The notes under the pieces were generated by a model that worked only from the letters and a program-made list of their open reading frames with translations, was not told where the DNA came from and searched no databases. DNA of 64,000 nucleotides. Origin: Tritonibacter litoralis. Lineage in GTDB: Bacteria; Pseudomonadota; Alphaproteobacteria; Rhodobacterales; Rhodobacteraceae. Made by a program: the position numbers and the translations under genes. The stretch spans positions 1 through 64,000 of the forward strand of contig NZ_WIBF01000013.1 of assembly GCF_009496005.1 (NCBI RefSeq). The letters run 5' to 3'. Positions 1 to 64,000 of the stretch are shown here, piece after piece. Each line of letters opens with the position of its first letter. Position 1 is the stretch's first letter.

Positions 1-39
1 ACCGTCGGCGCGGGCGTTGTCTCCAAAATCATCGAGTAA
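1..39 (+). CDS. tuf: Elongation factor Tu, C-terminal end only (partial)
   Basis: The first twelve codons read TVGAGVVSKIIE followed by TAA, which is the conserved C-terminus of bacterial EF-Tu. The rest of the gene lies before the window. The call is supported by the tRNA-Trp, secE, nusG and rplK genes downstream, since tuf commonly precedes that block in alphaproteobacteria. Confidence 0.9.
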   Translation, partial: TVGAGVVSKIIE

Positions 40-64
40 TCAACTCGTCTGATTTGACTTACGG

Positions 65-92
65 AAAGGGCGCCCCAAGGAGCGCCCTTTTT
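65..92 (+). terminator. Rho-independent terminator of tuf
   Basis: A 9-bp perfect stem (aaagggcgc with gcgcccttt) with an 8-nt loop runs into five T residues, 26 nt after the tuf stop codon. Confidence 0.85.
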
Positions 93-129
93 GTTTGCAC
101 TAACTTTGGTAGGTGCAATCGCTGGGCCA

Positions 130-1170
130 TCACCCAGACAACAACCCATGATGCGCAAGGCTTCTGGCCATATCAGCTATTGTGTCTTGCGTTGGAACAG
201 GATCTTGTTTGAGCAGAGTCTGACCACGGCTGGCGTCAAGGCTTGGATGGTAGCCAAGCTCCACCAGATTTGCCCGAATATCGGGATTAAACAGAGCGTA
301 GATTCGAACGGCCCAATTGGGGAGTGTCAGCTTGGGCAATTGGTCGGCACGTTCAGGGAGCGCAGCCTTGAGCGCGTCGCCGAACTCGCGCAGCGATTGG
401 ATTTCAAATGCCGCTGGGACACGGCAACCAAAGGTCACCTCATTTGTCAGGGCCGCGCAGTGGATTCTTGCCAGATCGCGCACGTCAATGAGATGCAGAT
501 AAAGATCTGGAACAGCCGGGAATTCTCCATTGAGCATGCGGCGCATCAGGTCCCCTGACGTGCCAGGATCCTCGTCCAACAGAGGGCCAAGTATAAACCC
601 TGGATTGATAACGGTCAGATCTTTGCCGCGTCCAGCCGCTTGCATAATTTCCCAGGCACGCATTTCGGCCCGTGTTTTTGATTCTGCATAGGCATTCAAT
701 TTGCCACTTTCCGGATCCGCCCAATCAGAGGGCCCGAGCTCAGATGGGCCTGAAGCGCCTCGGCCGTTTACAATTGCGACGCTAGAGGATGTCAAAACCA
801 CACGCTTTACGCCAGCTTTCAGCGCCGCTTGAAGCGCGCGTTCCGTCCCTTCGACTGCGGGGCCAATCAACTGCATTTTATCCTTTGGCATCGCGGTGAC
901 AAAGGGCGATGCCACATGCATAAGGTAATCAGCTCCTGTAGAAGCCTCGTCCCAGCCGGCATCTTGTGTGAGATCTAGTTGCACAAATGTCATCTTCGAC
1001 AAATCTGCCCCCTGCGCCGAAAGCGCCTGCCGCACGTGATCGGCGCGTGCCAGATCTCGCATGGAACCCCGTACGTGGTAACCGAGCCGCAGCAGCTCCA
1101 GCGCGATATGACCTCCGAGGTACCCTGTTACCCCGGTCAAAAGAATCGTAGTATTGGAATTGGTCGCCAT
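130..1170 (-). CDS. NAD(P)-dependent extended SDR, dihydroflavonol-reductase-like epimerase/dehydratase
   Basis: This 346-residue protein has the N-terminal Rossmann motif of extended short-chain dehydrogenases (TGVTGYLGGH at residues 12-21), a Ser-rich active-site strand near 128-130 and the catalytic YxxxK (YAESK, 161-165). The overall pattern resembles the dihydroflavonol-4-reductase/cinnamoyl-CoA reductase branch, which reduces carbonyl groups with NADPH in the cytoplasm; the substrate cannot be read from the sequence. The ATG at 1170 is the first Met in front of the Rossmann fold. It is divergent from a TetR regulator with a 63-bp gap, the usual layout of a repressor and its target, so induction by a small aldehyde or ketone is a reasonable guess. 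The pair interrupts the usual tuf-tRNA-Trp neighbourhood. Confidence 0.82.
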   Translation of the reverse strand: MATNSNTTILLTGVTGYLGGHIALELLRLGYHVRGSMRDLARADHVRQALSAQGADLSKMTFVQLDLTQDAGWDEASTGADYLMHVASPFVTAMPKDKMQLIGPAVEGTERALQAALKAGVKRVVLTSSSVAIVNGRGASGPSELGPSDWADPESGKLNAYAESKTRAEMRAWEIMQAAGRGKDLTVINPGFILGPLLDEDPGTSGDLMRRMLNGEFPAVPDLYLHLIDVRDLARIHCAALTNEVTFGCRVPAAFEIQSLREFGDALKAALPERADQLPKLTLPNWAVRIYALFNPDIRANLVELGYHPSLDASRGQTLLKQDPVPTQDTIADMARSLAHHGLLSG

Positions 1171-1192
1171 TGTCTGACCTCTAAAATGAACT

Positions 1193-1216
1193 ATATGAAC
1201 TTAAATCGTTCAATAT
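1193..1216. promoter_or_regulatory. Candidate TetR operator between the divergent genes
   Basis: An imperfect inverted repeat (atatgaac, 7 nt, gttcaatat) sits in the 63-bp gap between the SDR gene and the TetR gene. The half-sites gaac/gttc match exactly and the outer AT parts match with a one-base slip. Position and symmetry fit a TetR-family operator controlling both genes. This is inference from layout; no binding consensus was compared. Confidence 0.45.
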
Positions 1217-1233
1217 GATATAAGAAAAGTAGC

Positions 1234-1800
1234 ATGACAGTTTCAACCCGTGGTTTGCGAAAACAGGAAACTATTCTGGACGCGGCGGAAGCCTTGTTCC
1301 TGCGACTTGGTCTGCAGGCCGCGACAATGGGAGGTTTGTCCAAGGAAGCAGGAGTCGCAAAGGCCACGCTTTATGGATATTTCCCGGACAAAGACACCGT
1401 GTTTGCCGCAGTGGTCGACCGGTTTCAGAAGCGGTTGGATGCAGAATTGCGGGAAAACCTGGACGGGGACGCCCCGGTGCCAGATAGGATCGCCGCGGCT
1501 CTTGTTGGTAAATCGCTAACTGTCTTTCGCGTTCTGCAAGGATCCCCGCATGCCGACGAGCTGCTGGCTGGGAAAAAATCCTTGTATCAAGATCGCCGCA
1601 ATTCCGAAGAACAGTGGGTCATCGATCTGCTGATACCCGTTTTAGAGCCAGACTATGGGCGGCAGGCGGCAGAACTCGCCTGGTTGTTGCTGGCTTGTGC
1701 CGGGGGAATTTCCCAGCGCGCCCAAAGCGAAGCGGAATTGGAGGCGGGGATTATAACGATTGTTTCTGCTGTTCTAACAGCGCGGAAAGCCGACAGGTAA
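1234..1800 (+). CDS. TetR/AcrR family transcriptional regulator
   Basis: The 188-residue protein carries a TetR-type helix-turn-helix at about residues 13-55, with the typical pattern ILDAAEALF, then GLSKEAGVAKATLYGYF, followed by the conserved DKD linker. The C-terminal ligand-binding part is divergent, as is normal for the family, so the ligand is unknown. It is divergent from the SDR gene and most likely represses that gene and itself through the inverted repeat in the gap. It ends 5 nt from the convergent acyltransferase gene. The ATG at 1234 places the helix-turn-helix at the expected distance from the N-terminus. Confidence 0.88.
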   Translation: MTVSTRGLRKQETILDAAEALFLRLGLQAATMGGLSKEAGVAKATLYGYFPDKDTVFAAVVDRFQKRLDAELRENLDGDAPVPDRIAAALVGKSLTVFRVLQGSPHADELLAGKKSLYQDRRNSEEQWVIDLLIPVLEPDYGRQAAELAWLLLACAGGISQRAQSEAELEAGIITIVSAVLTARKADR

Positions 1801-1805
1801 TAACA

Positions 1806-2501
1806 TCACTGTCCGCTGAAGTGCCTGCCTGCGATTTGATCAGCTTTGTCCGTGACCTCATCCAGAGCTTGGGAGATATTGGACTGAAGACGTGCGACTT
1901 CCTCTTCGGAGGGTTTCTTAGGCACGGTTTCTGTCCATTCTTCGCAGAGGAACACACCACGAGAAAAGGGCAGGGGCAGCATTTGTTTGTCCCATGTCGG
2001 CAGTTTGATGACACGGTGTTCGGCAAATGTGACAGTAAAAACCCGGCAGCCGGTCATTCGCGCCCACATGATCGGGACTTGCGAGGATTGGCGGGCAGGG
2101 CCGCGAGGGCCATCTGCGGCCAGTCCAATGGAGCAGCCGTCTTTGGTGCGGCGCAGCACCTCGCGGGAGAGGGCCACATGGCGTTGGTGGCTGGACATGG
2201 GGATCGTTTCAAACCCAAGGCGGACCAGAATTTGACCGGCCAGACGGCCGGCGCGGGCAGAGGATGTCAAAGCGCAGATCCGCCCCTGTCGCGTATCAAA
2301 AATATAGGGTGCCATAATCAAACGCTGGTGCCACAACACAAAAATGATGGGCTCGCCACGGGCGACGCAGGCATCCATCTCTTCAAAACCAAGGCGTTGC
2401 CATCGGGAAGTCCAATAGGCGAATCGCACGTATGTGGCAAAGAAGCCCTCGACCATGCGGTTGAAACGGCGGCTGTCGGCGATTTTTCTGCGAAGGCTCA
2501 C
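1806..2501 (-). CDS. Lysophospholipid acyltransferase family protein (DUF374 type)
   Basis: This 231-residue protein matches the DUF374 branch of the lysophospholipid acyltransferases. The HX4D-like catalytic region appears as LWHQ (56-59), and the typical AADGPRGPA motif is at 128-136, followed by a hydrophobic-aromatic region as in lipid A or phospholipid acyltransferases. Members act at the inner membrane; the exact acyl acceptor in this branch is not established. The N-terminal 50 residues are basic and aromatic and may lie on the membrane surface. The gene stands alone on the minus strand, convergent with the TetR gene and upstream of tRNA-Trp on the opposite strand. Confidence 0.78.
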   Translation of the reverse strand: MSLRRKIADSRRFNRMVEGFFATYVRFAYWTSRWQRLGFEEMDACVARGEPIIFVLWHQRLIMAPYIFDTRQGRICALTSSARAGRLAGQILVRLGFETIPMSSHQRHVALSREVLRRTKDGCSIGLAADGPRGPARQSSQVPIMWARMTGCRVFTVTFAEHRVIKLPTWDKQMLPLPFSRGVFLCEEWTETVPKKPSEEEVARLQSNISQALDEVTDKADQIAGRHFSGQ

Positions 2502-2605
2502 GAATTCGGGTCCTTTTTACCCAAGTTTTCCGCCTGTCATAGACCAGCAGACGCGGCCTCACCAGCCTTGGGCGCGAATGAACGGAATTTGTCGTGATTT
2601 CCCTC

Positions 2606-2634
2606 TTGCTACCGCTGCGCCAGTGGCTTAGGAA
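2606..2634 (+). promoter_or_regulatory. Candidate promoter for tRNA-Trp
   Basis: TTGCTA (2606-2611) and TAGGAA (2629-2634) are separated by 17 nt and end 12 nt before the mature tRNA 5' end. Spacing and position fit a sigma-70-type promoter with a very short leader. Confidence 0.45.
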
Positions 2635-2646
2635 CACCGGCACCAC

Positions 2647-2722
2647 AGGGGTATAGCTCAGTTGGTAGAGCGACGGTCTCCAAAACCGTAGGTCGCGGGT
2701 TCGAACCCTGCTGCCCCTGCCA
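2647..2722 (+). tRNA. trpT: tRNA-Trp (anticodon CCA)
   Basis: A full 76-nt cloverleaf can be folded. The acceptor stem AGGGGTA pairs with TGCCCCT with one G-T wobble. The D arm is TAGCTCAGTTGGTAGAGCG, the anticodon stem ACGGT/ACCGT holds the loop CTCCAAA with anticodon CCA, and the T arm contains GGTTCGAACC. The 3' CCA is encoded. tRNA-Trp between tuf and secE is common in alphaproteobacteria. Confidence 0.97.
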
Positions 2723-2790
2723 GTTACCAAATCCATGACATGATAGCGAATTATGTTTCCGCCGAGTGGCTGGCGGCCATTTGACGTGCG

Positions 2791-2825
2791 TGTACCAACG
2801 CAGGAGGGCGTTGGTACATTCTGTT
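2791..2825 (+). terminator. Terminator-like hairpin between tRNA-Trp and the convergent gene
   Basis: An 11-bp perfect stem (tgtaccaacgc at 2791-2801, gcgttggtaca at 2808-2818) with a 6-nt loop is followed by a T-rich stretch on the plus strand. It lies between the tRNA and the end of the minus-strand TPR gene, so it probably ends the tRNA transcript and may work in both directions. Confidence 0.6.
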
Positions 2826-2841
2826 TGGGTCAACGGGGCCT

Positions 2842-5025
2842 TCAGGCCAATGCGGCAGAGTTCGGCATTTGCAAATAACCGCTGGAGGACGTGGCCACAT
2901 CGATGTGGTCCGGGCCTTCGCCTTTGAGCCAACGACCATAGGCCAGATCCAAACCCTCTTCAAAGTCGCGCGTGAAACATTGGGTGTCAAACAGCGGCGT
3001 TGTCAGGCGATTGGCGTTGAGGCGGGCCTTGATATCGGCCAGGCGCAAAGGGTCCTGTGCGATGGCCAGCGCGTGGCGTTCATAAGCGGCCGGGCTGTGG
3101 GTGATCAGCTCGGGCAGGCCCACCGCCGACAAGAGGCTGGCGCTGACGCGGGCGGCAAACTGCTTGCCCGCCATCGTCAGAACTGGGAGACCGGCCCACA
3201 GGGCGTCACTTGCCGTGGTATGGGCGTTGACCACAAAAGTATCCAGGAACAGATCCGCCAGATTGTGGCGCGCCAGATGGTCGGCCTGGTCCATACGGGG
3301 CGCAAAGATCAGGCGATCCGGTGATATCCCACGTGCCTGGGCTTCTGTGCGCAGGTTGGCCTTGGACGTGGCGCTTGTTTCCAAAAGCCACAGGACGCTG
3401 CCGTCCACCTGGTCCAGCAGGCGCATCCAGATGTCGAATTCCTGCGGGGTGATTTTGTAGCTGTTGTTGAAGCAACAGAACACAAACCCGTTTTCCGGCA
3501 GACCGCATTCCGACCGGCTGAAGACACGATCAGAGGTTTGCCGATTGCGATCATTTACCTGATAGCTGTGCGGCATACGCAGCAGATGTTCATCATAGTG
3601 ACGCTCGCTCCCCGGCGGGCAGACCTGCCAATCGGTGATCATATAGTCATAGACATTGGTGCCCATGGATCCGGGATATCCAAGGTATGCGATTTGGATC
3701 GGTGCCAGGCGCGCGCCAAAGATCGCGCTGCGGTTGCCACTGGTGAAGCCCTTCAGATCGATGGCGATATCCAGCCTGTCGTCATGAGCACGTTTCGCCA
3801 AATCGGCGTCAGACATCGCAGAAGCTTCGATGAAGTGGTCGACATTGTCGCGCACCTGCGCACGGCCTTCATCATCCACATTGGGTCCGAAGGAATAGGC
3901 AAAGATCTCAAACCGGTCACGGTCATGGGCTTGGAACATGCCACCCATCAGATGCATCGTTGCATGGGAGTGGAAGTCTGCGGAAAAATACCCGATCCGT
4001 AGACGTTGGGGACGTGATAAGGGGGCGGTACGGGTTGGGGCGGTCAATTGCGGGATCTGTTCGCCGGCATAGGCCTGGGTGCGAATGCGCAGAAGGTCCG
4101 GGTTGTCCTCCATCGCCATCAACAGAAACGGAGAACAGGCGATCCCTTGCAGACCCAAGAAACGGCGGCTGCTGGCATATTCATCCACCCAGCGCCAGTC
4201 GTTCAGATGGGCCATGGCGTGGAGCTTGGCGGCGCGGGCGTGATCGTTTGAGCCGCTGAGCTCGGTTGCGCGTTCAAGATACGGCAGGGCGTCTTCGTTG
4301 CGCCCGTTCAGCACATGCAGCTGGCCCAGGTTGAAATGTGCCGGTTGCAAGCTCTGGTCGTGTTCGATTGCCTTTTCAAGCATCTCTTGCGCAGCATCCA
4401 TTTGCCCGGCGATACGAAGGGCTGAGGCATAATTAAAGAGGACGCGCGCGTTTGTCGGCGCCAAGTCGCTGGCATGTTTCAAAACATCAGCGGCTTCGCC
4501 AATTTGACCAACCTGCACAAGCAGGTTGCCAAAGTCATTCAGCAGAGTCAGGTTTTCCGGCTCAAGCGAGAGCGCTTTGCGAAACAGGGCCTGGGCATTG
4601 TCAAGCTGACCCTGGCGTCGGCTGACTTGTGCCATAAACCCATAGGTGTCACCCTGTTTGCTGTTGAGTTCCAGCGCTTTGTTCAAACATGTCGCGGCCT
4701 CGTTAAGCGCGCCAAGCAGCATGTGGCACTGGCCCAGCGACTTCCAAAGGAAATGCGACTTGCGGTATTTGTTCAGGTTGCTCGCGCACAGGGTTGCAGC
4801 TTGTGAAACATTGCCATTGGCGATCTGAGTCTTGATCCGGGCGACCAGGTCGGCAGGGGGCTCATCAATAGTGGCGATACGGTTTCGAAGTGCATCCAGC
4901 GCGCTGCGCGCCCTTTGATTTTGTGGAAACCGCGCGAGAATTTCGCCATATGTTTCGGCCGCGTCTTCAAAATTCTGATCGCGTTCATAACGTTGCGCTT
5001 TATGGAGGCTGCTTGCGACGGTCAT
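2842..5025 (-). CDS. TPR protein with O-GlcNAc-transferase-like (SPINDLY/GT41) catalytic domain
   Basis: The 727-residue protein has two parts. Residues about 10-260 hold tandem tetratricopeptide repeats of 34 residues with the usual W/L-G-Y-A-P pattern (for example FRKALSLEPENLTLLNDFG). From about 340 on is a GT41 glycosyltransferase region. It begins with RIGYFSADFHSHATMHLM, carrying the His residues seen at the start of the OGT catalytic core, and continues with FCCFNNSYKITP and HTTASDALWAGLPVLT, the UDP-sugar-binding motifs of OGT. Family members move a sugar from UDP-sugar to protein Ser/Thr. Bacterial members often modify surface or flagellar proteins, but the acceptor here is unknown. 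It has no operon partner and lies between tRNA-Trp and secE on the opposite strand. Confidence 0.82.
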   Translation of the reverse strand: MTVASSLHKAQRYERDQNFEDAAETYGEILARFPQNQRARSALDALRNRIATIDEPPADLVARIKTQIANGNVSQAATLCASNLNKYRKSHFLWKSLGQCHMLLGALNEAATCLNKALELNSKQGDTYGFMAQVSRRQGQLDNAQALFRKALSLEPENLTLLNDFGNLLVQVGQIGEAADVLKHASDLAPTNARVLFNYASALRIAGQMDAAQEMLEKAIEHDQSLQPAHFNLGQLHVLNGRNEDALPYLERATELSGSNDHARAAKLHAMAHLNDWRWVDEYASSRRFLGLQGIACSPFLLMAMEDNPDLLRIRTQAYAGEQIPQLTAPTRTAPLSRPQRLRIGYFSADFHSHATMHLMGGMFQAHDRDRFEIFAYSFGPNVDDEGRAQVRDNVDHFIEASAMSDADLAKRAHDDRLDIAIDLKGFTSGNRSAIFGARLAPIQIAYLGYPGSMGTNVYDYMITDWQVCPPGSERHYDEHLLRMPHSYQVNDRNRQTSDRVFSRSECGLPENGFVFCCFNNSYKITPQEFDIWMRLLDQVDGSVLWLLETSATSKANLRTEAQARGISPDRLIFAPRMDQADHLARHNLADLFLDTFVVNAHTTASDALWAGLPVLTMAGKQFAARVSASLLSAVGLPELITHSPAAYERHALAIAQDPLRLADIKARLNANRLTTPLFDTQCFTRDFEEGLDLAYGRWLKGEGPDHIDVATSSSGYLQMPNSAALA

Positions 5026-5380
5026 GGAATCCTATCTCACTACGATACTGAGGTGCGGGCGGTGCGTTTCAACAACCGAGGGTCCGCTTTGAATCATTCG
5101 TAAGATCAGAAAATTAAGATAGAATTGATTCAGCTTCCGACCGCGCCACGCCCTTAATGGTTTCCCCGGGTATCGGTTTGAAAACATGAACGAATAAAGG
5201 TTGAGAAAAACAACGGCCACTTTGGCCGCGATCCGGCGGACAGGTGGGCCGTTCTATTATGCCGGGATTTGCATGGCTTGAATGTAGAGTAAAAGGCGAA
5301 TTCAGCCTCGCCCCTTGAATTCAGGCGCAGCTCCGGTTAAATCCCGGCAGATCGCAACATAGCAAAAGAGACGCAGCCAA
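5026..5380. other. Intergenic region upstream of secE
   Basis: This 355-nt divergent gap must hold promoters for the TPR/GT41 gene (minus) and for secE (plus). I see no convincing -35/-10 pair. An imperfect inverted repeat (aacggccac at 5212-5220 with gtgggccgtt at 5244-5253) and a direct repeat of gaattcag about 24 nt apart lie in the secE-proximal half. No gene is supported. Confidence 0.4.
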
Positions 5381-5569
5381 ATGGCCAGCATCAATCCCGT
5401 ACAGTTTATCCAGCAGGTCCGCGCTGAGGTGTCCAAAGTTGTTTGGCCGACCCGTCGTGAGGTTTTGCTGACCACCGTCATGGTGTTCGTCATGGCGGCA
5501 TTGACGGCTGTCTTCTTTGCCTTGGTCGATCTGGCCATTCGCTCGGGTCTGGAAGTGATCCTGGGCTAA
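5381..5569 (+). CDS. secE: Preprotein translocase subunit SecE
   Basis: A 62-residue protein with the short single-span SecE architecture typical of alphaproteobacteria. An amphipathic N-terminal helix contains QQVRAEVSKVVWPTRREV, where VxWPTRxEV is the family signature, and one membrane span lies at about residues 30-55. SecE clamps SecY in the inner-membrane protein-export channel. It is the first gene of the secE-nusG-rplKAJL-rpoBC block, which confirms the call. Confidence 0.96.
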   Translation: MASINPVQFIQQVRAEVSKVVWPTRREVLLTTVMVFVMAALTAVFFALVDLAIRSGLEVILG

Positions 5570-5673
5570 GGCCTTTTGAGGGCAGGGGACTGCTCTTTTT
5601 TCTCTGTGTGCTCGGCGGCTTGGACTTGATCTTAGCAAACAGTCAGAGTACTTGAGCCGCTATCCCTGACGTT

Positions 5674-5706
5674 GGCGTGTGGCGATTCGGTTGCACGCCG
5701 CTTTTT
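5674..5706 (+). terminator. Hairpin with T-run between secE and nusG
   Basis: A 6-bp stem (ggcgtg at 5674-5679 with cacgcc at 5694-5699) is followed by gcttttt. It could attenuate transcription between secE and nusG or separate a secE transcript. No gene is supported in the 241-nt secE-nusG gap. Confidence 0.4.
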
Positions 5707-5810
5707 GTTGGGGCCGCGACACGCCATATTTGGCCTGTCAGCGGAAGGATTTTGAAACGACGGTGCGGGTCAGCATGGGCTCGCGTGGCAGGACAAGGAC
5801 GATCAGGTTC

Positions 5811-6344
5811 ATGGCGAAACGGTGGTATTCGGTCAGCGTTCTTTCGAACTTCGAAAAGAAAATCGCAGAGCAAATCCGTGCCGAAGTGATCGAGAAGGGT
5901 CTTGAGGACGAGATCGACGAGGTTCTGGTCCCCACCGAAGAGGTGATCGAGGTTCGTCGCGGCAAGAAAGTGACCACTGAGCGTCGCTTTATGCCCGGTT
6001 ATGTTCTGGTCCATATGGAAATGTCTGATCGCGGCTATCACCTGATTTCCTCGATCAACCGCGTGACCGGATTTTTGGGCCCACAAGGGCGCCCGATGCC
6101 GATGCGTGATGCAGAAGTGAACGGCATTCTGAACCGCGTCAGCGAGAACGAAGAAGCGCCGCGCACCCTGATCACCTTTGAAGTGGGTGAGAAGGTCAAG
6201 GTTAACGACGGCCCGTTCGAAGATTTCGACGGCATGGTCGAAGAGGTCGACGACGACAACCAAAAGCTCAAGGTTACCGTGTCGATCTTTGGTCGGGAAA
6301 CCCCGGTCGAACTGGACTTCACTCAGGTCAATAAACAGACCTGA
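5811..6344 (+). CDS. nusG: Transcription termination/antitermination factor NusG
   Basis: The ATG at 5811 gives a 177-residue NusG starting [20 protein letters not shown], the standard start and length. An in-frame extension reaches upstream to 5679 but has no NusG similarity and was not used. The NGN domain contains [10 protein letters not shown] and the GFLG strand; the C-terminal KOW domain contains [16 protein letters not shown]. NusG binds RNA polymerase to suppress pausing and links it to Rho and ribosomes. The shine-dalgarno is weak (aaggac about 12 nt upstream). A GC hairpin follows the stop codon. Confidence 0.97.
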
Positions 6345-6350
6345 TGAAAG

Positions 6351-6377
6351 AAAGCCGCGCCTTGATTGCGCGGCTTT
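6351..6377 (+). terminator. GC-rich hairpin after nusG (attenuator-like)
   Basis: A 10-bp perfect stem, aaagccgcgc paired with gcgcggcttt across a 7-nt loop, begins 6 nt after the nusG stop. Only three T residues are in line with the stem, so partial termination or a processing site is more likely than a full stop. Confidence 0.6.
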
Positions 6378-6476
6378 GAGCGTGGGAGGCCACGGCATCG
6401 CGATGCCAAAGCCGGACCACACAACATGAGAAGCCCCAATGACGCGTCGGCGGGGTGTTGAAAAGGAGATAACCAG

Positions 6477-6929
6477 ATGGCAAAGAAGCTTGCTGGTACA
6501 ATGAAGCTGCAGATCCCTGCAGGTCAAGCGAACCCCTCCCCGCCGGTTGGTCCGGCGCTGGGTCAGCGCGGCATCAATATCATGGAATTCTGTAAGGCGT
6601 TTAACGCAAAGACCCAGGAAATGGATCCTGGCGCGCCTTGCCCGACCGTGATCACCTATTATCAGGACAAGTCCTTCACCATGGACATCAAGACGCCGCC
6701 TGCGTCTTACTACCTGAAAAAAGCGGCTGGCCTGAAGCCGGTTGGCAAGCGGAACCGTCCGCGTGGTGCTGAAAACCCAGGTCGTGAAATCGTTGCATCC
6801 GTGACCGCGGCACAGGTTCGCGAAATCGCCGAAGCAAAGATGAAAGACCTGTCTGCAAACGACGTCGAAGCGGCGATGCAGATCATCCTGGGCTCCGCCC
6901 GTTCTATGGGTATCGAGGTGAAAGGCTAA
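6477..6929 (+). CDS. rplK: 50S ribosomal protein L11
   Basis: A 150-residue protein starting [20 protein letters not shown], with the conserved [18 protein letters not shown] stretch of L11 and the C-terminal rRNA-binding domain ending in [13 protein letters not shown]11 forms the GTPase-associated centre of the 50S subunit with 23S rRNA and is the site where ppGpp synthetase RelA senses stalled ribosomes. A good shine-dalgarno (aaaggagataacc) precedes the ATG. rplA follows after 3 nt, so the two are co-translated. Confidence 0.98.
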
Positions 6930-6932
6930 ATC

Positions 6933-7631
6933 ATGGCAAAGCTCGGTAAACGTACCCGCGCAGCGCGCGAAGCCTTCGCTGGCAAAGAGAACCTGACCGT
7001 TGAGGAGGCTGTTGCACTGGTTAAGGCCAACGCAACTTCCAAGTTCGACGAGACCATCGAAATTGCAATGAACCTGGGCGTTGACACCCGTCACGCAGAC
7101 CAGATGGTTCGCGGCGTGATCGGCCTGCCAAACGGCACCGGTAAAGCCATGCGTGTTGCAGTATTTGCACGCGGCCCCAAGGCCGAAGAAGCACAAGCTG
7201 CTGGCGCAGATGTTGTGGGCGCAGAAGATCTGATGGAATCCATCCAAGGCGGCAACCTGGACTTTGATCGCTGCATCGCGACTCCGGACATGATGCCGAT
7301 CGTTGGTCGTCTGGGTAAAATCCTGGGCCCGCGCAACCTTATGCCGAACCCCAAAGTTGGCACTGTGACCATGGACGTGAAAGCGGCCGTGGAAGCAGCC
7401 AAGGGTGGTGAAGTTCAGTTCAAAGCGGAAAAAGGTGGCGTTGTGCACGCCGGTGTTGGCAAAGCGTCTTTTGACGAAGCCAAGCTGGTTGAGAACGTCA
7501 AAGCCTTCATCTCTGCGGTTGCCAAGGCAAAACCGTCGGGTGCCAAAGGCGCATATATGAAGAAAATTGCTCTGTCCTCCACCATGGGTCCGGGCGTCAC
7601 CGTTGACGTCGAAGGCGCTGTCAGCGAGTAA
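6933..7631 (+). CDS. rplA: 50S ribosomal protein L1
   Basis: A 232-residue protein with L1 signatures including [18 protein letters not shown] and [20 protein letters not shown]1 forms the mobile L1 stalk that guides deacylated tRNA out of the E site. In many bacteria it also represses translation of its own rplKA mRNA; I did not find an obvious L1-binding mimic upstream of rplK. It starts 3 nt after rplK. Confidence 0.98.
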
Positions 7632-7658
7632 TTTTCGATCCTTTTGAAGGATTGATTG

Positions 7659-7689
7659 GGGCGGGTCCTGCGGGGCTCGCCCTGTTTTG
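7659..7689 (+). terminator. Hairpin after rplA
   Basis: A 7-bp stem (gggcggg at 7659-7665 with ctcgccc at 7676-7682, one G-T pair) is followed by tgttttg. It fits a weak terminator or attenuator separating rplKA from rplJL. Confidence 0.5.
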
Positions 7690-7739
7690 TTTGGAGCCGT
7701 CGCAAAGTCATCGCAAAGCGGGCAGGCGGGCTGATTTAC

Positions 7740-8019
7740 CCCTTGGAAATCTCTGCAATTGGGACTAAGTACGAGCACGCAATGAAGCGTGCGATTCGTC
7801 GTGCGCTTCATTTCGTTTCGTCCAAGATGGTGGGTGGCTTGTCGATCTGGCCTTAATTTCCCTCCTGAGACGGGTAAGACCAAAAAGATCGAGGGATTTT
7901 TGACCCTCGGGCAGATTTTGGCTCATCCCGTAAAACGGACCCGAACGCCAGGCCTTGGTGACAAGGTCGGGCAAATTATGAGCCGGGGTGTTGTTACACC
8001 CCAAAACTTGGAGAGAACT
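7740..8019 (+). promoter_or_regulatory. Structured rplJ leader (probable L10 autoregulatory leader)
   Basis: The 388-nt rplA-rplJ gap carries several hairpins in its last 280 nt. Hairpin A pairs gcacgc (7775-7780) with gcgtgc (7787-7792). Hairpin B pairs aatgaagcg (7781-7789) with cgcttcatt (7804-7812), and shares bases 7781-7789 with A, so they exclude each other. Hairpin C is cgaggg/ccctcg (7890-7909). Hairpin D is ggggtg/cacccc (7985-8002), ending 7 nt before the rplJ shine-dalgarno. L10 leaders that bind L10-L7/L12 are known upstream of rplJ in many bacteria; that this is one is inferred from position and structure. Confidence 0.55.
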
Positions 8020-8538
8020 GTGGATAGAGCCCAGAAAGAGAAAGTGGTCGAGGAACTCGGCCAGATCTTCGAAAGCTCTGGCGTTGTGGTCGTAGCCCAC
8101 TATGCCGGTCTGACAGTTGCTGAGATGCAAGACCTGCGCGCGCGTGCTCGTGACGCGGAGTGTTCTGTGCGTGTTGCCAAGAACAGGCTCGCCAAAATCG
8201 CCCTCGAGGGTAAGCCGTGTGAAAGCATGTCTAACCTGCTGACGGGTATGACCGTGCTCACCTATTCCGAGGATCCTGTGGCTGCGGCCAAGGTTGCCGA
8301 GGGCTTTGCCAAGGAGAACGACAAGTTCGAGATCCTTGGTGGTGCAATGGGTGAAAACGCACTGGATCGTGCTGGCGTTGAAGTTGTGTCCAAAATGCCG
8401 TCCCGCGATGAGCTTATTGCTTCTATCGTTGGCTGCATTGGCGCACCTGCTTCGAACATCGCTGGCGCAATTGGCGCACCTGCAAGCAACATCGCAAGCA
8501 TCCTTTCGACCATCGAAGAGAAGGCGGAAGCTGCGTAA
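8020..8538 (+). CDS. rplJ: 50S ribosomal protein L10
   Basis: I place the start at a GTG (8020) giving 172 residues that begin [20 protein letters not shown], which matches the normal alphaproteobacterial L10 N-terminus; a shine-dalgarno (ggagag) lies 5-6 nt upstream. An open frame continues to 7789 but that part is leader, not L10. The protein contains [19 protein letters not shown] and [11 protein letters not shown]. Its C-terminal helix holds L7/L12 dimers on the ribosome stalk. The C-terminus carries a near-duplicated IGAPASNIA motif. It is co-transcribed with rplL and probably represses both through the structured leader. Confidence 0.95.
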
Positions 8539-8618
8539 GCGGTTGGAACTGAATGGCTGGCGTAGGGCAAAACCTTACGTTGGAACACATACACTTTTAT
8601 ACGGAAAGAGCTAAGAAA

Positions 8619-8993
8619 ATGGCTGATCTGAAAGCACTCGCGGAAAGCATCGTTGGTCTGACCCTGCTGGAAGCACAAGAACTGAAAACCATCCTGAAAG
8701 ACGAGTACGGCATCGAGCCGGCTGCTGGTGGCGCCGTTGTAATGGCAGCTGGTGGCGACGCAGGTGGCGCAGCTGAAGAAGAAAAAACCGAATTCGACGT
8801 CGTTCTGAAGAACGCCGGCGCTTCGAAAATCAACGTGATCAAAGAAGTTCGCGCGATCACCGGTCTGGGCCTGAAAGAAGCAAAAGGTCTGGTCGAAGAA
8901 GGCGGCAAGATCAAAGAAGGCGTCGACAAAGCCGAAGCAGAAGACATCAAAGCGAAGCTGGAAGCAGCTGGCGCGGAAGTCGAGCTGGCTTAA
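8619..8993 (+). CDS. rplL: 50S ribosomal protein L7/L12
   Basis: The 124-residue protein begins [20 protein letters not shown] and has the classic order of an N-terminal dimerisation helix, an Ala/Gly-rich hinge (residues about 38-55) and a C-terminal domain with [21 protein letters not shown]7/L12 recruits translational GTPases to the ribosome. The ATG at 8619 is preceded by ggaaag; an upstream in-frame ATG at 8553 would add residues that no L7/L12 has. Confidence 0.97.
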
Positions 8994-9276
8994 TCGCTGC
9001 TTTGGGGAAAAGAGGGTAGCAATTTCCCTGTGAAATTGCTCTCTATATTCCCAAGTTTCAGGCTGGGTACGGGGTCTCCCGTGCCCAGCCGTACCTGTCT
9101 TAGCAAGGGCCCCAGATGTGGGGGGCGTTTTCTAAGGCGAGGTTCAAAGGATCGGGAAGGCCGTCATACGGGACGACGGCCATGAATTGATCCGAACGCG
9201 CTGTCTCGTATGGGCAAGGTGCCGGAGCCCGGCGGCACTCTTGTTTCCGTGAGAATATCGAAAGGTGACATCTGAC
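8994..9276 (+). promoter_or_regulatory. Structured rplL-rpoB intergenic region (attenuation or RNase III processing)
   Basis: This 283-nt gap holds a series of stems on the plus strand. They are a 9-bp stem agcaatttc/gaaattgct (9018-9040), a 13-bp stem with one G-T pair closing a 4-nt loop (9061-9090), a cccca/tgggg stem followed by gtttt (9107-9131), and ggccgtc/gacggcc (9159-9181) nested in ggatc/gatcc (9149-9193). In E. coli the same gap contains an attenuator and an RNase III site that set the ratio of ribosomal protein to RNA polymerase synthesis. A similar role here is inferred from position and structure. Confidence 0.6.
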
Positions 9277-12200
9277 ATGGCTCAAACGTTCCTTGGCCAG
9301 AAACGTCTTCGGAAATACTACGGCAAGATCCGCGAAGTGCTGGACATGCCGAACCTCATTGAGGTGCAGAAATCTTCATATGATCTTTTCTTGCGCTCTG
9401 GCGATGCTGAAATGCCGACTGATGGCGAAGGCATCATGGGCGTGTTTCAATCTGTTTTCCCCATCAAGGATTTCAACGAAACCTCCGTTCTGGAGTTCGT
9501 GAAATACGAGCTGGAAAAGCCGAAATACGACGTCGAAGAATGTATGCAGCGCGACATGACCTACAGCGCGCCGCTGAAGGTGACTTTGCGTCTGATCGTA
9601 TTTGATGTCGATGAAGACACCGGTGCCAAATCGGTCAAAGACATCAAAGAACAAGACGTCTTTATGGGCGATATGCCTCTGATGACGCCGAACGGGACCT
9701 TTGTTGTGAACGGTACCGAGCGTGTGATCGTGTCGCAGATGCACCGGTCGCCGGGTGTGTTCTTTGACCACGACAAGGGCAAGACGCATTCGTCTGGTAA
9801 ACTGCTGTTTGCTTGCCGCATCATTCCTTACCGTGGCTCTTGGCTGGATTTTGAATTCGACGCAAAAGACATCGTCTTTGCCCGGATCGACCGACGCCGT
9901 AAGCTGCCTGTGACCACGTTGCTTTATGCGCTGGGTCTGGATCAGGAAGGTATCTGTGACGCCTATTACAACACCGTTCCGTTCAAACTGGAAAAAACAC
10001 GCGGCTGGGTGACCCCGTTCTTCCCCGAGCGCGTACGTGGCACCCGTCCGACCTATGATCTGGTTGACGCCGCCACCGGTGAGATCATCTGCGAGGCCGG
10101 CAAAAAAGTTACGCCGCGCGCCGTGAAGAAGATGATCGACGAAGGCAAGATCACCGAGCTGCTGGTTCCGTTTGATCACATCGTCGGCAAATACGTCTCT
10201 AAGGATATCATCAACGAAGAAAACGGCGCGATCTATGTCGAAGCCGGTGATGAGCTGACCCTGGAGTACGACAAAGACGGCGACCTGATTGGTGGTTCGT
10301 TGAAAGAGCTGATGGACGCGGGCATCGACGAGATCCCGGTTCTGGACATCGACAACGTCAATGTCGGCCCGTACATGCGTAACACCATGGCGCAGGACAA
10401 AAACATGTCCCGCGACACCGCGCTGATGGATATCTATCGCGTGATGCGCCCGGGTGAGCCGCCCACCGTTGAAGCTGCGTCTGCGCTGTTTGACACGCTG
10501 TTCTTTGACAGCGAGCGTTATGACCTGTCGGCTGTTGGCCGGGTCAAGATGAACATGCGTCTGGCATTGGATGCCGAAGACACCATGCGCACCCTGCGCA
10601 AGGCGGACATCATCGCATGTATCAAAGCGCTGGTAGAGCTGCGTGACGGCAAGGGTGACATCGACGATATCGACCACCTGGGCAACCGTCGTGTACGTTC
10701 CGTTGGCGAGCTGATGGAAAACCAGTACCGTGTTGGCCTCTTGCGGATGGAACGCGCGATCAAGGAACGTATGTCCTCGGTCGAGATCGACACCATCATG
10801 CCGCAAGACCTGATCAACGCAAAACCGGCCGCGGCTGCGGTACGTGAATTCTTCGGCTCCTCGCAGCTGTCGCAGTTCATGGACCAAACCAACCCGCTGT
10901 CGGAAGTGACGCACAAGCGTCGTCTGTCGGCGCTTGGCCCCGGCGGTCTGACCCGCGAACGTGCAGGCTTTGAGGTTCGCGACGTTCACCCGACCCACTA
11001 CGGCCGGATGTGTCCGATTGAAACACCGGAAGGTCCGAACATTGGTCTGATCAACTCGCTGGCGACATTTGCCCGCGTGAACAAATACGGTTTCATCGAG
11101 ACACCGTATCGCAAGGTTGTGGATTCCAAGGTTACCGACGAAGTGCACTACATGTCGGCGACCGAAGAAATGCGCCACACTGTTGCGCAGGCGAACGCGA
11201 GCCTGGACGGCGACGGTAAGTTCGTCAACGATCTGGTCAATACACGTCAGTCCGGCGACTATACCATGGCGCCCAGCGATGCGGTTGATCTGATCGACGT
11301 TTCGCCAAAGCAGTTGGTCTCGGTTGCGGCATCATTGATCCCGTTCCTGGAAAACGACGACGCAAACCGCGCTCTGATGGGTTCGAACATGCAACGTCAG
11401 GCGGTTCCGCTGCTGCGCGCAGAAGCGCCGCTGGTGGGCACCGGCATCGAGGAAAAAGTGGCGATCGACTCTGGCGCTGCGATCCAGGCGAAACGTGCGG
11501 GTATCATCGACCAAGTTGATGCACAGCGTATCGTTGTTCGCGCGACCTCGGATCTGGAACTGGGTGATGCGGGTGTTGATATCTATCGCATGCGCAAATT
11601 CCAGCGTTCGAACCAGAACACCTGCATCAACCAGCGTCCGCTGGTGAAGGTGGGTGACACGGTTCAAAAGGGCGAAGTGATTGCGGATGGCCCGTCCACC
11701 GATATGGGTGAACTGGCGCTGGGTAAAAACGTGGTCGTCGCGTTTATGCCTTGGAACGGCTACAACTATGAAGACTCCATCCTGATCTCGGAACGGATCG
11801 CCAAGGATGACGTCTTTACCTCTGTGCACATCGAAGAGTTTGAGGTCGCCGCGCGTGACACCAAGCTTGGCCCGGAAGAGATCACCCGCGACATTCCGAA
11901 CGTTGGTGAGGAAGCCCTGCGCAACCTCGACGAAGCCGGCGTTGTCTACATCGGTGCCGACGTTGAACCGGGCGACATTCTGGTTGGTAAGATCACCCCC
12001 AAAGGTGAATCTCCAATGACCCCGGAAGAGAAGCTGCTGCGCGCCATCTTTGGTGAAAAAGCATCTGACGTCCGCGATACCTCGTTGCGTGTGAAACCGG
12101 GTGATTACGGTACCGTTGTTGAGGTACGCGTCTTTAACCGCCATGGTGTGGAAAAAGACGAACGTGCCCTGCAGATCGAGCGTGAGGAAGTTGAACGTCT

Positions 12201-13413
12201 GGCGCGTGACCGCGACGACGAACTGGTGATCCTGGACCGTAACATCTATGCGCGTCTGCGTGGGATGCTGGTCGGCAAGGTTGCCGTCAAAGGCCCCAAA
12301 GGCATCCGTGCCGGTGCTGAAATCACCGAAGAGCTGCTGGATTCCATGCCGCGCGGCCAATGGTGGATGCTGGCGCTGGAAGACGAACAGTCTGCACAGA
12401 TCGTCGAAGCCCTGAACGAGCAGTACGAAGCACAGAAACGTGCCCTGGACGCCCGTTTTGAGGACAAGGTCGAGAAGGTCCGCCGTGGCGACGATCTGCC
12501 GCCGGGTGTGATGAAGATGGTCAAAGTCTTCATCGCCGTGAAGCGTAAGCTGCAGCCGGGTGACAAAATGGCGGGTCGCCACGGGAACAAGGGTGTTATC
12601 TCCCGCGTTGTTCCCATGGAAGACATGCCGTTCCTGGCCGATGGTACCCCGGTTGACTTCTGTCTGAACCCGCTGGGCGTTCCGTCGCGGATGAACGTTG
12701 GTCAGATCCTTGAAACCCACATGGGCTGGGCCGCACGCGGTCTGGGCATCAAGGTTGACGATGCGATGCAGGAATACCGTCGTTCTGGCGATCTGACGCC
12801 GGTGCGTGAAGCCATGCGTCTGGCCTATGGTGAGGATGTCTATGAAGAAGGCATCACCGGCATGGAAGAAGACCAGCTGTTGGAAGCGGCAGGCAATGTT
12901 GCCCGCGGTGTTCCGATTGCGACCCCGGTTTTCGACGGCGCCAAAGAAGGCGATGTGAACGACGCGCTGGTGCGTGCAGGCTTTGACAGCTCCGGTCAGT
13001 CGGTTCTGTTTGACGGCCGTACCGGTGAACAGTTCGCGCGTCCGGTGACTGTGGGCGTCAAATACCTGCTGAAACTGCACCACCTGGTCGACGACAAGAT
13101 CCACGCCCGTTCCACCGGTCCATACTCGCTTGTTACGCAGCAGCCGCTGGGTGGTAAGGCGCAGTTCGGTGGTCAGCGCTTTGGTGAAATGGAAGTCTGG
13201 GCTCTGGAAGCTTACGGCGCCGCATACACCCTGCAGGAAATGCTGACCGTGAAGTCGGATGACGTCGCGGGCCGGACCAAGGTCTATGAGAGCATCGTCA
13301 AGGGCGAGGACAACTTTGAAGCGGGCATCCCAGAATCGTTCAACGTTCTGGTGAAAGAAGTCCGCGGCCTCGGCCTGAATATGGAACTCCTGGATGCGGA
13401 GGTTGAGGAGTAA
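9277..13413 (+). CDS. rpoB: DNA-directed RNA polymerase subunit beta
   Basis: A 1378-residue beta subunit starting [20 protein letters not shown] at the ATG at 9277; a GTG 12 nt upstream is in frame but is not the family start. Diagnostic stretches include [20 protein letters not shown] in the rifampicin-binding region, [18 protein letters not shown], and [17 protein letters not shown] near the active centre. The rifampicin region looks wild-type by eye. With beta' it forms the catalytic core. The stop codon TAA overlaps the ATG of the next small gene by one base. Confidence 0.98.
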
Positions 13414-13697
13414 TGCAACGATTTGGTTGTTCAGCTTCGTCGAAAGTTGCGGGTAGCCTTGTGCTAGCTGCGATGGCGGGCTGCACAACCATCGAGTTTG
13501 CCGATGGTTCCGACAGCGGCATGGTTCGCGTCGGGGCTTTCTCTTCGGTCGAAACCGCACAGAAAAAGGTACGTATCGCTTGTGGGTTAGAAGAGGCTTC
13601 TTCCTTTATGCCCATCGAAACGAACAGTTTTCTCCCAGTCATTACACATACAGTGCACTTCTTTAGCTGCACCGAGCCTGCAAAGGACATCCAATGA
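13413..13697 (+). CDS. Small predicted lipoprotein embedded between rpoB and rpoC
   Basis: A 94-residue frame runs from TAATG at the end of rpoB to ATGA at the start of rpoC, so it overlaps both neighbours. Such overlaps usually mean translational coupling. The N-terminus looks like a lipoprotein signal: basic start, hydrophobic [12 protein letters not shown], then Cys24 followed by TT. The mature part of about 70 residues has two further Cys (57 and 86, by position) and no family I recognise. If exported it would be an envelope lipoprotein co-made with RNA polymerase. rpoB and rpoC are normally adjacent, so a gene here is unusual. The -3 residue of the lipobox is Met rather than Leu, so lipidation is less certain than the coding call. 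Confidence 0.65.
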
Positions 13698-16600
13698 ACC
13701 AGGAAATCACCAACAACCCGTTCAACCCGCTGACGCCGCCTAAGGTTTTTGATGAAATCAAAGTCTCACTGGCGTCGCCGGAACGGATCCTGTCTTGGTC
13801 CTATGGTGAGATCAAGAAACCCGAAACCATCAACTACCGGACGTTCAAACCCGAACGTGACGGTCTGTTCTGCGCGCGTATCTTTGGCCCGATCAAAGAC
13901 TACGAATGCCTGTGTGGTAAATATAAACGCATGAAGTATCGCGGCGTTGTCTGCGAAAAATGCGGTGTTGAAGTTACCCTGCAAAAAGTGCGCCGCGAGC
14001 GTATGGGCCACATCGAACTGGCGGCACCTGTTGCGCACATCTGGTTCCTGAAATCGCTGCCGTCCCGTATCGGCCTGATGCTGGACATGACCCTGCGTGA
14101 TCTGGAACGGGTTCTGTATTTCGAAAACTACGTTGTCATCGAGCCGGGTCTGACCGACCTGCAATACGGCCAGATGATGACCGAAGAAGAGTACATGGAC
14201 GCTCAGGACCAGTTCGGCATGGACGCGTTCACCGCCAATATCGGTGCCGAAGCGATCCGTGAGATGCTGTCCCAGATCGACCTGGAGGCGGAAGCAGAGC
14301 AGCTGCGCGCTGAGCTGGCCGAAGCCACCGGCGAGCTGAAGCCCAAGAAGATCATCAAACGTCTGAAAGTTGTGGAATCCTTCCTGGAATCCGGCAACCG
14401 TCCAGAGTGGATGATCATGACCGTTGTTCCGGTTATCCCGCCAGAACTGCGCCCGCTGGTGCCGCTGGATGGGGGCCGTTTCGCGACCTCGGATCTGAAC
14501 GATCTGTACCGTCGTGTGATCAACCGGAACAACCGTCTAAAACGTCTGATTGAACTGCGCGCGCCTGACATCATCGTCCGCAACGAAAAGCGGATGCTGC
14601 AGGAATCTGTTGACGCATTGTTCGACAACGGTCGTCGTGGCCGCGTGATCACCGGCGCCAACAAGCGCCCGCTGAAATCGCTGTCTGACATGCTGAAAGG
14701 TAAGCAGGGTCGTTTCCGTCAAAACCTTTTGGGTAAACGCGTCGACTTCTCTGGTCGTTCGGTGATTGTGACCGGTCCGGAACTGAAGCTGCACCAATGT
14801 GGTCTGCCGAAGAAGATGGCCTTGGAACTCTTCAAGCCCTTCATCTATTCGCGTCTGGAGGCCAAAGGTCTGTCCTCCACCGTGAAGCAGGCGAAAAAGC
14901 TGGTTGAGAAAGAGCGTCCGGAAGTTTGGGATATCCTCGACGAGGTGATCCGCGAGCACCCGGTCATGCTGAACCGCGCGCCGACGCTGCACCGTCTGGG
15001 TATTCAGGCGTTTGAACCCACGCTGATCGAAGGGAAAGCGATCCAGCTGCACCCGCTGGTCTGTTCGGCGTTTAACGCGGACTTTGACGGGGACCAGATG
15101 GCGGTTCACGTTCCACTGAGCCTTGAGGCCCAGCTGGAAGCACGCGTTCTGATGATGTCCACCAACAACGTTCTGTCACCAGCAAACGGTGCGCCGATCA
15201 TCGTTCCGTCGCAGGATATGATCTTGGGTCTCTATTACCTGACCCTGGAACGTGAAGGCATGATTGGTGAAGGCAAAGTCTTCGGCACTATGGACGAAGT
15301 TCAGCACGCGCTGGACGCTGGTGAGGTGCATCTGCACTCCAAAGTCACCGCTCGTGTTCTGCAGATCGACGAAGAAGGCAACGAGGTCTATCAGCGCTTT
15401 GAAACCACGCCGGGCCGTGTCCGACTGGGTGCGCTGCTGCCGAAGAACGCCAAGGCACCGTTTGAACTGGTGAACCGTCTTCTGCGGAAGAAAGAAGTTC
15501 AGCAGGTCATCGACACCGTCTACCGGTACTGCGGTCAGAAAGAGTCCGTGATCTTCTGTGACCAGATCATGACCATGGGCTTCCGCGAAGCGTTCAAGGC
15601 GGGCATCTCGTTCGGTAAGGACGACATGGTGATCCCCGATACCAAATGGACCATCGTCGACGACACCCGCGATCAGGTGAAAGACTTTGAACAACAGTAC
15701 ATGGACGGTCTGATCACTCAGGGCGAAAAGTACAACAAAGTTGTGGATGCCTGGTCGAAGTGTAACGACAAGGTCACCGAAGCCATGATGACCACGATTT
15801 CGGATGACAAGCGCGATGAGAATGGTGCGGTCATGGAGCCGAACTCGGTCTACATGATGGCTCACTCCGGTGCGCGGGGCTCGGTCACTCAGATGAAACA
15901 GCTCGGCGGGATGCGCGGCCTGATGGCCAAGCCGAACGGCGACATCATCGAGACACCGATCATCTCGAACTTTAAAGAAGGTCTGACCGTTCTTGAGTAC
16001 TTCAACTCGACACACGGTGCCCGTAAGGGTCTGTCGGATACGGCTTTGAAGACTGCGAACTCTGGTTACCTGACCCGCCGTCTGGTGGATGTGGCCCAGG
16101 ATTGCATTGTGCGTGAAGACGATTGTGGCACCGACCGTGCCATCACTGCCGAAGCGGCTGTGAATGATGGCGAGGTTGTGGCGTCGTTGGGCGAACGTGT
16201 TCTGGGTCGTGTGGCTGCGGATGATGTCAAACGTCCGGGCACCGAAGAGGTGCTGGTGGCTGCAGGTCAGATCATCGACGAACGTATGGCCGACGCAATC
16301 GAAGAAGCAGGCGTTCAGTCCATGCGTATTCGCTCGCCTCTGACCTGTGAAAGCGAAGAGGGCGTTTGTGCGCAGTGTTACGGTCGTGACCTGGCACGCG
16401 GCACCAAGGTGAACGAAGGCGAAGCTGTTGGTATCATCGCGGCGCAGTCGATTGGTGAACCTGGTACACAGCTGACCATGCGGACCTTCCACATTGGTGG
16501 TGTTGCGCAGGGTGGCCAACAGTCGTTCCTGGAAGCCAGCCAAGAAGGTAAGATCGTGTTCGAAAACCCGAACATCCTGGAAAACGCCAATGGCGAGATC

Positions 16601-17932
16601 CTGGTTATGGGCCGCAACATGAAGCTGATCATCGAAGACGATCACGGTGAAGAGCGCGCCAGCCACAAGCTGGGTTACGGCTCTAAGCTGTTCGTCAAAG
16701 AAGGCCAGCAGATTGCCCGTGGTGACAAGCTGTTCGAATGGGATCCGTACACACTGCCGATCATCGCCGAAAAGGCCGGTACAGCGAAATATGTCGACCT
16801 GGTCTCAGGTCTGGCGGTTCGTGAAGAGACCGACGAAGCGACCGGCATGACCCAGAAGATCGTGATCGACTGGCGTGCGGCCCCCAAAGGGTCTGACCTG
16901 AAGCCTGAGGTCATCCTGATCGATGCAGATGGTGAGCCGATCCGCAACAGCTTGGGCAATCCGGTGACCTATCCGATGTCTGTGGATGCGATCCTGTCCT
17001 GTGAAGATGGCCAGCAGATGCAGGCCGGTGACATCGTTGCGCGTATCCCGCGTGAAGGTGCCAAGACCAAGGACATTACCGGTGGTCTGCCGCGCGTTGC
17101 GGAACTGTTCGAAGCCCGTCGTCCAAAGGACCACGCGATCATCGCCGAAATCGATGGTTACGTCCGCTTTGGCCGCGACTACAAGAACAAGCGCCGCATC
17201 TCGATCGAGCCGGTGGATGACGCACTGGAAACCGTCGAATACATGGTCCCCAAGGGCAAGCACATTCCTGTTCAGGAAGGCGATTTTGTCCAGAAGGGTG
17301 ACTACATCATGGATGGTAACCCGGCGCCGCACGACATCCTGTCCATCATGGGGGTCGAGGCTCTGGCGAACTATATGATCGACGAAGTTCAGGACGTTTA
17401 TCGCCTGCAAGGTGTGAAGATCAACGACAAGCATATCGAGGTGATCGTTCGCCAGATGCTGCAAAAGTGGGAGATCTCAGACTCTGGTGAGACCACGCTG
17501 CTCAAAGGGGAGCACGTGGACAAGCAAGAGTTCGATCACGCCAACGAAAAGGCGATTGCGCGTGGCAAGCGTCCGGCCAAAGGCGAACCCATCCTGTTGG
17601 GTATCACCAAGGCGTCGTTGCAGACCCGTTCCTTCATCTCGGCGGCCTCCTTCCAGGAGACCACCCGCGTTCTGACCGAAGCCTCGGTTCAGGGTAAGAA
17701 GGACAAGCTGGTTGGCCTGAAGGAAAACGTCATCGTGGGCCGTCTCATCCCGGCCGGTACCGGTGGTGCAACCCAGCGTATGCGTCAGGTTGCACAGGCG
17801 CGCGACAACGTGGTTCTGGAAGCCCGCCGCGAAGAAGCTGCAGCCGCAGCTGCCTTGGCTGCCCCGGTTGTTGAGGACGATATGGTCGACGATCTGGACA
17901 ATCTTGTAGAAACTCCGGAAAGCCGCGATTAA
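13694..17932 (+). CDS. rpoC: DNA-directed RNA polymerase subunit beta'
   Basis: A 1412-residue beta' subunit. The N-terminal zinc-binding region contains [20 protein letters not shown]. The catalytic Mg-binding motif NADFDGDQ is at residues 461-468 with the three Asp at 463, 465 and 467. A second zinc site includes [17 protein letters not shown], followed by [20 protein letters not shown] in the trigger-loop region. The C-terminus is Ala-rich and acidic. Its ATG overlaps the stop of the small lipoprotein gene (ATGA). A strong terminator follows 48 nt after the stop. Confidence 0.98.
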
Positions 17933-17980
17933 TCGCATCTACTTATGGTCGCCCCCAGGTGGGGCGGCCCCTGAAATTCA

Positions 17981-18018
17981 AAACGCCCGGTTGCGACGAA
18001 TCGCATCGGGCGTTTTTT
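17981..18018 (+). terminator. Rho-independent terminator of the rpoBC operon
   Basis: A two-part stem is capped by a cgaa tetraloop: acgcccg pairs with cgggcgt and, inside it, tgcga with tcgca. It runs directly into six T residues. It is the strongest intrinsic terminator in the window. Confidence 0.92.
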
Positions 18019-18485
18019 GTGCATTGGCTAATTTCAGCTGGTCTCCATCAACGGGCGGGCAGGGGAGCTGCTGCACGGATTGGTGACAAATACTTTAAAG
18101 GTTTGCAATTTATTAATATTTTTGCACGCTCAAGATTTGATCATAAATTCGAAGGGGTTCCTACGTCGCCCAGCAATTGGGCGGTGCGAGGTCGCGGATT
18201 GCCCATTTTCCTGTCGCATTTCCGCATTCGTGCTCAAAAAATAAACAAACCTCACTGTGATCCCTCCGCAAAGGTCAGGATGATTGATTTCTAGGCAGTG
18301 GAAAGGCTCATACTGTACTCGCTCATGACCCAACGAGGAAAACCTCAGGCATGAGCGTGTGACGACCTTGCGAATTGGACCTCGATTAGGCCGCCACACC
18401 AAATTGCAACATTGTTGCGGGACCTTGCTACGCGTTTGCGCCCTTGGGCGCAATGTGTTTGCGCGTGCCCGCCAGGAGGAATGAC
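18019..18485. promoter_or_regulatory. rpoC-urtA intergenic region with urtA control sequences
   Basis: No gene is supported in these 467 nt; the open frames found have no family features. The urtA-proximal end holds a perfect palindrome gcaac-att-gttgc at 18406-18418, 68 nt before the start codon, a possible regulator site. The urtA shine-dalgarno aggagga is at 18474-18480. I looked for sigma-54 (GG/GC) and NtrC-type elements, expected for nitrogen control, and saw none that convinced me. Confidence 0.4.
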
Positions 18486-19766
18486 ATGACCCGTCTCACC
18501 AAACTTATGGCAACAACCGCGGCTTCGATGCTGGTTGCAGGTGCCGCAGCTGCTGCGGATTGCCCGGTTAAAGTTGGTGTTCTGCACTCACTCTCCGGCA
18601 CGATGGCGATCTCTGAGACCACTCTCAAAGACACCATGCTGATGCTGATCGACCAGCAAAACAAAGCAGGTGGTATCCTGGGCTGCCAGATCGAACCCGT
18701 TGTTGTTGACCCCGCGTCCGACTGGCCGCTGTTTGCGGAAAAAGCACGCGAATTGCTGACCGTTCACGAGGTTGACGTGATCTTTGGCAACTGGACATCC
18801 GTGTCCCGCAAATCCGTCCTGCCGGTGATCGAAGAGCTGAACGGCCTGCTGTTCTACCCGGTTCAGTATGAGGGCGAAGAAAGCTCCAAAAACGTCTTCT
18901 ACACTGGTGCGGCACCAAACCAACAGGCGATCCCTGCGGTTGATTACTTCCTCGAAGAGCTGGGCATCGAGCGTTTCGCTCTGCTGGGCACCGACTATGT
19001 TTATCCGCGTACCACCAACAACATTCTTGAGCAGTACCTGCAAGATAAAGGCATTGCGTCAGAAGACATCTTTGTGAACTACACCCCGTTTGGTCATTCG
19101 GACTGGGCAACCATCGTGTCCGACGTTGTGGCACTGGGTGAAGGTGGCAAGCAGGTTGGCGTGATCTCTACCATCAACGGCGACGCGAACATCGGCTTCT
19201 ACAAAGAGCTGGCAGCTGCGGGTGTATCCGCGGATGATCTGCCGGTTGTGGCCTTCTCTGTGGGTGAAGAAGAACTGTCCGGTCTGGATACCGCCAACCT
19301 GGTGGGTCACCTGGCGGCATGGAACTACTTCCAGTCTGCAGAAACGGATGCCAACGCGGAATTCATTGACGCATGGAAAGAGTTTGCAGGCGCTGAGCGT
19401 GTGACCAACGACCCGATGGAAGCGCACTACATCGGCTTTAACATGTGGGTGAACGCCGCAACTGCAGCAGGCTCCACCGATGTGGATGCAGTGCGGACGG
19501 CGATGTACGGTCAGGAATTCCCGAACCTGACTGGCGGCACGGCCGTTATGCTGCCGAACCACCACCTGGCGAAACCGGTTCTGATCGGTGAGATCCAGGC
19601 CGATGGTCAGTTCGACATCATCTCTCAAACAACTGAAGTTCCGGGCGATGCCTGGACCGACTTCCTGCCGGAATCGGCGGTTCTGAAGTCTGACTGGAAA
19701 GAGCTGGGTTGCGGTATGTACAACACCGAGACCAAGACCTGTGTTCAGCTGACCTCGAACTACTAA
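18486..19766 (+). CDS. urtA: Urea ABC transporter, substrate-binding protein
   Basis: A 426-residue type I periplasmic binding protein starting MTRLTKLMATTAASMLVAGA with a Sec signal peptide cleaved near residue 23. The mature part begins ADCPVKVGVLHSLSGTMAIS. The family-typical stretches DPASDWPLFAEKARELL, GNWTSVSRKSVLPVIEE and LLFYPVQYEGEE are present and mark UrtA rather than branched-chain amino-acid binding proteins. The shine-dalgarno aggagga lies 5 nt before the ATG. It heads urtABCDE and would deliver urea to the permease in the inner membrane. In other bacteria this operon is induced by nitrogen limitation. Confidence 0.95.
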   Translation: MTRLTKLMATTAASMLVAGAAAAADCPVKVGVLHSLSGTMAISETTLKDTMLMLIDQQNKAGGILGCQIEPVVVDPASDWPLFAEKARELLTVHEVDVIFGNWTSVSRKSVLPVIEELNGLLFYPVQYEGEESSKNVFYTGAAPNQQAIPAVDYFLEELGIERFALLGTDYVYPRTTNNILEQYLQDKGIASEDIFVNYTPFGHSDWATIVSDVVALGEGGKQVGVISTINGDANIGFYKELAAAGVSADDLPVVAFSVGEEELSGLDTANLVGHLAAWNYFQSAETDANAEFIDAWKEFAGAERVTNDPMEAHYIGFNMWVNAATAAGSTDVDAVRTAMYGQEFPNLTGGTAVMLPNHHLAKPVLIGEIQADGQFDIISQTTEVPGDAWTDFLPESAVLKSDWKELGCGMYNTETKTCVQLTSNY

Positions 19767-19832
19767 TTCACCCAAGACCGGCCAGTGGCGCACACACGCG
19801 TCGCTGGCCCCGGATCGGGGCACGTCTCTCCT

Positions 19833-21779
19833 ATGTTGCGAATTTTTTCACTCGTCATCGCTTTGGCGTGGCTGCCCTTTGCTGTGTCTGCCCAAGAGCT
19901 GCAGACCCTTTTGCAAAGCCACCGCGACGTCATTATCAAACCCTCACGCAAGTCAGTTGGCCCGGTGCTGGATACCTTGGTGGCCTCTGGTCTGCCGACA
20001 GTGCCCGGATTTCTGGAAGCTTGGCAGGATAAATCCATCTACTTGCGGGCCGAGGATGACCTTTTTTATGTCGGCACCACAGGTGGCGCGGGTCTGGTTT
20101 TGCTGGATGTCGAAACCGGCGCGGAGGTTGTCGCAGGCATTGGCAAGAAAGACGCCAAACAGATCAAGCCCAACGGCGGCGTTCGTCGCGAAATCGGCTC
20201 CGCCCTGGTGGCGTTTCAGCTGAGCGATCCGGATATTGCCCGCCGCACTCAGGCCTTGGATGCGCTGGCGCGGGCGCTGGACCCTGCCCAGCTGGGCCCT
20301 TTGGTGGCCTCGATCGATGGCGAGCCTGACGCCGCATTGAAAGCGCGTAAACAGAAATTAGCCAATTATTTGCAGGCCCGGTTTGGTGAGACCCCGACAA
20401 TCCGTGTGGCCGCAATCCAAAACCTTTCAAGCGACCTCAGCGTGGAAGGACGCGCGGTCCTGTCGCAGATCCTTGAGACCACTACACTGGTGGCCCAGGA
20501 ACTTCCAGATGGCACCAATGTCGCGTCGATCCTGACGCCGGGTGAGGGTGGGCTCGCGCGCGACGTGGCCTATCAGATGTTAGTCGATGACCATGATCTG
20601 CCTGCCCGCGTAGGACCCGCCGACATCCGTCGTGCTTTGGAGGCCAATCTGGATGGTGGCACCGTGGGCGGCGTGCCTGTTGCACAGCTGGACAGTGATG
20701 ACATGCGCCTACGGGCCTATGACGCCTTGGTAACCGAGGGCGCAGTTCCGGCCCGTGTGGATGCAGAAGCGATGGATGCGGCCTTTGCCGATTGGGGATT
20801 TTACACCGTTTATGTCGAAAGCGACCCGACCATTACCGAAGCGGCAGAAACCGCGCAGGCCAGCGTGAAAACCCGCGTAGGGTTGAGCCAAACGGCGGAT
20901 ATTGGGATGGACGCGATCTCATTAGCGTCGATCTATTTCCTTGCCGCGATTGGCCTCGCGGTGACGTTTGGCGTGATGGGTGTGATCAACATGGCCCATG
21001 GTGAGTTCATCATGATGGGCGCTTACACTGGATATGTGGTGCAGCAGATCGTGCCGGATTACACGCTTTCACTGATTGTCGCGCTGCCGCTGGCCTTTGC
21101 TGTGACTTTTGGCGCAGGTGTCGCGATGGAGCGGCTGGTGATCCGATGGCTATATCACCGTCCACTGGAGACCTTGCTGGCAACCTTTGGGATTTCAATC
21201 GCCTTGCAACAGCTGGCCAAAAACATATTTGGCACGCAGGCGCGACCTTTGACCTCTCCGGGGTGGCTGGACGGGGCCTGGGTGATAAATGATGTGATCC
21301 AGATCAGTTACATCCGGATTGCCATCTTTGTTCTCGCGCTCGCCTTCCTGTGTCTGTTGCTGTTCATTTTGAAACGCACGCGACTGGGGCTTGAGGTGCG
21401 CGCCGTTACCCAGAACCCACGCATGGCGGCGTCGATGGGGATTAACCCAGAGAAGATCAAAATTCTGACTTTTGGCCTTGGTTCCGGGATTGCCGGCATC
21501 GCTGGGGTGGCTATCGGGCTTTATGCCAAGGTGACGTCTGAAATGGGGGCCGATTACATCGTTCAAAGCTTTATGACGGTGGTTGTGGGCGGCGTCGGTA
21601 ATGTCTGGGGCACGCTTGCGGGGGCGACCATGATTGGCGGCTTCCAAAAGGGTGTCGAATGGTTAAACCCTTCCAACACCCTGGCGGCGCAGACTTATAT
21701 GATCCTCTTTATCATCCTGTTTATCCAATTCCGGCCCAAGGGCATCGTCGCCCTCAAAGGCCGCGCGGCGGGAGATTGA
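19833..21779 (+). CDS. urtB: Urea ABC transporter, permease UrtB with long N-terminal extension
   Basis: The ATG at 19833 opens a 648-residue protein with a signal-like N-terminus (LRIFSLVIALAWLPFAVSA). Residues about 22-345 form a soluble, helical, repeat-like extension of the kind common in UrtB, and about 350-640 form a LivH-type membrane permease. The permease part has the typical GLAVTFGVMGVINMAHGEF and MGADYIVQSFMTVVVGGVGN. An upstream in-frame ATG (19785) would put the signal sequence internally, so I did not use it. It follows urtA by 66 nt and precedes urtC by 4 nt. Together with UrtC it forms the channel. Confidence 0.92.
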   Translation: MLRIFSLVIALAWLPFAVSAQELQTLLQSHRDVIIKPSRKSVGPVLDTLVASGLPTVPGFLEAWQDKSIYLRAEDDLFYVGTTGGAGLVLLDVETGAEVVAGIGKKDAKQIKPNGGVRREIGSALVAFQLSDPDIARRTQALDALARALDPAQLGPLVASIDGEPDAALKARKQKLANYLQARFGETPTIRVAAIQNLSSDLSVEGRAVLSQILETTTLVAQELPDGTNVASILTPGEGGLARDVAYQMLVDDHDLPARVGPADIRRALEANLDGGTVGGVPVAQLDSDDMRLRAYDALVTEGAVPARVDAEAMDAAFADWGFYTVYVESDPTITEAAETAQASVKTRVGLSQTADIGMDAISLASIYFLAAIGLAVTFGVMGVINMAHGEFIMMGAYTGYVVQQIVPDYTLSLIVALPLAFAVTFGAGVAMERLVIRWLYHRPLETLLATFGISIALQQLAKNIFGTQARPLTSPGWLDGAWVINDVIQISYIRIAIFVLALAFLCLLLFILKRTRLGLEVRAVTQNPRMAASMGINPEKIKILTFGLGSGIAGIAGVAIGLYAKVTSEMGADYIVQSFMTVVVGGVGNVWGTLAGATMIGGFQKGVEWLNPSNTLAAQTYMILFIILFIQFRPKGIVALKGRAAGD

Positions 21780-21783
21780 TCTG

Positions 21784-22950
21784 ATGCAACGTTCTTTTCT
21801 TGCGCAAAACCCATCCGTGATGTGGTTCCTGGCAGCCCTTGGCCTGTTCACCGTTGTGGTCACGCTCTTGGCCGAGGGGACTGGTTCTTCGGTGATCTCC
21901 ACCTCGTTTGTGAAGACTTTGGGCAAGGTCCTGTGCCTGTGCCTGATTGCAATCGCGATGGATGTGGTCTGGGGCTATTGCGGGATCCTGTCGCTTGGCC
22001 ATTTTGCCTTCTTTGGCATCGGCGGTTATTCGGTCGGCATGTGGTTGATGTACGCCCGGACCGAGGCGATTGTTGAAACCAGCATGGCCTCAAGCGTGAT
22101 CCCTCCGACACCGGGCGAGGTGCAGGATGCAATTGCGGCTCAGATTTTTGGTGTGGTGGGCGCGTCTGAATTTCCGGCGATCTGGATGTTCTCGCACTCC
22201 TTGGTGCTGCAATTGCTGATGGTGGTGCTGGTGCCGGGCGTTCTGGCGCTTGTGTTTGGCTGGCTGGCGTTTCGCAGTCGGGTGACGGGCGTATACCTGT
22301 CGATCCTGACACAGGCGATGACGCTGGCGCTGTCCTTGTACCTGTTGCAAAACGATTCTGGTCTGCGCGGCAATAACGGGCTGTCGGGCTTGCAGAATAT
22401 TCCCGGCTTTGACCATTTGCCGCAATCGACGGTTTCCATCGTGTTTTTCTGGGCCTCTGCGGTGGCTTTGGGCGCGGGGTATCTTCTGTTTGCGCGGGTT
22501 CTGTCCGGCAAAATGGGCAGCGTGATCCGCGCGGTGCGCGATGATGAGGTGCGGGTGCGCTTCCTGGGCTATCACGTGGAAAGCTATAAGCTGTTCGTCT
22601 TTACCTTGACGGCGATTGTGGCTGGTATTGCAGGCGCGCTCTATTACCCGCAGGCAGGCATCATCAACCCGACCGAGGTTGCGCCGATCGCCTCGATCTA
22701 CTTGGCGGTCTGGGTGGCAATTGGCGGGCGCGGGCGGCTTTATGGCTCGGTCATCGGGGCGGCCTTTGTCTCGCTCTTGGCGAGCTGGTTCACCGGCGGC
22801 GGCGCACCCAATATCAACCTGGGCTTTTACACCATCCAATGGACCGAATGGTGGCTGGTCCTGTTGGGCGCAAGCTTTGTCGCGGTGACGCTCTTCTTCC
22901 CCGGTGGTATCGGATCCTTGTTTGATCGGTTGAAAGGAGAGGCCAAATGA
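21784..22950 (+). CDS. urtC: Urea ABC transporter, permease UrtC
   Basis: A 388-residue LivM-type inner-membrane permease with about ten hydrophobic segments. It contains IAMDVVWGYCGILSLGHFAF, the conserved GHFAFFGIGGY region, and a C-terminal IYLAVWVAIGGRGRLYGSVI, typical of UrtC. A short variable insert at about residues 80-120 is also usual. It starts 4 nt after urtB and its stop overlaps the urtD start (ATGA), so the genes are translated together. Confidence 0.94.
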   Translation: MQRSFLAQNPSVMWFLAALGLFTVVVTLLAEGTGSSVISTSFVKTLGKVLCLCLIAIAMDVVWGYCGILSLGHFAFFGIGGYSVGMWLMYARTEAIVETSMASSVIPPTPGEVQDAIAAQIFGVVGASEFPAIWMFSHSLVLQLLMVVLVPGVLALVFGWLAFRSRVTGVYLSILTQAMTLALSLYLLQNDSGLRGNNGLSGLQNIPGFDHLPQSTVSIVFFWASAVALGAGYLLFARVLSGKMGSVIRAVRDDEVRVRFLGYHVESYKLFVFTLTAIVAGIAGALYYPQAGIINPTEVAPIASIYLAVWVAIGGRGRLYGSVIGAAFVSLLASWFTGGGAPNINLGFYTIQWTEWWLVLLGASFVAVTLFFPGGIGSLFDRLKGEAK

Positions 22951-23687
22951 GCACGCTTCTCGAACTCTCTGGTGTGTCCGTCTCTTTTGACGGGTTCAAG
23001 GCGATCAACAACCTGTCGTTTCAAATTGGCGAGCCCGAGCTGCGCGCCATTATCGGCCCAAACGGCGCAGGCAAGACAACGTTTATGGATATTGTCACGG
23101 GCAAAACCAAACCCGATGAAGGCCGCATTGTGTTTGGGGAGAAAAACATCTCGCTGATCGGGATGTCCGAAAGCAAGATTGCCCGCGAAGGGGTCGGGCG
23201 CAAGTTCCAGAAACCCACGGTGTTTGAACAGCAAACCGTGCGGGAAAACCTGGCCATGGCGTTGAAGAACCCGCGCGGCCCGTTTGAGGTGTTGTTTTAT
23301 CGCAAGACCAAACTGGGTGCTGACCGGATCGAAGCGCTGGCGGAGCAGATCGGCCTGTCGGATGAGTTGACGCGCGTGGCGGGCGAGCTGAGCCATGGCC
23401 AGAAACAATGGTTGGAAATTGGCATGTTGCTGGCACAAGAGCCGCGCTTGTTGTTGGTGGATGAACCCGCCGCGGGCATGACTCCGGCCGAGCGGGAGAA
23501 AACCACGTCGATGTTGGTCGAAGCTGCCAAAACCCGCGCGGTTGTGGTGGTGGAACATGACATGGAGTTTGTCCGTCGGCTGAACTGCAAAGTGACCGTG
23601 CTGCACGAAGGCGCGGTTTTGGCCGAAGGGTCGCTGGATCACGTGACCCAGAATCCCGAAGTCATCGAAGTCTATCTGGGGCGCTGA
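22947..23687 (+). CDS. urtD: Urea ABC transporter, ATP-binding protein UrtD
   Basis: A 246-residue ABC ATPase of the LivG type. Walker A is GPNGAGKTT (37-45). The signature is LSHGQKQ, with His in place of the usual second Gly as in other UrtD proteins. Walker B is LLLVDEPAAGM and the H-loop is VVEHDMEFVRRL. It powers the UrtBC channel from the cytoplasm together with UrtE. It overlaps urtC by 4 nt and precedes urtE by 3 nt. Confidence 0.95.
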   Translation: MSTLLELSGVSVSFDGFKAINNLSFQIGEPELRAIIGPNGAGKTTFMDIVTGKTKPDEGRIVFGEKNISLIGMSESKIAREGVGRKFQKPTVFEQQTVRENLAMALKNPRGPFEVLFYRKTKLGADRIEALAEQIGLSDELTRVAGELSHGQKQWLEIGMLLAQEPRLLLVDEPAAGMTPAEREKTTSMLVEAAKTRAVVVVEHDMEFVRRLNCKVTVLHEGAVLAEGSLDHVTQNPEVIEVYLGR

Positions 23688-23690
23688 ACA

Positions 23691-24389
23691 ATGCTGAAAC
23701 TTGAAAACCTGACTTTGCATTATGGGCATTCCCAGATCCTCTATGACATCTCCATGGAGGCCGAATCCGGGGCTGTCACCTGTTTGATGGGCACCAATGG
23801 CGTTGGCAAAACCAGCCTATTGAAAGCCATATCGGGCACCCATGCGCGGTCTGGTGGTGACATGGTCCTGAATGGTGAGACGGTCGCGAAGTCGACGCCC
23901 GCCCATATTCTGGCGCAGATGGGCGTGGGCTATGTTCCGCAAGGGCGCGATGTCTTTCCGCTGATGACAGTGAAGGAAAACCTGGAAACCGGATTTGCCT
24001 GCCTGGAGCGCAGTGAACATAGGATCCCGGATGAGATCTATGAGCTGTTTCCGGTGTTGAAAGAGATGCAGAACCGCCGGGGAGGGGACCTGTCAGGTGG
24101 GCAGCAGCAACAGCTGGCGATTGCCCGTGCGTTGATCACCAAGCCCAAGCTGTTGTTGTTGGATGAGCCCACAGAAGGCATTCAACCCAATATCATCAAA
24201 CAGATCGGTGAGGTCATTAAATACCTGCGGGAACGCGGCGATATGGCGATTGTTCTGGTCGAGCAGTTCTTTGACTTTGGCTATGAGCTGGGCGACCATT
24301 TTGTCGTGCTGACCCGCGGTGAGGTGGTGCATAACGCGCTGCGGGCTGAGACCGAGCGGGACGCATTGCTGGCCAAAGTGTCGGTCTGA
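23691..24389 (+). CDS. urtE: Urea ABC transporter, ATP-binding protein UrtE
   Basis: A 232-residue LivF-type ABC ATPase. Walker A is GTNGVGKTS (34-42), the signature LSGGQQQQLAIARAL and Walker B LLLLDEPTEGIQ; GYVPQGRDVFPLMTVKENLE matches UrtE well. It is the last gene of the urea transporter operon. Its TGA stop ends at 24389, and the convergent amphi-Trp gene ends at 24390, so there is no gap and no visible terminator between the two operons. Confidence 0.95.
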   Translation: MLKLENLTLHYGHSQILYDISMEAESGAVTCLMGTNGVGKTSLLKAISGTHARSGGDMVLNGETVAKSTPAHILAQMGVGYVPQGRDVFPLMTVKENLETGFACLERSEHRIPDEIYELFPVLKEMQNRRGGDLSGGQQQQLAIARALITKPKLLLLDEPTEGIQPNIIKQIGEVIKYLRERGDMAIVLVEQFFDFGYELGDHFVVLTRGEVVHNALRAETERDALLAKVSV

Positions 24390-24659
24390 TTACTTGACAG
24401 TTGGAGCGGCGGATTTGGCAGGCTTCTCCTGCTGTTCGCTCCAGCTGATCCGCATGTCGACCTTGCATTGCCCGTCGGATCGGTCCGCCTTGAGCCGCAG
24501 GGTCATCAGCCCATCTACTGGCAGGACCAATTCGTCATCCCCTTCGCCCAGTGTCAGCTCTCCTTTGCTGATGCCTTTGGTCAGGGCTTCCAGCAGGGAT
24601 TTGATGGTCTTGCGATCCTGAAGCGACTCGTGGCGAAACTTGCCGTCGGCGTAACCCAT
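24390..24659 (-). CDS. amphi-Trp domain protein of the GAK cluster
   Basis: An 89-residue acidic protein starting MGYADGKFRHESLQDRKTIK. It shows the alternating beta pattern of the amphi-Trp domain (ELTLGEGDDELVLPVDG, then a strand pair ending in DMRISWSEQ with the conserved Trp73), followed by a low-complexity tail rich in K, P and A. The domain is known as a small partner in clusters with HprK-related kinases and ATP-grasp enzymes; its activity is not known. It is the last gene of the minus-strand operon, one nucleotide after the metallophosphoesterase stop. An upstream in-frame ATG exists at 24776 but lies inside the previous gene and adds unrelated sequence. Confidence 0.75.
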   Translation of the reverse strand: MGYADGKFRHESLQDRKTIKSLLEALTKGISKGELTLGEGDDELVLPVDGLMTLRLKADRSDGQCKVDMRISWSEQQEKPAKSAAPTVK

Positions 24660-24660
24660 G

Positions 24661-26034
24661 TCAGGCGAACTCTTTCTGTTGTGCGCGCGGCTGCGGCATC
24701 TGTGCCTGCAAGCCCACACAGTGTGGGTGAAAATGCTTGGCCTTTGGATAATCCGAGCTGAGGCCGATAATGTCACCCGAGGGATAAATCAAAGTTGCGC
24801 CCGCGCCAATGCCCGACAGCCCTTCGCGCGCGCGCGACGCCCGGTCCAGGGTCACATCCGCCTCAAGATGCAACAATCCGCGTTTTGCCAGCAACCGCTG
24901 GCCATTGTGGTTGTTCACATGGCCCTGAACCACCAGTTTTAGCCCAGCCTGATGCAGCAGGCGCACGCCGTGATCGGTCAGCACTTTATCTGAGGCGCGG
25001 TATTTGGTGCGCACCAGATTGGCGATAGGGCCAAAATAAAACGCAAACAGATCGCGTTTGGCATCCCGCCGGAACCGCGTGTTCACAGCTGCAGGGCCGT
25101 CCTGGACCAGCAGTTCACACATGCTGTCATCCAGACCCGCATGAACAAACAGAACAGAGCCTGTTTGCAAGATCACATCCATCCGCTGGAAAAACCAATG
25201 ATAGGGGCCGGTGGGCTGCAGGAATAATTCATGACACAGAAGGGCTGCGCCAAAGACCTCGCGCATGGTGAGGCCCGCGTCAGCCACATTCTGCGTGAAT
25301 TGGCTGCCTTTTTCGCGCAAGCGGCGCAATTCCTTGTTGATCGCTTCTGGTGCCAGATGCGGCGCGGCGGCTTTTGGAAATTCGTCAAACCAGCTTTCGC
25401 TGGGGCAGATGCGTTCGCGGCATTTGGCTTCGCTGGGCAGGCGGGTCAGACGCTGATCGCTGCCGAACCTGTGCCAGACCTCACGCAGCAGCGGCAGCGC
25501 CTTGCGACCCATGCGCACAAACAAATGTTCTGTCAGCGGATTGCGTGGTGTGGCAAGAGCGCGCACGGCAAGCATCAGGCGCAGATCGTGGTTCCCCGCC
25601 AGCAATGTGACCTTGGCACCGGTGGCAAACAGGGCAGACAGCGTGTCCAACATATCCAGATTAGAGGGACCTTTGTCCAGGCAATCGCCGCCGACCACCA
25701 CATGGGCCAGATGGCCAAACCCGGTGAGGGTGAAATCCGCAAGCCCCGCCCCGGTTCGGCAGATTACACCTGCCGCCACCAGTGATCGCAGAAAGCTTTC
25801 GGCATCCGCATGCGGGTCCGAGACAAACACAACCGGTCGCGTGGGCCAGTTCCAGTCACTGCTGTTGGATGTCGCCAGTGAGCTGTGGAATTCCTGAACA
25901 GCCCCACCCGAGTGGGGTTCTGATACAGGCCAGGCCTCACAATTCAGCGGCAACGGTTCAAAATCACAAAACGCGTCAAAAACGGGGGGCAAAAGCGGCC
26001 CGCCACGGGGCTGCAAAAGCTGAAAGTCAGCCAA
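24661..26034 (-). CDS. Calcineurin-like metallophosphoesterase of the GAK cluster
   Basis: The 457-residue protein has the metal-binding motifs of calcineurin-like phosphoesterases in order: SDPHAD (72-77, a DxH motif), GGDCLDKGP (115-123, GDxxD), GNHD (147-150), and late in the protein VVQGHVNNHNG (GH and final His). The pattern is closest to serine/threonine- or diadenosine-tetraphosphate-phosphatase-like members. The first 60 residues are variable and the middle 200 are helical with few landmarks. It would hydrolyse phosphate esters in the cytoplasm; the substrate is unknown. It starts 12 nt after the histidine phosphatase gene and belongs to the seven-gene minus-strand operon. Confidence 0.78.
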   Translation of the reverse strand: MADFQLLQPRGGPLLPPVFDAFCDFEPLPLNCEAWPVSEPHSGGAVQEFHSSLATSNSSDWNWPTRPVVFVSDPHADAESFLRSLVAAGVICRTGAGLADFTLTGFGHLAHVVVGGDCLDKGPSNLDMLDTLSALFATGAKVTLLAGNHDLRLMLAVRALATPRNPLTEHLFVRMGRKALPLLREVWHRFGSDQRLTRLPSEAKCRERICPSESWFDEFPKAAAPHLAPEAINKELRRLREKGSQFTQNVADAGLTMREVFGAALLCHELFLQPTGPYHWFFQRMDVILQTGSVLFVHAGLDDSMCELLVQDGPAAVNTRFRRDAKRDLFAFYFGPIANLVRTKYRASDKVLTDHGVRLLHQAGLKLVVQGHVNNHNGQRLLAKRGLLHLEADVTLDRASRAREGLSGIGAGATLIYPSGDIIGLSSDYPKAKHFHPHCVGLQAQMPQPRAQQKEFA

Positions 26035-26046
26035 GGCACAGGTCCT

Positions 26047-26736
26047 TTAGTCCAGCGAAGTCTCATCTTTGCGACGCACTTTCCAAGCGCCGCCGCAGTG
26101 GGACCATGTACCATCGTCATTGTAACAGAGGAGTAACGGGCGCGCATGATACATGCTGTGCGCGGCGATCTCTGGCTTGCGCATGACGCCCAACAGATAC
26201 GCCGCATGGCGAAAGGCCGCACCATGGCCAAAAGTCAGCGTCAGTTTTCCTTGGGCTTCGGTGTTCTGGGCCAGCCGCGACAGGAACCCGGCGACCCGCG
26301 CACCGGCCATCATCAGGCTTTCGGCCCCTTGAAGCGGCAGGCAATAATCGCTTTGCGATTTCCACCCCTTAGGTGGGGCTTCAAACCGCGGATCCAAAGC
26401 CAGGGCCGTCTCAATCTCGGTCAGGGTCATATTTGCGGCACTTCCCAAAGCGCGCTCTGACAAGGCCTCGGTCTGGGAGAGGGTGAAGGGCAGGTCCAGC
26501 TGATCAGTGGTGAGTTTCGCGGTTTGCCAGGCCCGCAATTGGTGGGAGGAATAGGCGGTCCGGTTCCAGGTGACGCCAAGCGGCGCGTGCAGGTCCTGCA
26601 GCAATGACGCGCAATCGCGCGCCTGTTGCTGGCCTTCCTCGGTCAAGGGATGGGGCTGCAGCGCGCTGGGCGTGTCAGCGCGCTGGTGGTAGGCGCCGTG
26701 ACGGATCAGCGCGATGTAGCCTTTGGGCGTGCTCAT
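26047..26736 (-). CDS. Histidine phosphatase family protein (RHG type) of the GAK cluster
   Basis: A 229-residue branch-1 histidine phosphatase. The catalytic IALIRHGAYH is at residues 8-17 with the RHG triad at 12-14. The family spacing continues with HPLTEEGQQQARDCASLL, the second Arg in SSHQLRAWQTA, and the second catalytic His in FGHGAAFRH near the C-terminus. All key residues are present, so it should be active on phosphohistidine or a phosphorylated metabolite. It overlaps the HprK-related kinase gene by 4 nt, which suggests coupled production of a kinase and a phosphatase. Confidence 0.82.
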   Translation of the reverse strand: MSTPKGYIALIRHGAYHQRADTPSALQPHPLTEEGQQQARDCASLLQDLHAPLGVTWNRTAYSSHQLRAWQTAKLTTDQLDLPFTLSQTEALSERALGSAANMTLTEIETALALDPRFEAPPKGWKSQSDYCLPLQGAESLMMAGARVAGFLSRLAQNTEAQGKLTLTFGHGAAFRHAAYLLGVMRKPEIAAHSMYHARPLLLCYNDDGTWSHCGGAWKVRRKDETSLD

Positions 26737-27809
26737 TCGAACAGCTTTGCGCCGATTTGGGCCAGGGCGTCAAAGTCCACCCGGCCTGAGACTTCGCTGA
26801 TGGTCACCCCGGACAAGGCCGCCAGATAAGGTGCCGGATCCAGCGGATCACTGTCCTGCAGGAACCGTCCGGTTTGATCCTGATAAAACGGACCCGCGCT
26901 TTTCATAATGGCGGACAGAAGATCCGGGCGCGTGGCGAGATCAACCTGGGTCACTTGGGTCGGCTCTGCGCCGCCGCGTTGCCAGTTCAACACCCAGAAA
27001 TCGGTCAGAGGTGCGCTGTATTGGATGCGATCTGCGCCATAAATGTCGGGCACCAACAGATCATGTTTCTCTTCCAGATCCCACAGCTCATCGGTTTCCA
27101 TGGCATGCAGGCGCTCCATCTCGGCCTTGCTCAGCATCGGATGCAGCCGCGGGTTGCCCAGAATGGTGCCCGGGTTGATGCGCGGATGTTTCGGGATGCC
27201 AAGGCCCGTTGGCACCGGTGTGCCCACCTGGACCATCAGCCGGTCGTTGGTCACAAACCGTGTGTTGTCCAAATCCATCATCCGCAGGATCGAGGTCGAC
27301 TTGCCTCCGCCCGAAAGACCGGCAATGGCCAGAGATCGCGTGCCATTGGTTACAGCGGCGGCATGGCAGATCTGCCAGCCCTCGCGCAGGCATTGGTTCA
27401 GGATCTGGGTGTTGATGAAATTCACCACCTGATTGGGATGCGAAGCGGTTGGGCCAAAGGCGACGATATGATCTGCGGATTGTAAAAAGGTCACCCCGGT
27501 GCGCACCTTGTAGATCAGCCGCGCGTCCTGCAGATCGACATAGGCGTCCTTGCGTCCGGTTTTGCCGGGTTCGCGGGCCCAATCCTGCCAATCCGGCGCG
27601 GGATCCAGCGCCTGACCTTCCAGCACGTCAATTCGCGCATCCACCGGTCCATCGTCCGCCACTGCATCCGCAAAATAACTGCGCAGCTCGTCCATCAATG
27701 GCGGCAACGCGCGGATCTGAACCCGCAGATGCCCGACCTTCAGGGTCAAAGGGGCGGTATCGTCCAGCGCTGACCGGTCGAGGCGATTCAGAATGTCTTG
27801 GGTGTTCAT
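26733..27809 (-). CDS. HprK-related kinase B (GAK system)
   Basis: A 358-residue protein with an HPr-kinase-like P-loop, GLSGGGKSTS at 164-173, preceded by a His-Ala-Ala strand (ICHAAAVTNGTRSLAIAG region) and followed by FVTNDRLMVQ (186-195), all features of HprK-related kinase B. HPr kinase phosphorylates a Ser on HPr; the target of this branch is not known. Overlap of 4 nt on each side (26733-26736 with the phosphatase, 27806-27809 with the ATP-grasp gene) shows a tight operon. It lacks the N-terminal HPr kinase regulatory domain and a PTS neighbour, so a sugar-PTS role is unlikely. Confidence 0.82.
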   Translation of the reverse strand: MNTQDILNRLDRSALDDTAPLTLKVGHLRVQIRALPPLMDELRSYFADAVADDGPVDARIDVLEGQALDPAPDWQDWAREPGKTGRKDAYVDLQDARLIYKVRTGVTFLQSADHIVAFGPTASHPNQVVNFINTQILNQCLREGWQICHAAAVTNGTRSLAIAGLSGGGKSTSILRMMDLDNTRFVTNDRLMVQVGTPVPTGLGIPKHPRINPGTILGNPRLHPMLSKAEMERLHAMETDELWDLEEKHDLLVPDIYGADRIQYSAPLTDFWVLNWQRGGAEPTQVTQVDLATRPDLLSAIMKSAGPFYQDQTGRFLQDSDPLDPAPYLAALSGVTISEVSGRVDFDALAQIGAKLFE

Positions 27810-28681
27810 TGGGTGATCTCAGCAATAACGTGGTCGGTCACCAGGGCTGCGGCATCCAGGCCACAGCCATCGCGCACGCCGCGGAAGCCACCAAAGGCCG
27901 AGACTTCAAACACAATCGGCCCCTGATCGGTCAACGCCACATCGACGGTTGTAAAACTCAGTCCAAAGGGCGCTTGGGCACGGCGTGCCAGTTCGATCAG
28001 CGCGGCATCGGGTTCAAACGGTGCATATTTGCCGCCCGCGTGAATGGTGGTGTTCCATGTGTCCGAGCCTGAGACCCGCGCATAGGTGCACAGGTATTCG
28101 CCGTTCAGAAACACCATGCCCAGATCCTGACCAGACAGATCCAGTTTTTCTTGAATGTACATCACCTGGTGTTCAGCAGAAAAGGCATCGATGGCCGCGC
28201 TGTCGCCTGCATCGATCAGGGTCATCCCGCGTGCTTTGGTGGAATAGAGCGGTTTGAACACCGCGCTGCCAAAGTCATTGACGGCAGCCAGCGCAGCGGC
28301 CTTGTCCTCTGTCACCACAGTGCGCGGCATGGGGATGTCCGCCATGCGCAAAGAGACCGTGCAGGCCAGCCGGTCGATCAGCCGAATGATCGCTTCGGGG
28401 CGCGAGAACACCTTGACGCCTTTGGCTTCGGCCAGGCGCAACAGTTCTAAACGGTCCAAGACCTCGGGGCTGTAGATCTCGCTGATCTTTTTGATGATCA
28501 ACGCATCATAGGTACACAGATCCTCACCCGCGTGCATCAGACGGCCCTGATCCAGATCCAGCGCCACGGCTCCCATGTCGATCACCCGACGAAAGCCCGT
28601 TTTGGCCTCAACCGCATCCGCCAAGGCTTCGGTGGACCATTTGCCGGGAATACCAATCACCCCGATTTTGAGTTCAGTCAC
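27806..28681 (-). CDS. GAK system ATP-grasp enzyme (RimK-like)
   Basis: The 291-residue protein starts at a GTG (28681): MTELKIGVIGIPGKWSTEAL. It has the RimK-like ATP-grasp order: a small N-terminal domain, the SLRMADIPMPRTVVTEDKA segment leading to the ATP-binding FGSAVFKPLYSTKARGM, and FTTVDVALTDQGPIVFEVSA with the Mg-binding Asp/Glu/Ser positions near the end. ATP-grasp enzymes join a carboxylate to an amine or thiol, or less often phosphorylate a substrate. Which applies here is unknown. It overlaps its neighbours on both sides (8 nt and 4 nt). Together with the kinase and amphi-Trp genes it defines the GAK cluster. Confidence 0.82.
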   Translation of the reverse strand: MTELKIGVIGIPGKWSTEALADAVEAKTGFRRVIDMGAVALDLDQGRLMHAGEDLCTYDALIIKKISEIYSPEVLDRLELLRLAEAKGVKVFSRPEAIIRLIDRLACTVSLRMADIPMPRTVVTEDKAAALAAVNDFGSAVFKPLYSTKARGMTLIDAGDSAAIDAFSAEHQVMYIQEKLDLSGQDLGMVFLNGEYLCTYARVSGSDTWNTTIHAGGKYAPFEPDAALIELARRAQAPFGLSFTTVDVALTDQGPIVFEVSAFGGFRGVRDGCGLDAAALVTDHVIAEITQ

Positions 28682-30311
28682 TGAACAGCTCCTTTATCGG
28701 CAGTTTGAGCCGCGCTTCTTTTCCTTGGGGACAATGTACCGCCTGTTCCAACAGGTAACGGGCGCGGATCATCATCCGGCGGGCGTGGGCCTTGTCAAAA
28801 ACAAAGCGGGTGGAAGAGGCGAAACTGCGTGCAAGCCCCAGGGCCAGCCGGTATTCAAAACCGCTGTCGCCTTGGGATTTGGCAAATTTCGCCGCCATTT
28901 TGTGGAAGTCACTTGCGACGGTTGCAACCCGTCGCCGGATGTCTGAGTCCTGAATTTGCAGACGGTAATTTGACACCATAAAGACCGAAACATCCTGAAC
29001 GTAATCCATATAACGCGAGCGATGCAGGTCGATGAAGTGGATCCGCTTGTCGCTGCTGTCAAAGATCACATTGTCCAGGTTGAAATCGCCATGGATGTGC
29101 ACGGAAAACGGCGCGGGCAAGGCGTTTTCACGGGTTTCGGCCTGTTTCACAAGGCTCTCGAAACTGGGGCGTTGCAGGTTGCCGATATGCATGGATTTGG
29201 TGCGAAACTCAGGGTGCACGCGGTGGACGCCTGCCATACGCGCACGCAGCTGTTTCATGGATGCCATTTCTGCTGGATCATCATGGCGCGTGCGCTTCCA
29301 GACATCGCGCAGGGTGCGCGACAGCGCGGTTTGCGCCTGGGCCAGGGTTGCGTCATCTTCGTTCAGCAGGACATGTTCAAAGGTCTGACCTTGGAGGTAC
29401 TCGATCAACAAAGCGGCGGATTGGCCGTTTTTCTTGTATGACAGGATCTTGGGCGCAAGGCCCGGATAGATCGCTTCCCAGCTTTTGACGCCTGCGCGCT
29501 CTTCCTTGACCTTTTCCAGCTCACCATCCTTGAACACCGCATCAATCTGATCACGCGCGCCGGATTTTGACCGGATCGCAGAAATTGCGCTGCCTGACCG
29601 GGTTTCGGCCAAAGGTTCAAGCGCGACGTCCTCATGGTCGCCATCGGCATCGGACAGGATGTTTTTCAGGGTGAAATAGCGGTCAAAATGCACCGATTGC
29701 CCAATGGACACAGACAAGATCGCCTCGCTGATGCCTTGGATCGCCTCGCCCATGCGGCGGACCTCATTGGCAGCCAACAGGCTGTTGGACAGATCCTCGG
29801 TCTGTTTCAGCTTGCGCATGTCACGGGTGAGGGTGCGAAACAGCTGGTCATAAAGCGCGTCCAAATCTGTTTTGACTTGTCCCATCTTGACGGCGCGCTC
29901 GCTGTCGCGGGCTTCGATAGCGGGGATGATATCCTTGATCTGTTTGCGCAGGATTTTGATGGTTTTGGGATAGGCGGCTGGGCGCAAGAGTTCGGGGCGC
30001 GCAACATCTTCGGCGTGTTGCAGGCAGCGCCGCGCCATCCGGGCAATCAAATCCAAGTTCTGCGCCACCAGCGCGCAATTGTGCATCAAAAGCTGGGTAT
30101 CGCGGCGGGTCTTTTTGCCTTTGATCGCGTCCTGACACCCACGTTGGACCCGCGACCACAGGTTATAGGAATAGCCCGCCCGCAGGATCACTTTTTGCGC
30201 GCGCGCCGGTTGTGGGTCGTCAAAATAGGCCTCAAGGCTGGTCAGCTGACCATCCAGTTCGGCGCACAGAAAATGCAAGTTCTCGCTCACAGAGCGCGGC
30301 AGACTACCCAT
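28674..30311 (-). CDS. PhoU-like domain fused to an aminoglycoside-phosphotransferase-like kinase (GAK cluster)
   Basis: A 545-residue two-part protein. Residues about 75-215 are all helical with the paired-repeat look of PhoU: an AQNLDLIARMARR segment and, later, LAANEVRRMGEAIQGISEAI. The C-terminal half (about 240-520) has the kinase motifs of the APH/choline-kinase fold: the catalytic loop HGDFNLDN (407-414) and the metal-binding FIDLHRSRYMDYVQD (426-440). I use the ATG at 30311; a TTG precedes it. The gene overlaps the Nudix gene by 8 nt and the ATP-grasp gene by 8 nt. PhoU proteins link phosphate transport to regulation, so this kinase may respond to phosphate status; that link is inference. 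The substrate is unknown. Confidence 0.72.
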   Translation of the reverse strand: MGSLPRSVSENLHFLCAELDGQLTSLEAYFDDPQPARAQKVILRAGYSYNLWSRVQRGCQDAIKGKKTRRDTQLLMHNCALVAQNLDLIARMARRCLQHAEDVARPELLRPAAYPKTIKILRKQIKDIIPAIEARDSERAVKMGQVKTDLDALYDQLFRTLTRDMRKLKQTEDLSNSLLAANEVRRMGEAIQGISEAILSVSIGQSVHFDRYFTLKNILSDADGDHEDVALEPLAETRSGSAISAIRSKSGARDQIDAVFKDGELEKVKEERAGVKSWEAIYPGLAPKILSYKKNGQSAALLIEYLQGQTFEHVLLNEDDATLAQAQTALSRTLRDVWKRTRHDDPAEMASMKQLRARMAGVHRVHPEFRTKSMHIGNLQRPSFESLVKQAETRENALPAPFSVHIHGDFNLDNVIFDSSDKRIHFIDLHRSRYMDYVQDVSVFMVSNYRLQIQDSDIRRRVATVASDFHKMAAKFAKSQGDSGFEYRLALGLARSFASSTRFVFDKAHARRMMIRARYLLEQAVHCPQGKEARLKLPIKELFSD

Positions 30312-30765
30312 CAAAGGTCCCCAGATATTCAGTTTTCAAGTCTGCGCGCAGATGCGGCGCATAGGCAGGTCGGAACAAATCGGCCTCTGTCACAGGGTCA
30401 GCCCAGCGGGTGGCGATTTGCGACGGATCCGGGTGTGGGCCTACGGCAGGCTGATAAGTTTCGTCAACCGTGCACAGAAACAGAATTTCCATTTGATGAC
30501 GCAGGCCTGTTTCTTTGGGTTTAAAAACATCGGCAACGGCCAACAGCTGGCGGGGCACAACATCTGCGCCCACCTCTTCGAAACATTCGCGCTTCAATGC
30601 TTGTGTCAAGGTTTCCCCTGCCTCTTGCTTGCCGCCGGGAAGGGTCAAATAGGTCCCTTTGCCCGGTTTTTCCTTTACTTGCACCAGCACGCAACCTGCG
30701 CGCAAAACGACAGCCCGGACACAGGGCCGGATCGGTTCCAGGACGATGTGGTTACTCATGCTCAT
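30304..30765 (-). CDS. Nudix hydrolase of the GAK cluster
   Basis: A 153-residue Nudix protein with an intact Nudix box, GX5EX7REUXEEXGU, at residues 45-67 (GGKQEAGETL to EEVGA), containing all the catalytic Glu residues. Nudix enzymes hydrolyse nucleoside or inositol diphosphate linkages. The start is MSMSNHIVLEPIRP at 30765 or two codons later at 30759; no clear shine-dalgarno separates them. It is the first gene of the seven-gene minus-strand operon and is divergent from the CofD-like gene, with about 67 nt between, which must hold both promoters. Confidence 0.8.
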   Translation of the reverse strand: MSMSNHIVLEPIRPCVRAVVLRAGCVLVQVKEKPGKGTYLTLPGGKQEAGETLTQALKRECFEEVGADVVPRQLLAVADVFKPKETGLRHQMEILFLCTVDETYQPAVGPHPDPSQIATRWADPVTEADLFRPAYAPHLRADLKTEYLGTFDG

Positions 30766-30832
30766 TGCGTAATAGGATTGTCTTGCAAAAGGTATATGAT
30801 AGTGCGGACCAAACGAGTTGGAGATGATCTCA

Positions 30833-32020
30833 GTGGCGAACCTGAAACTCACCCGTAAGGTCGAGCTGCCGGACACATTGCGTGTTGCGCGCGCCAAAAG
30901 CCTCCCGAATATGGGCCCGCGTTTGTTGTTCTTCAGCGGCGGGAGTGCCTTGAACGACGTGTCCCGTGCGTTAAAGCATTATACGCATAATTCAATGCAT
31001 TTGATCACCCCTTTTGACAGCGGTGGCAGTTCTCAGGTCTTGCGAGAGGCGTTCGACATGCCGGCCGTCGGGGATTTGCGCAGCCGCCTGATGGCCCTGG
31101 CCGATGAAACGGTGATGGGGCAGCCGGATATCTATCGTCTGTTTACCTATCGCTTTGCCAAGGATGCCGGGCCAGAGGTGTTGCAGGAAGAGTTCACGAC
31201 GCTTCTGACTGGGCGCCACCCTTTGATGCGTGCGATTTCACAACCGATGCGCAGTTTGATTTTGACCCAGCTCAAACAGTTCGAAAGCCGCCGCCCTCCG
31301 GAATTTTCCTTTGCAGGGGCCAGTATCGGCAACCTTATCCTGGCGGGCGGCTATCTGGCCAATGAGCGCGCATTGGAGCCTGTGTTGTTCCTGATGTCCA
31401 AAATGGTTGCGGTGCAGGGCACGGTGCGGTCGATCATTGACCGCAATCTGGATCTGGGTGTTGTTTTAAATGATGGCACCACCATCATTGGCCAGCGCAA
31501 TATCACCGGCAAGGAGGTCGCGCCGATCCATGACCGGATAAGCGAACTGTTTCTGGTTGAAGACGGCAAACGCGTGGAACGCGACGTTGTCAAACTGCCA
31601 AAACGCAACCGCAAGCTCATCAAAGAGGCGGATTTGATCTGCTACTCGCCGGGCAGCCTTTACACATCTGTTCTGGCCAATCTTCTGCCGCTGGACACCG
31701 GGCTGTCGATTGCCCGTCGCCATGTGCCCAAAGTGTACATCCCAAGCCTTGGGGCTGATCCGGAATGTCCGGGCATGACATTATTGGATCAGGTGGACGC
31801 GTTGATTGCAACATTGCGTGCGGATGCGGGTGGCAATTGCCCAACCGATGCGCTGTTGTCGGTGGTCCTGTGTGATGGCGCGGCCTTTGACCCCAGGATT
31901 GCCAATAGGATCCAGGAAAAACACAACGTGGCCTGTGTTGCAGTGCCGCTTGCACGCCGGGACCGTGCGGATCGTTATGACCCGGATTTGGTCAGCGCGG
32001 CCTTGATCTCCATGGTCTAA
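30833..32020 (+). CDS. GAK system CofD-like protein
   Basis: A protein of about 395 residues of the CofD/YvcK fold. The signature motifs are FSGGSALN (34-41), ITPFDSGGSS (58-67) and VGDLRSRL (79-86), and a later SPGSLYTSVLANLLP. CofD transfers phospholactate to the cofactor F420 precursor and YvcK binds UDP-sugars; no F420 genes are here, so it is named CofD-like only. The start is uncertain: GTG at 30833 has GGAG 9 nt upstream, an ATG at 30824 has GGAG directly against it. It is divergent from the Nudix-led operon and is followed after 87 nt by the phosphatase-Nudix fusion gene. Confidence 0.78.
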   Translation: MANLKLTRKVELPDTLRVARAKSLPNMGPRLLFFSGGSALNDVSRALKHYTHNSMHLITPFDSGGSSQVLREAFDMPAVGDLRSRLMALADETVMGQPDIYRLFTYRFAKDAGPEVLQEEFTTLLTGRHPLMRAISQPMRSLILTQLKQFESRRPPEFSFAGASIGNLILAGGYLANERALEPVLFLMSKMVAVQGTVRSIIDRNLDLGVVLNDGTTIIGQRNITGKEVAPIHDRISELFLVEDGKRVERDVVKLPKRNRKLIKEADLICYSPGSLYTSVLANLLPLDTGLSIARRHVPKVYIPSLGADPECPGMTLLDQVDALIATLRADAGGNCPTDALLSVVLCDGAAFDPRIANRIQEKHNVACVAVPLARRDRADRYDPDLVSAALISMV

Positions 32021-32107
32021 GGGGCCGGGTTTCGCGCTGGATCTGACCGGACCTGACCCGGCGTGTGTTTTCTGCTATGCTCCCTGCCAGACGGAAAGGA
32101 GCGGAGG

Positions 32108-33064
32108 ATGACACACCATCGAACCCTGATACTGATCTGTCATGGCAAAACAGAGCCCGATTGGCAAGGCGAGGATATGTTGCGCCCATTGCGCCCCTCG
32201 GCCAAACGCGCGGCGCAGAAGTTTGGCTCTTTTCTGCTGGAACATCAGATCGACTGCCCTGTGCTGGCCTCCCCTGCGGTGCGGACGCGCCTGAGCGCGG
32301 AAAAAGCGGCCAAGGTCTGCGGCAAGCCCGTGCGGCGTATCCAATACGACAAATGGCTTTATCGACCGGGCCTGCCAGAGCAGATCGACATTCTGTCCCG
32401 CCACTTGATGCGCAATGATCTCATCTATTTTGGCCATGCTGCGGCGATGCAGGATCTGTTGCTGCATTTGGTTGGAGAGGTTGCGGCTGCGCACTTTGGG
32501 CTGGCCTGTCTGGCGCAGCTGTCAATTGAATTGGACGGGCGCACGGGGCGAATCGCGGCGGCAGAGCTTGACCGGATCAAAAGCGACAGGGCCTTGCCGG
32601 ACGGGTTCCCCTTTCCGGCTCCGGGATCCGATGAACGCCGTCCCCGGCCTGCCTATTACTATACCCAGTCTGGCGTCGTGCCCTATCAGTTGACCAAGGA
32701 CGGTGCGCGGATCTTGTTGATTTCAAACAAGAGCCGCCAACGTTGGGGGGTGCCAAAAGGGATTTGCGAACCGGGCTTGTCGCCCCAGGTCTCCGCCGCC
32801 AAGGAAGCGCTGGAGGAAGCCGGAATAACCGGTCCCGTGTCGGATCATGTTCTGGGTCATTACAAAGTGGCCAAGTGGGGCGCCGTGTGTTCTGTCCAAC
32901 TGCATGCGATGCGCGTGGAGGGGCAACTGGATAACAGCGAATGGGCTGAAAACCGCAGGGCGCGGGCCTGGCATCCGGCGGATCAAGCAGCGGCCCATGT
33001 TCACAACCCATCCTTGTCGGGGCTGATCGCATCGTTTTCTCAGACCATTTCGCATCGGATCTGA
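32108..33064 (+). CDS. SixA-like histidine phosphatase domain fused to a Nudix domain (GAK cluster)
   Basis: The 318-residue protein starts MTHHRTLILICHGKTEPDWQ after a good shine-dalgarno (gcggagg). Residues 1-150 are SixA/phosphoglycerate-mutase-like, but the catalytic RHG reads CHG (11-13): the Arg is Cys (TGT, one base from CGT). The second catalytic His is kept in FGHAAAM (109-114). Residues 180-318 are a Nudix domain related to diphosphoinositol or ApnA hydrolases (RWGVPKGICEPGLSPQ); in its Nudix box the first Glu is Leu224 and the Arg is Lys232, while Glu233, Glu236 and Glu237 remain. Mycobacterial MutT1 joins the same two domains in the opposite order. Activity may be altered or lost. 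Confidence 0.75.
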   Translation: MTHHRTLILICHGKTEPDWQGEDMLRPLRPSAKRAAQKFGSFLLEHQIDCPVLASPAVRTRLSAEKAAKVCGKPVRRIQYDKWLYRPGLPEQIDILSRHLMRNDLIYFGHAAAMQDLLLHLVGEVAAAHFGLACLAQLSIELDGRTGRIAAAELDRIKSDRALPDGFPFPAPGSDERRPRPAYYYTQSGVVPYQLTKDGARILLISNKSRQRWGVPKGICEPGLSPQVSAAKEALEEAGITGPVSDHVLGHYKVAKWGAVCSVQLHAMRVEGQLDNSEWAENRRARAWHPADQAAAHVHNPSLSGLIASFSQTISHRI

Positions 33065-33161
33065 TGTGCTGCGGATCAACCGTTTCGGCCGAAGGGGGCG
33101 TTAACGCAAATTGTGTCCAAGAATTGCGCGCCCCTTCCCGATGTGATTAAATTTTGTGCAT

Positions 33162-33188
33162 CGTCGCGTTGGGTTGGGTGCCGCGACG
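33162..33188 (+). other. Inverted repeat upstream of ureD
   Basis: A 7-bp perfect stem cgtcgcg (33162-33168) with cgcgacg (33182-33188) closes a 13-nt loop in the 180-nt gap before ureD. It has no T-run, so it is more likely a leader structure or regulator site than a terminator. Confidence 0.3.
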
Positions 33189-33244
33189 CAGGGGAAATAG
33201 TCAAGACGCTGAAGAAATGGTCAATCTGTGTCGGAACTCCTTTG

Positions 33245-34117
33245 ATGACAGGTGAGACAATTACTGTTTGCGCGCCCATAACGCTGGCATCAGCTAATGA
33301 AACGGCACTGCAGCCGCCGCGCTCGGTCGGGCAAGCGCAGGTTTCAAGCCGCCTGTTGCAACAGGCCCGTGGCGCGACCTCCGTTCTGGGTGAACTTTTT
33401 CAAACGGGCGCTTTGCGTCTGGTCTTTCCCCATGGGCGTAGGGATCTGGAAGCGGTCATGGTCAACACCTCCGGCGGCATTACGGGCGGCGACCGATTTG
33501 AGGTGACAGCGACCGCTGAGGCGGGCAGCCAATTGACGATCACCACCCAAGCGGCTGAACGTGCCTATCGCGCCCCTGTGGGACAGATTGGGCAGCTGAC
33601 CACCAACTTGAGAGTTGAAGAAGGGGCGTTTCTGCGCTGGTTGCCGCAAGAGACCTTGATTTTTGAAGGCTCCGCATTCCGCCGCCGCCTGTCCGTTGAT
33701 CTGGCCGAGACCGCGCGGTTTCTGATGGTGGAGCCATTGGTGTTTGGCCGCACCGCGATGGGGGAGACGGTGCATAACGCCCGGCTGTGGGACCGGATCG
33801 CGCTGCGCCGTAACGGCGTGCCCATTTATCTGGATGGTCTGGAGATGGGACCGGACATTCAGGCCGAATTGAACCGGCCCGCCGTGGCCGGTGGCGGATG
33901 TGCCATGGCCTCTGTTGTCTTTGTATCGCCGACGGTGGAGGCGCTGATTGATCCGCTGCGCGAACTGTTGCCTGAAACCGGTGGTGCCTCCTTGCTGGGG
34001 GAGGATGTGATGGCGCTGCGGATTGTGGCGCGTGACGGGTTTCAGCTGCGCAAATCCCTGGTGCCGATATTGGACATGCTGACCGAGCACAGCCTGCCGC
34101 GCAGTTGGCGGCTGTGA
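33245..34117 (+). CDS. ureD: Urease accessory protein UreD
   Basis: The 290-residue protein has the UreD pattern: LRLVFPHGRRDLEAVMVN, then TSGGITGGDRFEV (family signature) and ERAYRAPVGQ, with LRWLPQETLIFEGSAFRRRL. UreD binds apo-urease and guides nickel delivery with UreF and UreG. The ATG at 33245 was chosen because upstream in-frame sequence has no UreD similarity. It opens the urease operon, 34 nt before ureA, in the order usual for alphaproteobacteria. Confidence 0.93.
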   Translation: MTGETITVCAPITLASANETALQPPRSVGQAQVSSRLLQQARGATSVLGELFQTGALRLVFPHGRRDLEAVMVNTSGGITGGDRFEVTATAEAGSQLTITTQAAERAYRAPVGQIGQLTTNLRVEEGAFLRWLPQETLIFEGSAFRRRLSVDLAETARFLMVEPLVFGRTAMGETVHNARLWDRIALRRNGVPIYLDGLEMGPDIQAELNRPAVAGGGCAMASVVFVSPTVEALIDPLRELLPETGGASLLGEDVMALRIVARDGFQLRKSLVPILDMLTEHSLPRSWRL

Positions 34118-34150
34118 GAGATGAGATTTTGACGTGAAAGGCGTATTTCG

Positions 34151-34453
34151 ATGAACCTGACACCGCGTGAAAAAGACAAGCTTTTGGTGGCCATGGCTGC
34201 GGAAGTGGCACGCAAACGGCTGGCGCGCGGCGTCAAGTTGAACCACCCGGAAGCCATTGCGCTGATCACCGACGCTGTGGTGGAAGGCGCACGCGATGGC
34301 CGCTCGGTGGCCGAGATGATGCAGGCAGGGGCCGAGGTCATCAGTCGCGATCAATGTATGGCAGGCGTTCCCGAAATGATCCACGAGGTCCAGGTGGAAG
34401 CCACCTTCCCGGATGGCACCAAGCTGGTCACCGTACACAACCCTATTCGATAA
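34151..34453 (+). CDS. ureA: Urease subunit gamma
   Basis: A 100-residue protein starting [20 protein letters not shown], with [20 protein letters not shown] and the C-terminal [17 protein letters not shown], which are UreA signatures at the standard length. UreA, UreB and UreC assemble into the cytoplasmic nickel urease that splits urea to ammonia and carbamate. It follows ureD directly and is separated from ureB only by a small membrane-protein gene. Confidence 0.97.
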
Positions 34454-34513
34454 ACCACTCTCACCCGGCCCCGAACGATTGGGGCTTTGGGACCTTTGAC
34501 AGGATATAGCGAA

Positions 34514-34681
34514 ATGACACGACTGCACGCTCTCGCATTTGCCACCACACTCACCGCAGGTCCGGCGCTGGCCCATGGTGGGGCGCATGTTCATCCGCAT
34601 GGGGCAGAGGTCTGGATTGCAGGCGCGCTGGCGGCAGGCATTGTGGCGATTGCGGCCAGCTATTTGTGGGGGCGCAAATGA
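34514..34681 (+). CDS. Small His-rich membrane protein inside the urease operon
   Basis: A 55-residue protein between ureA and ureB. It has a signal-like N-terminus (residues 1-20, ending PALA), then [10 protein letters not shown] with four His at 21, 25, 27 and 29, and one membrane span at about 32-51 ending in GRK. The stop overlaps the ureB start (ATGA), so it is translated with the urease subunits. The His cluster would face the periplasm and could bind nickel, by analogy with His-rich metal handling proteins; that is inference. I recognise no named family with confidence. Confidence 0.7.
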
Positions 34682-34983
34682 TCCCTGGAGAGCTGTTTCC
34701 GGCAGAGGGTGAGATTACCCTGAATGAAGGCGCTGAGGCGGTGACGCTGATGGTAGCCAATACCGGCGACCGCCCGGTGCAGGTGGGTAGCCATTATCAT
34801 TTTGCGGAAACCAATCCAGGCCTGGATTTTGACCGGGCCGCGGCCCATGGCATGCGGCTGGATATTGCGGCTGGTACTGCGGTGCGGTTTGAGCCCGGCC
34901 AAGCGCGCGAAGTACAGCTGATCCCCATTTCCGGCGCGCGGAAAGTGTTCGGCTTCAACCAGAAGGTCATGGGGGGGCTGTGA
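34678..34983 (+). CDS. ureB: Urease subunit beta
   Basis: A 101-residue UreB starting [20 protein letters not shown], with [35 protein letters not shown] and the C-terminal [10 protein letters not shown], all standard. The ATG overlaps the stop of the small His-rich protein gene. The stop is followed at once by an overlapping ATG of the next frame (TGATG). Confidence 0.97.
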
Positions 34984-35510
34984 TGCAAGTGCCGAGGGCC
35001 GGGTCTGAGCCTGGGAGGGCATGGATCCATTGCCAGACCGCCTCAACGCTACTGCGCTATTTGAAGCATGCGTTTAGCGAACGCGGGGGAAAGCGTCCTC
35101 CCGAGGGGAGGATCGGGCGCGGCCCGGCCTGTTGTCCGGGCCGATTAACTGGCTTACAAGCGCTTGCTAGCCTCCTTCTGTTTGGCCTTACGGCTTGCAG
35201 TTCGCCTAAGTTTTTAATTGCAGACCCGTCAGGTGAGCTCCTCTTCGAAGGACGCCAAGGCTTCTGCTTCGTAGGCTGCAATGTACGACTAAGGCGTGCC
35301 GACGGTGTGGCTTGTTCTGGCTTTACGCCAGGACTGCAAAATGGTCGGCCACAAATAATACAAGTTTCGTGCCCTGATACGCCTCTCCAATCTTTAGAAA
35401 CCAAGGACTGGAGTTTTGCCCAAGTGATAACTGGGGTTCTCCGCACAGAGAAACCGCTCGATGAACGGAACCGCGCTGCCGTAGACGGCGCCATCAATTC
35501 GCTGAACTGA
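34983..35510 (+). CDS. Predicted lipoprotein of unknown function between ureB and ureC
   Basis: A frame of up to 175 residues starts in TGATG at the ureB stop. A clear lipobox appears only at residues 69-72 (LTAC, after LALASLLLFG-like hydrophobics), so the first 50 or so residues do not look like a signal peptide. The true start may be a later codon (a TTG at 35061 is in frame), or the 5' part may be rearranged. The mature domain of about 100 residues has five Cys and no family I know. Codon use is AT-richer than in the urease genes around it. A perfect 8-bp stem (35120-35143) lies in the odd N-terminal part. Confidence 0.5.
   Translation: MQVPRAGSEPGRAWIHCQTASTLLRYLKHAFSERGGKRPPEGRIGRGPACCPGRLTGLQALASLLLFGLTACSSPKFLIADPSGELLFEGRQGFCFVGCNVRLRRADGVACSGFTPGLQNGRPQIIQVSCPDTPLQSLETKDWSFAQVITGVLRTEKPLDERNRAAVDGAINSLN
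35120..35143. repeat. Perfect inverted repeat between ureB and ureC
   Basis: cggcccgg (35120-35127) pairs perfectly with ccgggccg (35136-35143) across an 8-nt loop. It lies between the ureB stop and the lipobox of the inserted gene, where coding similarity is weakest. It could be an RNA hairpin or a trace of an old insertion junction. Confidence 0.4.
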
Positions 35511-35519
35511 GGAAGAAAC

Positions 35520-37229
35520 ATGCCCGCAAAAATCTCTCGTTCCGACTACGCCGCCATGTTTGGCCCCACGACCGGCGATCGGTTGCGGCTGGCTGATACG
35601 GATCTTGTGATTGAGGTGGAGAAAGATCTGACCACCTATGGCGAGGAAGTAAAATTTGGCGGTGGCAAGGTCATTCGCGATGGCATGGGGCAAGCGCAGA
35701 CAACGCGAACTGAGGGCGCCGTGGATACCGTGATCACCAATGCGCTGATTGTTGATCACACCGGGATCTACAAGGCGGATGTGGGGCTGAAAGATGGGCG
35801 TATCCACAAGATCGGCAAGGCGGGTAATCCGGACACGCAACCGGGCGTGGATATTATCGTCGGCCCCGGAACCGAGGCGATTGCGGGCGAGGGGCGGATC
35901 CTGACGGCGGGCGGCTTTGACAGCCATATCCATTACATCTGCCCGCAACAGATTGACGATGCGCTGCATTCCGGTCTGACCACCATGCTGGGCGGAGGCA
36001 CCGGGCCAGCCCATGGGACATTGGCCACCACCTGTACCCCCGGTGCCTGGCACCTGGGTCGTATGATGCAGGCCGCAGATGCGTTCCCGATGAACTTGGC
36101 CTTTGCGGGCAAGGGCAACGCGTCGCTGCCGGGCGCTTTGGAAGAGCAGATCAAGGGCGGCGCCTGCGCGCTGAAATTGCATGAGGATTGGGGCACCACG
36201 CCGGCGGCGATTGACTGTTGTCTGGGGGTGGCCGATGCGATGGATGTGCAGGTGATGATCCATACCGATACGCTGAACGAGAGCGGTTTTGTCGAACACA
36301 CAGTTGCGGCCATGAAAGGCCGGACCATCCACGCCTTTCACACCGAAGGGGCAGGGGGCGGACACGCGCCAGATATTATCAAGATCTGCGGTGAGGATTT
36401 TGTCCTGCCGTCATCAACCAATCCAACGCGGCCCTTTACCGTCAACACGGTTGAGGAGCATTTGGATATGCTGATGGTCTGTCACCATCTGGACAAATCG
36501 ATCCCCGAAGATGTGGCCTTTGCCGAAAGCCGGATCCGGCGCGAGACCATTGCGGCTGAAGACATTCTGCATGACATGGGCGCGTTTTCGATTATTGCGT
36601 CAGACAGCCAGGCCATGGGCCGCGTCGGCGAAGTGATCATCCGCACCTGGCAGACCGCCGACAAGATGAAGAAACAGCGCGGACGCTTGTCCGAAGAAAC
36701 GGGCGAGAACGACAATTTTCGCGTCCGTCGTTATGTGGCGAAATACACCATCAACCCGGCGATTGCGCATGGGATCAGCCATGAGATCGGCTCGATCGAA
36801 GAGGGTAAACGCGCGGATCTGGTGCTGTGGAATCCGGCATTTTTTGGCGTGAAACCCGAGATGGTTTTGATGTCTGGCACCATTGTCTGTGCGCAGATGG
36901 GGGACCCAAATGCCTCGATCCCGACGCCGCAGCCGGTCTATTCCCGTCAGATGTGGGGGGCCTATGGCCGTTCGGTGGAACATTCTGCGGTCACCTTTGT
37001 ATCCGAGGCAGCGCAGGCCGAAGGGATCGCGGACAAGCTGGGTCTTGCCAAACAGACGGTTGCGGTGAAACACACCCGCCAGATCGGCAAGAAGGATCTG
37101 ATGCTGAATGACGCAACACCCGAGATTGAAGTGCATCCTGAAACCTATGAGGTGCGCGCCGATGGGGAGCTGTTGACCTGTCAGCCAGCAGTAGAGCTGC
37201 CGATGGCGCAGCGGTATTTCCTGTTCTAA
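35520..37229 (+). CDS. ureC: Urease subunit alpha (catalytic)
   Basis: The 569-residue catalytic subunit starts [20 protein letters not shown]. Nickel ligands His136 and His138 lie in [12 protein letters not shown], the carbamylated Lys is Lys219 in [13 protein letters not shown], and His221 follows. The active-site flap region contains [20 protein letters not shown] with the conserved Cys-His. All expected catalytic residues are present. It follows the inserted lipoprotein gene by 9 nt with a shine-dalgarno gaggaa. Confidence 0.98.
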
Positions 37230-37367
37230 GACAAGAGGTTAAATAAGTGTACTTGGCCTTGCAAAATCTGCATGACGGCTATTCCGAAGCGGGCCTACCG
37301 CTGGTACGAAAGGTCAGCTATGTTGTCTCACAAGGGGAGGATATCACTGAATTAGGAGAGATATCCA

Positions 37368-37586
37368 ATGGCAACTCTAGCAACTGCAAACACCCGCCTG
37401 AACTTTTCGGTCTTGCTGAAACCGTTTGCGGCCGTGGGCAAGTTTCTGGTCACACTGGCCGAACAGGACGCACGTATGAAAGCCCTGCGCGCTTTGATGG
37501 CGATGACCGACGAAGAGCTCGCAGAGCGCGGTCTGAAGCGCGAAGACATCGTCCAGCACGTATTTGCGGACAAGTATTACATTTGA
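37368..37586 (+). CDS. DUF1127 small protein inside the urease operon
   Basis: A 72-residue protein with a DUF1127-type C-terminus: ALMAMTDEELAERGLKRED then IVQHVFADKYYI. DUF1127 proteins are short, basic-to-acidic helical proteins common in alphaproteobacteria; some bind RNA and affect phosphate or nitrogen-related RNA turnover, but most are uncharacterised. The N-terminal part holds a hydrophobic helix (SVLLKPFAAVGKFLVTLAE). A good shine-dalgarno (ttaggagag) precedes it. It lies in the 385-nt gap between ureC and ureE. The 138 nt before it hold no other supported feature. Confidence 0.75.
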   Translation: MATLATANTRLNFSVLLKPFAAVGKFLVTLAEQDARMKALRALMAMTDEELAERGLKREDIVQHVFADKYYI

Positions 37587-37614
37587 GTTTGGATGATCAT
37601 ACGGGGTGCGGCAA

Positions 37615-38109
37615 ATGACCGTGCCTCAGATGATCGCACAAACGTATCACGGTCACGCTCACCAAGACCCGGTGGACCGTGTGATTTTGGACTATGAGGC
37701 CCGTTTCCTGCGCCGCAAGGTTCTAATGACTGAGAGTGGCGAACGTCTGTTGGTGGATTTGCAACAGACAACATCGCTAGATCACGGTGGCGTTTTGATA
37801 ACGCAGGCCGGAGATGAGATAGAAGTCGCAGCCGCAGCAGAACCGCTGTTGGAAATTCGCGCATCGCACCTGACGCGTATCGCTTGGCATGTGGGCAACA
37901 GACACACCCCATGCCAGATCGAGACGGACCGTCTATTGATCCAGCATGATCACGTCATTCGCGACATGCTGAAACTTTTGGGCGCTGAGGTTGCGGAGGT
38001 TGTTGAACCTTTTACGCCAGAAGGCGGAGCCTATGGGCATGGGCGCACCCATTCCCATGATCACGGCCACGGTCATGGGCCGGATGCCGGTCATACCCAT
38101 GAACATTGA
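37615..38109 (+). CDS. ureE: Urease accessory protein UreE (nickel metallochaperone)
   Basis: A 164-residue UreE. The N-terminal part has LDYEARFLRRKVLMTESGER and LLVDLQQTTSLDHGGVLIT, the central domain AWHVGNRHTPCQIE with the metal-binding His, and the C-terminus is a His-rich tail (HGRTHSHDHGHGHGPD) for nickel binding. UreE hands Ni to UreG. The ATG at 37615 is used; a GTG three codons earlier is also in frame. The 3' end overlaps ureF by 11 nt. Confidence 0.94.
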   Translation: MTVPQMIAQTYHGHAHQDPVDRVILDYEARFLRRKVLMTESGERLLVDLQQTTSLDHGGVLITQAGDEIEVAAAAEPLLEIRASHLTRIAWHVGNRHTPCQIETDRLLIQHDHVIRDMLKLLGAEVAEVVEPFTPEGGAYGHGRTHSHDHGHGHGPDAGHTHEH

Positions 38110-38743
38110 TAGCGCGCTTTTGGTACAGCAGTGGTTGTCGCCAGCCTTTCCAGTGGGGGCTTTTGCCTATTCCCATGGCATAGAAGGCGCGGTGGATGCA
38201 GGCTGGATTTCGGATGCGTCAGGCGTGCAAAGCTGGCTGGAGGACTTGCTGGCGTTTGGTGCGGGCCGCAGCGATCCTTTGTTCCTATCTGCAGCCTATA
38301 ACGCTGCGGATGCGCAGGCCTTGGCCACGATCGACGCCCAGGCGCTGGCTTTTCAACCTTCAAAAGAGCGCGCCTTTGAGATGACCCAACAGGGGGAGGC
38401 CTTTGTGCGCACATTGGCCGCCGTCTGGCAGGCGGATCTGGACGTGCGTTGTTACCCGGTGGCGCTGGGGGCAGCCGCTGCCGCCCATGACATCGCGCTT
38501 GAACTGGTTTTGCCGCTTTATCTTCAGGCCTTTGTGTCCAATCTGATTGCCGCCGCCCAGCGTTTGTTGCCGATCGGCCAGTCGCAGGGGCAGGACATTT
38601 TGCGTGCGTTGACACCGGCGATCCAGGCCTCCGCCAAACGTGGGATGACCGGTGATCTGTCCGAACTGGCCTCGGCCGGGTTTTTGGCGGATATTGCAGC
38701 AATGAAACATGAAACCCAATACTCAAGGATTTTCCGATCATGA
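38099..38743 (+). CDS. ureF: Urease accessory protein UreF
   Basis: The 214-residue UreF starts [20 protein letters not shown] and continues [17 protein letters not shown], the diagnostic UreF N-terminus. It is an all-helical protein that forms the UreDFG complex on apo-urease and gates nickel insertion. Longer in-frame starts exist inside ureE but lack UreF similarity. It overlaps ureE by 11 nt and ureG by 4 nt. Confidence 0.95.
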
Positions 38744-39372
38744 GCAGCATGAACGGCCCGCTTCGCATTGGCATTGGTGGCCCGGTTGGGGCTGGCAAGA
38801 CAACCTTGACTGCCAATCTGGCACGTCATTTTGCGCAGACACATTCCATTGGCGTGATCACCAATGACATTTATACCCAAGAGGACGCCGAAGCTCTGAT
38901 GCGGCTGCAGATCCTGCCGCAGGATCGGGTCATCGGGGTTGAAACCGGGGGCTGCCCGCATACGGCGATCCGCGAAGATGCATCGATCAATTTGGCCGCC
39001 GTGGCCGAGATGCAGAAAAGACATCCAGATCTTGATATGGTTCTGATTGAAAGCGGCGGCGATAATCTGTCGGCGACCTTTAGCCCCGAATTGGCCGATG
39101 TGACGCTATATGTGATCGACGTGGCGGCCGGTGAGGAAATCCCACGCAAAGGCGGGCCTGCGATCACGCGTTCGGACATCTTGATCATCAACAAAACGGA
39201 TCTGGCGCCCTATGTTGGTGCCTCGCTTGAGGTGATGGAGCGCGACGCCACCCGGATGCGCGCCGGTCGGCCGTTTGTGTTTTCAAGCCTGCGCCATGGC
39301 GAAGGGGTCCAAGAGATAGCAAAGCTTTTGGCAGATATCGGTGGGCTGCCAGCGGCACGGGGCGCAGCCTGA
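38740..39372 (+). CDS. ureG: Urease accessory GTPase UreG
   Basis: A 210-residue SIMIBI GTPase. The P-loop [10 protein letters not shown] is at residues 13-22 or so, followed by [37 protein letters not shown] with the metal-binding Cys-Pro-His, [19 protein letters not shown] and the NKTD specificity motif. UreG uses GTP to load nickel onto urease. It ends the operon, 25 nt from the convergent chemoreceptor gene. Confidence 0.97.
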
Positions 39373-39397
39373 AAGGTTCAGGCCGCAACCCGTCCCG

Positions 39398-42043
39398 TTA
39401 GGGCATCGCGCTGAGAAACGCCACGTCCTGGGCGTCCTCGCGCACAACCCGATCTGCAGAACCCACCTGAAAACGGTCGATGGCCGCCTGCATGGCTTGC
39501 GCCTCTTCGGACAGGCCCACGCTGGAATGGGTGACCCCTTGGCACAGCTGGTCGTTGGTCTTGGTCGTATTGTCGAGGCCGATCATGGCGTGGTTGATCG
39601 ATTGCAGATCGCCGGACTGTTCTTCGGCAGCAGCGGCGATTTCGCTCATCTGTTGCGCAGCGTGGGACACCGAGTCTGAAATCTCCCCAATGGCGCGACC
39701 CGTGCGTTGCACCAGTTCCGATCCCAGTTCCACTTGTTCGCTGCTCTCACGCACAAGCTGGGTGATCTCATTTGCGGCGTCTTTGGATTTATTGGCCAGC
39801 TGCCGCACCTCGGATGCCACAACGGCAAAACCTTTGCCCACCGTGCCCGCGCGCGCGGCCTCTACACCCGCATTCAGCGCCAAGAGATTGGTCTGTTGGG
39901 CGATCCCATCGATCACGCCGATGATCTGAGCGATTTTTTCCGAACTGCGCTGCAGATCCTGCATCGCTTTGATGGTGTCATCCACCACTTGGATGCTGGC
40001 GCTGGCTGTATCCTGCGCCTCTTTGACAGAGACTGAAACAGAACCGGACGCTTTGGCGGTGTTGCTGATGGAGCCCGACAAACGGCTGAGTGAGGCGGCC
40101 GTATCTGCCAATGTATCTGCGGTTTCTCCGGATTTCTGCGACAAATCCTGTGCGACGGTCGAAATCTCGGCACTGTTGCCAACAATGGAGCGTCCGCTGT
40201 TTGACACCATACGCACCGAGTCTTCGAGACGTTCAACAGCCGCATTAAAATCGTCGCGCAGCTTTTTATAAGCCCCTTCCAGCTCGGCCGTGACCCGCAC
40301 GGTCAGATCCCCTTCGGACAGGCGTTCAAGACCTGTGGCCAGCGAGTCGACAGCCAGAGATTGCTGCGCCTGTCGTGCCTCACGCTCCGCATTGGTGCGG
40401 GCCTCACTTTCTTCTTTTTCAACAAGCCCGTCGCGGAACACGGTGAGGGCACGAGCAATACGCACAATCTCGGTGCCAGAGCGATTGAACTTCTCAACCG
40501 GGCGCATATCTCCACCTGCAAGACGTTCTGTTGTTTCACTCAACCGGACCAATGGTCGCAGAATGAACAACTGTGTCGCGATCAGGCCAAGAACAATAAC
40601 CACCATCGAGATGACCAAAATGGCGTTCAAACGGTCAGAAGCAAAGCCGACATCGCCAGAAATCGCAGTTGCGATCTGACTGATCTCCTCCCGGCTTGTT
40701 TGGCTCAGGTGAGTGGCAGTTTCTGCAATTGCGGTCATCGCCGAGGCTGCGGACAGTGACGCAGCTCGCGCAGCATCTCGCGAGTCCAGCGCATAAATTT
40801 TGGTGTCTAGCAATCCACCTTCGGCTACCAACGCGTCGATCTTAGCTTTTGCATCTTGGCGCAGCACAACTTCGGCCTTGTTGATTTCTTTTAGGAGCCC
40901 CTTGTACAGGCCAGGCAAACGCTTACCCATCTTGTGCGCGGCTTCCTGGTTGTCGGCCACTGCAACTTCAAGCGATGTCGACCGCAGCAACCCCAAACGG
41001 TTGTTGATGTTCAGGAGCTGTAACAAGTTGCTCACTTCATTGCCAAACAGATCGTTTGTTGCTTCCAGATTTGCTGCCCCGACATGTTCGGATGCAAATT
41101 GTAGCATCGTCATCATTCTGTCGATCTGGCTGGACAGCTCATCATCAGCTTTGAATTGCTGCACCTCAGCGTCATGCAGCAACGTGAAATGGGTGCGGTT
41201 TGCAGACTGAATAAGCTGTTGCCATGCGTTTACAGACGCTTGTGTCTCCTCCAGTGGGCTGCGGATCGCGGGGTGGCCCAGCACATTTTGCAAACTCGCT
41301 CGTGTTAGTTCGAGATGGTCTTCGGCTGTTTTGATCCGTGCTGTACGCTCTTGCTCGGATTGCGCGGTTTCAATTTCGAGCGCATCAACAGCTAAAAGCG
41401 CCAGATCGGTTCGCAGTTGCATTATCATTTGAACGGCAGCGAACTCTCGCTCAACCATATTGCTCAGCGAGCTGTCCATATATTCGACAATTTCGCGACT
41501 GCTGCTGCGCATACGGACCTTGGCGTCTTGGGCCGCACGGGCCAATTGGCTTTGGGCAGCCAGTGTTGCCTGTGATAGACCGTTCACCTGTTCGCGGATG
41601 TCCAAGGCAGCTTGGAACTCACGACTTCGGTTCTCCACCAGGGACTTCAATGCTGCATTCACAGTAGTCAACTGTGCATGAAAATCTTGGGTCTCGTCGC
41701 TTTGCAACTTGGGGAGAACTTCTTCGATCAGGTGCAAGGCTTCTGCTTCTCCGGAATGAGCCGCTTGCAGCGCTTCATCGTTCGAGGCTAAAAGTAGGCT
41801 GATCAACGCCTTTTGCGCTTGACTGACGGCTTCGCCTACATCCGAAGTCTGCGCCAGCGTAGGCAGGCGTTTTTCGGTCAGATCGCCAACATTTGTTGTA
41901 ATCCGGTCAAAGGCCGAGGTGATCATCAGGCTACCGATGGCGGACGTGGTGCCCATGGCAAGGAGTATCAAGAAGATCTTTGCGCCGATGCTGCCGAGCG
42001 CTCGCACAAGCCAGCTGTCTTGGGACAATAATTTTACAGTCAT
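39398..42043 (-). CDS. Methyl-accepting chemotaxis protein with large sensor region
   Basis: This 881-residue chemoreceptor has one membrane span at about 18-42, a very long periplasmic region of some 430 residues that is almost all helical, a second span at about 473-497, a HAMP domain at 495-548 ([17 protein letters not shown]), a second HAMP-like segment at 566-618 ([13 protein letters not shown]) and a signalling domain to about 860. The signalling tip contains [20 protein letters not shown]. The sensor region is twice the usual size and fits a helical-bimodular type; the ligand is unknown. No CheR-tethering pentapeptide is seen at the C-terminus. No che genes are nearby. Codon use in the sensor half is AT-richer than neighbouring genes. 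Confidence 0.9.
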
Positions 42044-42164
42044 CGTAGGCCATCCTCGGTCGAAAAAGGTGTCGATTCAATGAAACAAGGAGCTGCTGAA
42101 ATTCAGCTTTTCTGAATTGATGCCGAGGAGTCGTAAATTTTCCGTCTAAAGTGCAAAACTGTCG

Positions 42165-42204
42165 GGTCGCGAAAACGAAAATTGGCCGGGAAACTCCGGC
42201 CAAT
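42165..42204 (-). terminator. Rho-independent terminator of zwf-edd-eda
   Basis: On the minus strand, after the eda stop, a 9-bp perfect stem (attggccgg with ccggccaat, 42181-42204, 6-nt loop) is followed by a T-rich tail (tttcgtttt). It lies 40 nt past eda. The rest of the 200-nt gap to the chemoreceptor start shows small competing hairpins near 42095-42116 and no gene. Confidence 0.8.
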
Positions 42205-42243
42205 CGTAAAAAATAGAACTTAGTTTTTATTTAGGTCACAAAA

Positions 42244-42894
42244 TCAGGCAGCAGACAGTTGACTTGCCTCAGCGGCTAAATCTTTGATTCCATCCCAATC
42301 ACCGGCTTTAACCAGGTTTTTGGGTGCAACCCAGCTTCCGCCTGCGCAGACTACATTTGGCAAGCTCAAATAATCCATCGCGTTTTGCGGGCTGACGCCG
42401 CCTGTTGGGCAAAAACTGATCTGCGGCAGGGGCGCGCCGATGGCTTTGAGGGCGGGCGCGCCACCGGATGCTTCGGCGGGAAAGAACTTGAGCATGTCAT
42501 AGCCACGCTCCAGCAGAGCCATCGCCTCGGATGCGGTGGCAGCACCTGGTAGCATCGGCAGTCCACAGGCTTCGGCCGCATCCAGCAGCTTCGCGGTTGC
42601 ACCGGGGGACACGCCAAACATTGCGCCGGCCTCGACCGCTGCCTCAACATCCGCAGGCGTGACCAAAGTACCCGCGCCAACCACGCCGCCTTCGACCTGC
42701 GCCATCTCGCGGATGACATCCAGCGCCGCATCTGTGCGCAGGGTGACTTCCAGCGCGGGCAGGCCACCGGCCACGAGCGCTTCAGCCAGAGGGCGGGCAT
42801 CGGCCACGTCATCGACCACCAGAACCGGGACAATGGGGGCCAGGCCGCACAGGTTACGGGTCTGTTTGCTGGCTTCTTGGGGGGTGATGGGCAT
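42244..42894 (-). CDS. eda: 2-dehydro-3-deoxy-6-phosphogluconate (KDPG) aldolase
   Basis: A 216-residue class I aldolase. Glu49 lies in GLPALEVTLRT and the Schiff-base Lys136 in MLKFFPAEA; GAGTLVTPADVEAAVEAGA and CPTGGVSPQNAMDYL complete the KDPG aldolase pattern. It splits KDPG to pyruvate and glyceraldehyde-3-phosphate, the last step of the Entner-Doudoroff pathway. It follows edd by 5 nt in the same operon and is the last gene before a strong terminator. Confidence 0.96.
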   Translation of the reverse strand: MPITPQEASKQTRNLCGLAPIVPVLVVDDVADARPLAEALVAGGLPALEVTLRTDAALDVIREMAQVEGGVVGAGTLVTPADVEAAVEAGAMFGVSPGATAKLLDAAEACGLPMLPGAATASEAMALLERGYDMLKFFPAEASGGAPALKAIGAPLPQISFCPTGGVSPQNAMDYLSLPNVVCAGGSWVAPKNLVKAGDWDGIKDLAAEASQLSAA

Positions 42895-42899
42895 GGGTT

Positions 42900-44708
42900 T
42901 TACACTCCAAATACGCTTGCGCCTTTGTCCGCAGCTGCAACGCTGCGACGGAAGGCTTGGAACAGGTCGCGGCCAGTGCCAAATTCATTGGCCGACAGAT
43001 CCGCAGTGACAGCGGCGCGGTCCAGAACGCCCTCTGTCAAGATCTCCAGCACGCCATTGGGCGCGTCCAGCCGCACGATATCGCCGTCTTGCAGCTTGGA
43101 AATTGGTCCGCCGTCCAACGCTTCGGGCACAACATGGATTGCGGCGGGGACTTTGCCAGAGGCACCCGACATCCGGCCATCTGTGACCAGCGCGACTTTC
43201 TTACCTTGCCCCTGCAGGATCGACAGCATTGGCGTCAGCGAATGCAGCTCGGGCATGCCATTGGCTTTGGGGCCCTGGAAGCGCACAACAACAATCACGT
43301 CATCGGTCAATTCACCGGCTTTGAACGCAGCTTTCACCTCATCCTGATCGTGGAAGACGCGAACAGGGGCTTCGACCACCTGATGTTCCTCAGCCACAGC
43401 CGATATCTTGATGACCCCGGTGCCCAGCTTGCCGGTCAGGCGTTTCAGCCCGCCGGTTTTCTGGAATGCATTTGTGGCCGGACGGGCGATCGCCTCGTTC
43501 AGGCTGGTGTTGGTGCCGCGTCGCCAGGTCAACCCGTCCTCGGACAGGAAGGGTTCCATGACGTAATTCTCAAGCCCTTCGCCCGCCACCGTTTTGGTGT
43601 CCGGATGCAGGAAGCCTGCGCCCAGCAATTCACCGATCAGGTAACCGAGGCCGCCTGCGGCGTGGAAATGGTTCACATCCGCCAGACCGTTTGGATAAAC
43701 GCGCGCCAACAACGGCACCACATCCGACAGATCCGAGAAGTCCTGCCAATCCAGAATGATCCCACCCGCGCGCGCCATGGCGATCAGGTGAATGAGCAGA
43801 TTGGTCGAGCCCCCCGTGGCCATCAGCCCGGTGATCCCGTTGACAAAGGCTTTCTCGTCCAGCACGTCGCAGACCGGCGTATAATTGTTGCCAAGCGCAG
43901 ACAAAGACAGAGCCCGGCGCACGCCTTCCTCGGTCAGCGCATCGCGCAGCTCGGTGCCTGGATTGATGAAAGAGGAACCGGGAAGATGCAGCCCCATGAA
44001 CTCCATCAGCATCTGGTTGGTGTTGGCGGTGCCATAGAATGTGCAGGTGCCCGGCCCGTGATAGGATCCCATCTCGGACTTCAACAGCTCATCCCGGCCA
44101 ATCTCCCCTTTGGCAAAGGCTTGGCGGGTTTTGGCTTTTTCATCGTTGGAAATACCAGAGGTCATTGGCCCCGCAGGCAGGAAGACGGCTGGCACATGGC
44201 CAAAGGACTGTGCGCCGATCACCAGGCCCGGCACGATCTTGTCACAGACACCCAAATAGACAGAGGCGTCAAAGACATTATGCGACATCGCCACACCCGC
44301 GGCCATTGCAATCACATCGCGGGAGAACAGCGACAATTCCATGCCGGCCTCGCCCTGGGTGACCCCATCGCACATGGCCGGAACGCCACCCGCCACTTGT
44401 GCGGTGCCGCCGATCTTGCGCACTGCGTCGCGGATCCGCTGGGGGTATGTTTCAAACGGTTGGTGCGCAGACAGCATGTCATTATAGGCGGTGACAATAC
44501 CAAGGTGACCCGCGGTGCCTTCGGCCAGTTGCGCCTGATCCTCACCCGCGGCGGCATAGGCATGCGCCTGCCCCGAACAGCTGAGATGCGCGCGCGCGGG
44601 CCCTTTTTTCTGGGCCGCCTGCATGCGCTCCAGATAGGTGCCACGGGTGGTTTCACTGCGTGCGATGATCCGGTCGGTCACCGTTTTGACGGTTTGGTGC
44701 AAGCTCAT
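42900..44708 (-). CDS. edd: Phosphogluconate dehydratase
   Basis: A 602-residue IlvD/Edd family iron-sulfur dehydratase of normal length. It contains [34 protein letters not shown] (Cys ligand region), [20 protein letters not shown] and [20 protein letters not shown], which place it in Edd rather than dihydroxyacid dehydratase. It converts 6-phosphogluconate to KDPG. It sits between zwf and eda, 47 nt after zwf. Confidence 0.96.
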
Positions 44709-44755
44709 TTGGGGGCCTTTTCAAACTGAGAGGTGCCTGAAGTACACATGTCTGG

Positions 44756-46207
44756 TTATCTCCCGATTTCGCGCCAGCGACGTTCGTCACGGTGCATCAG
44801 CAACAGGGAATCATCGGGGCCTGAGCCACCTTGGTCATAAAGCTGGGGGGCTTTGCCGTTGTCCGCGAACCCATCGATGATCGGATCTGCCCAGGCCCAG
44901 GCGGCCTCAACCTCATCGCCGCGCATAAACAGCGTCTGGTTGCCGCGAATGACATCCATGATCAGCCGTTCATATGCATCCTGCGGACGGCCCGCTTCGG
45001 GCAGGCTGTCGGCAAATGTCATGTCCAACTTGGCCGTGGTCAGGCGCATGCCACCGGGACCGGGATCCTTGATCGTGGTGTGAAGCGTAATGCCTTCATC
45101 CGGTTGCAGACGAATGACCAGCACATTGCCTGCCACCGGGTGGCCCGCCTCAAAGATGTTATGGGGCGGGTCGCGGAAAAACACCGCAATCTCAGAGGAA
45201 CGCTGCCGCAGGCATTTGCCGGTACGCAGATAAAACGGCGTGCCAGCCCACCGCCAGTTCGCGACCTCGACTTTCATGGCGACAAAGCTCTCGGTGGTGC
45301 TGTCCGGGTCGCCTGCATGATCGTGGTAGCTGTCACCACCTTCGCGTGCGCGATACTGACCACGCGCGATATCATCCTGGGTGACGGGATTAAGCGCCTC
45401 GATCACCTTCAGCTTTTCGTTGCGCACCGCATTGGGTGTAAACCGGGCCGGTGGCTCCATCGCCGTGAGGCACAAAAGCTGCATCAGGTGGTTCTGCACC
45501 ATATCGCGCATCGCGCCAGATTTGTCGTAATACTCGCCTCGGCCAGCCACATCGATGCTTTCGGCGACGGTGATCTGGACGTGATCAATCTGCGACGAGT
45601 TCCACAAGGGCTCAAACAGCGAATTGGCAAAGCGCAGCGCCATCAGGTTCTGCACGGTTTCTTTGCCCAGATAGTGGTCAATGCGATAGATCTGATGCTC
45701 TTCGAAATGCGCGCTCAGCGCGGCGTTCAAGGCTTTGGCTGTGGCCAGATCATTGCCAAAGGGTTTTTCGACCACCACGCGGCTGTCATCGGTGGCGATG
45801 CCGGTGGTTTTCAAACGGCCCGCGATATCGGCAAAAAGCCCCGGTGCAACCGACAGGTAAAAGGCGCGCACCACATCGTCGCGGAGATGTTCACCCAGCT
45901 CGGTCCAACCATTTTCACTTTTGGCATCAATCGCCACGTAGTCCAGAATATCCAGAAAGGCTTTGATATTGTCGGCGCTGGTGTCTTCGGGATGTGCGAA
46001 TTCATTCAACGCCTTGGCCACAAGGTCACAGAACGCGGCCCGGTCCATTTCGCTGCGGGATGCGCCGATGACACGGCTGTTATGGTCAAACTGGCCGATG
46101 ATGAACCTGTGAAACAGGCTTGGCAGGATTTTGCGACGCGCCAGATCTCCGGTCGCGCCGAACAGCACCAGATCAAAGGAGTCTACAGGGATAACGCGTG
46201 ATACCAT
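44756..46207 (-). CDS. zwf: Glucose-6-phosphate 1-dehydrogenase
   Basis: A 483-residue G6PDH. The nucleotide-binding FGATGDLARRK is at 16-26 and the active-site signature YRIDHYLGKETVQNL is present, along with VVVEKPFGNDLATAKALN. It oxidises glucose-6-phosphate to 6-phosphogluconolactone with NADP or NAD. It leads the zwf-edd-eda operon on the minus strand. The lactonase gene (pgl), often placed between zwf and edd, is not in the window. The ATG at 46207 gives the normal N-terminus. Confidence 0.97.
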   Translation of the reverse strand: MVSRVIPVDSFDLVLFGATGDLARRKILPSLFHRFIIGQFDHNSRVIGASRSEMDRAAFCDLVAKALNEFAHPEDTSADNIKAFLDILDYVAIDAKSENGWTELGEHLRDDVVRAFYLSVAPGLFADIAGRLKTTGIATDDSRVVVEKPFGNDLATAKALNAALSAHFEEHQIYRIDHYLGKETVQNLMALRFANSLFEPLWNSSQIDHVQITVAESIDVAGRGEYYDKSGAMRDMVQNHLMQLLCLTAMEPPARFTPNAVRNEKLKVIEALNPVTQDDIARGQYRAREGGDSYHDHAGDPDSTTESFVAMKVEVANWRWAGTPFYLRTGKCLRQRSSEIAVFFRDPPHNIFEAGHPVAGNVLVIRLQPDEGITLHTTIKDPGPGGMRLTTAKLDMTFADSLPEAGRPQDAYERLIMDVIRGNQTLFMRGDEVEAAWAWADPIIDGFADNGKAPQLYDQGGSGPDDSLLLMHRDERRWREIGR

Positions 46208-46604
46208 GGTTCAGCTTCTCGCCTTTCTCGAGTGGCAACAAAGGGTTGCTCTGGTTTTCCGTCCGATCGCCCAAGTGATGCTTTGCACTTTTGCGCCGAC
46301 ATGTGGATCATAACACGACGCCCAAGAAGAGGGTCACAAATGTTTCCCTAGTAGCGCGAATCAGTTTCGGAACTCTTGCTGCATTGGTAGCGCTAACGGA
46401 ATTAAAAGTAACCACAAAAATAAATCATCTTTGGGCCAATGCGATTGGGCGTGGGGCAAACACAACCCGGTGGTTTCGCGACGAAACGCGTTGCATCCAT
46501 GACGCGCGCAATCCAGGCAACAGATTCCCCTTGGATTGGGGGCTGCAGACATTGCTTATGTGCCTTAAATGGTTATCTGTGGACCATAGCGATTGAAAAT
46601 ACTC
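46208..46604. promoter_or_regulatory. Divergent control region zwf / DUF4178 operon
   Basis: A 397-nt gap without a gene. Two related sites, agtagcgcgaat (46350-46361) and ggtagcgctaac (46386-46397), carry the central AGCGCT-like core seen in many LacI-family operators; the second has a perfect 8-bp palindrome tagcgcta. They are 36 bp apart. A minus-strand -10-like TATGAT is at 46307-46312 with weak -35 candidates near 46331-46339. A sugar-responsive LacI-type control of zwf-edd-eda fits, but is inferred. Confidence 0.4.
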
Positions 46605-47213
46605 ATGATTGAATTTCAATGTCCCAACTGCGGCAGTCCTGTCGCCCCCGCCTTTAAGCAGGTCAAAATGGTGACCTGTGACTCCTGCGGATCCTCTCTG
46701 TTCCTGTCCGATCAGGCCAGCCGCTTGGCCGGAGAGCAGGGGGTCATGCACGACCACCCGCAACTTTTTGGGTTGGGCGATCACATTCGCCTTGGCTCTG
46801 ACAGCTATCACATCGTGGGTCACGCGCGGTTTTCCTATGGGCGCGGTACATGGGATGAATTCTGCGCTCTGGACCCGGACGGACAAGTGGCCTGGATCTC
46901 ACTGGATGAGGGGGATGTGGTCCTGCAGCAGGAAATCCCGCCCGCCAAATGGCCCCGGTTTGACGGCTATCTCAAGCTGGGGCAGCAGATCGAGTTTCTG
47001 AGCGAACGCTTTACGGTGGTTGAGCTTGCAGGGGCGGAATGTGTTGCCTTGCGCGGCAGTTTTGATGAGCCGCTGGCCGTGGGCCAGAGCTATGATTACA
47101 TCAACCTTCAAGGTCACATGGGCAGCCTGTTGTCCGCCGAAATCGAGGGCGATCAGCAGGATTGGTATCTGGGCCGCTGGTATGATCCCTTTGAGGTTGA
47201 GGTGCACAGATGA
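46605..47213 (+). CDS. DUF4178 protein with N-terminal zinc ribbon
   Basis: A 202-residue soluble protein starting MIEFQCPNCGSPVAPAFKQV with a zinc ribbon (Cys6, Cys9, Cys25, Cys28), followed by a beta-rich DUF4178 domain (LGSDSYHIVGHARFSYGRGT, then EFCALDPDGQVAWISLDEG). The family is uncharacterised. It is the first gene of a five-gene operon with a second DUF4178 protein, a tiny membrane protein, DUF350 and a spermidine-synthase-like protein; it overlaps the next gene by 4 nt. The start at 46605 is the first ATG; a TTG 12 nt upstream is in frame. Confidence 0.75.
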   Translation: MIEFQCPNCGSPVAPAFKQVKMVTCDSCGSSLFLSDQASRLAGEQGVMHDHPQLFGLGDHIRLGSDSYHIVGHARFSYGRGTWDEFCALDPDGQVAWISLDEGDVVLQQEIPPAKWPRFDGYLKLGQQIEFLSERFTVVELAGAECVALRGSFDEPLAVGQSYDYINLQGHMGSLLSAEIEGDQQDWYLGRWYDPFEVEVHR

Positions 47214-48502
47214 CCCTCACGGCAGTCAAGGCGATCAATTGCACCTCCTGCGGAGCGGGGCTGGATGTGCTGGGCGGCGGGCGTGTCACGACGCATATCT
47301 GCCCCTATTGCGGGACAGAGCTGGATGCGACCGACAATTACCGCGCGTTGAAACGGTTCAACGATACAGCCCGGCCCAAGACGCCGTTTCCCATTGGAAC
47401 CCAAGGGACAATCCACGGCGTGGACTATACGGTCATCGGCCTGTTGGAACAGGTCGAACGCTGGGCCGGGCGCACCTATGCTTGGCTGGATCATCAGCTT
47501 TATTCCCCGACCCATGGCTATGCCTGGCTGACCCTGGATCAGGGGCATTGCACCTTTTCCCGGCGCCATCGTGGTTCGGTTTGGATCTCAAAGCACCAGG
47601 CCGCGCGGGCCGAACATCGCCCCGTGGTCTGGGACGCAGGTGAAAAGTTTCGATATTATGAGACCAGCACTCATGAGGTTCATTACGCCGAGGGCGAGTT
47701 TTCGTGGCGGCCAAGCAGGAAAGACCGAACCACCACCGTTTCCGCCATGAGCGATACGCGCATGTTGTCCTTTTCCGCAACCGGTACTGAGCGTGAGGTG
47801 GAGCAGACCTTCTTTTTAAGTGCCGAAGATATCGTCAAAGGGTTTGGGTTTGACCCCGGTCTGAAACCGGACTGGGTCCACCCGCTTGAACCGCATAAAT
47901 CGGGTAAGAACACGGGCTTTCAGATGTATGCCAGCATTGCCTATGCGTTGGTCTGTCTGATTGTCGCGGGCGTCATCGCAGGCGCGCCGGTGCGGCATGT
48001 TCTGCCGACCCTGGAGGCAGGCCGGCCGGATCTGCCGCTTGAGGCAAGTCTTCCGGGGGTCAAAGCAGGCGAATTGGTGCGGGTCAATCTGGCGGGCAAT
48101 GGGATCAACACCTGGTCTGAACTGGAACTGGAAGTAAGTGACCCGGACGATGAGCTCTTGTTTTCCACCATCCGCGCGGTTGAACGTTACAACGGTCGGG
48201 ATTCCGAGGGCAGCTGGTCCGAGGGCAGCAATCGCGCGCGCGCCACGTTTCGTGCGCCGTTTGACGGCGACTACAGCCTGAGTGTTGCCTTGGATGGTGA
48301 CGGGGATTGGCGCTCTTCTGGGGGGTCGTCCCCCACGGCATGGACATCCTTGCGGATCTCAGCCACAGCGGGGCACAAGACATGGGGTTGGATGATCTGG
48401 GCTGCATTGCTTTTTGGTCTGATGGGGGGCTGGCCCTTGTGGCGCGCGTGGCGGCACAACCGGCTGCGGTGGCGTGGCAGCGATTGGGAGGATGACGATT
48501 AA
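47210..48502 (+). CDS. Membrane-anchored DUF4178 protein with zinc ribbon
   Basis: The 430-residue protein repeats the layout of the gene before it: a zinc ribbon (Cys11, Cys14, Cys31, Cys34), then a DUF4178 domain (TPFPIGTQGTIHGVDYTVIG, YAWLDHQLYSPTHGYAWL). It adds a membrane span near residue 245-265 (YALVCLIVAGVIAG), a beta-rich extracytoplasmic region of about 120 residues, and a second span near the C-terminus (WGWMIWAALLFGLMGGWPLW). It starts inside the previous stop (ATGA). The two paralogues suggest partners in one complex at the inner membrane. Function unknown. Confidence 0.75.
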   Translation: MTLTAVKAINCTSCGAGLDVLGGGRVTTHICPYCGTELDATDNYRALKRFNDTARPKTPFPIGTQGTIHGVDYTVIGLLEQVERWAGRTYAWLDHQLYSPTHGYAWLTLDQGHCTFSRRHRGSVWISKHQAARAEHRPVVWDAGEKFRYYETSTHEVHYAEGEFSWRPSRKDRTTTVSAMSDTRMLSFSATGTEREVEQTFFLSAEDIVKGFGFDPGLKPDWVHPLEPHKSGKNTGFQMYASIAYALVCLIVAGVIAGAPVRHVLPTLEAGRPDLPLEASLPGVKAGELVRVNLAGNGINTWSELELEVSDPDDELLFSTIRAVERYNGRDSEGSWSEGSNRARATFRAPFDGDYSLSVALDGDGDWRSSGGSSPTAWTSLRISATAGHKTWGWMIWAALLFGLMGGWPLWRAWRHNRLRWRGSDWEDDD

Positions 48503-48505
48503 ACC

Positions 48506-48664
48506 ATGAACCTCTTTCGCATCATCTTTCTGGTTATGGCCACCGCCACAGTCGCGGGGGCAGCATATCTTTCTTATAATGGGGTCGGCGGCGAAAGCCG
48601 GGACATCTCAAACTCGATCCGAGCTGCCAGCGGTGGCCGCGGCTTCGGTGGCAACGTCAAATAA
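48506..48664 (+). CDS. Tiny single-span membrane protein
   Basis: A 52-residue frame translates as a short basic start, a hydrophobic span (LFRIIFLVMATATVAGAAYL at about residues 3-22) and a Gly/Ser/Arg-rich tail ending GFGGNVK. It begins 4 nt after the large DUF4178 gene and ends 12 nt before DUF350, in an operon with no other spare sequence, which supports it as real. No family recognised. Confidence 0.6.
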   Translation: MNLFRIIFLVMATATVAGAAYLSYNGVGGESRDISNSIRAASGGRGFGGNVK

Positions 48665-48675
48665 CGGGGAACGTT

Positions 48676-48900
48676 ATGGATTTATTTTCCGCCATTCAGC
48701 TGAGCGAAGTGATCAGCACCTTTTTCTATACGTTTATCGGTGTGGTGCTGATGTTCCTGGTGTGGAAGGTGATTGATTGGATGACGCCTTTTCCAATCCT
48801 GAAAGAGATTGAAAAAGATCAGAACATGGCGCTGGCTGTATTGATCGGCCTGTTGTTTGTGTCGATCTCGATCATCATCGCGGCCGTGATCCTGTCATGA
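48676..48900 (+). CDS. DUF350 membrane protein
   Basis: A 74-residue protein with two membrane spans (about 14-32 and 50-72), the short form of DUF350. The loop between them is WKVIDWMTPFPILKEIEKDQ, which matches the family pattern of a charged linker. DUF350 proteins occur next to PspA-like and polyamine-related membrane genes in other bacteria; their role is not known. A shine-dalgarno-like gggaacgtt precedes the ATG. The stop overlaps the next start (ATGA). Confidence 0.75.
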   Translation: MDLFSAIQLSEVISTFFYTFIGVVLMFLVWKVIDWMTPFPILKEIEKDQNMALAVLIGLLFVSISIIIAAVILS

Positions 48901-50441
48901 GCCACGCGCCAACGGGCGCGCGCAGGCGAGAGATCTGGTTGCTGGTGGCCACCTTTTTGGTGGCGGTGGCCGGGCTGATCTATGAGCTGATCGCGGCCAC
49001 ACTCTCCAGCTATCTGCTGGGCGACAGCGTGCGTCAGTTTTCCCTTGTAATCGGTGTGTTCCTCTCGGCCATGGGGGTGGGCGCCTACCTGTCGCGATTT
49101 GTGGGCGAGGCGCTGCGCGGGTTTATCTGGGCGCAGATCCTTTTGGGGATCCTGGGCGGCTTCCTCGCGCCCGTTGTGTTTTATGCCTATGCGTGGACCG
49201 GTGCAGTAGAGCTGCCTTTGTTTGGTCTGTTGATCGCGGTTGGCATTCTGTCGGGGATGGAGATCCCCTTGATCGCCCGCGTGTTAAAAGAGATCGGCGC
49301 GCCGGAATTTCGATTTGAAAACGTCCTCAGCGTGGATTACGTCGGCGCGCTTGCGGCTTCGGTTGCGTTTCCGCTGCTGATTGTGCCGCAGTTGGGGCTG
49401 ATGTCCGCAAGCCTTGTGTTTGGCGCGCTGAACCTCGCCGTTGCGGGGCTGTCGCTGTGGCTGTTTCGCAGCGATGCCACCCGCAGCCAATGGGGTGTCT
49501 GGGCCTTGGCCTTGTTGCTGACGGGCGCAGGGTTGGTGCAGTCGGAACGGCTGGTCACTGTGGCGGAGGCTGCGCTTTATGAAGATGACATCATCCTTAG
49601 CGAGACCACGCCCTATCAGCAGATCACCGTGACCCGTTTTCGGGATCGGGTGCGGCTGTTTCTGGATCACTCGATCCAATTCGACAGTTTTGATGAATAC
49701 CGCTATCACGAAATGCTGGTGCATCCTGCGATGAGCCACGCCAGTCGCCGCGCGGATGTGTTGATCCTGGGCGGCGGCGATGGCATGGCCGCGCGCGAAG
49801 TCCTGCGCTGGGCAGATGTGGCGCAGGTGACACTGGTGGATCTGGACCCGCGCGTCACCGGCCTTTTCCAAAGTCACGACGATCTGGCCGCCTTGAACGA
49901 CAACGCGCTGCGCGATCCACGGGTGCGCGTGCTGAACCAGGACGCCTGGCAATTTGTCGAACACGCAAATACGCAATTTGATGTGGTGATTGTGGATCTG
50001 CCGGACCCCAAGAACCTGGCCTTGTCAAAGCTTTACAGCCGCGCGTTCTATAGCCTGCTGATGGAACGCCTCAGCCCGCGCGGCGTGATGGTGACACAGG
50101 CGGGGTCGCCGTTTTATGCACGCCAGGCGTTTTGGTCGGTTGTGCAGACGGTTGCGGCGGCACGTAACCCGGTGCAGGTGGGCGCGGGGCCGTGGACATT
50201 GCCCTATCATACCTATGTGCCAAGCTTTGGCGATTGGGGTTTTGTCATGGCGGCACCTTTTGCGCCAAAGACAGGCGATTTGGCGGTGCCACCGGGATTG
50301 CAATATCTGACGCCCGCGATCTGGCAACAGTCACACGTTTTTGGCGCGGATACAGGCCCCATCGAGGCCGATGTAAACCGTCTGCAATCACATGCCTTGG
50401 TCGGGTATTATCTGGACGGTTGGGCCAAGTGGTTTGAATAG
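48897..50441 (+). CDS. Membrane-anchored spermidine-synthase-like protein
   Basis: The 514-residue protein has about seven membrane spans in residues 10-215, then a soluble spermidine synthase domain. The domain has the signature sites ETTPYQQITVTRFRDRVRLF, YRYHEMLVHPAM, LILGGGDGMAAREVL (nucleotide-binding) and FDVVIVDLPDP. Such fused proteins transfer an aminopropyl group in soluble relatives; in the membrane-bound group this is not proved. It ends the five-gene DUF4178 operon. No SpeD gene (the source of the aminopropyl donor) is in the window. Confidence 0.8.
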   Translation: MSHAPTGARRREIWLLVATFLVAVAGLIYELIAATLSSYLLGDSVRQFSLVIGVFLSAMGVGAYLSRFVGEALRGFIWAQILLGILGGFLAPVVFYAYAWTGAVELPLFGLLIAVGILSGMEIPLIARVLKEIGAPEFRFENVLSVDYVGALAASVAFPLLIVPQLGLMSASLVFGALNLAVAGLSLWLFRSDATRSQWGVWALALLLTGAGLVQSERLVTVAEAALYEDDIILSETTPYQQITVTRFRDRVRLFLDHSIQFDSFDEYRYHEMLVHPAMSHASRRADVLILGGGDGMAAREVLRWADVAQVTLVDLDPRVTGLFQSHDDLAALNDNALRDPRVRVLNQDAWQFVEHANTQFDVVIVDLPDPKNLALSKLYSRAFYSLLMERLSPRGVMVTQAGSPFYARQAFWSVVQTVAAARNPVQVGAGPWTLPYHTYVPSFGDWGFVMAAPFAPKTGDLAVPPGLQYLTPAIWQQSHVFGADTGPIEADVNRLQSHALVGYYLDGWAKWFE

Positions 50442-50625
50442 GCCCCACTTCGGATCGGGTCATTCTGCCCGCAGCCCCTGGGACAGAGCGGGCCCGCGCG
50501 GGCATTTTGTCCAAATCGGTATGCCATGGTATTTTTGTGCTTTTTCATTGCCAATGGCTGTGCTTAGCAACAAGAGATGGTTGACGAGGAAGTGAGCAGA
50601 TCCGGAGAGGGGCACACAGGCTGCG

Positions 50626-51330
50626 ATGTCAGAACTTTGGGAGGGGATCACGCGCGCCATCTGGTTGGTGGTGACGCTGGATGCGGATTTGGTAGAGATC
50701 ACCTTGCGGTCCTTGCGGGTGACCTTGTCCGCGCTGGTGGTCGCCTCGCTGATCGCCCTGCCGCTGGCGGCTGTTCTGGCCGTGCGCCGGTTCTGGCTGC
50801 GCCGGGCCACCATTGCGGTTCTGAATGCGCTGATGGGGCTGCCGCCTGTTGTGGTGGGGCTGCTGGTCTATGTGGTTCTGTCGCGCGACGGGCCGCTGGG
50901 GGTCCTGGGTTTGCTGTTTACGCCGACCGCGATGATCATCGCACAGGTGATCATTATTGTACCGCTGATTGCCTCGATCGCGCATCAGTCCCTGCGGGAG
51001 TTGTGGAGCGACTACCACGATCTCCTGATCTCGTTGCATACCTCGCAGTTTCAACGGATCTGCACGTTGCTGTGGGATGGGCGGCGCGCCTTGTTGACAG
51101 CCGCGCTGGCGGGGTTTGGCCGCGCCATTGGCGAAGTGGGCGCGATTATGGTTGTGGGCGGCAATATCGACCACCACACCCGCGTATTGACGACGGCGAT
51201 TGCCTTGGAAACCGGTAAGGGAGAATTCGCCTTGGCGCTGGGGCTTGGCTTTGTGCTGATTGGGCTCGCGGTGGCGGTGAACCTCTGCATTCACTGGCTT
51301 GGGCAGACAGAACGGACGGGGCGGTGGTGA
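50626..51330 (+). CDS. tupB: Tungstate/molybdate-type ABC transporter permease
   Basis: A 234-residue inner-membrane permease with five or six spans. The cytoplasmic-loop signature of binding-protein-dependent permeases is present as ALLTAALAGFGRAIGEVGAI. The LMGLPPVVVGLLVYVVLSRD region and length match TupB-type oxyanion permeases. With the ATPase and binding protein it forms the operon in the order B-C-A. The 184-nt gap before it contains overlapping GC-rich stems near 50467-50503 (followed by attttgt), a plausible terminator for the preceding operon. Confidence 0.82.
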   Translation: MSELWEGITRAIWLVVTLDADLVEITLRSLRVTLSALVVASLIALPLAAVLAVRRFWLRRATIAVLNALMGLPPVVVGLLVYVVLSRDGPLGVLGLLFTPTAMIIAQVIIIVPLIASIAHQSLRELWSDYHDLLISLHTSQFQRICTLLWDGRRALLTAALAGFGRAIGEVGAIMVVGGNIDHHTRVLTTAIALETGKGEFALALGLGFVLIGLAVAVNLCIHWLGQTERTGRW

Positions 51331-52040
51331 TGTCATTGTTGCCTATGGTTGCCACGGGGGCCTCAGTGCGTCGCCAAGGGAAGGTTCTGATCGGGCCGGT
51401 TGATCTGCGTCTGGACGGGCAGGGGGTCACCATTGTGATTGGCCCCAATGGCGCGGGAAAGACGTCCTTGTTGAAAATGCTGCATGGCATTGTGCGGCTC
51501 AGAACCGGCTCGGTCAGCTGGAATTGCCCGGTGGAAGAAGCGCGCGAGCGGCAGGCTTTTGTGTTTCAGCAGCCGGTGATGATGCGCCGCTCGGTGGTGG
51601 ACAATGTGGCCTATCCGCTGCGCCTGATCGGCGTGCCCCGTCGCGCCGCGCGGGCAGAGGCGCTGGAGTGGGTCAAACGCATCGGCTTGGAAGCGGCCGC
51701 GGATCGGTCGGCAAATGTTCTGTCGGGCGGCGAACGCCAGAAACTCGCGCTGGCGCGTGCCTTGATCCGCAAGCCTGAGGTTCTGTTTCTGGACGAACCC
51801 TGCGCATCGCTGGACGGGCGCGCCACGCGCGAGATCGAGGCGTTGTTGCAGGATGCGGTGGCCGCAGGCACCCGTCTGGTGATGTCGACACATAATCTGG
51901 GCCAGGCACTGCGATTGGCGAATGAGATTATCCTGGTGGCCCGTGGCCAGATCCAGGAACACAGATCGGCTGGCGATTTTTTCGCTGGACCCGAAACCCC
52001 TGAGGGACGCGCGTTTTTGAGAGGAGATATTGTGGAATGA
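51330..52040 (+). CDS. tupC: Tungstate/molybdate-type ABC transporter ATP-binding protein
   Basis: A 236-residue ABC ATPase with Walker A GPNGAGKTSL, signature LSGGERQKLALARAL, Walker B EVLFLDEPCASLDG and H-loop STHNLGQALRLA. The start is the ATG in TGATG at the end of the permease gene; two in-frame GTG codons precede it. It energises the TupB channel. It overlaps the binding-protein gene by 4 nt. Confidence 0.85.
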   Translation: MSLLPMVATGASVRRQGKVLIGPVDLRLDGQGVTIVIGPNGAGKTSLLKMLHGIVRLRTGSVSWNCPVEEARERQAFVFQQPVMMRRSVVDNVAYPLRLIGVPRRAARAEALEWVKRIGLEAAADRSANVLSGGERQKLALARALIRKPEVLFLDEPCASLDGRATREIEALLQDAVAAGTRLVMSTHNLGQALRLANEIILVARGQIQEHRSAGDFFAGPETPEGRAFLRGDIVE

Positions 52041-52840
52041 AACATGTAATTTGGAGCGCGCTTGCTGCCCTGACGGTGCACACGGCCGCCTGGGCGGATG
52101 AGATGAAACTGGCGGTGACAACGTCGTTTCACAACTCGGGCCTGGCAGAGATCCTGCTGCCCGAGATCAAAGCGGATCTTGGCCTGGAGGTGCAGCTGTT
52201 GGTGGTCGGCACGGGCCAGGCAATCCGGTTGGGCGAAGCCGGGGATGTGGACGCCATTCTGGTCCATTCGAAAAAAGCCGAAGAAGCGTTTCTGGCAGCG
52301 GGCCACGGCACCCACCGCCGCGAGATCATGTATAATGACTTCGTGTTTATCGGCCCCAAGGGGGATGCAGCCCATGTGCATGACGCAACAACCGCAGCGG
52401 ATGCCCTGCAAAAAATCGCCGGTGCTGAGGCTGTTTTTGTCAGCCGTGGGGACGACAGCGGCACCCATAAGAAAGAGCTGAGCCTGTGGAATGCGGCGGA
52501 TCTGGACGCCGAGGGATTTGGGGATTGGTATCGCGCTGTGGGCGCAGGTATGGGGGCTGCGTTAAATACAGCCTCAGGCATGGGGGCTTATATTATGTCG
52601 GACCGTGCGAGCTGGTTGAACTTTGGCAACAAGGGCGATCTGGAGCTGCTCTATTCCGGCGATCCGGTCTTGTTTAATCAATACGCCTATCTTCCTGTGA
52701 ACCCGGGAAAACACCCCCATGTGAAATCCGAACTGGCAGAGCAGCTGGAAGGCTGGCTGGTTTCAGACAAGGCGAAAGGGTTGATCAACAGCTATAAAAT
52801 CAACGGTGAGACACTTTTTGTCTTTAACGCCAAACAGTAA
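52037..52840 (+). CDS. tupA: Tungstate/molybdate-type substrate-binding protein
   Basis: A 267-residue periplasmic protein with a short signal peptide (KHVIWSALAALTVHTAAWA, cleaved near residue 20). The mature start KLAVTTSFHNSGLAEILLP has the TTS motif of TupA-type tungstate binders, and DAILVHSKKAEEAF, FVSRGDDSGTHKKELSLW and LNTASGMGAYIMSDRASWL follow as in that family. Whether it prefers tungstate or molybdate cannot be decided by eye. It is the last gene of tupBCA and is followed by a terminator. The formate dehydrogenase cluster begins just beyond. Confidence 0.87.
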   Translation: MKHVIWSALAALTVHTAAWADEMKLAVTTSFHNSGLAEILLPEIKADLGLEVQLLVVGTGQAIRLGEAGDVDAILVHSKKAEEAFLAAGHGTHRREIMYNDFVFIGPKGDAAHVHDATTAADALQKIAGAEAVFVSRGDDSGTHKKELSLWNAADLDAEGFGDWYRAVGAGMGAALNTASGMGAYIMSDRASWLNFGNKGDLELLYSGDPVLFNQYAYLPVNPGKHPHVKSELAEQLEGWLVSDKAKGLINSYKINGETLFVFNAKQ

Positions 52841-52862
52841 GCTTAGCCATTGTGTAATTGAT

Positions 52863-52891
52863 AAAGCCCCTGCTGTGTGCGGGGGCTTTTG
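52863..52891 (+). terminator. Terminator after tupA
   Basis: An 8-bp stem aaagcccc / ggggcttt with an 11-nt loop, T-rich on the plus strand (ctttt gtg). It starts 22 nt after the tupA stop. The A-run on the left side means it could also serve the convergent gene on the minus strand. Confidence 0.82.
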
Positions 52892-52923
52892 TGTTTGTGA
52901 AGCTGAAGATCAGGATGCGCGGA

Positions 52924-53466
52924 TCAGGATGCAGGCAACGCCGAGGGGTTGAACTCACACATTGCCCCGGCTTGCTGGGCAACGGCGGTAAAGCCGTCTG
53001 TGGAAAAACCGCCGTAGGTCCAGGTCTCGCCCTTGGCGGAAATATGCACGGCGACGCTGATGTTGTTTTTGGCCTTGGACAGGGCATCAATCATCTCTCC
53101 GACAAAACCGGAAGTCATGCTGGCGCCATCGCGCCCCATATGGGTGCCCAGGAACATTTCATCCCCGAGCCAGACCGCGGCATCGTCGACATAGAGCTCG
53201 ACGTAATCCGAGCTTTGGTCCCAGGGCGCACCTTCGTCATTGGACCAAGGGTAGTACTCATAGGAAAATCCGGCGTTGTACCCTTGCTCGTCAAACCGAA
53301 ACGAGAGCATGCCACTGGTGTGGCGGTCTGCGCGCAGGGTGAACATCTGGCACGTCTTGCCCATGCGAACAACGGCCCAGTTGCCGCTTTCGAAATAGTT
53401 TCCTTGAGCCAACGCGCCGGATGCAATGACGCTGGCCAGCAGCGCTGTTGCTGATAGTTTGAACAT
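52924..53466 (-). CDS. Secreted protein of unknown function
   Basis: A 180-residue protein starting MFKLSATALLASVIASGALA with a clear Sec signal peptide (cleaved near residue 20) and a good shine-dalgarno (aggagcgg). The mature domain is beta-rich with two Cys (about 39 and 170) and the pattern NYFESGNWAVVRMGKTCQMF. I recognise no named family with confidence; similar short secreted proteins of roseobacters are usually annotated as hypothetical. It stands between the tup operon and the formate dehydrogenase accessory genes and is not obviously co-transcribed with either. Confidence 0.65.
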   Translation of the reverse strand: MFKLSATALLASVIASGALAQGNYFESGNWAVVRMGKTCQMFTLRADRHTSGMLSFRFDEQGYNAGFSYEYYPWSNDEGAPWDQSSDYVELYVDDAAVWLGDEMFLGTHMGRDGASMTSGFVGEMIDALSKAKNNISVAVHISAKGETWTYGGFSTDGFTAVAQQAGAMCEFNPSALPAS

Positions 53467-53540
53467 AAACCGCTCCTGATTGTGTCCGCAGGCGGTATAG
53501 CACGCAGCGATCAACAAGGGTTTAACAAGGCGGTTTTGGC

Positions 53541-54020
53541 TCAGCTATCGGGTGTGGAATGGATCGCAAATTGTTCCAGATCTGCCGATTGTGCCTCGAT
53601 CATGCGGTAGCTTTCCTTAATGCCTGCATCCGTCAGCTCGCGCGCGACCGTCAACAAGGTGTTGGGCGCGTGATCGGCACAGAGCTCCGCCATATGCGCG
53701 AGTTCTTCAGCGGCGACGGGCCGCGCCGCATCCAGATCCGGCGCGCCATAGTAGGTGACGAAATGCTGCGCCAGTAACGCGGTCAGTTGTTCCAATTCCG
53801 CCGCTTCGATCTGCGTCACCGCAACAAAGGTCACACGTCCGCCCGTCTCTAGCCCCATCCAGCCGTTGGCAAAGGCCTGGCGCTGTTTGCCGACCAGATC
53901 ACTTTGGCTCCAGTTGGAGAATTCAAACCCGCCAGAGATACACCATTCCCCCGTGCGGGCAGGGCTGGCAAAGACATTCATGTCGCTTTCGTCAAAATGG
54001 ATCGCGCGTGCCAACAGCAT
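53541..54020 (-). CDS. DUF6505 family protein of the formate dehydrogenase region
   Basis: A 159-residue soluble, mostly helical protein, starting MLLARAIHFDESDMNVFASP. The central stretch GGFEFSNWSQSDLVGKQRQA and the Ala/Glu-rich C-terminus match a small family found beside lipoate-ligase-like and Mrp genes in roseobacters. Its role is unknown. It lies 3 nt after the ligase-like gene and is the last gene of that transcription unit; a maturation role for formate dehydrogenase is inferred from context only. Confidence 0.65.
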   Translation of the reverse strand: MLLARAIHFDESDMNVFASPARTGEWCISGGFEFSNWSQSDLVGKQRQAFANGWMGLETGGRVTFVAVTQIEAAELEQLTALLAQHFVTYYGAPDLDAARPVAAEELAHMAELCADHAPNTLLTVARELTDAGIKESYRMIEAQSADLEQFAIHSTPDS

Positions 54021-54023
54021 GGC

Positions 54024-54728
54024 TTATTCCTCCAGAAGGTCAGTCAGGGGCAACAGATGCGTCGTGGGCCCGTCGCGCAGCAGCATGCCGAAATCTTCGT
54101 CTACACCAAGAAATTGACCGGTCTTGCCCCCTTGGTGCACCTCTTCGCCCATATCATGCACAAGCCCGCGCCATTCGCTGTGAAGCGCCTTGGCCCCGCC
54201 TGGCTCTTCCCAGCGGGAAATCCAGTGCAGCGTATGGCGGGTCCAGGCCTCCAACAGTTCCGGCGCTTTGACGTCGGCGCAGCCTTCGGCATAAAGCGCG
54301 GTGTCATCCGGGGTCAGGCCGGTCTCTTCGCCTGCGGGCCAAAGGCGGAGCTCAAAGCCCACCACCAGCCAATCGGGGATCTGGTCCTGTGAGCCTTCAA
54401 CGGCAGCGGCGCGCAGGCGGCCACAGCGGGCGCCGTTGATGCGGATAGCGCCGTTCCATTCAAGATGCACAGCAACCTCGGGCGGAGCAAGCGCGCCGAG
54501 CGCGTTTTGAAACCCAACCCCGCAGGCGGGCATCATGGCCATGGCCTGCTGCAATGCCACTTCGGGGGTGAGCACAAGGGCTGCAGCCATGAGATCGTGG
54601 CCGAGGTTATAGACCACAAGCCCCGCGTCACAGCCCAGAACCGCCTTTTGCCGGGCGACCTCAAACGGGTCTTCCTGCCCGCTGAGAGCGTAACCCGACA
54701 TCAAAGGAGGGAAGGTTGGCGTGGTCAT
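54024..54728 (-). CDS. Biotin/lipoate protein ligase-like protein, probably not a standard ligase
   Basis: A 234-residue protein resembling the biotin/lipoate ligase fold. The core strand-turn reads VAVHLEWNGAIRINGARCGR, where active ligases have WPNDI...GxKxxGIL: the catalytic Lys position is Arg/Cys here, and no RRxxGGGxVxHD motif is visible. So it may have lost or changed the adenylating activity. The C-terminal 90 residues (LLPLTDLLEE end) fit a DUF4444-like tail. It overlaps the Mrp gene by 4 nt and precedes DUF6505 by 3 nt, an arrangement found near formate dehydrogenase clusters; function inferred from context only. Confidence 0.65.
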   Translation of the reverse strand: MTTPTFPPLMSGYALSGQEDPFEVARQKAVLGCDAGLVVYNLGHDLMAAALVLTPEVALQQAMAMMPACGVGFQNALGALAPPEVAVHLEWNGAIRINGARCGRLRAAAVEGSQDQIPDWLVVGFELRLWPAGEETGLTPDDTALYAEGCADVKAPELLEAWTRHTLHWISRWEEPGGAKALHSEWRGLVHDMGEEVHQGGKTGQFLGVDEDFGMLLRDGPTTHLLPLTDLLEE

Positions 54729-55792
54729 ACGACGGCGGCCTCAATCAGATCATTGGCAAGCTGCTGGAACACTTGCGCCTGTGCGCTGTCGGGTTTGGAG
54801 ACCACAATGGGTGCGCCGCCATCCGCCGCCAGACGTACATCCAGATGCAGTGGCACCTCGGCCAACAAGGGCACGCCCAGCTTTTCGGCCTCGGCTGCGA
54901 CGCCGCCATGACCAAACAAATGCTCTTCGTGGCCGCAGTTGGAACAGATATGGGTCGACATGTTCTCAACCATGCCCAGGATCGGCACGTTCAGCTTTTG
55001 GAACATATCGATGCCCTTGCGGGCGTCGATCAGAGCGACGTCCTGGGGTGTCGAGACAATGATGGCCCCATCTACATTGGCTTTCTGGCTGAGGGTCATC
55101 TGCACATCGCCGGTGCCGGGCGGCAGGTCCACGATCAAGACATCCAACGCGCCCCATTGCACCTGCATCATCATTTGCTGCAATGCGCCCATCAGCATCG
55201 GACCGCGCCAGACAACCGCCTGATCTTCGTTGGTCATCAGGCCGATTGACATCATGGTCACACCATGATTGCGCAGGGGCAGGATGGTTTTCCCATCCGG
55301 GCTGGCCGGACGACCAGAGACGCCGAGCATGCGCGGCTGTGAGGGGCCATAGACATCTGCATCCAACAGGCCAACGGATTTCCCGGCCTGCGCCAGCGCA
55401 CAGGCAATATTGGCAGAGACGGTGGATTTCCCAACGCCACCTTTGCCCGACGCAATGGCGATGATCTTCTTCACGCCGGGGATGTGCTGGGGCCCTTTGG
55501 GTTCCGCCGGGCGAGAGGGTTTCAGATCAGGCGGCGGTGCCTTGGCGGTATGGGCCGTCATCATCGCCGTGACTTTGGCCACGCCAGCCAGGGCTGTGAC
55601 CTTTGCTTCGGCCTCGGCGCGCAACGGTTCATAGGCCTGCGCCCGGGCTGGATCGATTTCAAACACAAACCGCACGCTGTCATTTTCGATGTTCAGGGCG
55701 CGAACAATTCCGGCGGCAACGATGTCTTGGCCAGAGGCCGGGTCAGTCAGGGTTTTCAGCGTCTCAAGAACGGCTTCACGGGTGAGGGACAC
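54725..55792 (-). CDS. Mrp/NBP35-type iron-sulfur cluster carrier ATPase
   Basis: A 355-residue protein with an N-terminal MIP18-like domain (residues 1-85), a linker rich in Ala and Pro, and a P-loop ATPase domain: IASGKGGVGKSTVSANIACA, LLDADVYGPSQPRMLGVSG, DLPPGTGDVQMTL and the cluster-binding CSNCG. Mrp/ApbC proteins carry Fe-S clusters to target enzymes. Placed beside formate dehydrogenase genes, it probably helps load its many clusters; the general housekeeping role is equally possible. Confidence 0.88.
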   Translation of the reverse strand: MSLTREAVLETLKTLTDPASGQDIVAAGIVRALNIENDSVRFVFEIDPARAQAYEPLRAEAEAKVTALAGVAKVTAMMTAHTAKAPPPDLKPSRPAEPKGPQHIPGVKKIIAIASGKGGVGKSTVSANIACALAQAGKSVGLLDADVYGPSQPRMLGVSGRPASPDGKTILPLRNHGVTMMSIGLMTNEDQAVVWRGPMLMGALQQMMMQVQWGALDVLIVDLPPGTGDVQMTLSQKANVDGAIIVSTPQDVALIDARKGIDMFQKLNVPILGMVENMSTHICSNCGHEEHLFGHGGVAAEAEKLGVPLLAEVPLHLDVRLAADGGAPIVVSKPDSAQAQVFQQLANDLIEAAVV

Positions 55793-55910
55793 GCAGGTCT
55801 GCTCCTTCGTTGGTGGGCGCGCGGATTATGCCCGCGCGAAATCGGTTGATATCGGTTTAGCATCGAACGCCGCAGGGCACCACGCGGTGCGGCCTTCGCT
55901 CCATGCGAAT

Positions 55911-57860
55911 TCAGTGGTCCCGCCGTTTGCTAAAATAGTCATCGGTGGTGCGAACCGCAGGGCGCGGGCTGCCCGCCATCGGCGCGTTTTGCTGGTGATA
56001 CTGTGCCTCTACCCGACAGTTGTCACACATCTGGATCATCCGGGCCGCATCTGGATTGGCAAACATCGCGTGTTTCCCAGCAAGCTTTTCGGTGATCTTT
56101 TCGATGGTGGACTTCACCCCAAACGGCTTGCCACAGGAGATACACTCAAACGGTTCTTCTTCATGCAGCACGTCTTGGGACAGGGCTGCATCCGTCAGGT
56201 TCAGGCGGGGCTCCAATGTGATGGCCTCTTCGGGACAGGCGCTGGTGCAGATGCCACATTGCAAACAGGCGTCTTCCTGAAAGCGCAGCTGGGGCTTGTC
56301 CTCGTTGTCGCCCAAGGCCCCCGAGGGGCAAAGCGACACACATGACAAACAAAGCGAACAAGCATCTGTGTCGACCAGAACCGCACCATAGGGGGCACCC
56401 TGTGGCAGCTGCAGCTGTTCTGTTTCCGGAGCCAGCGCTTTGGCGGCCTGACGGGTGATCTGGCGACGCGTTCCCAAGGGGCGAATGGGGGTTTCCAGTG
56501 GGGCAGGTGCCTGATCTGAAAACAAAACATCCGACAGCGCGTCGGGATCGTTGAGATCCAGGATTGCGCTGGTGGCAGGGCCTGCGATGGCCGCAGCCAA
56601 GGCCTGCTCGCGTTCTTGCACGTCGCGCTCGACCTTGGGGGACAGCAGGATGTCGACCTTGGCAAACCCGGCAGCCAGTGCCGCCAGGATTTCGGCATGG
56701 CCAAAGCTGTTGAGCGCTTCCACCTGCATCGGGATCACATCGGCGGGCAAGCCGCGGCCAAAACGAGCGGCCAAGGCGATCATCTCGATGCCATGTGTGT
56801 CGACAACCAGCAGACGTGGGGCTGCGCCGCCGGCGGCCAGATAGGATTTCGCCAATGTCTGAACACGGACAAACAGGCTGTCGGTTGGTGGCGCATCATA
56901 AGTCAGCGCGCCGGAAGGGCAGAGCGATGAACAGGATCCGCAGCCCGCGCAGATCATCGGATCAATCGTGACATGGTCGCCCTGCGACGTGATTGCTCCG
57001 GTTGGGCAGACGTCCAAACACCGATTGCAGCCGGATTGGCTGGCGCGGGAATGCGCACACAACAGGGGTTCAGCGCGGATATAAAGCGGTTTTTCAAAGG
57101 TGCCGATCAGCTGGCTGGCCGTCAGAATGGCGTCGGATACAGCTTGCGGGTTCTTGGGGTCGGGACGCAGGTAACCTTCGCGTTTTTCGGGTGCCGGAAA
57201 CAGCGGTGTGCTCCCGGTCAGATCCAGCAGAATATCACATTCCGACTGCCCACCATCCCGGGGCGGGGTCCAGTCCCACGCGCGCCCGGTCACGTCCAAT
57301 TGCTGCAGCGCATCGATCCGCAGGGTGAACTGACCCAAGGCTCCTTGGGCGCTGTGAAGGCGGCCACGGATCACGTCAAAGCCCCGATGCATCGGCGGCT
57401 CTGCAGTATCAGTCAACAAGACGGTGACACCCAAAATGTCCCGCAACCGCTCAGCGGCGGGTAGGGCAGTTTCAGCTGTGCCAATAATAAGGCACAGCCC
57501 ATTGGAATGCACATCCAGCGTCTTGGCTGCTGGGACAGTCAGGGCACTTTCCGCGACCAGTGCGGACATTTTGGGTAGCAAATCGCCCGTATCCTTGGTC
57601 CAGCCACCCCTGTCCCGAAGGTCAAGATAGTCTGGCTCAACTGCGTCAATTTCCGCTGCAAGTTCGCTGAAAAAACGGGCTTCCTGAGTACAGCAAATTG
57701 TCACCTCTCCCTGCGACATCGCGGCGGCGGCGGCCTCAACTTCGGTGGTGCAAAGGGCAGTATGCAGTTTCGAGCAGGGGCGGCCTGTTGCCTGCGTCAG
57801 ACGGTCTCCGTCAATTGGGTTGGATCCGGAACAATCGCATAAAATCAACGGTTTGTTCAT
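55911..57860 (-). CDS. Polyferredoxin-like 4Fe-4S protein of the formate dehydrogenase region
   Basis: A 649-residue protein with at least four ferredoxin-type cluster motifs. Two are central (CNRCLDVCP and CAGCGSCSSLCP), two C-terminal (CSLCLSCVSLCP and CLQCGICTSACP), and an extra CISCG and CDNC pair lies near the end. The N-terminus (ILCDCSGSNPIDGD) also carries Cys. The parts between are Rossmann-like and poorly conserved. It is a soluble multi-cluster protein, likely an electron carrier or maturation factor for the formate dehydrogenase transcribed divergently; its substrate is unknown. It starts 360 nt from DUF3305 on the opposite strand. Confidence 0.75.
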   Translation of the reverse strand: MNKPLILCDCSGSNPIDGDRLTQATGRPCSKLHTALCTTEVEAAAAAMSQGEVTICCTQEARFFSELAAEIDAVEPDYLDLRDRGGWTKDTGDLLPKMSALVAESALTVPAAKTLDVHSNGLCLIIGTAETALPAAERLRDILGVTVLLTDTAEPPMHRGFDVIRGRLHSAQGALGQFTLRIDALQQLDVTGRAWDWTPPRDGGQSECDILLDLTGSTPLFPAPEKREGYLRPDPKNPQAVSDAILTASQLIGTFEKPLYIRAEPLLCAHSRASQSGCNRCLDVCPTGAITSQGDHVTIDPMICAGCGSCSSLCPSGALTYDAPPTDSLFVRVQTLAKSYLAAGGAAPRLLVVDTHGIEMIALAARFGRGLPADVIPMQVEALNSFGHAEILAALAAGFAKVDILLSPKVERDVQEREQALAAAIAGPATSAILDLNDPDALSDVLFSDQAPAPLETPIRPLGTRRQITRQAAKALAPETEQLQLPQGAPYGAVLVDTDACSLCLSCVSLCPSGALGDNEDKPQLRFQEDACLQCGICTSACPEEAITLEPRLNLTDAALSQDVLHEEEPFECISCGKPFGVKSTIEKITEKLAGKHAMFANPDAARMIQMCDNCRVEAQYHQQNAPMAGSPRPAVRTTDDYFSKRRDH

Positions 57861-58220
57861 TTATTCCTCGCTGGCGGTTGAGCGTATTTGAGCGCAAAAA
57901 TGCGGGCTGTTTGATAACTTGCTACACCTGATTCTGGGATCTCGTAAACCGTTTTCAAGCCACGCTCGCCGCGTGGATCGGGCCAGATTCGGCCAAGTGA
58001 TTCGCGAAAATATGCACGCACGGTGAACCTGATCGAAACAGTCGACATAGACTTTTCGTCCGGGCCTGCATGCGACGGTATTCATGGCTACCCAATTTGT
58101 CCGCAAATGTCGAAAAAGCCCAAAGAGCGTAAAATCACGGTTCAGACGGCGGTGCCATCTGCGGCAACATGGCTGCAGACTTTGGGAGAGCGCCGCACCG
58201 TGGCCCGTGACTTTGAGAAA
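57861..58220. promoter_or_regulatory. Divergent control region of the formate dehydrogenase cluster
   Basis: A 360-nt gap between the polyferredoxin gene and the DUF3305 gene. It has a 6-bp hairpin ccacgc/gcgtgg at 57960-57976. I looked for an FNR-type TTGAT-N4-ATCAA box and saw none. An ATG at 58107 in the DUF3305 frame could extend that protein, so part of the region might be coding. Confidence 0.4.
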
Positions 58221-58769
58221 ATGGAAGTGATGCCCTTGGGGGTTGTGGTCCGGCGTATGCCGGGTGTGACCCGTTGGGCCAAATGGTCGTGGAAGGCCGT
58301 CGCTGTGCTGCCGGGGGCAGGACAGGCCAATTGGCAGCTGCTGCGCGAGGAAGGCGAAGCACGTGAGTTTCATGCCGCCACTGTTCCGCTGGAACTACAC
58401 CGCGCAGAGGCCGAAGCGTACAAGCAGGGTCTGACTGCTACGCCGCCTAGCGTTTATGTGGTGCTACGCGAAGACGCGAGTTTGGACCCGCCATTGGAAG
58501 TTACACTGGTGACCGCTTCGCCGTTTGAGGCGCAGGACTATGCGGACAACGGTGAGGATCTGGTGGAAAAGATCGCCATGCCCGAGGGGTTGGTGGCCTG
58601 GGTCCAGCAGTTCACCGATGCGCATTTCAAACAGGAAGAGTTCAAGAAACGCCGCCGGGACAAGCGCACCGTGGGTGAGGCCGAAGATGGCATTGGCGAT
58701 GTGCGGATCAAACAGGTGGCGGATGTTTATCGCGCGCCCGGTCAGATCCGCAAGGAGCGCCTGCAATGA
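58221..58769 (+). CDS. DUF3305 protein of the formate dehydrogenase cluster
   Basis: A 182-residue protein starting MEVMPLGVVVRRMPGVTRWA and continuing KWSWKAVAVLPGAGQANW, the typical start of DUF3305. I use the ATG at 58221; an in-frame ATG at 58107 would add 38 residues not usual for the family. The rest has LELHRAEAEAYKQGLTATP and SVYVVLREDA. The family is found beside Mo/W formate dehydrogenases; no activity has been shown. It overlaps the DUF3306 gene by 4 nt. Confidence 0.75.
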   Translation: MEVMPLGVVVRRMPGVTRWAKWSWKAVAVLPGAGQANWQLLREEGEAREFHAATVPLELHRAEAEAYKQGLTATPPSVYVVLREDASLDPPLEVTLVTASPFEAQDYADNGEDLVEKIAMPEGLVAWVQQFTDAHFKQEEFKKRRRDKRTVGEAEDGIGDVRIKQVADVYRAPGQIRKERLQ

Positions 58770-59383
58770 GCGATTTCTGGGCCCGTCGCAAAGCCGCTGT
58801 TGAGGCAGAAGCCGTGGCTGAAGTGCAGGCCGCTGCCGAGGCAGAGGTCGCCCTGCGTGAAGCCGAGCAAGACGCGCTGACGGATGAGGAACTGCTGGAA
58901 CAGCTTGAGCTGCCGGATCCGGAAACGCTGAAAGAGGGCGATGATTTCAAGGTCTTTCTGACCGATGCTGTGCCCGCCCGCATTCGAACCCGCGCCCTGC
59001 GACGCCTGTGGCGGGTGAACCCGGTGTTGGCCAATGTGGATGGGCTGATCGATTACGGCGAGGATTTCACCGACGCCGCGTTGGTGATGGAGAACATGCA
59101 GACCGCCTATCAGGTGGGAAAAGGCATGACCGCCCATGTGGAAGAGCTGGCCCGCCAAGCCGAACTGGATGCGGCGGACGTCCCGGATGAGGTCGCAGAC
59201 GACCCTGTTGTTGAAGAGGATGCGCCCGAGGCACCGTGCGAAAGCCCGGACACGGACGCGTCCGTTTTGGTAGCCGCTGCCGAGGAGCAGGAGGCTGTGC
59301 CAATGGCGATTGAGGAAGACACGGGCACGCCCGTGCCAATGGGGCGGATGCGGTTTCGGTTTGACGATACCGCTCAGATGTGA
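58766..59383 (+). CDS. DUF3306 protein of the formate dehydrogenase cluster
   Basis: A 205-residue acidic protein starting MSDFWARRKAAVEAEAVAEV; SDFWARRK-xxVxxE is typical of DUF3306. A second conserved part reads LRRLWRVNPVLANVDGLIDY. The C-terminal third is low-complexity Glu/Ala/Pro. It overlaps DUF3305 and is followed by the TorD-like chaperone gene after 14 nt. Role unknown; the constant pairing with DUF3305 and fdh genes suggests assembly or quality control. Confidence 0.8.
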   Translation: MSDFWARRKAAVEAEAVAEVQAAAEAEVALREAEQDALTDEELLEQLELPDPETLKEGDDFKVFLTDAVPARIRTRALRRLWRVNPVLANVDGLIDYGEDFTDAALVMENMQTAYQVGKGMTAHVEELARQAELDAADVPDEVADDPVVEEDAPEAPCESPDTDASVLVAAAEEQEAVPMAIEEDTGTPVPMGRMRFRFDDTAQM

Positions 59384-59397
59384 GGAGGCAGAAGGAT

Positions 59398-60006
59398 ATG
59401 ACAGCTGTGGCTGAGAACCTGAGCATTGTAGAAGAAGACCGCCTGCGCGCGGATCTTTATAATTTTCTGGGCCTCTTGCTGTCCGGTGCGCCCGATCAGA
59501 TGCTGTTGGAGCAAACCGCCGGCCTGTCCGGGGATGACAGCGCATTGGGGCAGGCCATCACCGCCCTGGCCAAAGTGGCCAAACAGACCAAACCCGCTGG
59601 TGTTGAGCGTGAGTTCAACAACCTGTTCATCGGACTGGGGCGCGGTGAATTGCTGCCCTATGCGAGCTATTACCTGACCGGTTTCCTGAACGAAAAACCG
59701 CTGGCCGCGCTGCGGCAGGATATGGCGGCGCGCGGTATGACGCGGGCCCAGAATGTCTATGAGCCCGAGGACAATATCGCCTCGCTCATGGAGATGATGG
59801 GCGCGCTTATTGTGGGCCGATTTGGCACGCCCGCGTCGCTGGCGGACCAGAAACAGTTCTTTAACAAGCACATCGGCCCCTGGGCCGGACATTTCTTTAG
59901 CGACCTCGAAGGTGCCAAAACCTCGATCTTTTATGCCTCGGTTGCCCATGTGGGCCGGGTGTTCATGGAGATTGAGGCCGAGGGCTTTCGTATGAGCGTG
60001 CAGTGA
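59398..60006 (+). CDS. TorD/DmsD-family molecular chaperone
   Basis: A 202-residue all-helical protein with the family pattern RADLYNFLGLLLSGAPDQML near the start and EREFNNLFIGLGRGELLPYA, then SYYLTGFLNEKPLAALRQDM, as in TorD-type chaperones that bind Tat signal peptides and hold Mo/W enzymes until cofactor loading. A strong shine-dalgarno (gaggaggcagaaggat) precedes the ATG at 59398. It is placed two genes before fdhA, its likely client. Confidence 0.88.
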   Translation: MTAVAENLSIVEEDRLRADLYNFLGLLLSGAPDQMLLEQTAGLSGDDSALGQAITALAKVAKQTKPAGVEREFNNLFIGLGRGELLPYASYYLTGFLNEKPLAALRQDMAARGMTRAQNVYEPEDNIASLMEMMGALIVGRFGTPASLADQKQFFNKHIGPWAGHFFSDLEGAKTSIFYASVAHVGRVFMEIEAEGFRMSVQ

Positions 60007-60085
60007 TGCGCGCACCGGTGTCACCGGATGTTCGGTGGCGCCAATGAACCGTGACCCGAAGACCAACAGGAGGAGGATCACTTTG

Positions 60086-60280
60086 ATGACCAAGGCAGAC
60101 AACAGCGGCAATTCCCGCCGCAACTTTCTGAAACTGGCGGCGACAGCCGCACCGGCGGCAGCGGTTGCTGTGGCCACAACCGGCACCGAGGCGCAGGCCG
60201 CGGCACAGCCGGATCTGTCATCTGACAAGATGCAGGATACCGCGCATACCCGCGCCTATTACGAGAGCATCCGGTTCTAA
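60086..60280 (+). CDS. Small Tat-signal protein upstream of fdhA
   Basis: A 64-residue protein with a twin-arginine signal (NSRRNFLKLAATAAPAAAVA) and a short mature part (QPDLSSDKMQDTAHTRAYYE) that has no Cys or obvious cofactor site. A strong shine-dalgarno (aggaggatcactt) precedes the ATG at 60086. Small Tat proteins in this position are common in formate dehydrogenase clusters; they may travel with the enzyme as a partner. It is followed by 126 nt before fdhA. Confidence 0.75.
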   Translation: MTKADNSGNSRRNFLKLAATAAPAAAVAVATTGTEAQAAAQPDLSSDKMQDTAHTRAYYESIRF

Positions 60281-60406
60281 TCTGAGCCGGGCGCTTTGAC
60301 CCGATCCCGCCAAAGGCAACTGGTTGCGAAACGCCCGACCGCCTGAGGCTCCAACACAGTACCGAGCGCGCTCTGGAATTGGCAGAGCTAGCATGGGAGG
60401 TTTGAA

Positions 60407-63301
60407 ATGCTTAGGAAAAAGACCAACGGGGTTGCGAGACGCCCCCAGCGGACAAGTATCCTGTCCAAGGTTGCGGAAACATCCGTAGATCGCCGCGCAT
60501 TCCTGCGTGGATCCGGCCTGGCCATTGGTGGTCTGGCTGCAATCAGCGCCACAGGCGGCAGCGTGACACAGGCCAATGCGGCCACTGCTGCAGATGGCGC
60601 GGTTAAATCCGTAAAATCCGTCTGCACCCACTGTTCTGTCGGCTGTACCGTTATGGCCGAAGTGCAGGGTGGCGTCTGGATCGGGCAAGAGCCCGGTTGG
60701 GACAGCCCGTTTAACCTGGGCGCACATTGCGCCAAGGGTGCATCCGTGCGGGAACACGCCCACGGTGAACGCCGCCTGAAGTACCCGATGAAAAAAGAGG
60801 GTGGTGAATGGAAGCGTATTTCTTGGGAGCAGGCCATTGATGAGGTCGGCGACCAGATGATGCAGATCCGCGACGAAAGCGGCTCTGACAGTGTGTATTG
60901 GCTGGGCTCCGCCAAGCACAACAATGAACAGGCCTACCTGTTCCGCAAATTCGCCGCCTATTGGGGCACCAATAACGTCGACCACCAGGCGCGGATCTGT
61001 CACTCGACCACGGTTGCGGGTGTAGCAAACACATGGGGCTATGGCGCCATGACCAACAGCTACAACGACATCCACAAGTCCAAAGCGATCTTTATCATCG
61101 GCGGCAACCCTGCCGAAGCACACCCGGTGTCGCTGCAGCACGTTCTGAAAGCCAAAGAACAGAACAACGCGCCGCTGATCGTTTGTGACCCGCGCTTTAC
61201 GCGCACCGCGGCCCATGCGGATGAATTTGTTCGCTTCCGTCCCGGCACTGACGTGGCGCTGGTGTGGGGTATCCTGTGGCACATCTTTGAAAACGGTTGG
61301 GAAGACAAAGAGTTCATCCGCACCCGTGTTTGGGGCATGGACCAGATCCGCACCGAAGTGAAGAAATGGACGCCCGAAGAGGTGGAGCGCGTCACCGGCA
61401 CTCCCGGTGAGCAGCTGCGCCGCGTGGCTCATACGCTGGCCAACAACCGTCCGGGCACCGTGATCTGGTGTATGGGTGGCACCCAGCACACCACCGGCAA
61501 CAATAACACCCGCGCCTATTGTGTGTTGCAGCTGGCGTTGGGCAACATGGGCACCGCAGGTGGCGGCACCAACATCTTCCGTGGCCACGACAACGTGCAG
61601 GGTGCAACCGACCTTGGCGTTCTGTCGCACACATTGCCGGGCTATTATGGTCTGAGCGGTGGTGCATGGGCGCATTGGGGTCGTGTCTGGGGTGAAGATG
61701 CCGATTGGCTGTCTGGCCGCTTCAGCACCATGAAAGGCTCTGACGGCAAAGATAAGTCGATGCAGAACCTCAAAGGGATCCCGGTCAGCCGCTGGATCGA
61801 CGGTGTTCTGGAAGACGCAGCCAACATGGACCAGCCGAACAATGTTCGCGCCATGGTTCTGTGGGGGCATGCGCCGAACTCACAAACCCGGATGCCGGAA
61901 ATGAAAACGGCAATGGAAAAACTGGACCTGTTGGTGGTGGTTGACCCCTATCCAACCGTGACAGCGGTTCTGCAGGATCGCACCGATGGTGTGTATCTGC
62001 TGCCGGCCTGTACCCAGTTTGAAACCCGCGGCTCTGTGACCGCGTCCAACCGGTCCATCCAGTGGCGTGACCAAGTGGTTGAACCGCTGTTTGAATCGCT
62101 GCCGGATCATGTGATCATCGCCAAGTTTGCCAACAAGTTCGGCTTTGGCGATCGTCTGTTCCGCAATATCGAGATGGAAGACGCGGAAACGCCCAATATC
62201 GAAAGCATCACGCGCGAGTTCAACGCGGGCATGTGGACGGTGGGCTATACCGGTCAGTCGCCAGAGCGGATCAAACTGCACATGGCGAACCAGCATACGT
62301 TTGACAAAACCACGCTCAAAGCCATCGGTGGCCCTGCTGACGGGGATTACTATGGTATGCCGTGGCCGTGCTGGGGCACGCCCGAGATGAAGCATCCGGG
62401 CACGCCGAACCTGTATGACATGTCGATGCCTGTTTCTGAGGGTGGCCTGACCTTCCGTGCCCGTTTTGGTGTTGAACGTGATGGCGACAACCTTCTGGCC
62501 GAAGGTGTGTATTCCAAGAATTCGGAAATTCAGGATGGCTATCCGGAATTCACAATGCAGATGCTGATGGATCTGGGTTGGGATGGCGATCTGACCGATG
62601 AGGAACGCGCAAGCATTGACGCTGTGGCGGGACCAAAGACCAACTGGAAAACCGACCTGTCCGGCGGCATCCAGCGGGTGGCGATCCAGCACGAATGTGC
62701 GCCCTTTGGCAACGCCAAGGCCCGCGCGGTTGTCTGGACCTTCCCGGATCCAGTGCCAATTCACCGCGAGCCGCTTTATACCAACCGTCGTGACCTTGTG
62801 GCCGATTACCCGACCTATGAGGACCGTCACGATTATCGTCTGCCAACCCTTTATGCCTCGATCCAGAAAAAGGACGTGGCCAAGGATTATCCGATCATTC
62901 TGACCTCGGGTCGTCTGGTGGAATATGAAGGCGGCGGTGAAGAGACCCGGTCCAACCCTTGGTTGGCCGAGCTGCAGCAGGACATGTTCGTCGAGATCCA
63001 TCCGCGTGACGCCAACAATCTGGGCGTTCGTGACGGGGCGCAGGTCTGGGTCGAAGGTCCCGAAGGCGGCAAGGTCAAAGTCATGGCAATGGTGACCAAA
63101 CGGGTGGGTGAGGGCGTCGCCTTCATGCCGTTCCACTTTGGCGGTCACTTCCAGGGCGAAGATCTGCGTCACAAATACCCCGAAGGGGCTGACCCATATG
63201 TACTGGGTGAAAGCTCCAACACCGCGCAGACCTACGGCTATGACTCAGTCACGCAGATGCAGGAGACCAAATGTACTCTCTGCAAAATCAGCGCAGCATA
63301 A
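60407..63301 (+). CDS. fdhA: Formate dehydrogenase, molybdopterin (W/Mo) catalytic subunit
   Basis: A 964-residue DMSO-reductase-family enzyme. A Tat signal is at about 28-35 (DRRAFLRG). The 4Fe-4S site is Cys73, Cys76, Cys80 and Cys108, within CTHCSVGCTVMAEV. The active-site ligand is Cys198 in VDHQARICHSTTV, in place of the selenocysteine of E. coli FdhN, so no UGA readthrough is needed. Conserved GGNPAEAHPVS and the C-terminal MPFHFGGHFQGED follow. The Tat signal and iron-sulfur partner point to a membrane-linked respiratory formate dehydrogenase that faces the periplasm. A shine-dalgarno (gggaggtt) precedes the ATG. Confidence 0.95.
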   Translation: MLRKKTNGVARRPQRTSILSKVAETSVDRRAFLRGSGLAIGGLAAISATGGSVTQANAATAADGAVKSVKSVCTHCSVGCTVMAEVQGGVWIGQEPGWDSPFNLGAHCAKGASVREHAHGERRLKYPMKKEGGEWKRISWEQAIDEVGDQMMQIRDESGSDSVYWLGSAKHNNEQAYLFRKFAAYWGTNNVDHQARICHSTTVAGVANTWGYGAMTNSYNDIHKSKAIFIIGGNPAEAHPVSLQHVLKAKEQNNAPLIVCDPRFTRTAAHADEFVRFRPGTDVALVWGILWHIFENGWEDKEFIRTRVWGMDQIRTEVKKWTPEEVERVTGTPGEQLRRVAHTLANNRPGTVIWCMGGTQHTTGNNNTRAYCVLQLALGNMGTAGGGTNIFRGHDNVQGATDLGVLSHTLPGYYGLSGGAWAHWGRVWGEDADWLSGRFSTMKGSDGKDKSMQNLKGIPVSRWIDGVLEDAANMDQPNNVRAMVLWGHAPNSQTRMPEMKTAMEKLDLLVVVDPYPTVTAVLQDRTDGVYLLPACTQFETRGSVTASNRSIQWRDQVVEPLFESLPDHVIIAKFANKFGFGDRLFRNIEMEDAETPNIESITREFNAGMWTVGYTGQSPERIKLHMANQHTFDKTTLKAIGGPADGDYYGMPWPCWGTPEMKHPGTPNLYDMSMPVSEGGLTFRARFGVERDGDNLLAEGVYSKNSEIQDGYPEFTMQMLMDLGWDGDLTDEERASIDAVAGPKTNWKTDLSGGIQRVAIQHECAPFGNAKARAVVWTFPDPVPIHREPLYTNRRDLVADYPTYEDRHDYRLPTLYASIQKKDVAKDYPIILTSGRLVEYEGGGEETRSNPWLAELQQDMFVEIHPRDANNLGVRDGAQVWVEGPEGGKVKVMAMVTKRVGEGVAFMPFHFGGHFQGEDLRHKYPEGADPYVLGESSNTAQTYGYDSVTQMQETKCTLCKISAA

Positions 63302-63313
63302 GGAGAAACCGTT

Positions 63314-63907
63314 ATGGCAAGAGCTAAGTTCCTGTGTGACGCCGAACGCTGCATTGAATGCAACGCCTGCGTCACCGCATGTAAGAACGAACACGAAGTG
63401 CCTTGGGGCATCAACCGTCGCCGCGTTGTGACCATCAATGATGGTGAACCCGGTGAACGTTCGATCTCGGTTGCTTGTATGCACTGTTCAGACGCGCCCT
63501 GTATGGCCGTCTGCCCGGTGGATTGCTTCTACCAGAACGAAGAAGGTGTTGTTCTTCACTCCAAAGACCTCTGCATCGGCTGTGGTTACTGTTTCTATGC
63601 GTGCCCGTTTGGCGCGCCGCAGTATCCGCAGGCGGGCAACTTTGGCAGCCGTGGCAAGATGGACAAATGTACCTTCTGCGCTGGCGGCCCAGAGGAAAAC
63701 AACTCTTCGGCTGAGTTCCAGAAGTATGGTCGTAACCGGATTGCCGAAGGCAAGCTGCCGATCTGTGCCGAAATGTGCTCGACCAAGGCGCTTTTGGCGG
63801 GCGACGGCGACACCGTTTCCGCGGTCTACCGCGAACGTGTTGTGGCCCGCGGCTTTGGCACCGGCGCTTGGGGGTGGGGTACTGCCTACGACCAAAAAGG
63901 CGGCTGA
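63314..63907 (+). CDS. fdhB: Formate dehydrogenase, iron-sulfur subunit
   Basis: The 197-residue ferredoxin-like subunit has four 4Fe-4S motifs with the usual order: CIECNACVTACKNEHEVP near the start, CMHCSDAPCMAVCPVDCF, CIGCGYCFYACPFGAP, and CTFCAGGPEEN with a later CAEMC. It passes electrons from FdhA to the membrane subunit. It starts 12 nt after fdhA. The final GTGAWGWGTAYDQ stretch is typical. Confidence 0.95.
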   Translation: MARAKFLCDAERCIECNACVTACKNEHEVPWGINRRRVVTINDGEPGERSISVACMHCSDAPCMAVCPVDCFYQNEEGVVLHSKDLCIGCGYCFYACPFGAPQYPQAGNFGSRGKMDKCTFCAGGPEENNSSAEFQKYGRNRIAEGKLPICAEMCSTKALLAGDGDTVSAVYRERVVARGFGTGAWGWGTAYDQKGG

Positions 63908-63927
63908 TCTCATTCGGACGTGAACAA

Positions 63928-63958
63928 CGGAATGGCCCGGTCTTGCCGGGCCGTTCCG
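63928..63958 (+). terminator. Strong hairpin after fdhB (attenuator-like)
   Basis: A 13-bp stem (63928-63940 with 63946-63958, one G-T pair, 5-nt loop) begins 20 nt after the fdhB stop. No T-run follows, so it more likely protects or processes the mRNA between fdhB and the next gene than terminates it. Confidence 0.5.
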
Positions 63959-63989
63959 CACCTCGAAAAGTTGTAACTTATTCATATCA

Positions 63990-63995
63990 AAGGAG
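63990..63995 (+). promoter_or_regulatory. Ribosome binding site of the next gene
   Basis: aaaggag at the right edge of the window reads as a strong shine-dalgarno. A gene, probably the membrane subunit of the formate dehydrogenase, should start within a few bases beyond the window. Confidence 0.5.
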
Positions 63996-64000
63996 TGTGC

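Follow-up and report, generated by a model that had tools for sequence, protein, structure and literature searches.

Organisation of the GAK locus

Nine genes lie at nt 24390–33064 of the window, that is, the whole 64,000 nt stretch of Tritonibacter litoralis DNA that was analysed (contig NZ_WIBF01000013.1). A check of the ORF positions found all nine where the preliminary description had placed them, in two divergent units: seven nearly touching genes on the minus strand, and two on the plus strand. The features are as follows.

24390–24659, minus strand: amphi-Trp domain protein, 89 aa (TIGR04354), with the GAK-type N-terminal motif FRHESLQ
24661–26034, minus strand: ApaH/PPP-type metallophosphoesterase (MPE); Metallophos domain, conserved residues
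26047–26736, minus strand: histidine phosphatase, branch 1 (HisP); His_Phos_1 domain, conserved residues
26733–27809, minus strand: HprK-related kinase B (TIGR04355); predicted PEPCK-like whole-chain fold, HprK-like P-loop core
27806–28681, minus strand: GAK ATP-grasp enzyme, RimK/MptN/LysX-like (TIGR04356)
28674–30311, minus strand: PhoU-like domain fused to an APH-type kinase (PhoU and APH domains)
30304–30759, minus strand: Nudix hydrolase (Nudix domain), heading the minus operon; optional member
30785–30802, minus strand: weak stretch resembling a Pho box, CTATCATATACCTTTTGC, at −43 relative to the Nudix start; p = 0.096, not significant
30824–32020, plus strand: GAK CofD-like protein (TIGR04357), optional member; nearest solved relatives of UPF0052/YvcK type
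32108–33064, plus strand: SixA-like domain (CHG for RHG) and DIPP-like Nudix domain, from domain matches; optional member

The four GAK/amphi-Trp models of NCBIfam all scored above cut-off within this one cluster: amphi-Trp (TIGR04354) at 64.5 bits (cut-off 31), HprK_rel_B (TIGR04355) at 312 bits (cut-off 200), grasp_GAK (TIGR04356) at 455 bits (cut-off 300) and CofD_rel_GAK (TIGR04357) at 468 bits (cut-off 340). The cluster is a member of the named GAK system (TIGR04354–TIGR04357), as the preliminary description had proposed. The other domains found were PhoU and APH in a single protein, two Nudix, two His_Phos_1 and one Metallophos. A search of the open-access literature for GAK by its NCBI names found no publication, and the papers listed by a combined search were on other subjects.

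Likely gene starts were chosen by alignment with relatives. Four were shorter than the mechanical ORFs: amphi-Trp (ATG 24659), Nudix (ATG 30759 or 30768), CofD-like (ATG 30824) and SixA-Nudix (ATG 32108). Within the minus operon, amphi-Trp and MPE are separated by 1 nt, and the junctions upstream of HisP overlap by 4, 4, 8 and 8–11 nt. The gap between MPE and HisP is 12 nt if MPE starts at TTG 26034 and 30 nt with TTG 26016, the start favoured by the alignment. About 55–64 nt lie between the divergent Nudix and CofD-like genes.

Conservation and distribution

Thirty-one loci, the window included, were compared. A neighbourhood comparison of the kind suggested beforehand separated a core of four (PhoU-APH kinase, ATP-grasp enzyme, kinase B and amphi-Trp) from the near-universal HisP and MPE (29/31) and the optional Nudix (23), SixA-Nudix (22) and CofD-like (20) genes. 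The window copy shares the four named families and the gene order with the other loci and has all nine genes, whereas many loci lack CofD, Nudix or SixA-Nudix. The fixed core and order were seen also in 12 loci fetched later. Because the order recurs in 30 other loci and kinase B and ATP-grasp occupy identical genome sets (7 genomes among 198 Rhodobacteraceae), the cluster is beyond chance, and the repeated co-occurrence of the families claimed before is borne out, for CofD only in part.

The distance matrices of all nine families were pairwise correlated (r 0.46–0.94). Mantel tests, with the near-identical loci L044, L045, L046, L049, L051, L056 and L061 excluded, gave p 0.002, the floor set by 500 permutations, for 34 of the 36 family pairs; the remaining pairs gave 0.010 and 0.012. 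The correlation shows common inheritance and does not by itself imply a shared function.

Of 398 genomes sampled across the phylum, 16 have GAK kinase B (14 of them with a score above cut-off), as do 8 of 18 genomes of the window's genus. The distribution is sporadic and mobile, some loci being carried on plasmids. Such a pattern would suit an anti-phage defence island, a very unlikely reading given the ordinary metabolic enzymes that GAK proteins resemble. It found no support from PADLOC, in which the Nudix gene alone matched one candidate model (E 1.6e-9) and the remaining eight of the nine genes matched none.

The window cluster sits between urtCDE and the urease genes. This context, seen in the window only, would suit a urea- or nitrogen-linked function. 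Relatives of UrtC, UreA, UreB, UreC and the pre-ureA gene were found in 0/53 other GAK loci at E 1e-15 (duplicates included), as were relatives of UrtE at 1e-60. In the two nearest relatives examined, the shared sequence ends at the urtE stop codon, with no GAK or urease gene on the remaining 0.45–0.97 kb of contig. As urea genes recur in 0/53 related loci, the link is rejected as extremely improbable.

Kinase B and the ATP-grasp enzyme

Kinase B carries H149, the P-loop GLSGGGKST and N188-D189-R190. It belongs to the HprK-related family, as named at the outset; its predicted whole-chain fold is PEP-carboxykinase-like (fold search with a predicted model). Among the fold matches listed, HprK covers residues ~144–358 and PEPCK 1–358. 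Profile comparison with 20 HprK sequences recovered the HprK-type P-loop core at 96.6% over 54 columns, while the PEPCK profile match was limited to the P-loop (50% probability, 39 columns); the matches of a PDB profile search were largely P-loop noise, with no HprK among them. Kinase B shares its predicted whole-chain fold with PEP carboxykinase but is shorter, has ~11% identity to it and matches its profile at the P-loop only. It differs from HprK in its PEPCK-like N-terminal half and in the Asp pair after the P-loop. The first Asp of that pair is the base in HprK; in kinase B it is replaced by Asn (N188-D189 in 31/31). A further difference is that no HPr family match was found among the nine proteins of the cluster (NCBIfam, Pfam). 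Elsewhere in the genome there is a match to ordinary HprK.

The ATP-grasp enzyme is homologous over its full length to the RimK/MptN/LysX ligases. Its nearest NCBIfam model after its own is MptN (E 3e-39), and it matches RimK (4iwx) at E 1.5e-18 by PDB profile. D247 and E259 are invariant, and we take them to be the Asp and Glu metal ligands of RimK-type ligases. The third ligand differs from those ligases: in the alignment to RimK, the metal motif EVN has become EVS, with Ser at position 261 in 26/26.

PhoU-APH kinase and hydrolases

The PhoU half of the PhoU-APH protein matches 4q25 (E 4.5e-11, PDB profile), and the APH residues H407-G408-D409, N414 and D428 are invariant in 28/28. In MPE, which is weakly ApaH-like by PDB profile, D67, H69, D111, N142, H143 and H366 are invariant in 21/21 (numbered from start 26016). 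HisP, with no PDB match at 1e-8 in a profile search, has R12, H13, R68, E94 and H171 invariant in 24/24. The SixA half of SixA-Nudix carries RHG in 17/21; the window has CHG, and so differs from SixA phosphohistidine phosphatase in lacking the catalytic motif, which in the window is, judged by alignment, degenerate. The theme of phosphotransfer and hydrolysis noted previously is upheld. Catalytic residues are kept in APH, ATP-grasp, HisP and MPE.

The Nudix half of SixA-Nudix has DIPP as its best PDB match (9t48, E 8.6e-13), but differs from DIPP in being fused to SixA and in missing the first Glu of the Nudix box (21/21). Nudix and ApaH-type relatives presumably act on nucleotides or diphosphoinositol phosphates, going by entry names. 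Five hydrolase domains, among them DIPP/Ap4A-like Nudix and the weakly ApaH-like MPE, would fit nucleotide or metabolite housecleaning, in which damaging dinucleoside polyphosphates or modified nucleotides are hydrolysed. Since Nudix and SixA-Nudix are optional and the fixed core consists of two kinases, a ligase and amphi-Trp, this is improbable.

The CofD-like protein

At E 0.001, a PDB profile search with the CofD-like protein matched five sequences, all of UPF0052/YvcK type (best 2ppv, E 1.8e-29), and no CofD structure. These entries are themselves named UPF0052 or hypothetical; we take the YvcK label from TIGR01826, the second of the protein's two NCBIfam matches. Pfam PF01933 covers both CofD and YvcK and does not discriminate. 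The protein is, to judge from these matches, YvcK-like rather than a CofD phospholactate transferase, although it differs from YvcK/GlmR in having a separate NCBIfam family. Of ten genomes without CofD in the GAK locus, seven (one 83% complete) lack any copy; conversely, a CofD-like gene occurs without GAK in 8 of 198 Rhodobacteraceae genomes. The earlier view of a CofD-like transferase goes too far: the gene is not a fixed member of the cluster, and the YvcK-type matches, the optional place in GAK and the occurrence outside it weaken its candidacy as pathway transferase. YvcK is reported to bind UDP-sugars (PMC5482804).

These assignments bear on a small-molecule cofactor or metabolite pathway, in which kinase B would make a phospho-acid by PEPCK-like chemistry, the ATP-grasp enzyme would, in the manner of MptN/CofF, attach an amino acid such as glutamate, the hydrolases would process an intermediate linked to a nucleotide or pyrophosphate, and amphi-Trp would be a binding or carrier protein. 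The closeness of the ATP-grasp enzyme to MptN, the PEPCK-like predicted fold of kinase B and the presumed substrates of the Nudix and ApaH-type relatives speak for such a pathway; the nine family assignments include no nucleotidyltransferase for an activated intermediate, and the CofD-like protein, besides being dispensable, resembles YvcK. We consider it possible but doubtful.

Phosphate-related sites and neighbours

Pho-box-like sites were scored with a consensus matrix and with one built from 23 E. coli PhoB sites taken from the literature (the published sites below), against 195 promoter-like regions; these replaced 302 upstream regions that included within-operon ones. The near-identical loci named above were dropped from the counts, as were L059 and L178 (operon start missing) and L142 and L175, confirmed by shared sequence to be the same as L041 and L056. 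By count, such sites are enriched in a subset of GAK loci: 8 of 29 non-redundant loci exceeded the control 95th percentile with the consensus (1.5 expected) and 7/29 with the published sites, and 0/300 permuted motifs equalled either result. Rank tests ranged from p 1e-5 to 0.062. Among held-out loci, 3/11 (consensus) and 4/11 (published sites) exceeded the 95th percentile of 57 controls, with marginal rank tests (p 0.052 and 0.029) and the best two sites from one genus. With six loci of the window's genus added, the rank tests weakened, to p 8e-4 for the consensus (3/300 permuted motifs as good) and 0.062 for the published sites (23/300).

Strong sites occur in the lineages of, for example, L057, L062, L064 and L185. 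In six of nine rhodobacterial loci with Nudix first, a site on the same strand, between −44 and −51, has p 0.001–0.032. In the window and its genus, 0/8 loci had a site above the control 95th percentile, and in the genus loci no score exceeded 5.8; L041, of that genus, reached only a positional p of 0.032. None of 11 orphan or detached CofD genes reached the 95th percentile of the 302-region control (10.5), the best, at 10.0, lying inside the gene; the Pho hint thus belongs to the operon and not to CofD.

Relatives of a CHAD protein, a Na/Pi cotransporter or PhoU were found near 12 of 51 GAK loci, which span 982 kb, and near none of 93 control loci, which span 509 kb. The queries were drawn from GAK flanks, 3 of 13 matches are self-hits, 4 of the 12 loci are from one symbiont group, and the controls add up to less sequence and come mainly from alphaproteobacteria. 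In L053 an ABC ATPase-phoU pair adjoins the CofD end, and in L183 a CHAD relative lies between MPE and amphi-Trp. Ten neighbour proteins of the six genus loci included no phosphate-transport gene and one further metallophosphoesterase, and three annotated plasmid loci, among them L062 (also L116) on the plasmid of Qingshengfaniella alkalisoli, had no phosphate-transport neighbour. For the first 30 loci, the Pfam neighbour scan covered 58 proteins as a tally, with 25 of 81 families displayed, and 30 proteins individually. Phosphate status as an input, suggested beforehand, agrees with the sites and neighbours of some relatives; it is not visible in the promoter of the window or its genus.

Possible function of the GAK cassette

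Our leading reading, to which we give a probability of about 0.38, is that GAK is a self-contained, horizontally moved cassette for a reversible phospho-conjugation cycle serving phosphate homeostasis. The PhoU half of PhoU-APH would read phosphate status or a phosphate-uptake partner; phosphorylation would fall to its APH kinase and to kinase B with its PEPCK/HprK fold, and the ATP-grasp enzyme would couple a carboxylate with an amino acid. The sole core protein that is not an enzyme, amphi-Trp, may be the receiver: it would be phosphorylated at the invariant His10/Ser12, or else bind or carry what the cycle makes. Hydrolysis of phosphoanhydrides and phosphoesters by the two kinds of Nudix enzyme (one DIPP-like), the ApaH-like enzyme and the histidine phosphatases would reset the cycle. 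We infer all substrates, which way the cycle runs, what amphi-Trp does and whether phosphate controls the system in the organism of the window.

The fixed core, the identical presence of kinase B and ATP-grasp, the PhoU domain in a core kinase, the Pho-box-like sites and phosphate-gene neighbours of some relatives, the kept catalytic residues and the invariant H10, S12 and Q14 of amphi-Trp argue for this cycle. Against it stand the absence of such a site above the control 95th percentile in the window and its genus, the replaced ATP-grasp metal-site Asn and first Asp of the HprK pair, and the family alignment of amphi-Trp, in which no Asp, Glu or Lys is invariant as a possible ATP-grasp acceptor. 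The earlier and broader proposal of a pathway that makes and removes a phosphorylated small molecule or protein tag is supported in part. The defined core, the corrected kinase B fold and the regulatory hint point to phosphate limitation as the condition in which to examine GAK; should the cycle yield a phosphorylated metabolite, messenger or protein mark of a new kind, marine bacteria would have a biochemistry not seen before.

In eukaryotes, the inositol-pyrophosphate circuit places an ATP-grasp enzyme, a histidine phosphatase and a DIPP-type Nudix hydrolase around a phosphate sensor. By analogy, GAK might be a convergent counterpart that signals phosphate starvation through a messenger of pyrophosphate type, which the system would both produce and remove; PhoU would then be the sensor, and amphi-Trp would receive or carry the messenger. 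We regard this as unlikely.

F8, H10, S12 and Q14 of the FRHESLQ motif of amphi-Trp are invariant in 30/30, and two non-GAK amphi-Trp proteins (L084, L092) are without the motif. An HPr-like fold was considered for amphi-Trp; its predicted model is poor, and PDB profile matches are weak (best E 0.0034, partial). In a protein phospho-switch like HPr/NPr, kinase B would phosphorylate Ser12 of amphi-Trp and another enzyme would charge His10, SixA and HisP would remove phosphohistidine, and phospho-amphi-Trp would control a target; we consider such a switch, too, possible but doubtful. Outside GAK, amphi-Trp was seen in few Rhodobacteraceae genomes.

Gene content and recurrence

All nine open reading frames of the preliminary description were present at the same positions of the window (24390-33064). 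By hmmscan, four of the proteins score above curated NCBIfam cut-offs (amphi-Trp, HprK-related kinase B (HprK-B), GAK ATP-grasp and GAK CofD-like), and Pfam adds PhoU and APH within a single protein (PhoU-APH), two Nudix, two histidine-phosphatase and one metallophosphoesterase domain. With four start codons shifted inwards by alignment with relatives, the length of amphi-Trp becomes 89 aa, and about 55-64 nt separate the divergent Nudix and CofD genes. The minus-strand junctions include one gap of 1 nt and one of 12 nt (30 nt with the metallophosphoesterase (MPE) start at 26016), the rest overlapping.

Scanning a genome-contig collection with the ATP-grasp protein as query gave 24 loci; six more were drawn from Rhodobacteraceae genomes, making 30 loci, or 31 with the window. 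ATP-grasp and HprK-B occur in 31/31, counts that hold partly by construction because loci were retrieved via one or the other. PhoU-APH and amphi-Trp are found in 30/31 (L059 is cut by its contig), histidine phosphatase (HisP) and MPE in 29/31, Nudix in 23/31, SixA-Nudix in 22/31 and CofD in 20/31. In a second set, fetched later via HprK-B (L176-L187; L178 is cut at its start, L184 at its end), the pattern is repeated, with HprK-B and MPE in 12/12 each, PhoU-APH, ATP-grasp and HisP in 11/12 each, amphi-Trp in 10/12, SixA-Nudix in 5/12, CofD in 2/12 and Nudix in 1/12. The repeated co-occurrence noted in the preliminary description is upheld in the 31 loci and in the 12 later ones, with CofD, Nudix and SixA-Nudix as optional members.

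PhoU-APH appears split in two symbiont assemblies, L045 (8366-10005 and 12008-14014; also SixA-Nudix) and L061 (8084-10005), which may reflect assembly error or decay. Locus L043 has an extra histidine phosphatase gene (15703-16452) just past amphi-Trp, followed by a Na/Pi cotransporter-PhoU gene.

Enzymes and the amphi-Trp protein

The ATP-grasp protein resembles RimK/LysX/MptN and retains Asp247 and Glu259; the Asn of its EVN motif is Ser in 26/26 sequences. In PhoU-APH the match spans full-length PhoU, and the APH residues HGD..N and D428 are intact. SixA-Nudix matches SixA (E 9.5e-17), its Nudix half being closest to DIPP1 (E 8.6e-13), and the SixA RHG motif is altered to CHG in the window and L040, RSG in L038 and RRG in L063. 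MPE is weakly ApaH-like (E 0.0027). Searched against the PDB, the CofD profile matched solely UPF0052/YvcK-type proteins.

Our tentative reading of the GAK cluster, with a probability a little under 0.4, is a phosphate-linked phospho-conjugation cycle. A pathway acting on a small molecule and an HPr-like protein switch are close competitors, and the three differ mainly in the purpose of amphi-Trp. Eight positions of this protein are invariant (n=30: M1, F8, H10, S12, Q14, G33, L51 and W73), and a non-GAK relative, L084, has FSSEERK where the GAK type has FRHESLQ. The predicted model of amphi-Trp was too poor for use. The L084 gene, from a Rhodobacteraceae genome (G178), carries one in-frame stop.

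Pho-box-like sites and nearby phosphate-related genes

A first Pho-box matrix was drawn up ahead of consulting the published consensus. That consensus is CTGTCAT-A(AT)A(TA)-CTGT(CA)A(CT) (PMC3465305), and the box is described as two 11-nt repeats with seven bases better conserved (PMC4415409). Upstream of the first gene of the operon, 8/23 non-redundant loci score higher than 95% of the 195 control promoters (p 1e-5; permuted motifs 0/300). Adding six genus loci gives 8/29 (p 8e-4), a value as low as which was reached by 3/300 permuted motifs, none attaining the count of 8. With a second matrix, built from 23 published E. coli sites, the figure is 7/29 (rank p 0.062); 23/300 permuted motifs attain that p and none the count. 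Held-out loci compared with 57 controls gave 3/11 (p 0.052) by the first matrix and 4/11 (p 0.029) by the second, and near-consensus sites lie at -74/-75 in the held-out L185 and L186 (two species of a single genus). Within the window's genus, 0/8 loci exceed the control 95th percentile for such sites.

CHAD domains bind polyphosphate, and CHAD relatives occur in five GAK loci.

CHAD genes beside or inside GAK clusters
L067 14564-16081, CHAD-domain protein (Pfam)
L184 1043-2587, CHAD relative
L183 12748-14379, CHAD relative
L040 3614-5134, CHAD relative
L043 2141-3709, CHAD relative

Na/Pi cotransporter relatives lie within about 6 kb of the cluster in seven loci (L042, L043, L044, L046, L058, L061, L180), and in L053 an ABC ATPase-phoU pair adjoins the CofD end, the ATPase being pstB by position. 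Together, CHAD, Na/Pi or phoU neighbours mark 12/51 GAK loci (982 kb) against 0/93 control loci (509 kb), a comparison whose queries were taken from GAK flanks, whose control is smaller and taxonomically unmatched, and whose 12 loci include one symbiont group (L042, L044, L046, L061). The neighbours read in genus loci and on plasmids include no phosphate-transport genes.

Distribution and inheritance

HprK-B and ATP-grasp share the same 7 of 198 Rhodobacteraceae genomes; all seven are among the 10 with amphi-Trp, and six are among the 14 with CofD. HprK-B occurs in 8/18 genomes of the window's genus and 16/398 of a phylum sample, and among 142 genomes of the class only the window's own has ATP-grasp above cut-off. 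Carriers by name include Tropicimonas, Nioella, Onishia, Thalassospira, Marinobacter, Enterovibrio and tubeworm symbionts, and the cluster is on plasmids of Tritonibacter, Pseudooceanicola and Qingshengfaniella (the last being locus L062). Pairwise distance matrices of the nine families are correlated, most weakly for SixA-Nudix (r 0.46-0.65). Recurrence, the range of carriers and plasmids, and these correlations mark the cluster as an old, mobile unit. The open-access papers searched contained nothing on the GAK system under its NCBI names.

CofD occurs without GAK in 8/198 genomes and sits elsewhere in three GAK genomes. Around these 11 orphan or detached CofD sites, the only neighbours recurring in at least three loci were ABC ATPases, at four, and short-chain dehydrogenases, at three, labels that are our own, from the sequences. 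Twelve genomes were queried for CofD: it was recovered from the two that carry it in the locus, three have it elsewhere and seven not at all (one of these 83% complete).

Flanking genes

Beyond the nine, ORF families common to at least 4 of the 31 loci were ABC-transporter parts, symbiont-group synteny and antisense or out-of-frame shadows. The window's cluster neighbours urtC, urtD, urtE and urease subunit genes. This urea setting was taken as chance, since 53 other GAK loci hold no relatives of these genes at the limits used and the two closest relatives read share sequence with the window only as far as the urtE stop codon, beyond which their DNA differs. Between the cluster and ureA, the gene at 33113-34114 is ureD by position, with no NCBIfam match at 1e-20.

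Proteins of 170 aa that lack a Pfam match adjoin the CofD end in L050 (6448-6957) and L054 (5995-6504); they may be unrelated, as that of L050 has no relative among the loci searched. The CofD end of L042 is adjoined by probable CNNM/CorC-type transporter genes (3703-6455, with homologous ORFs in other tubeworm symbiont loci), a label drawn from a Pfam tally without member names and from shared ORF families.
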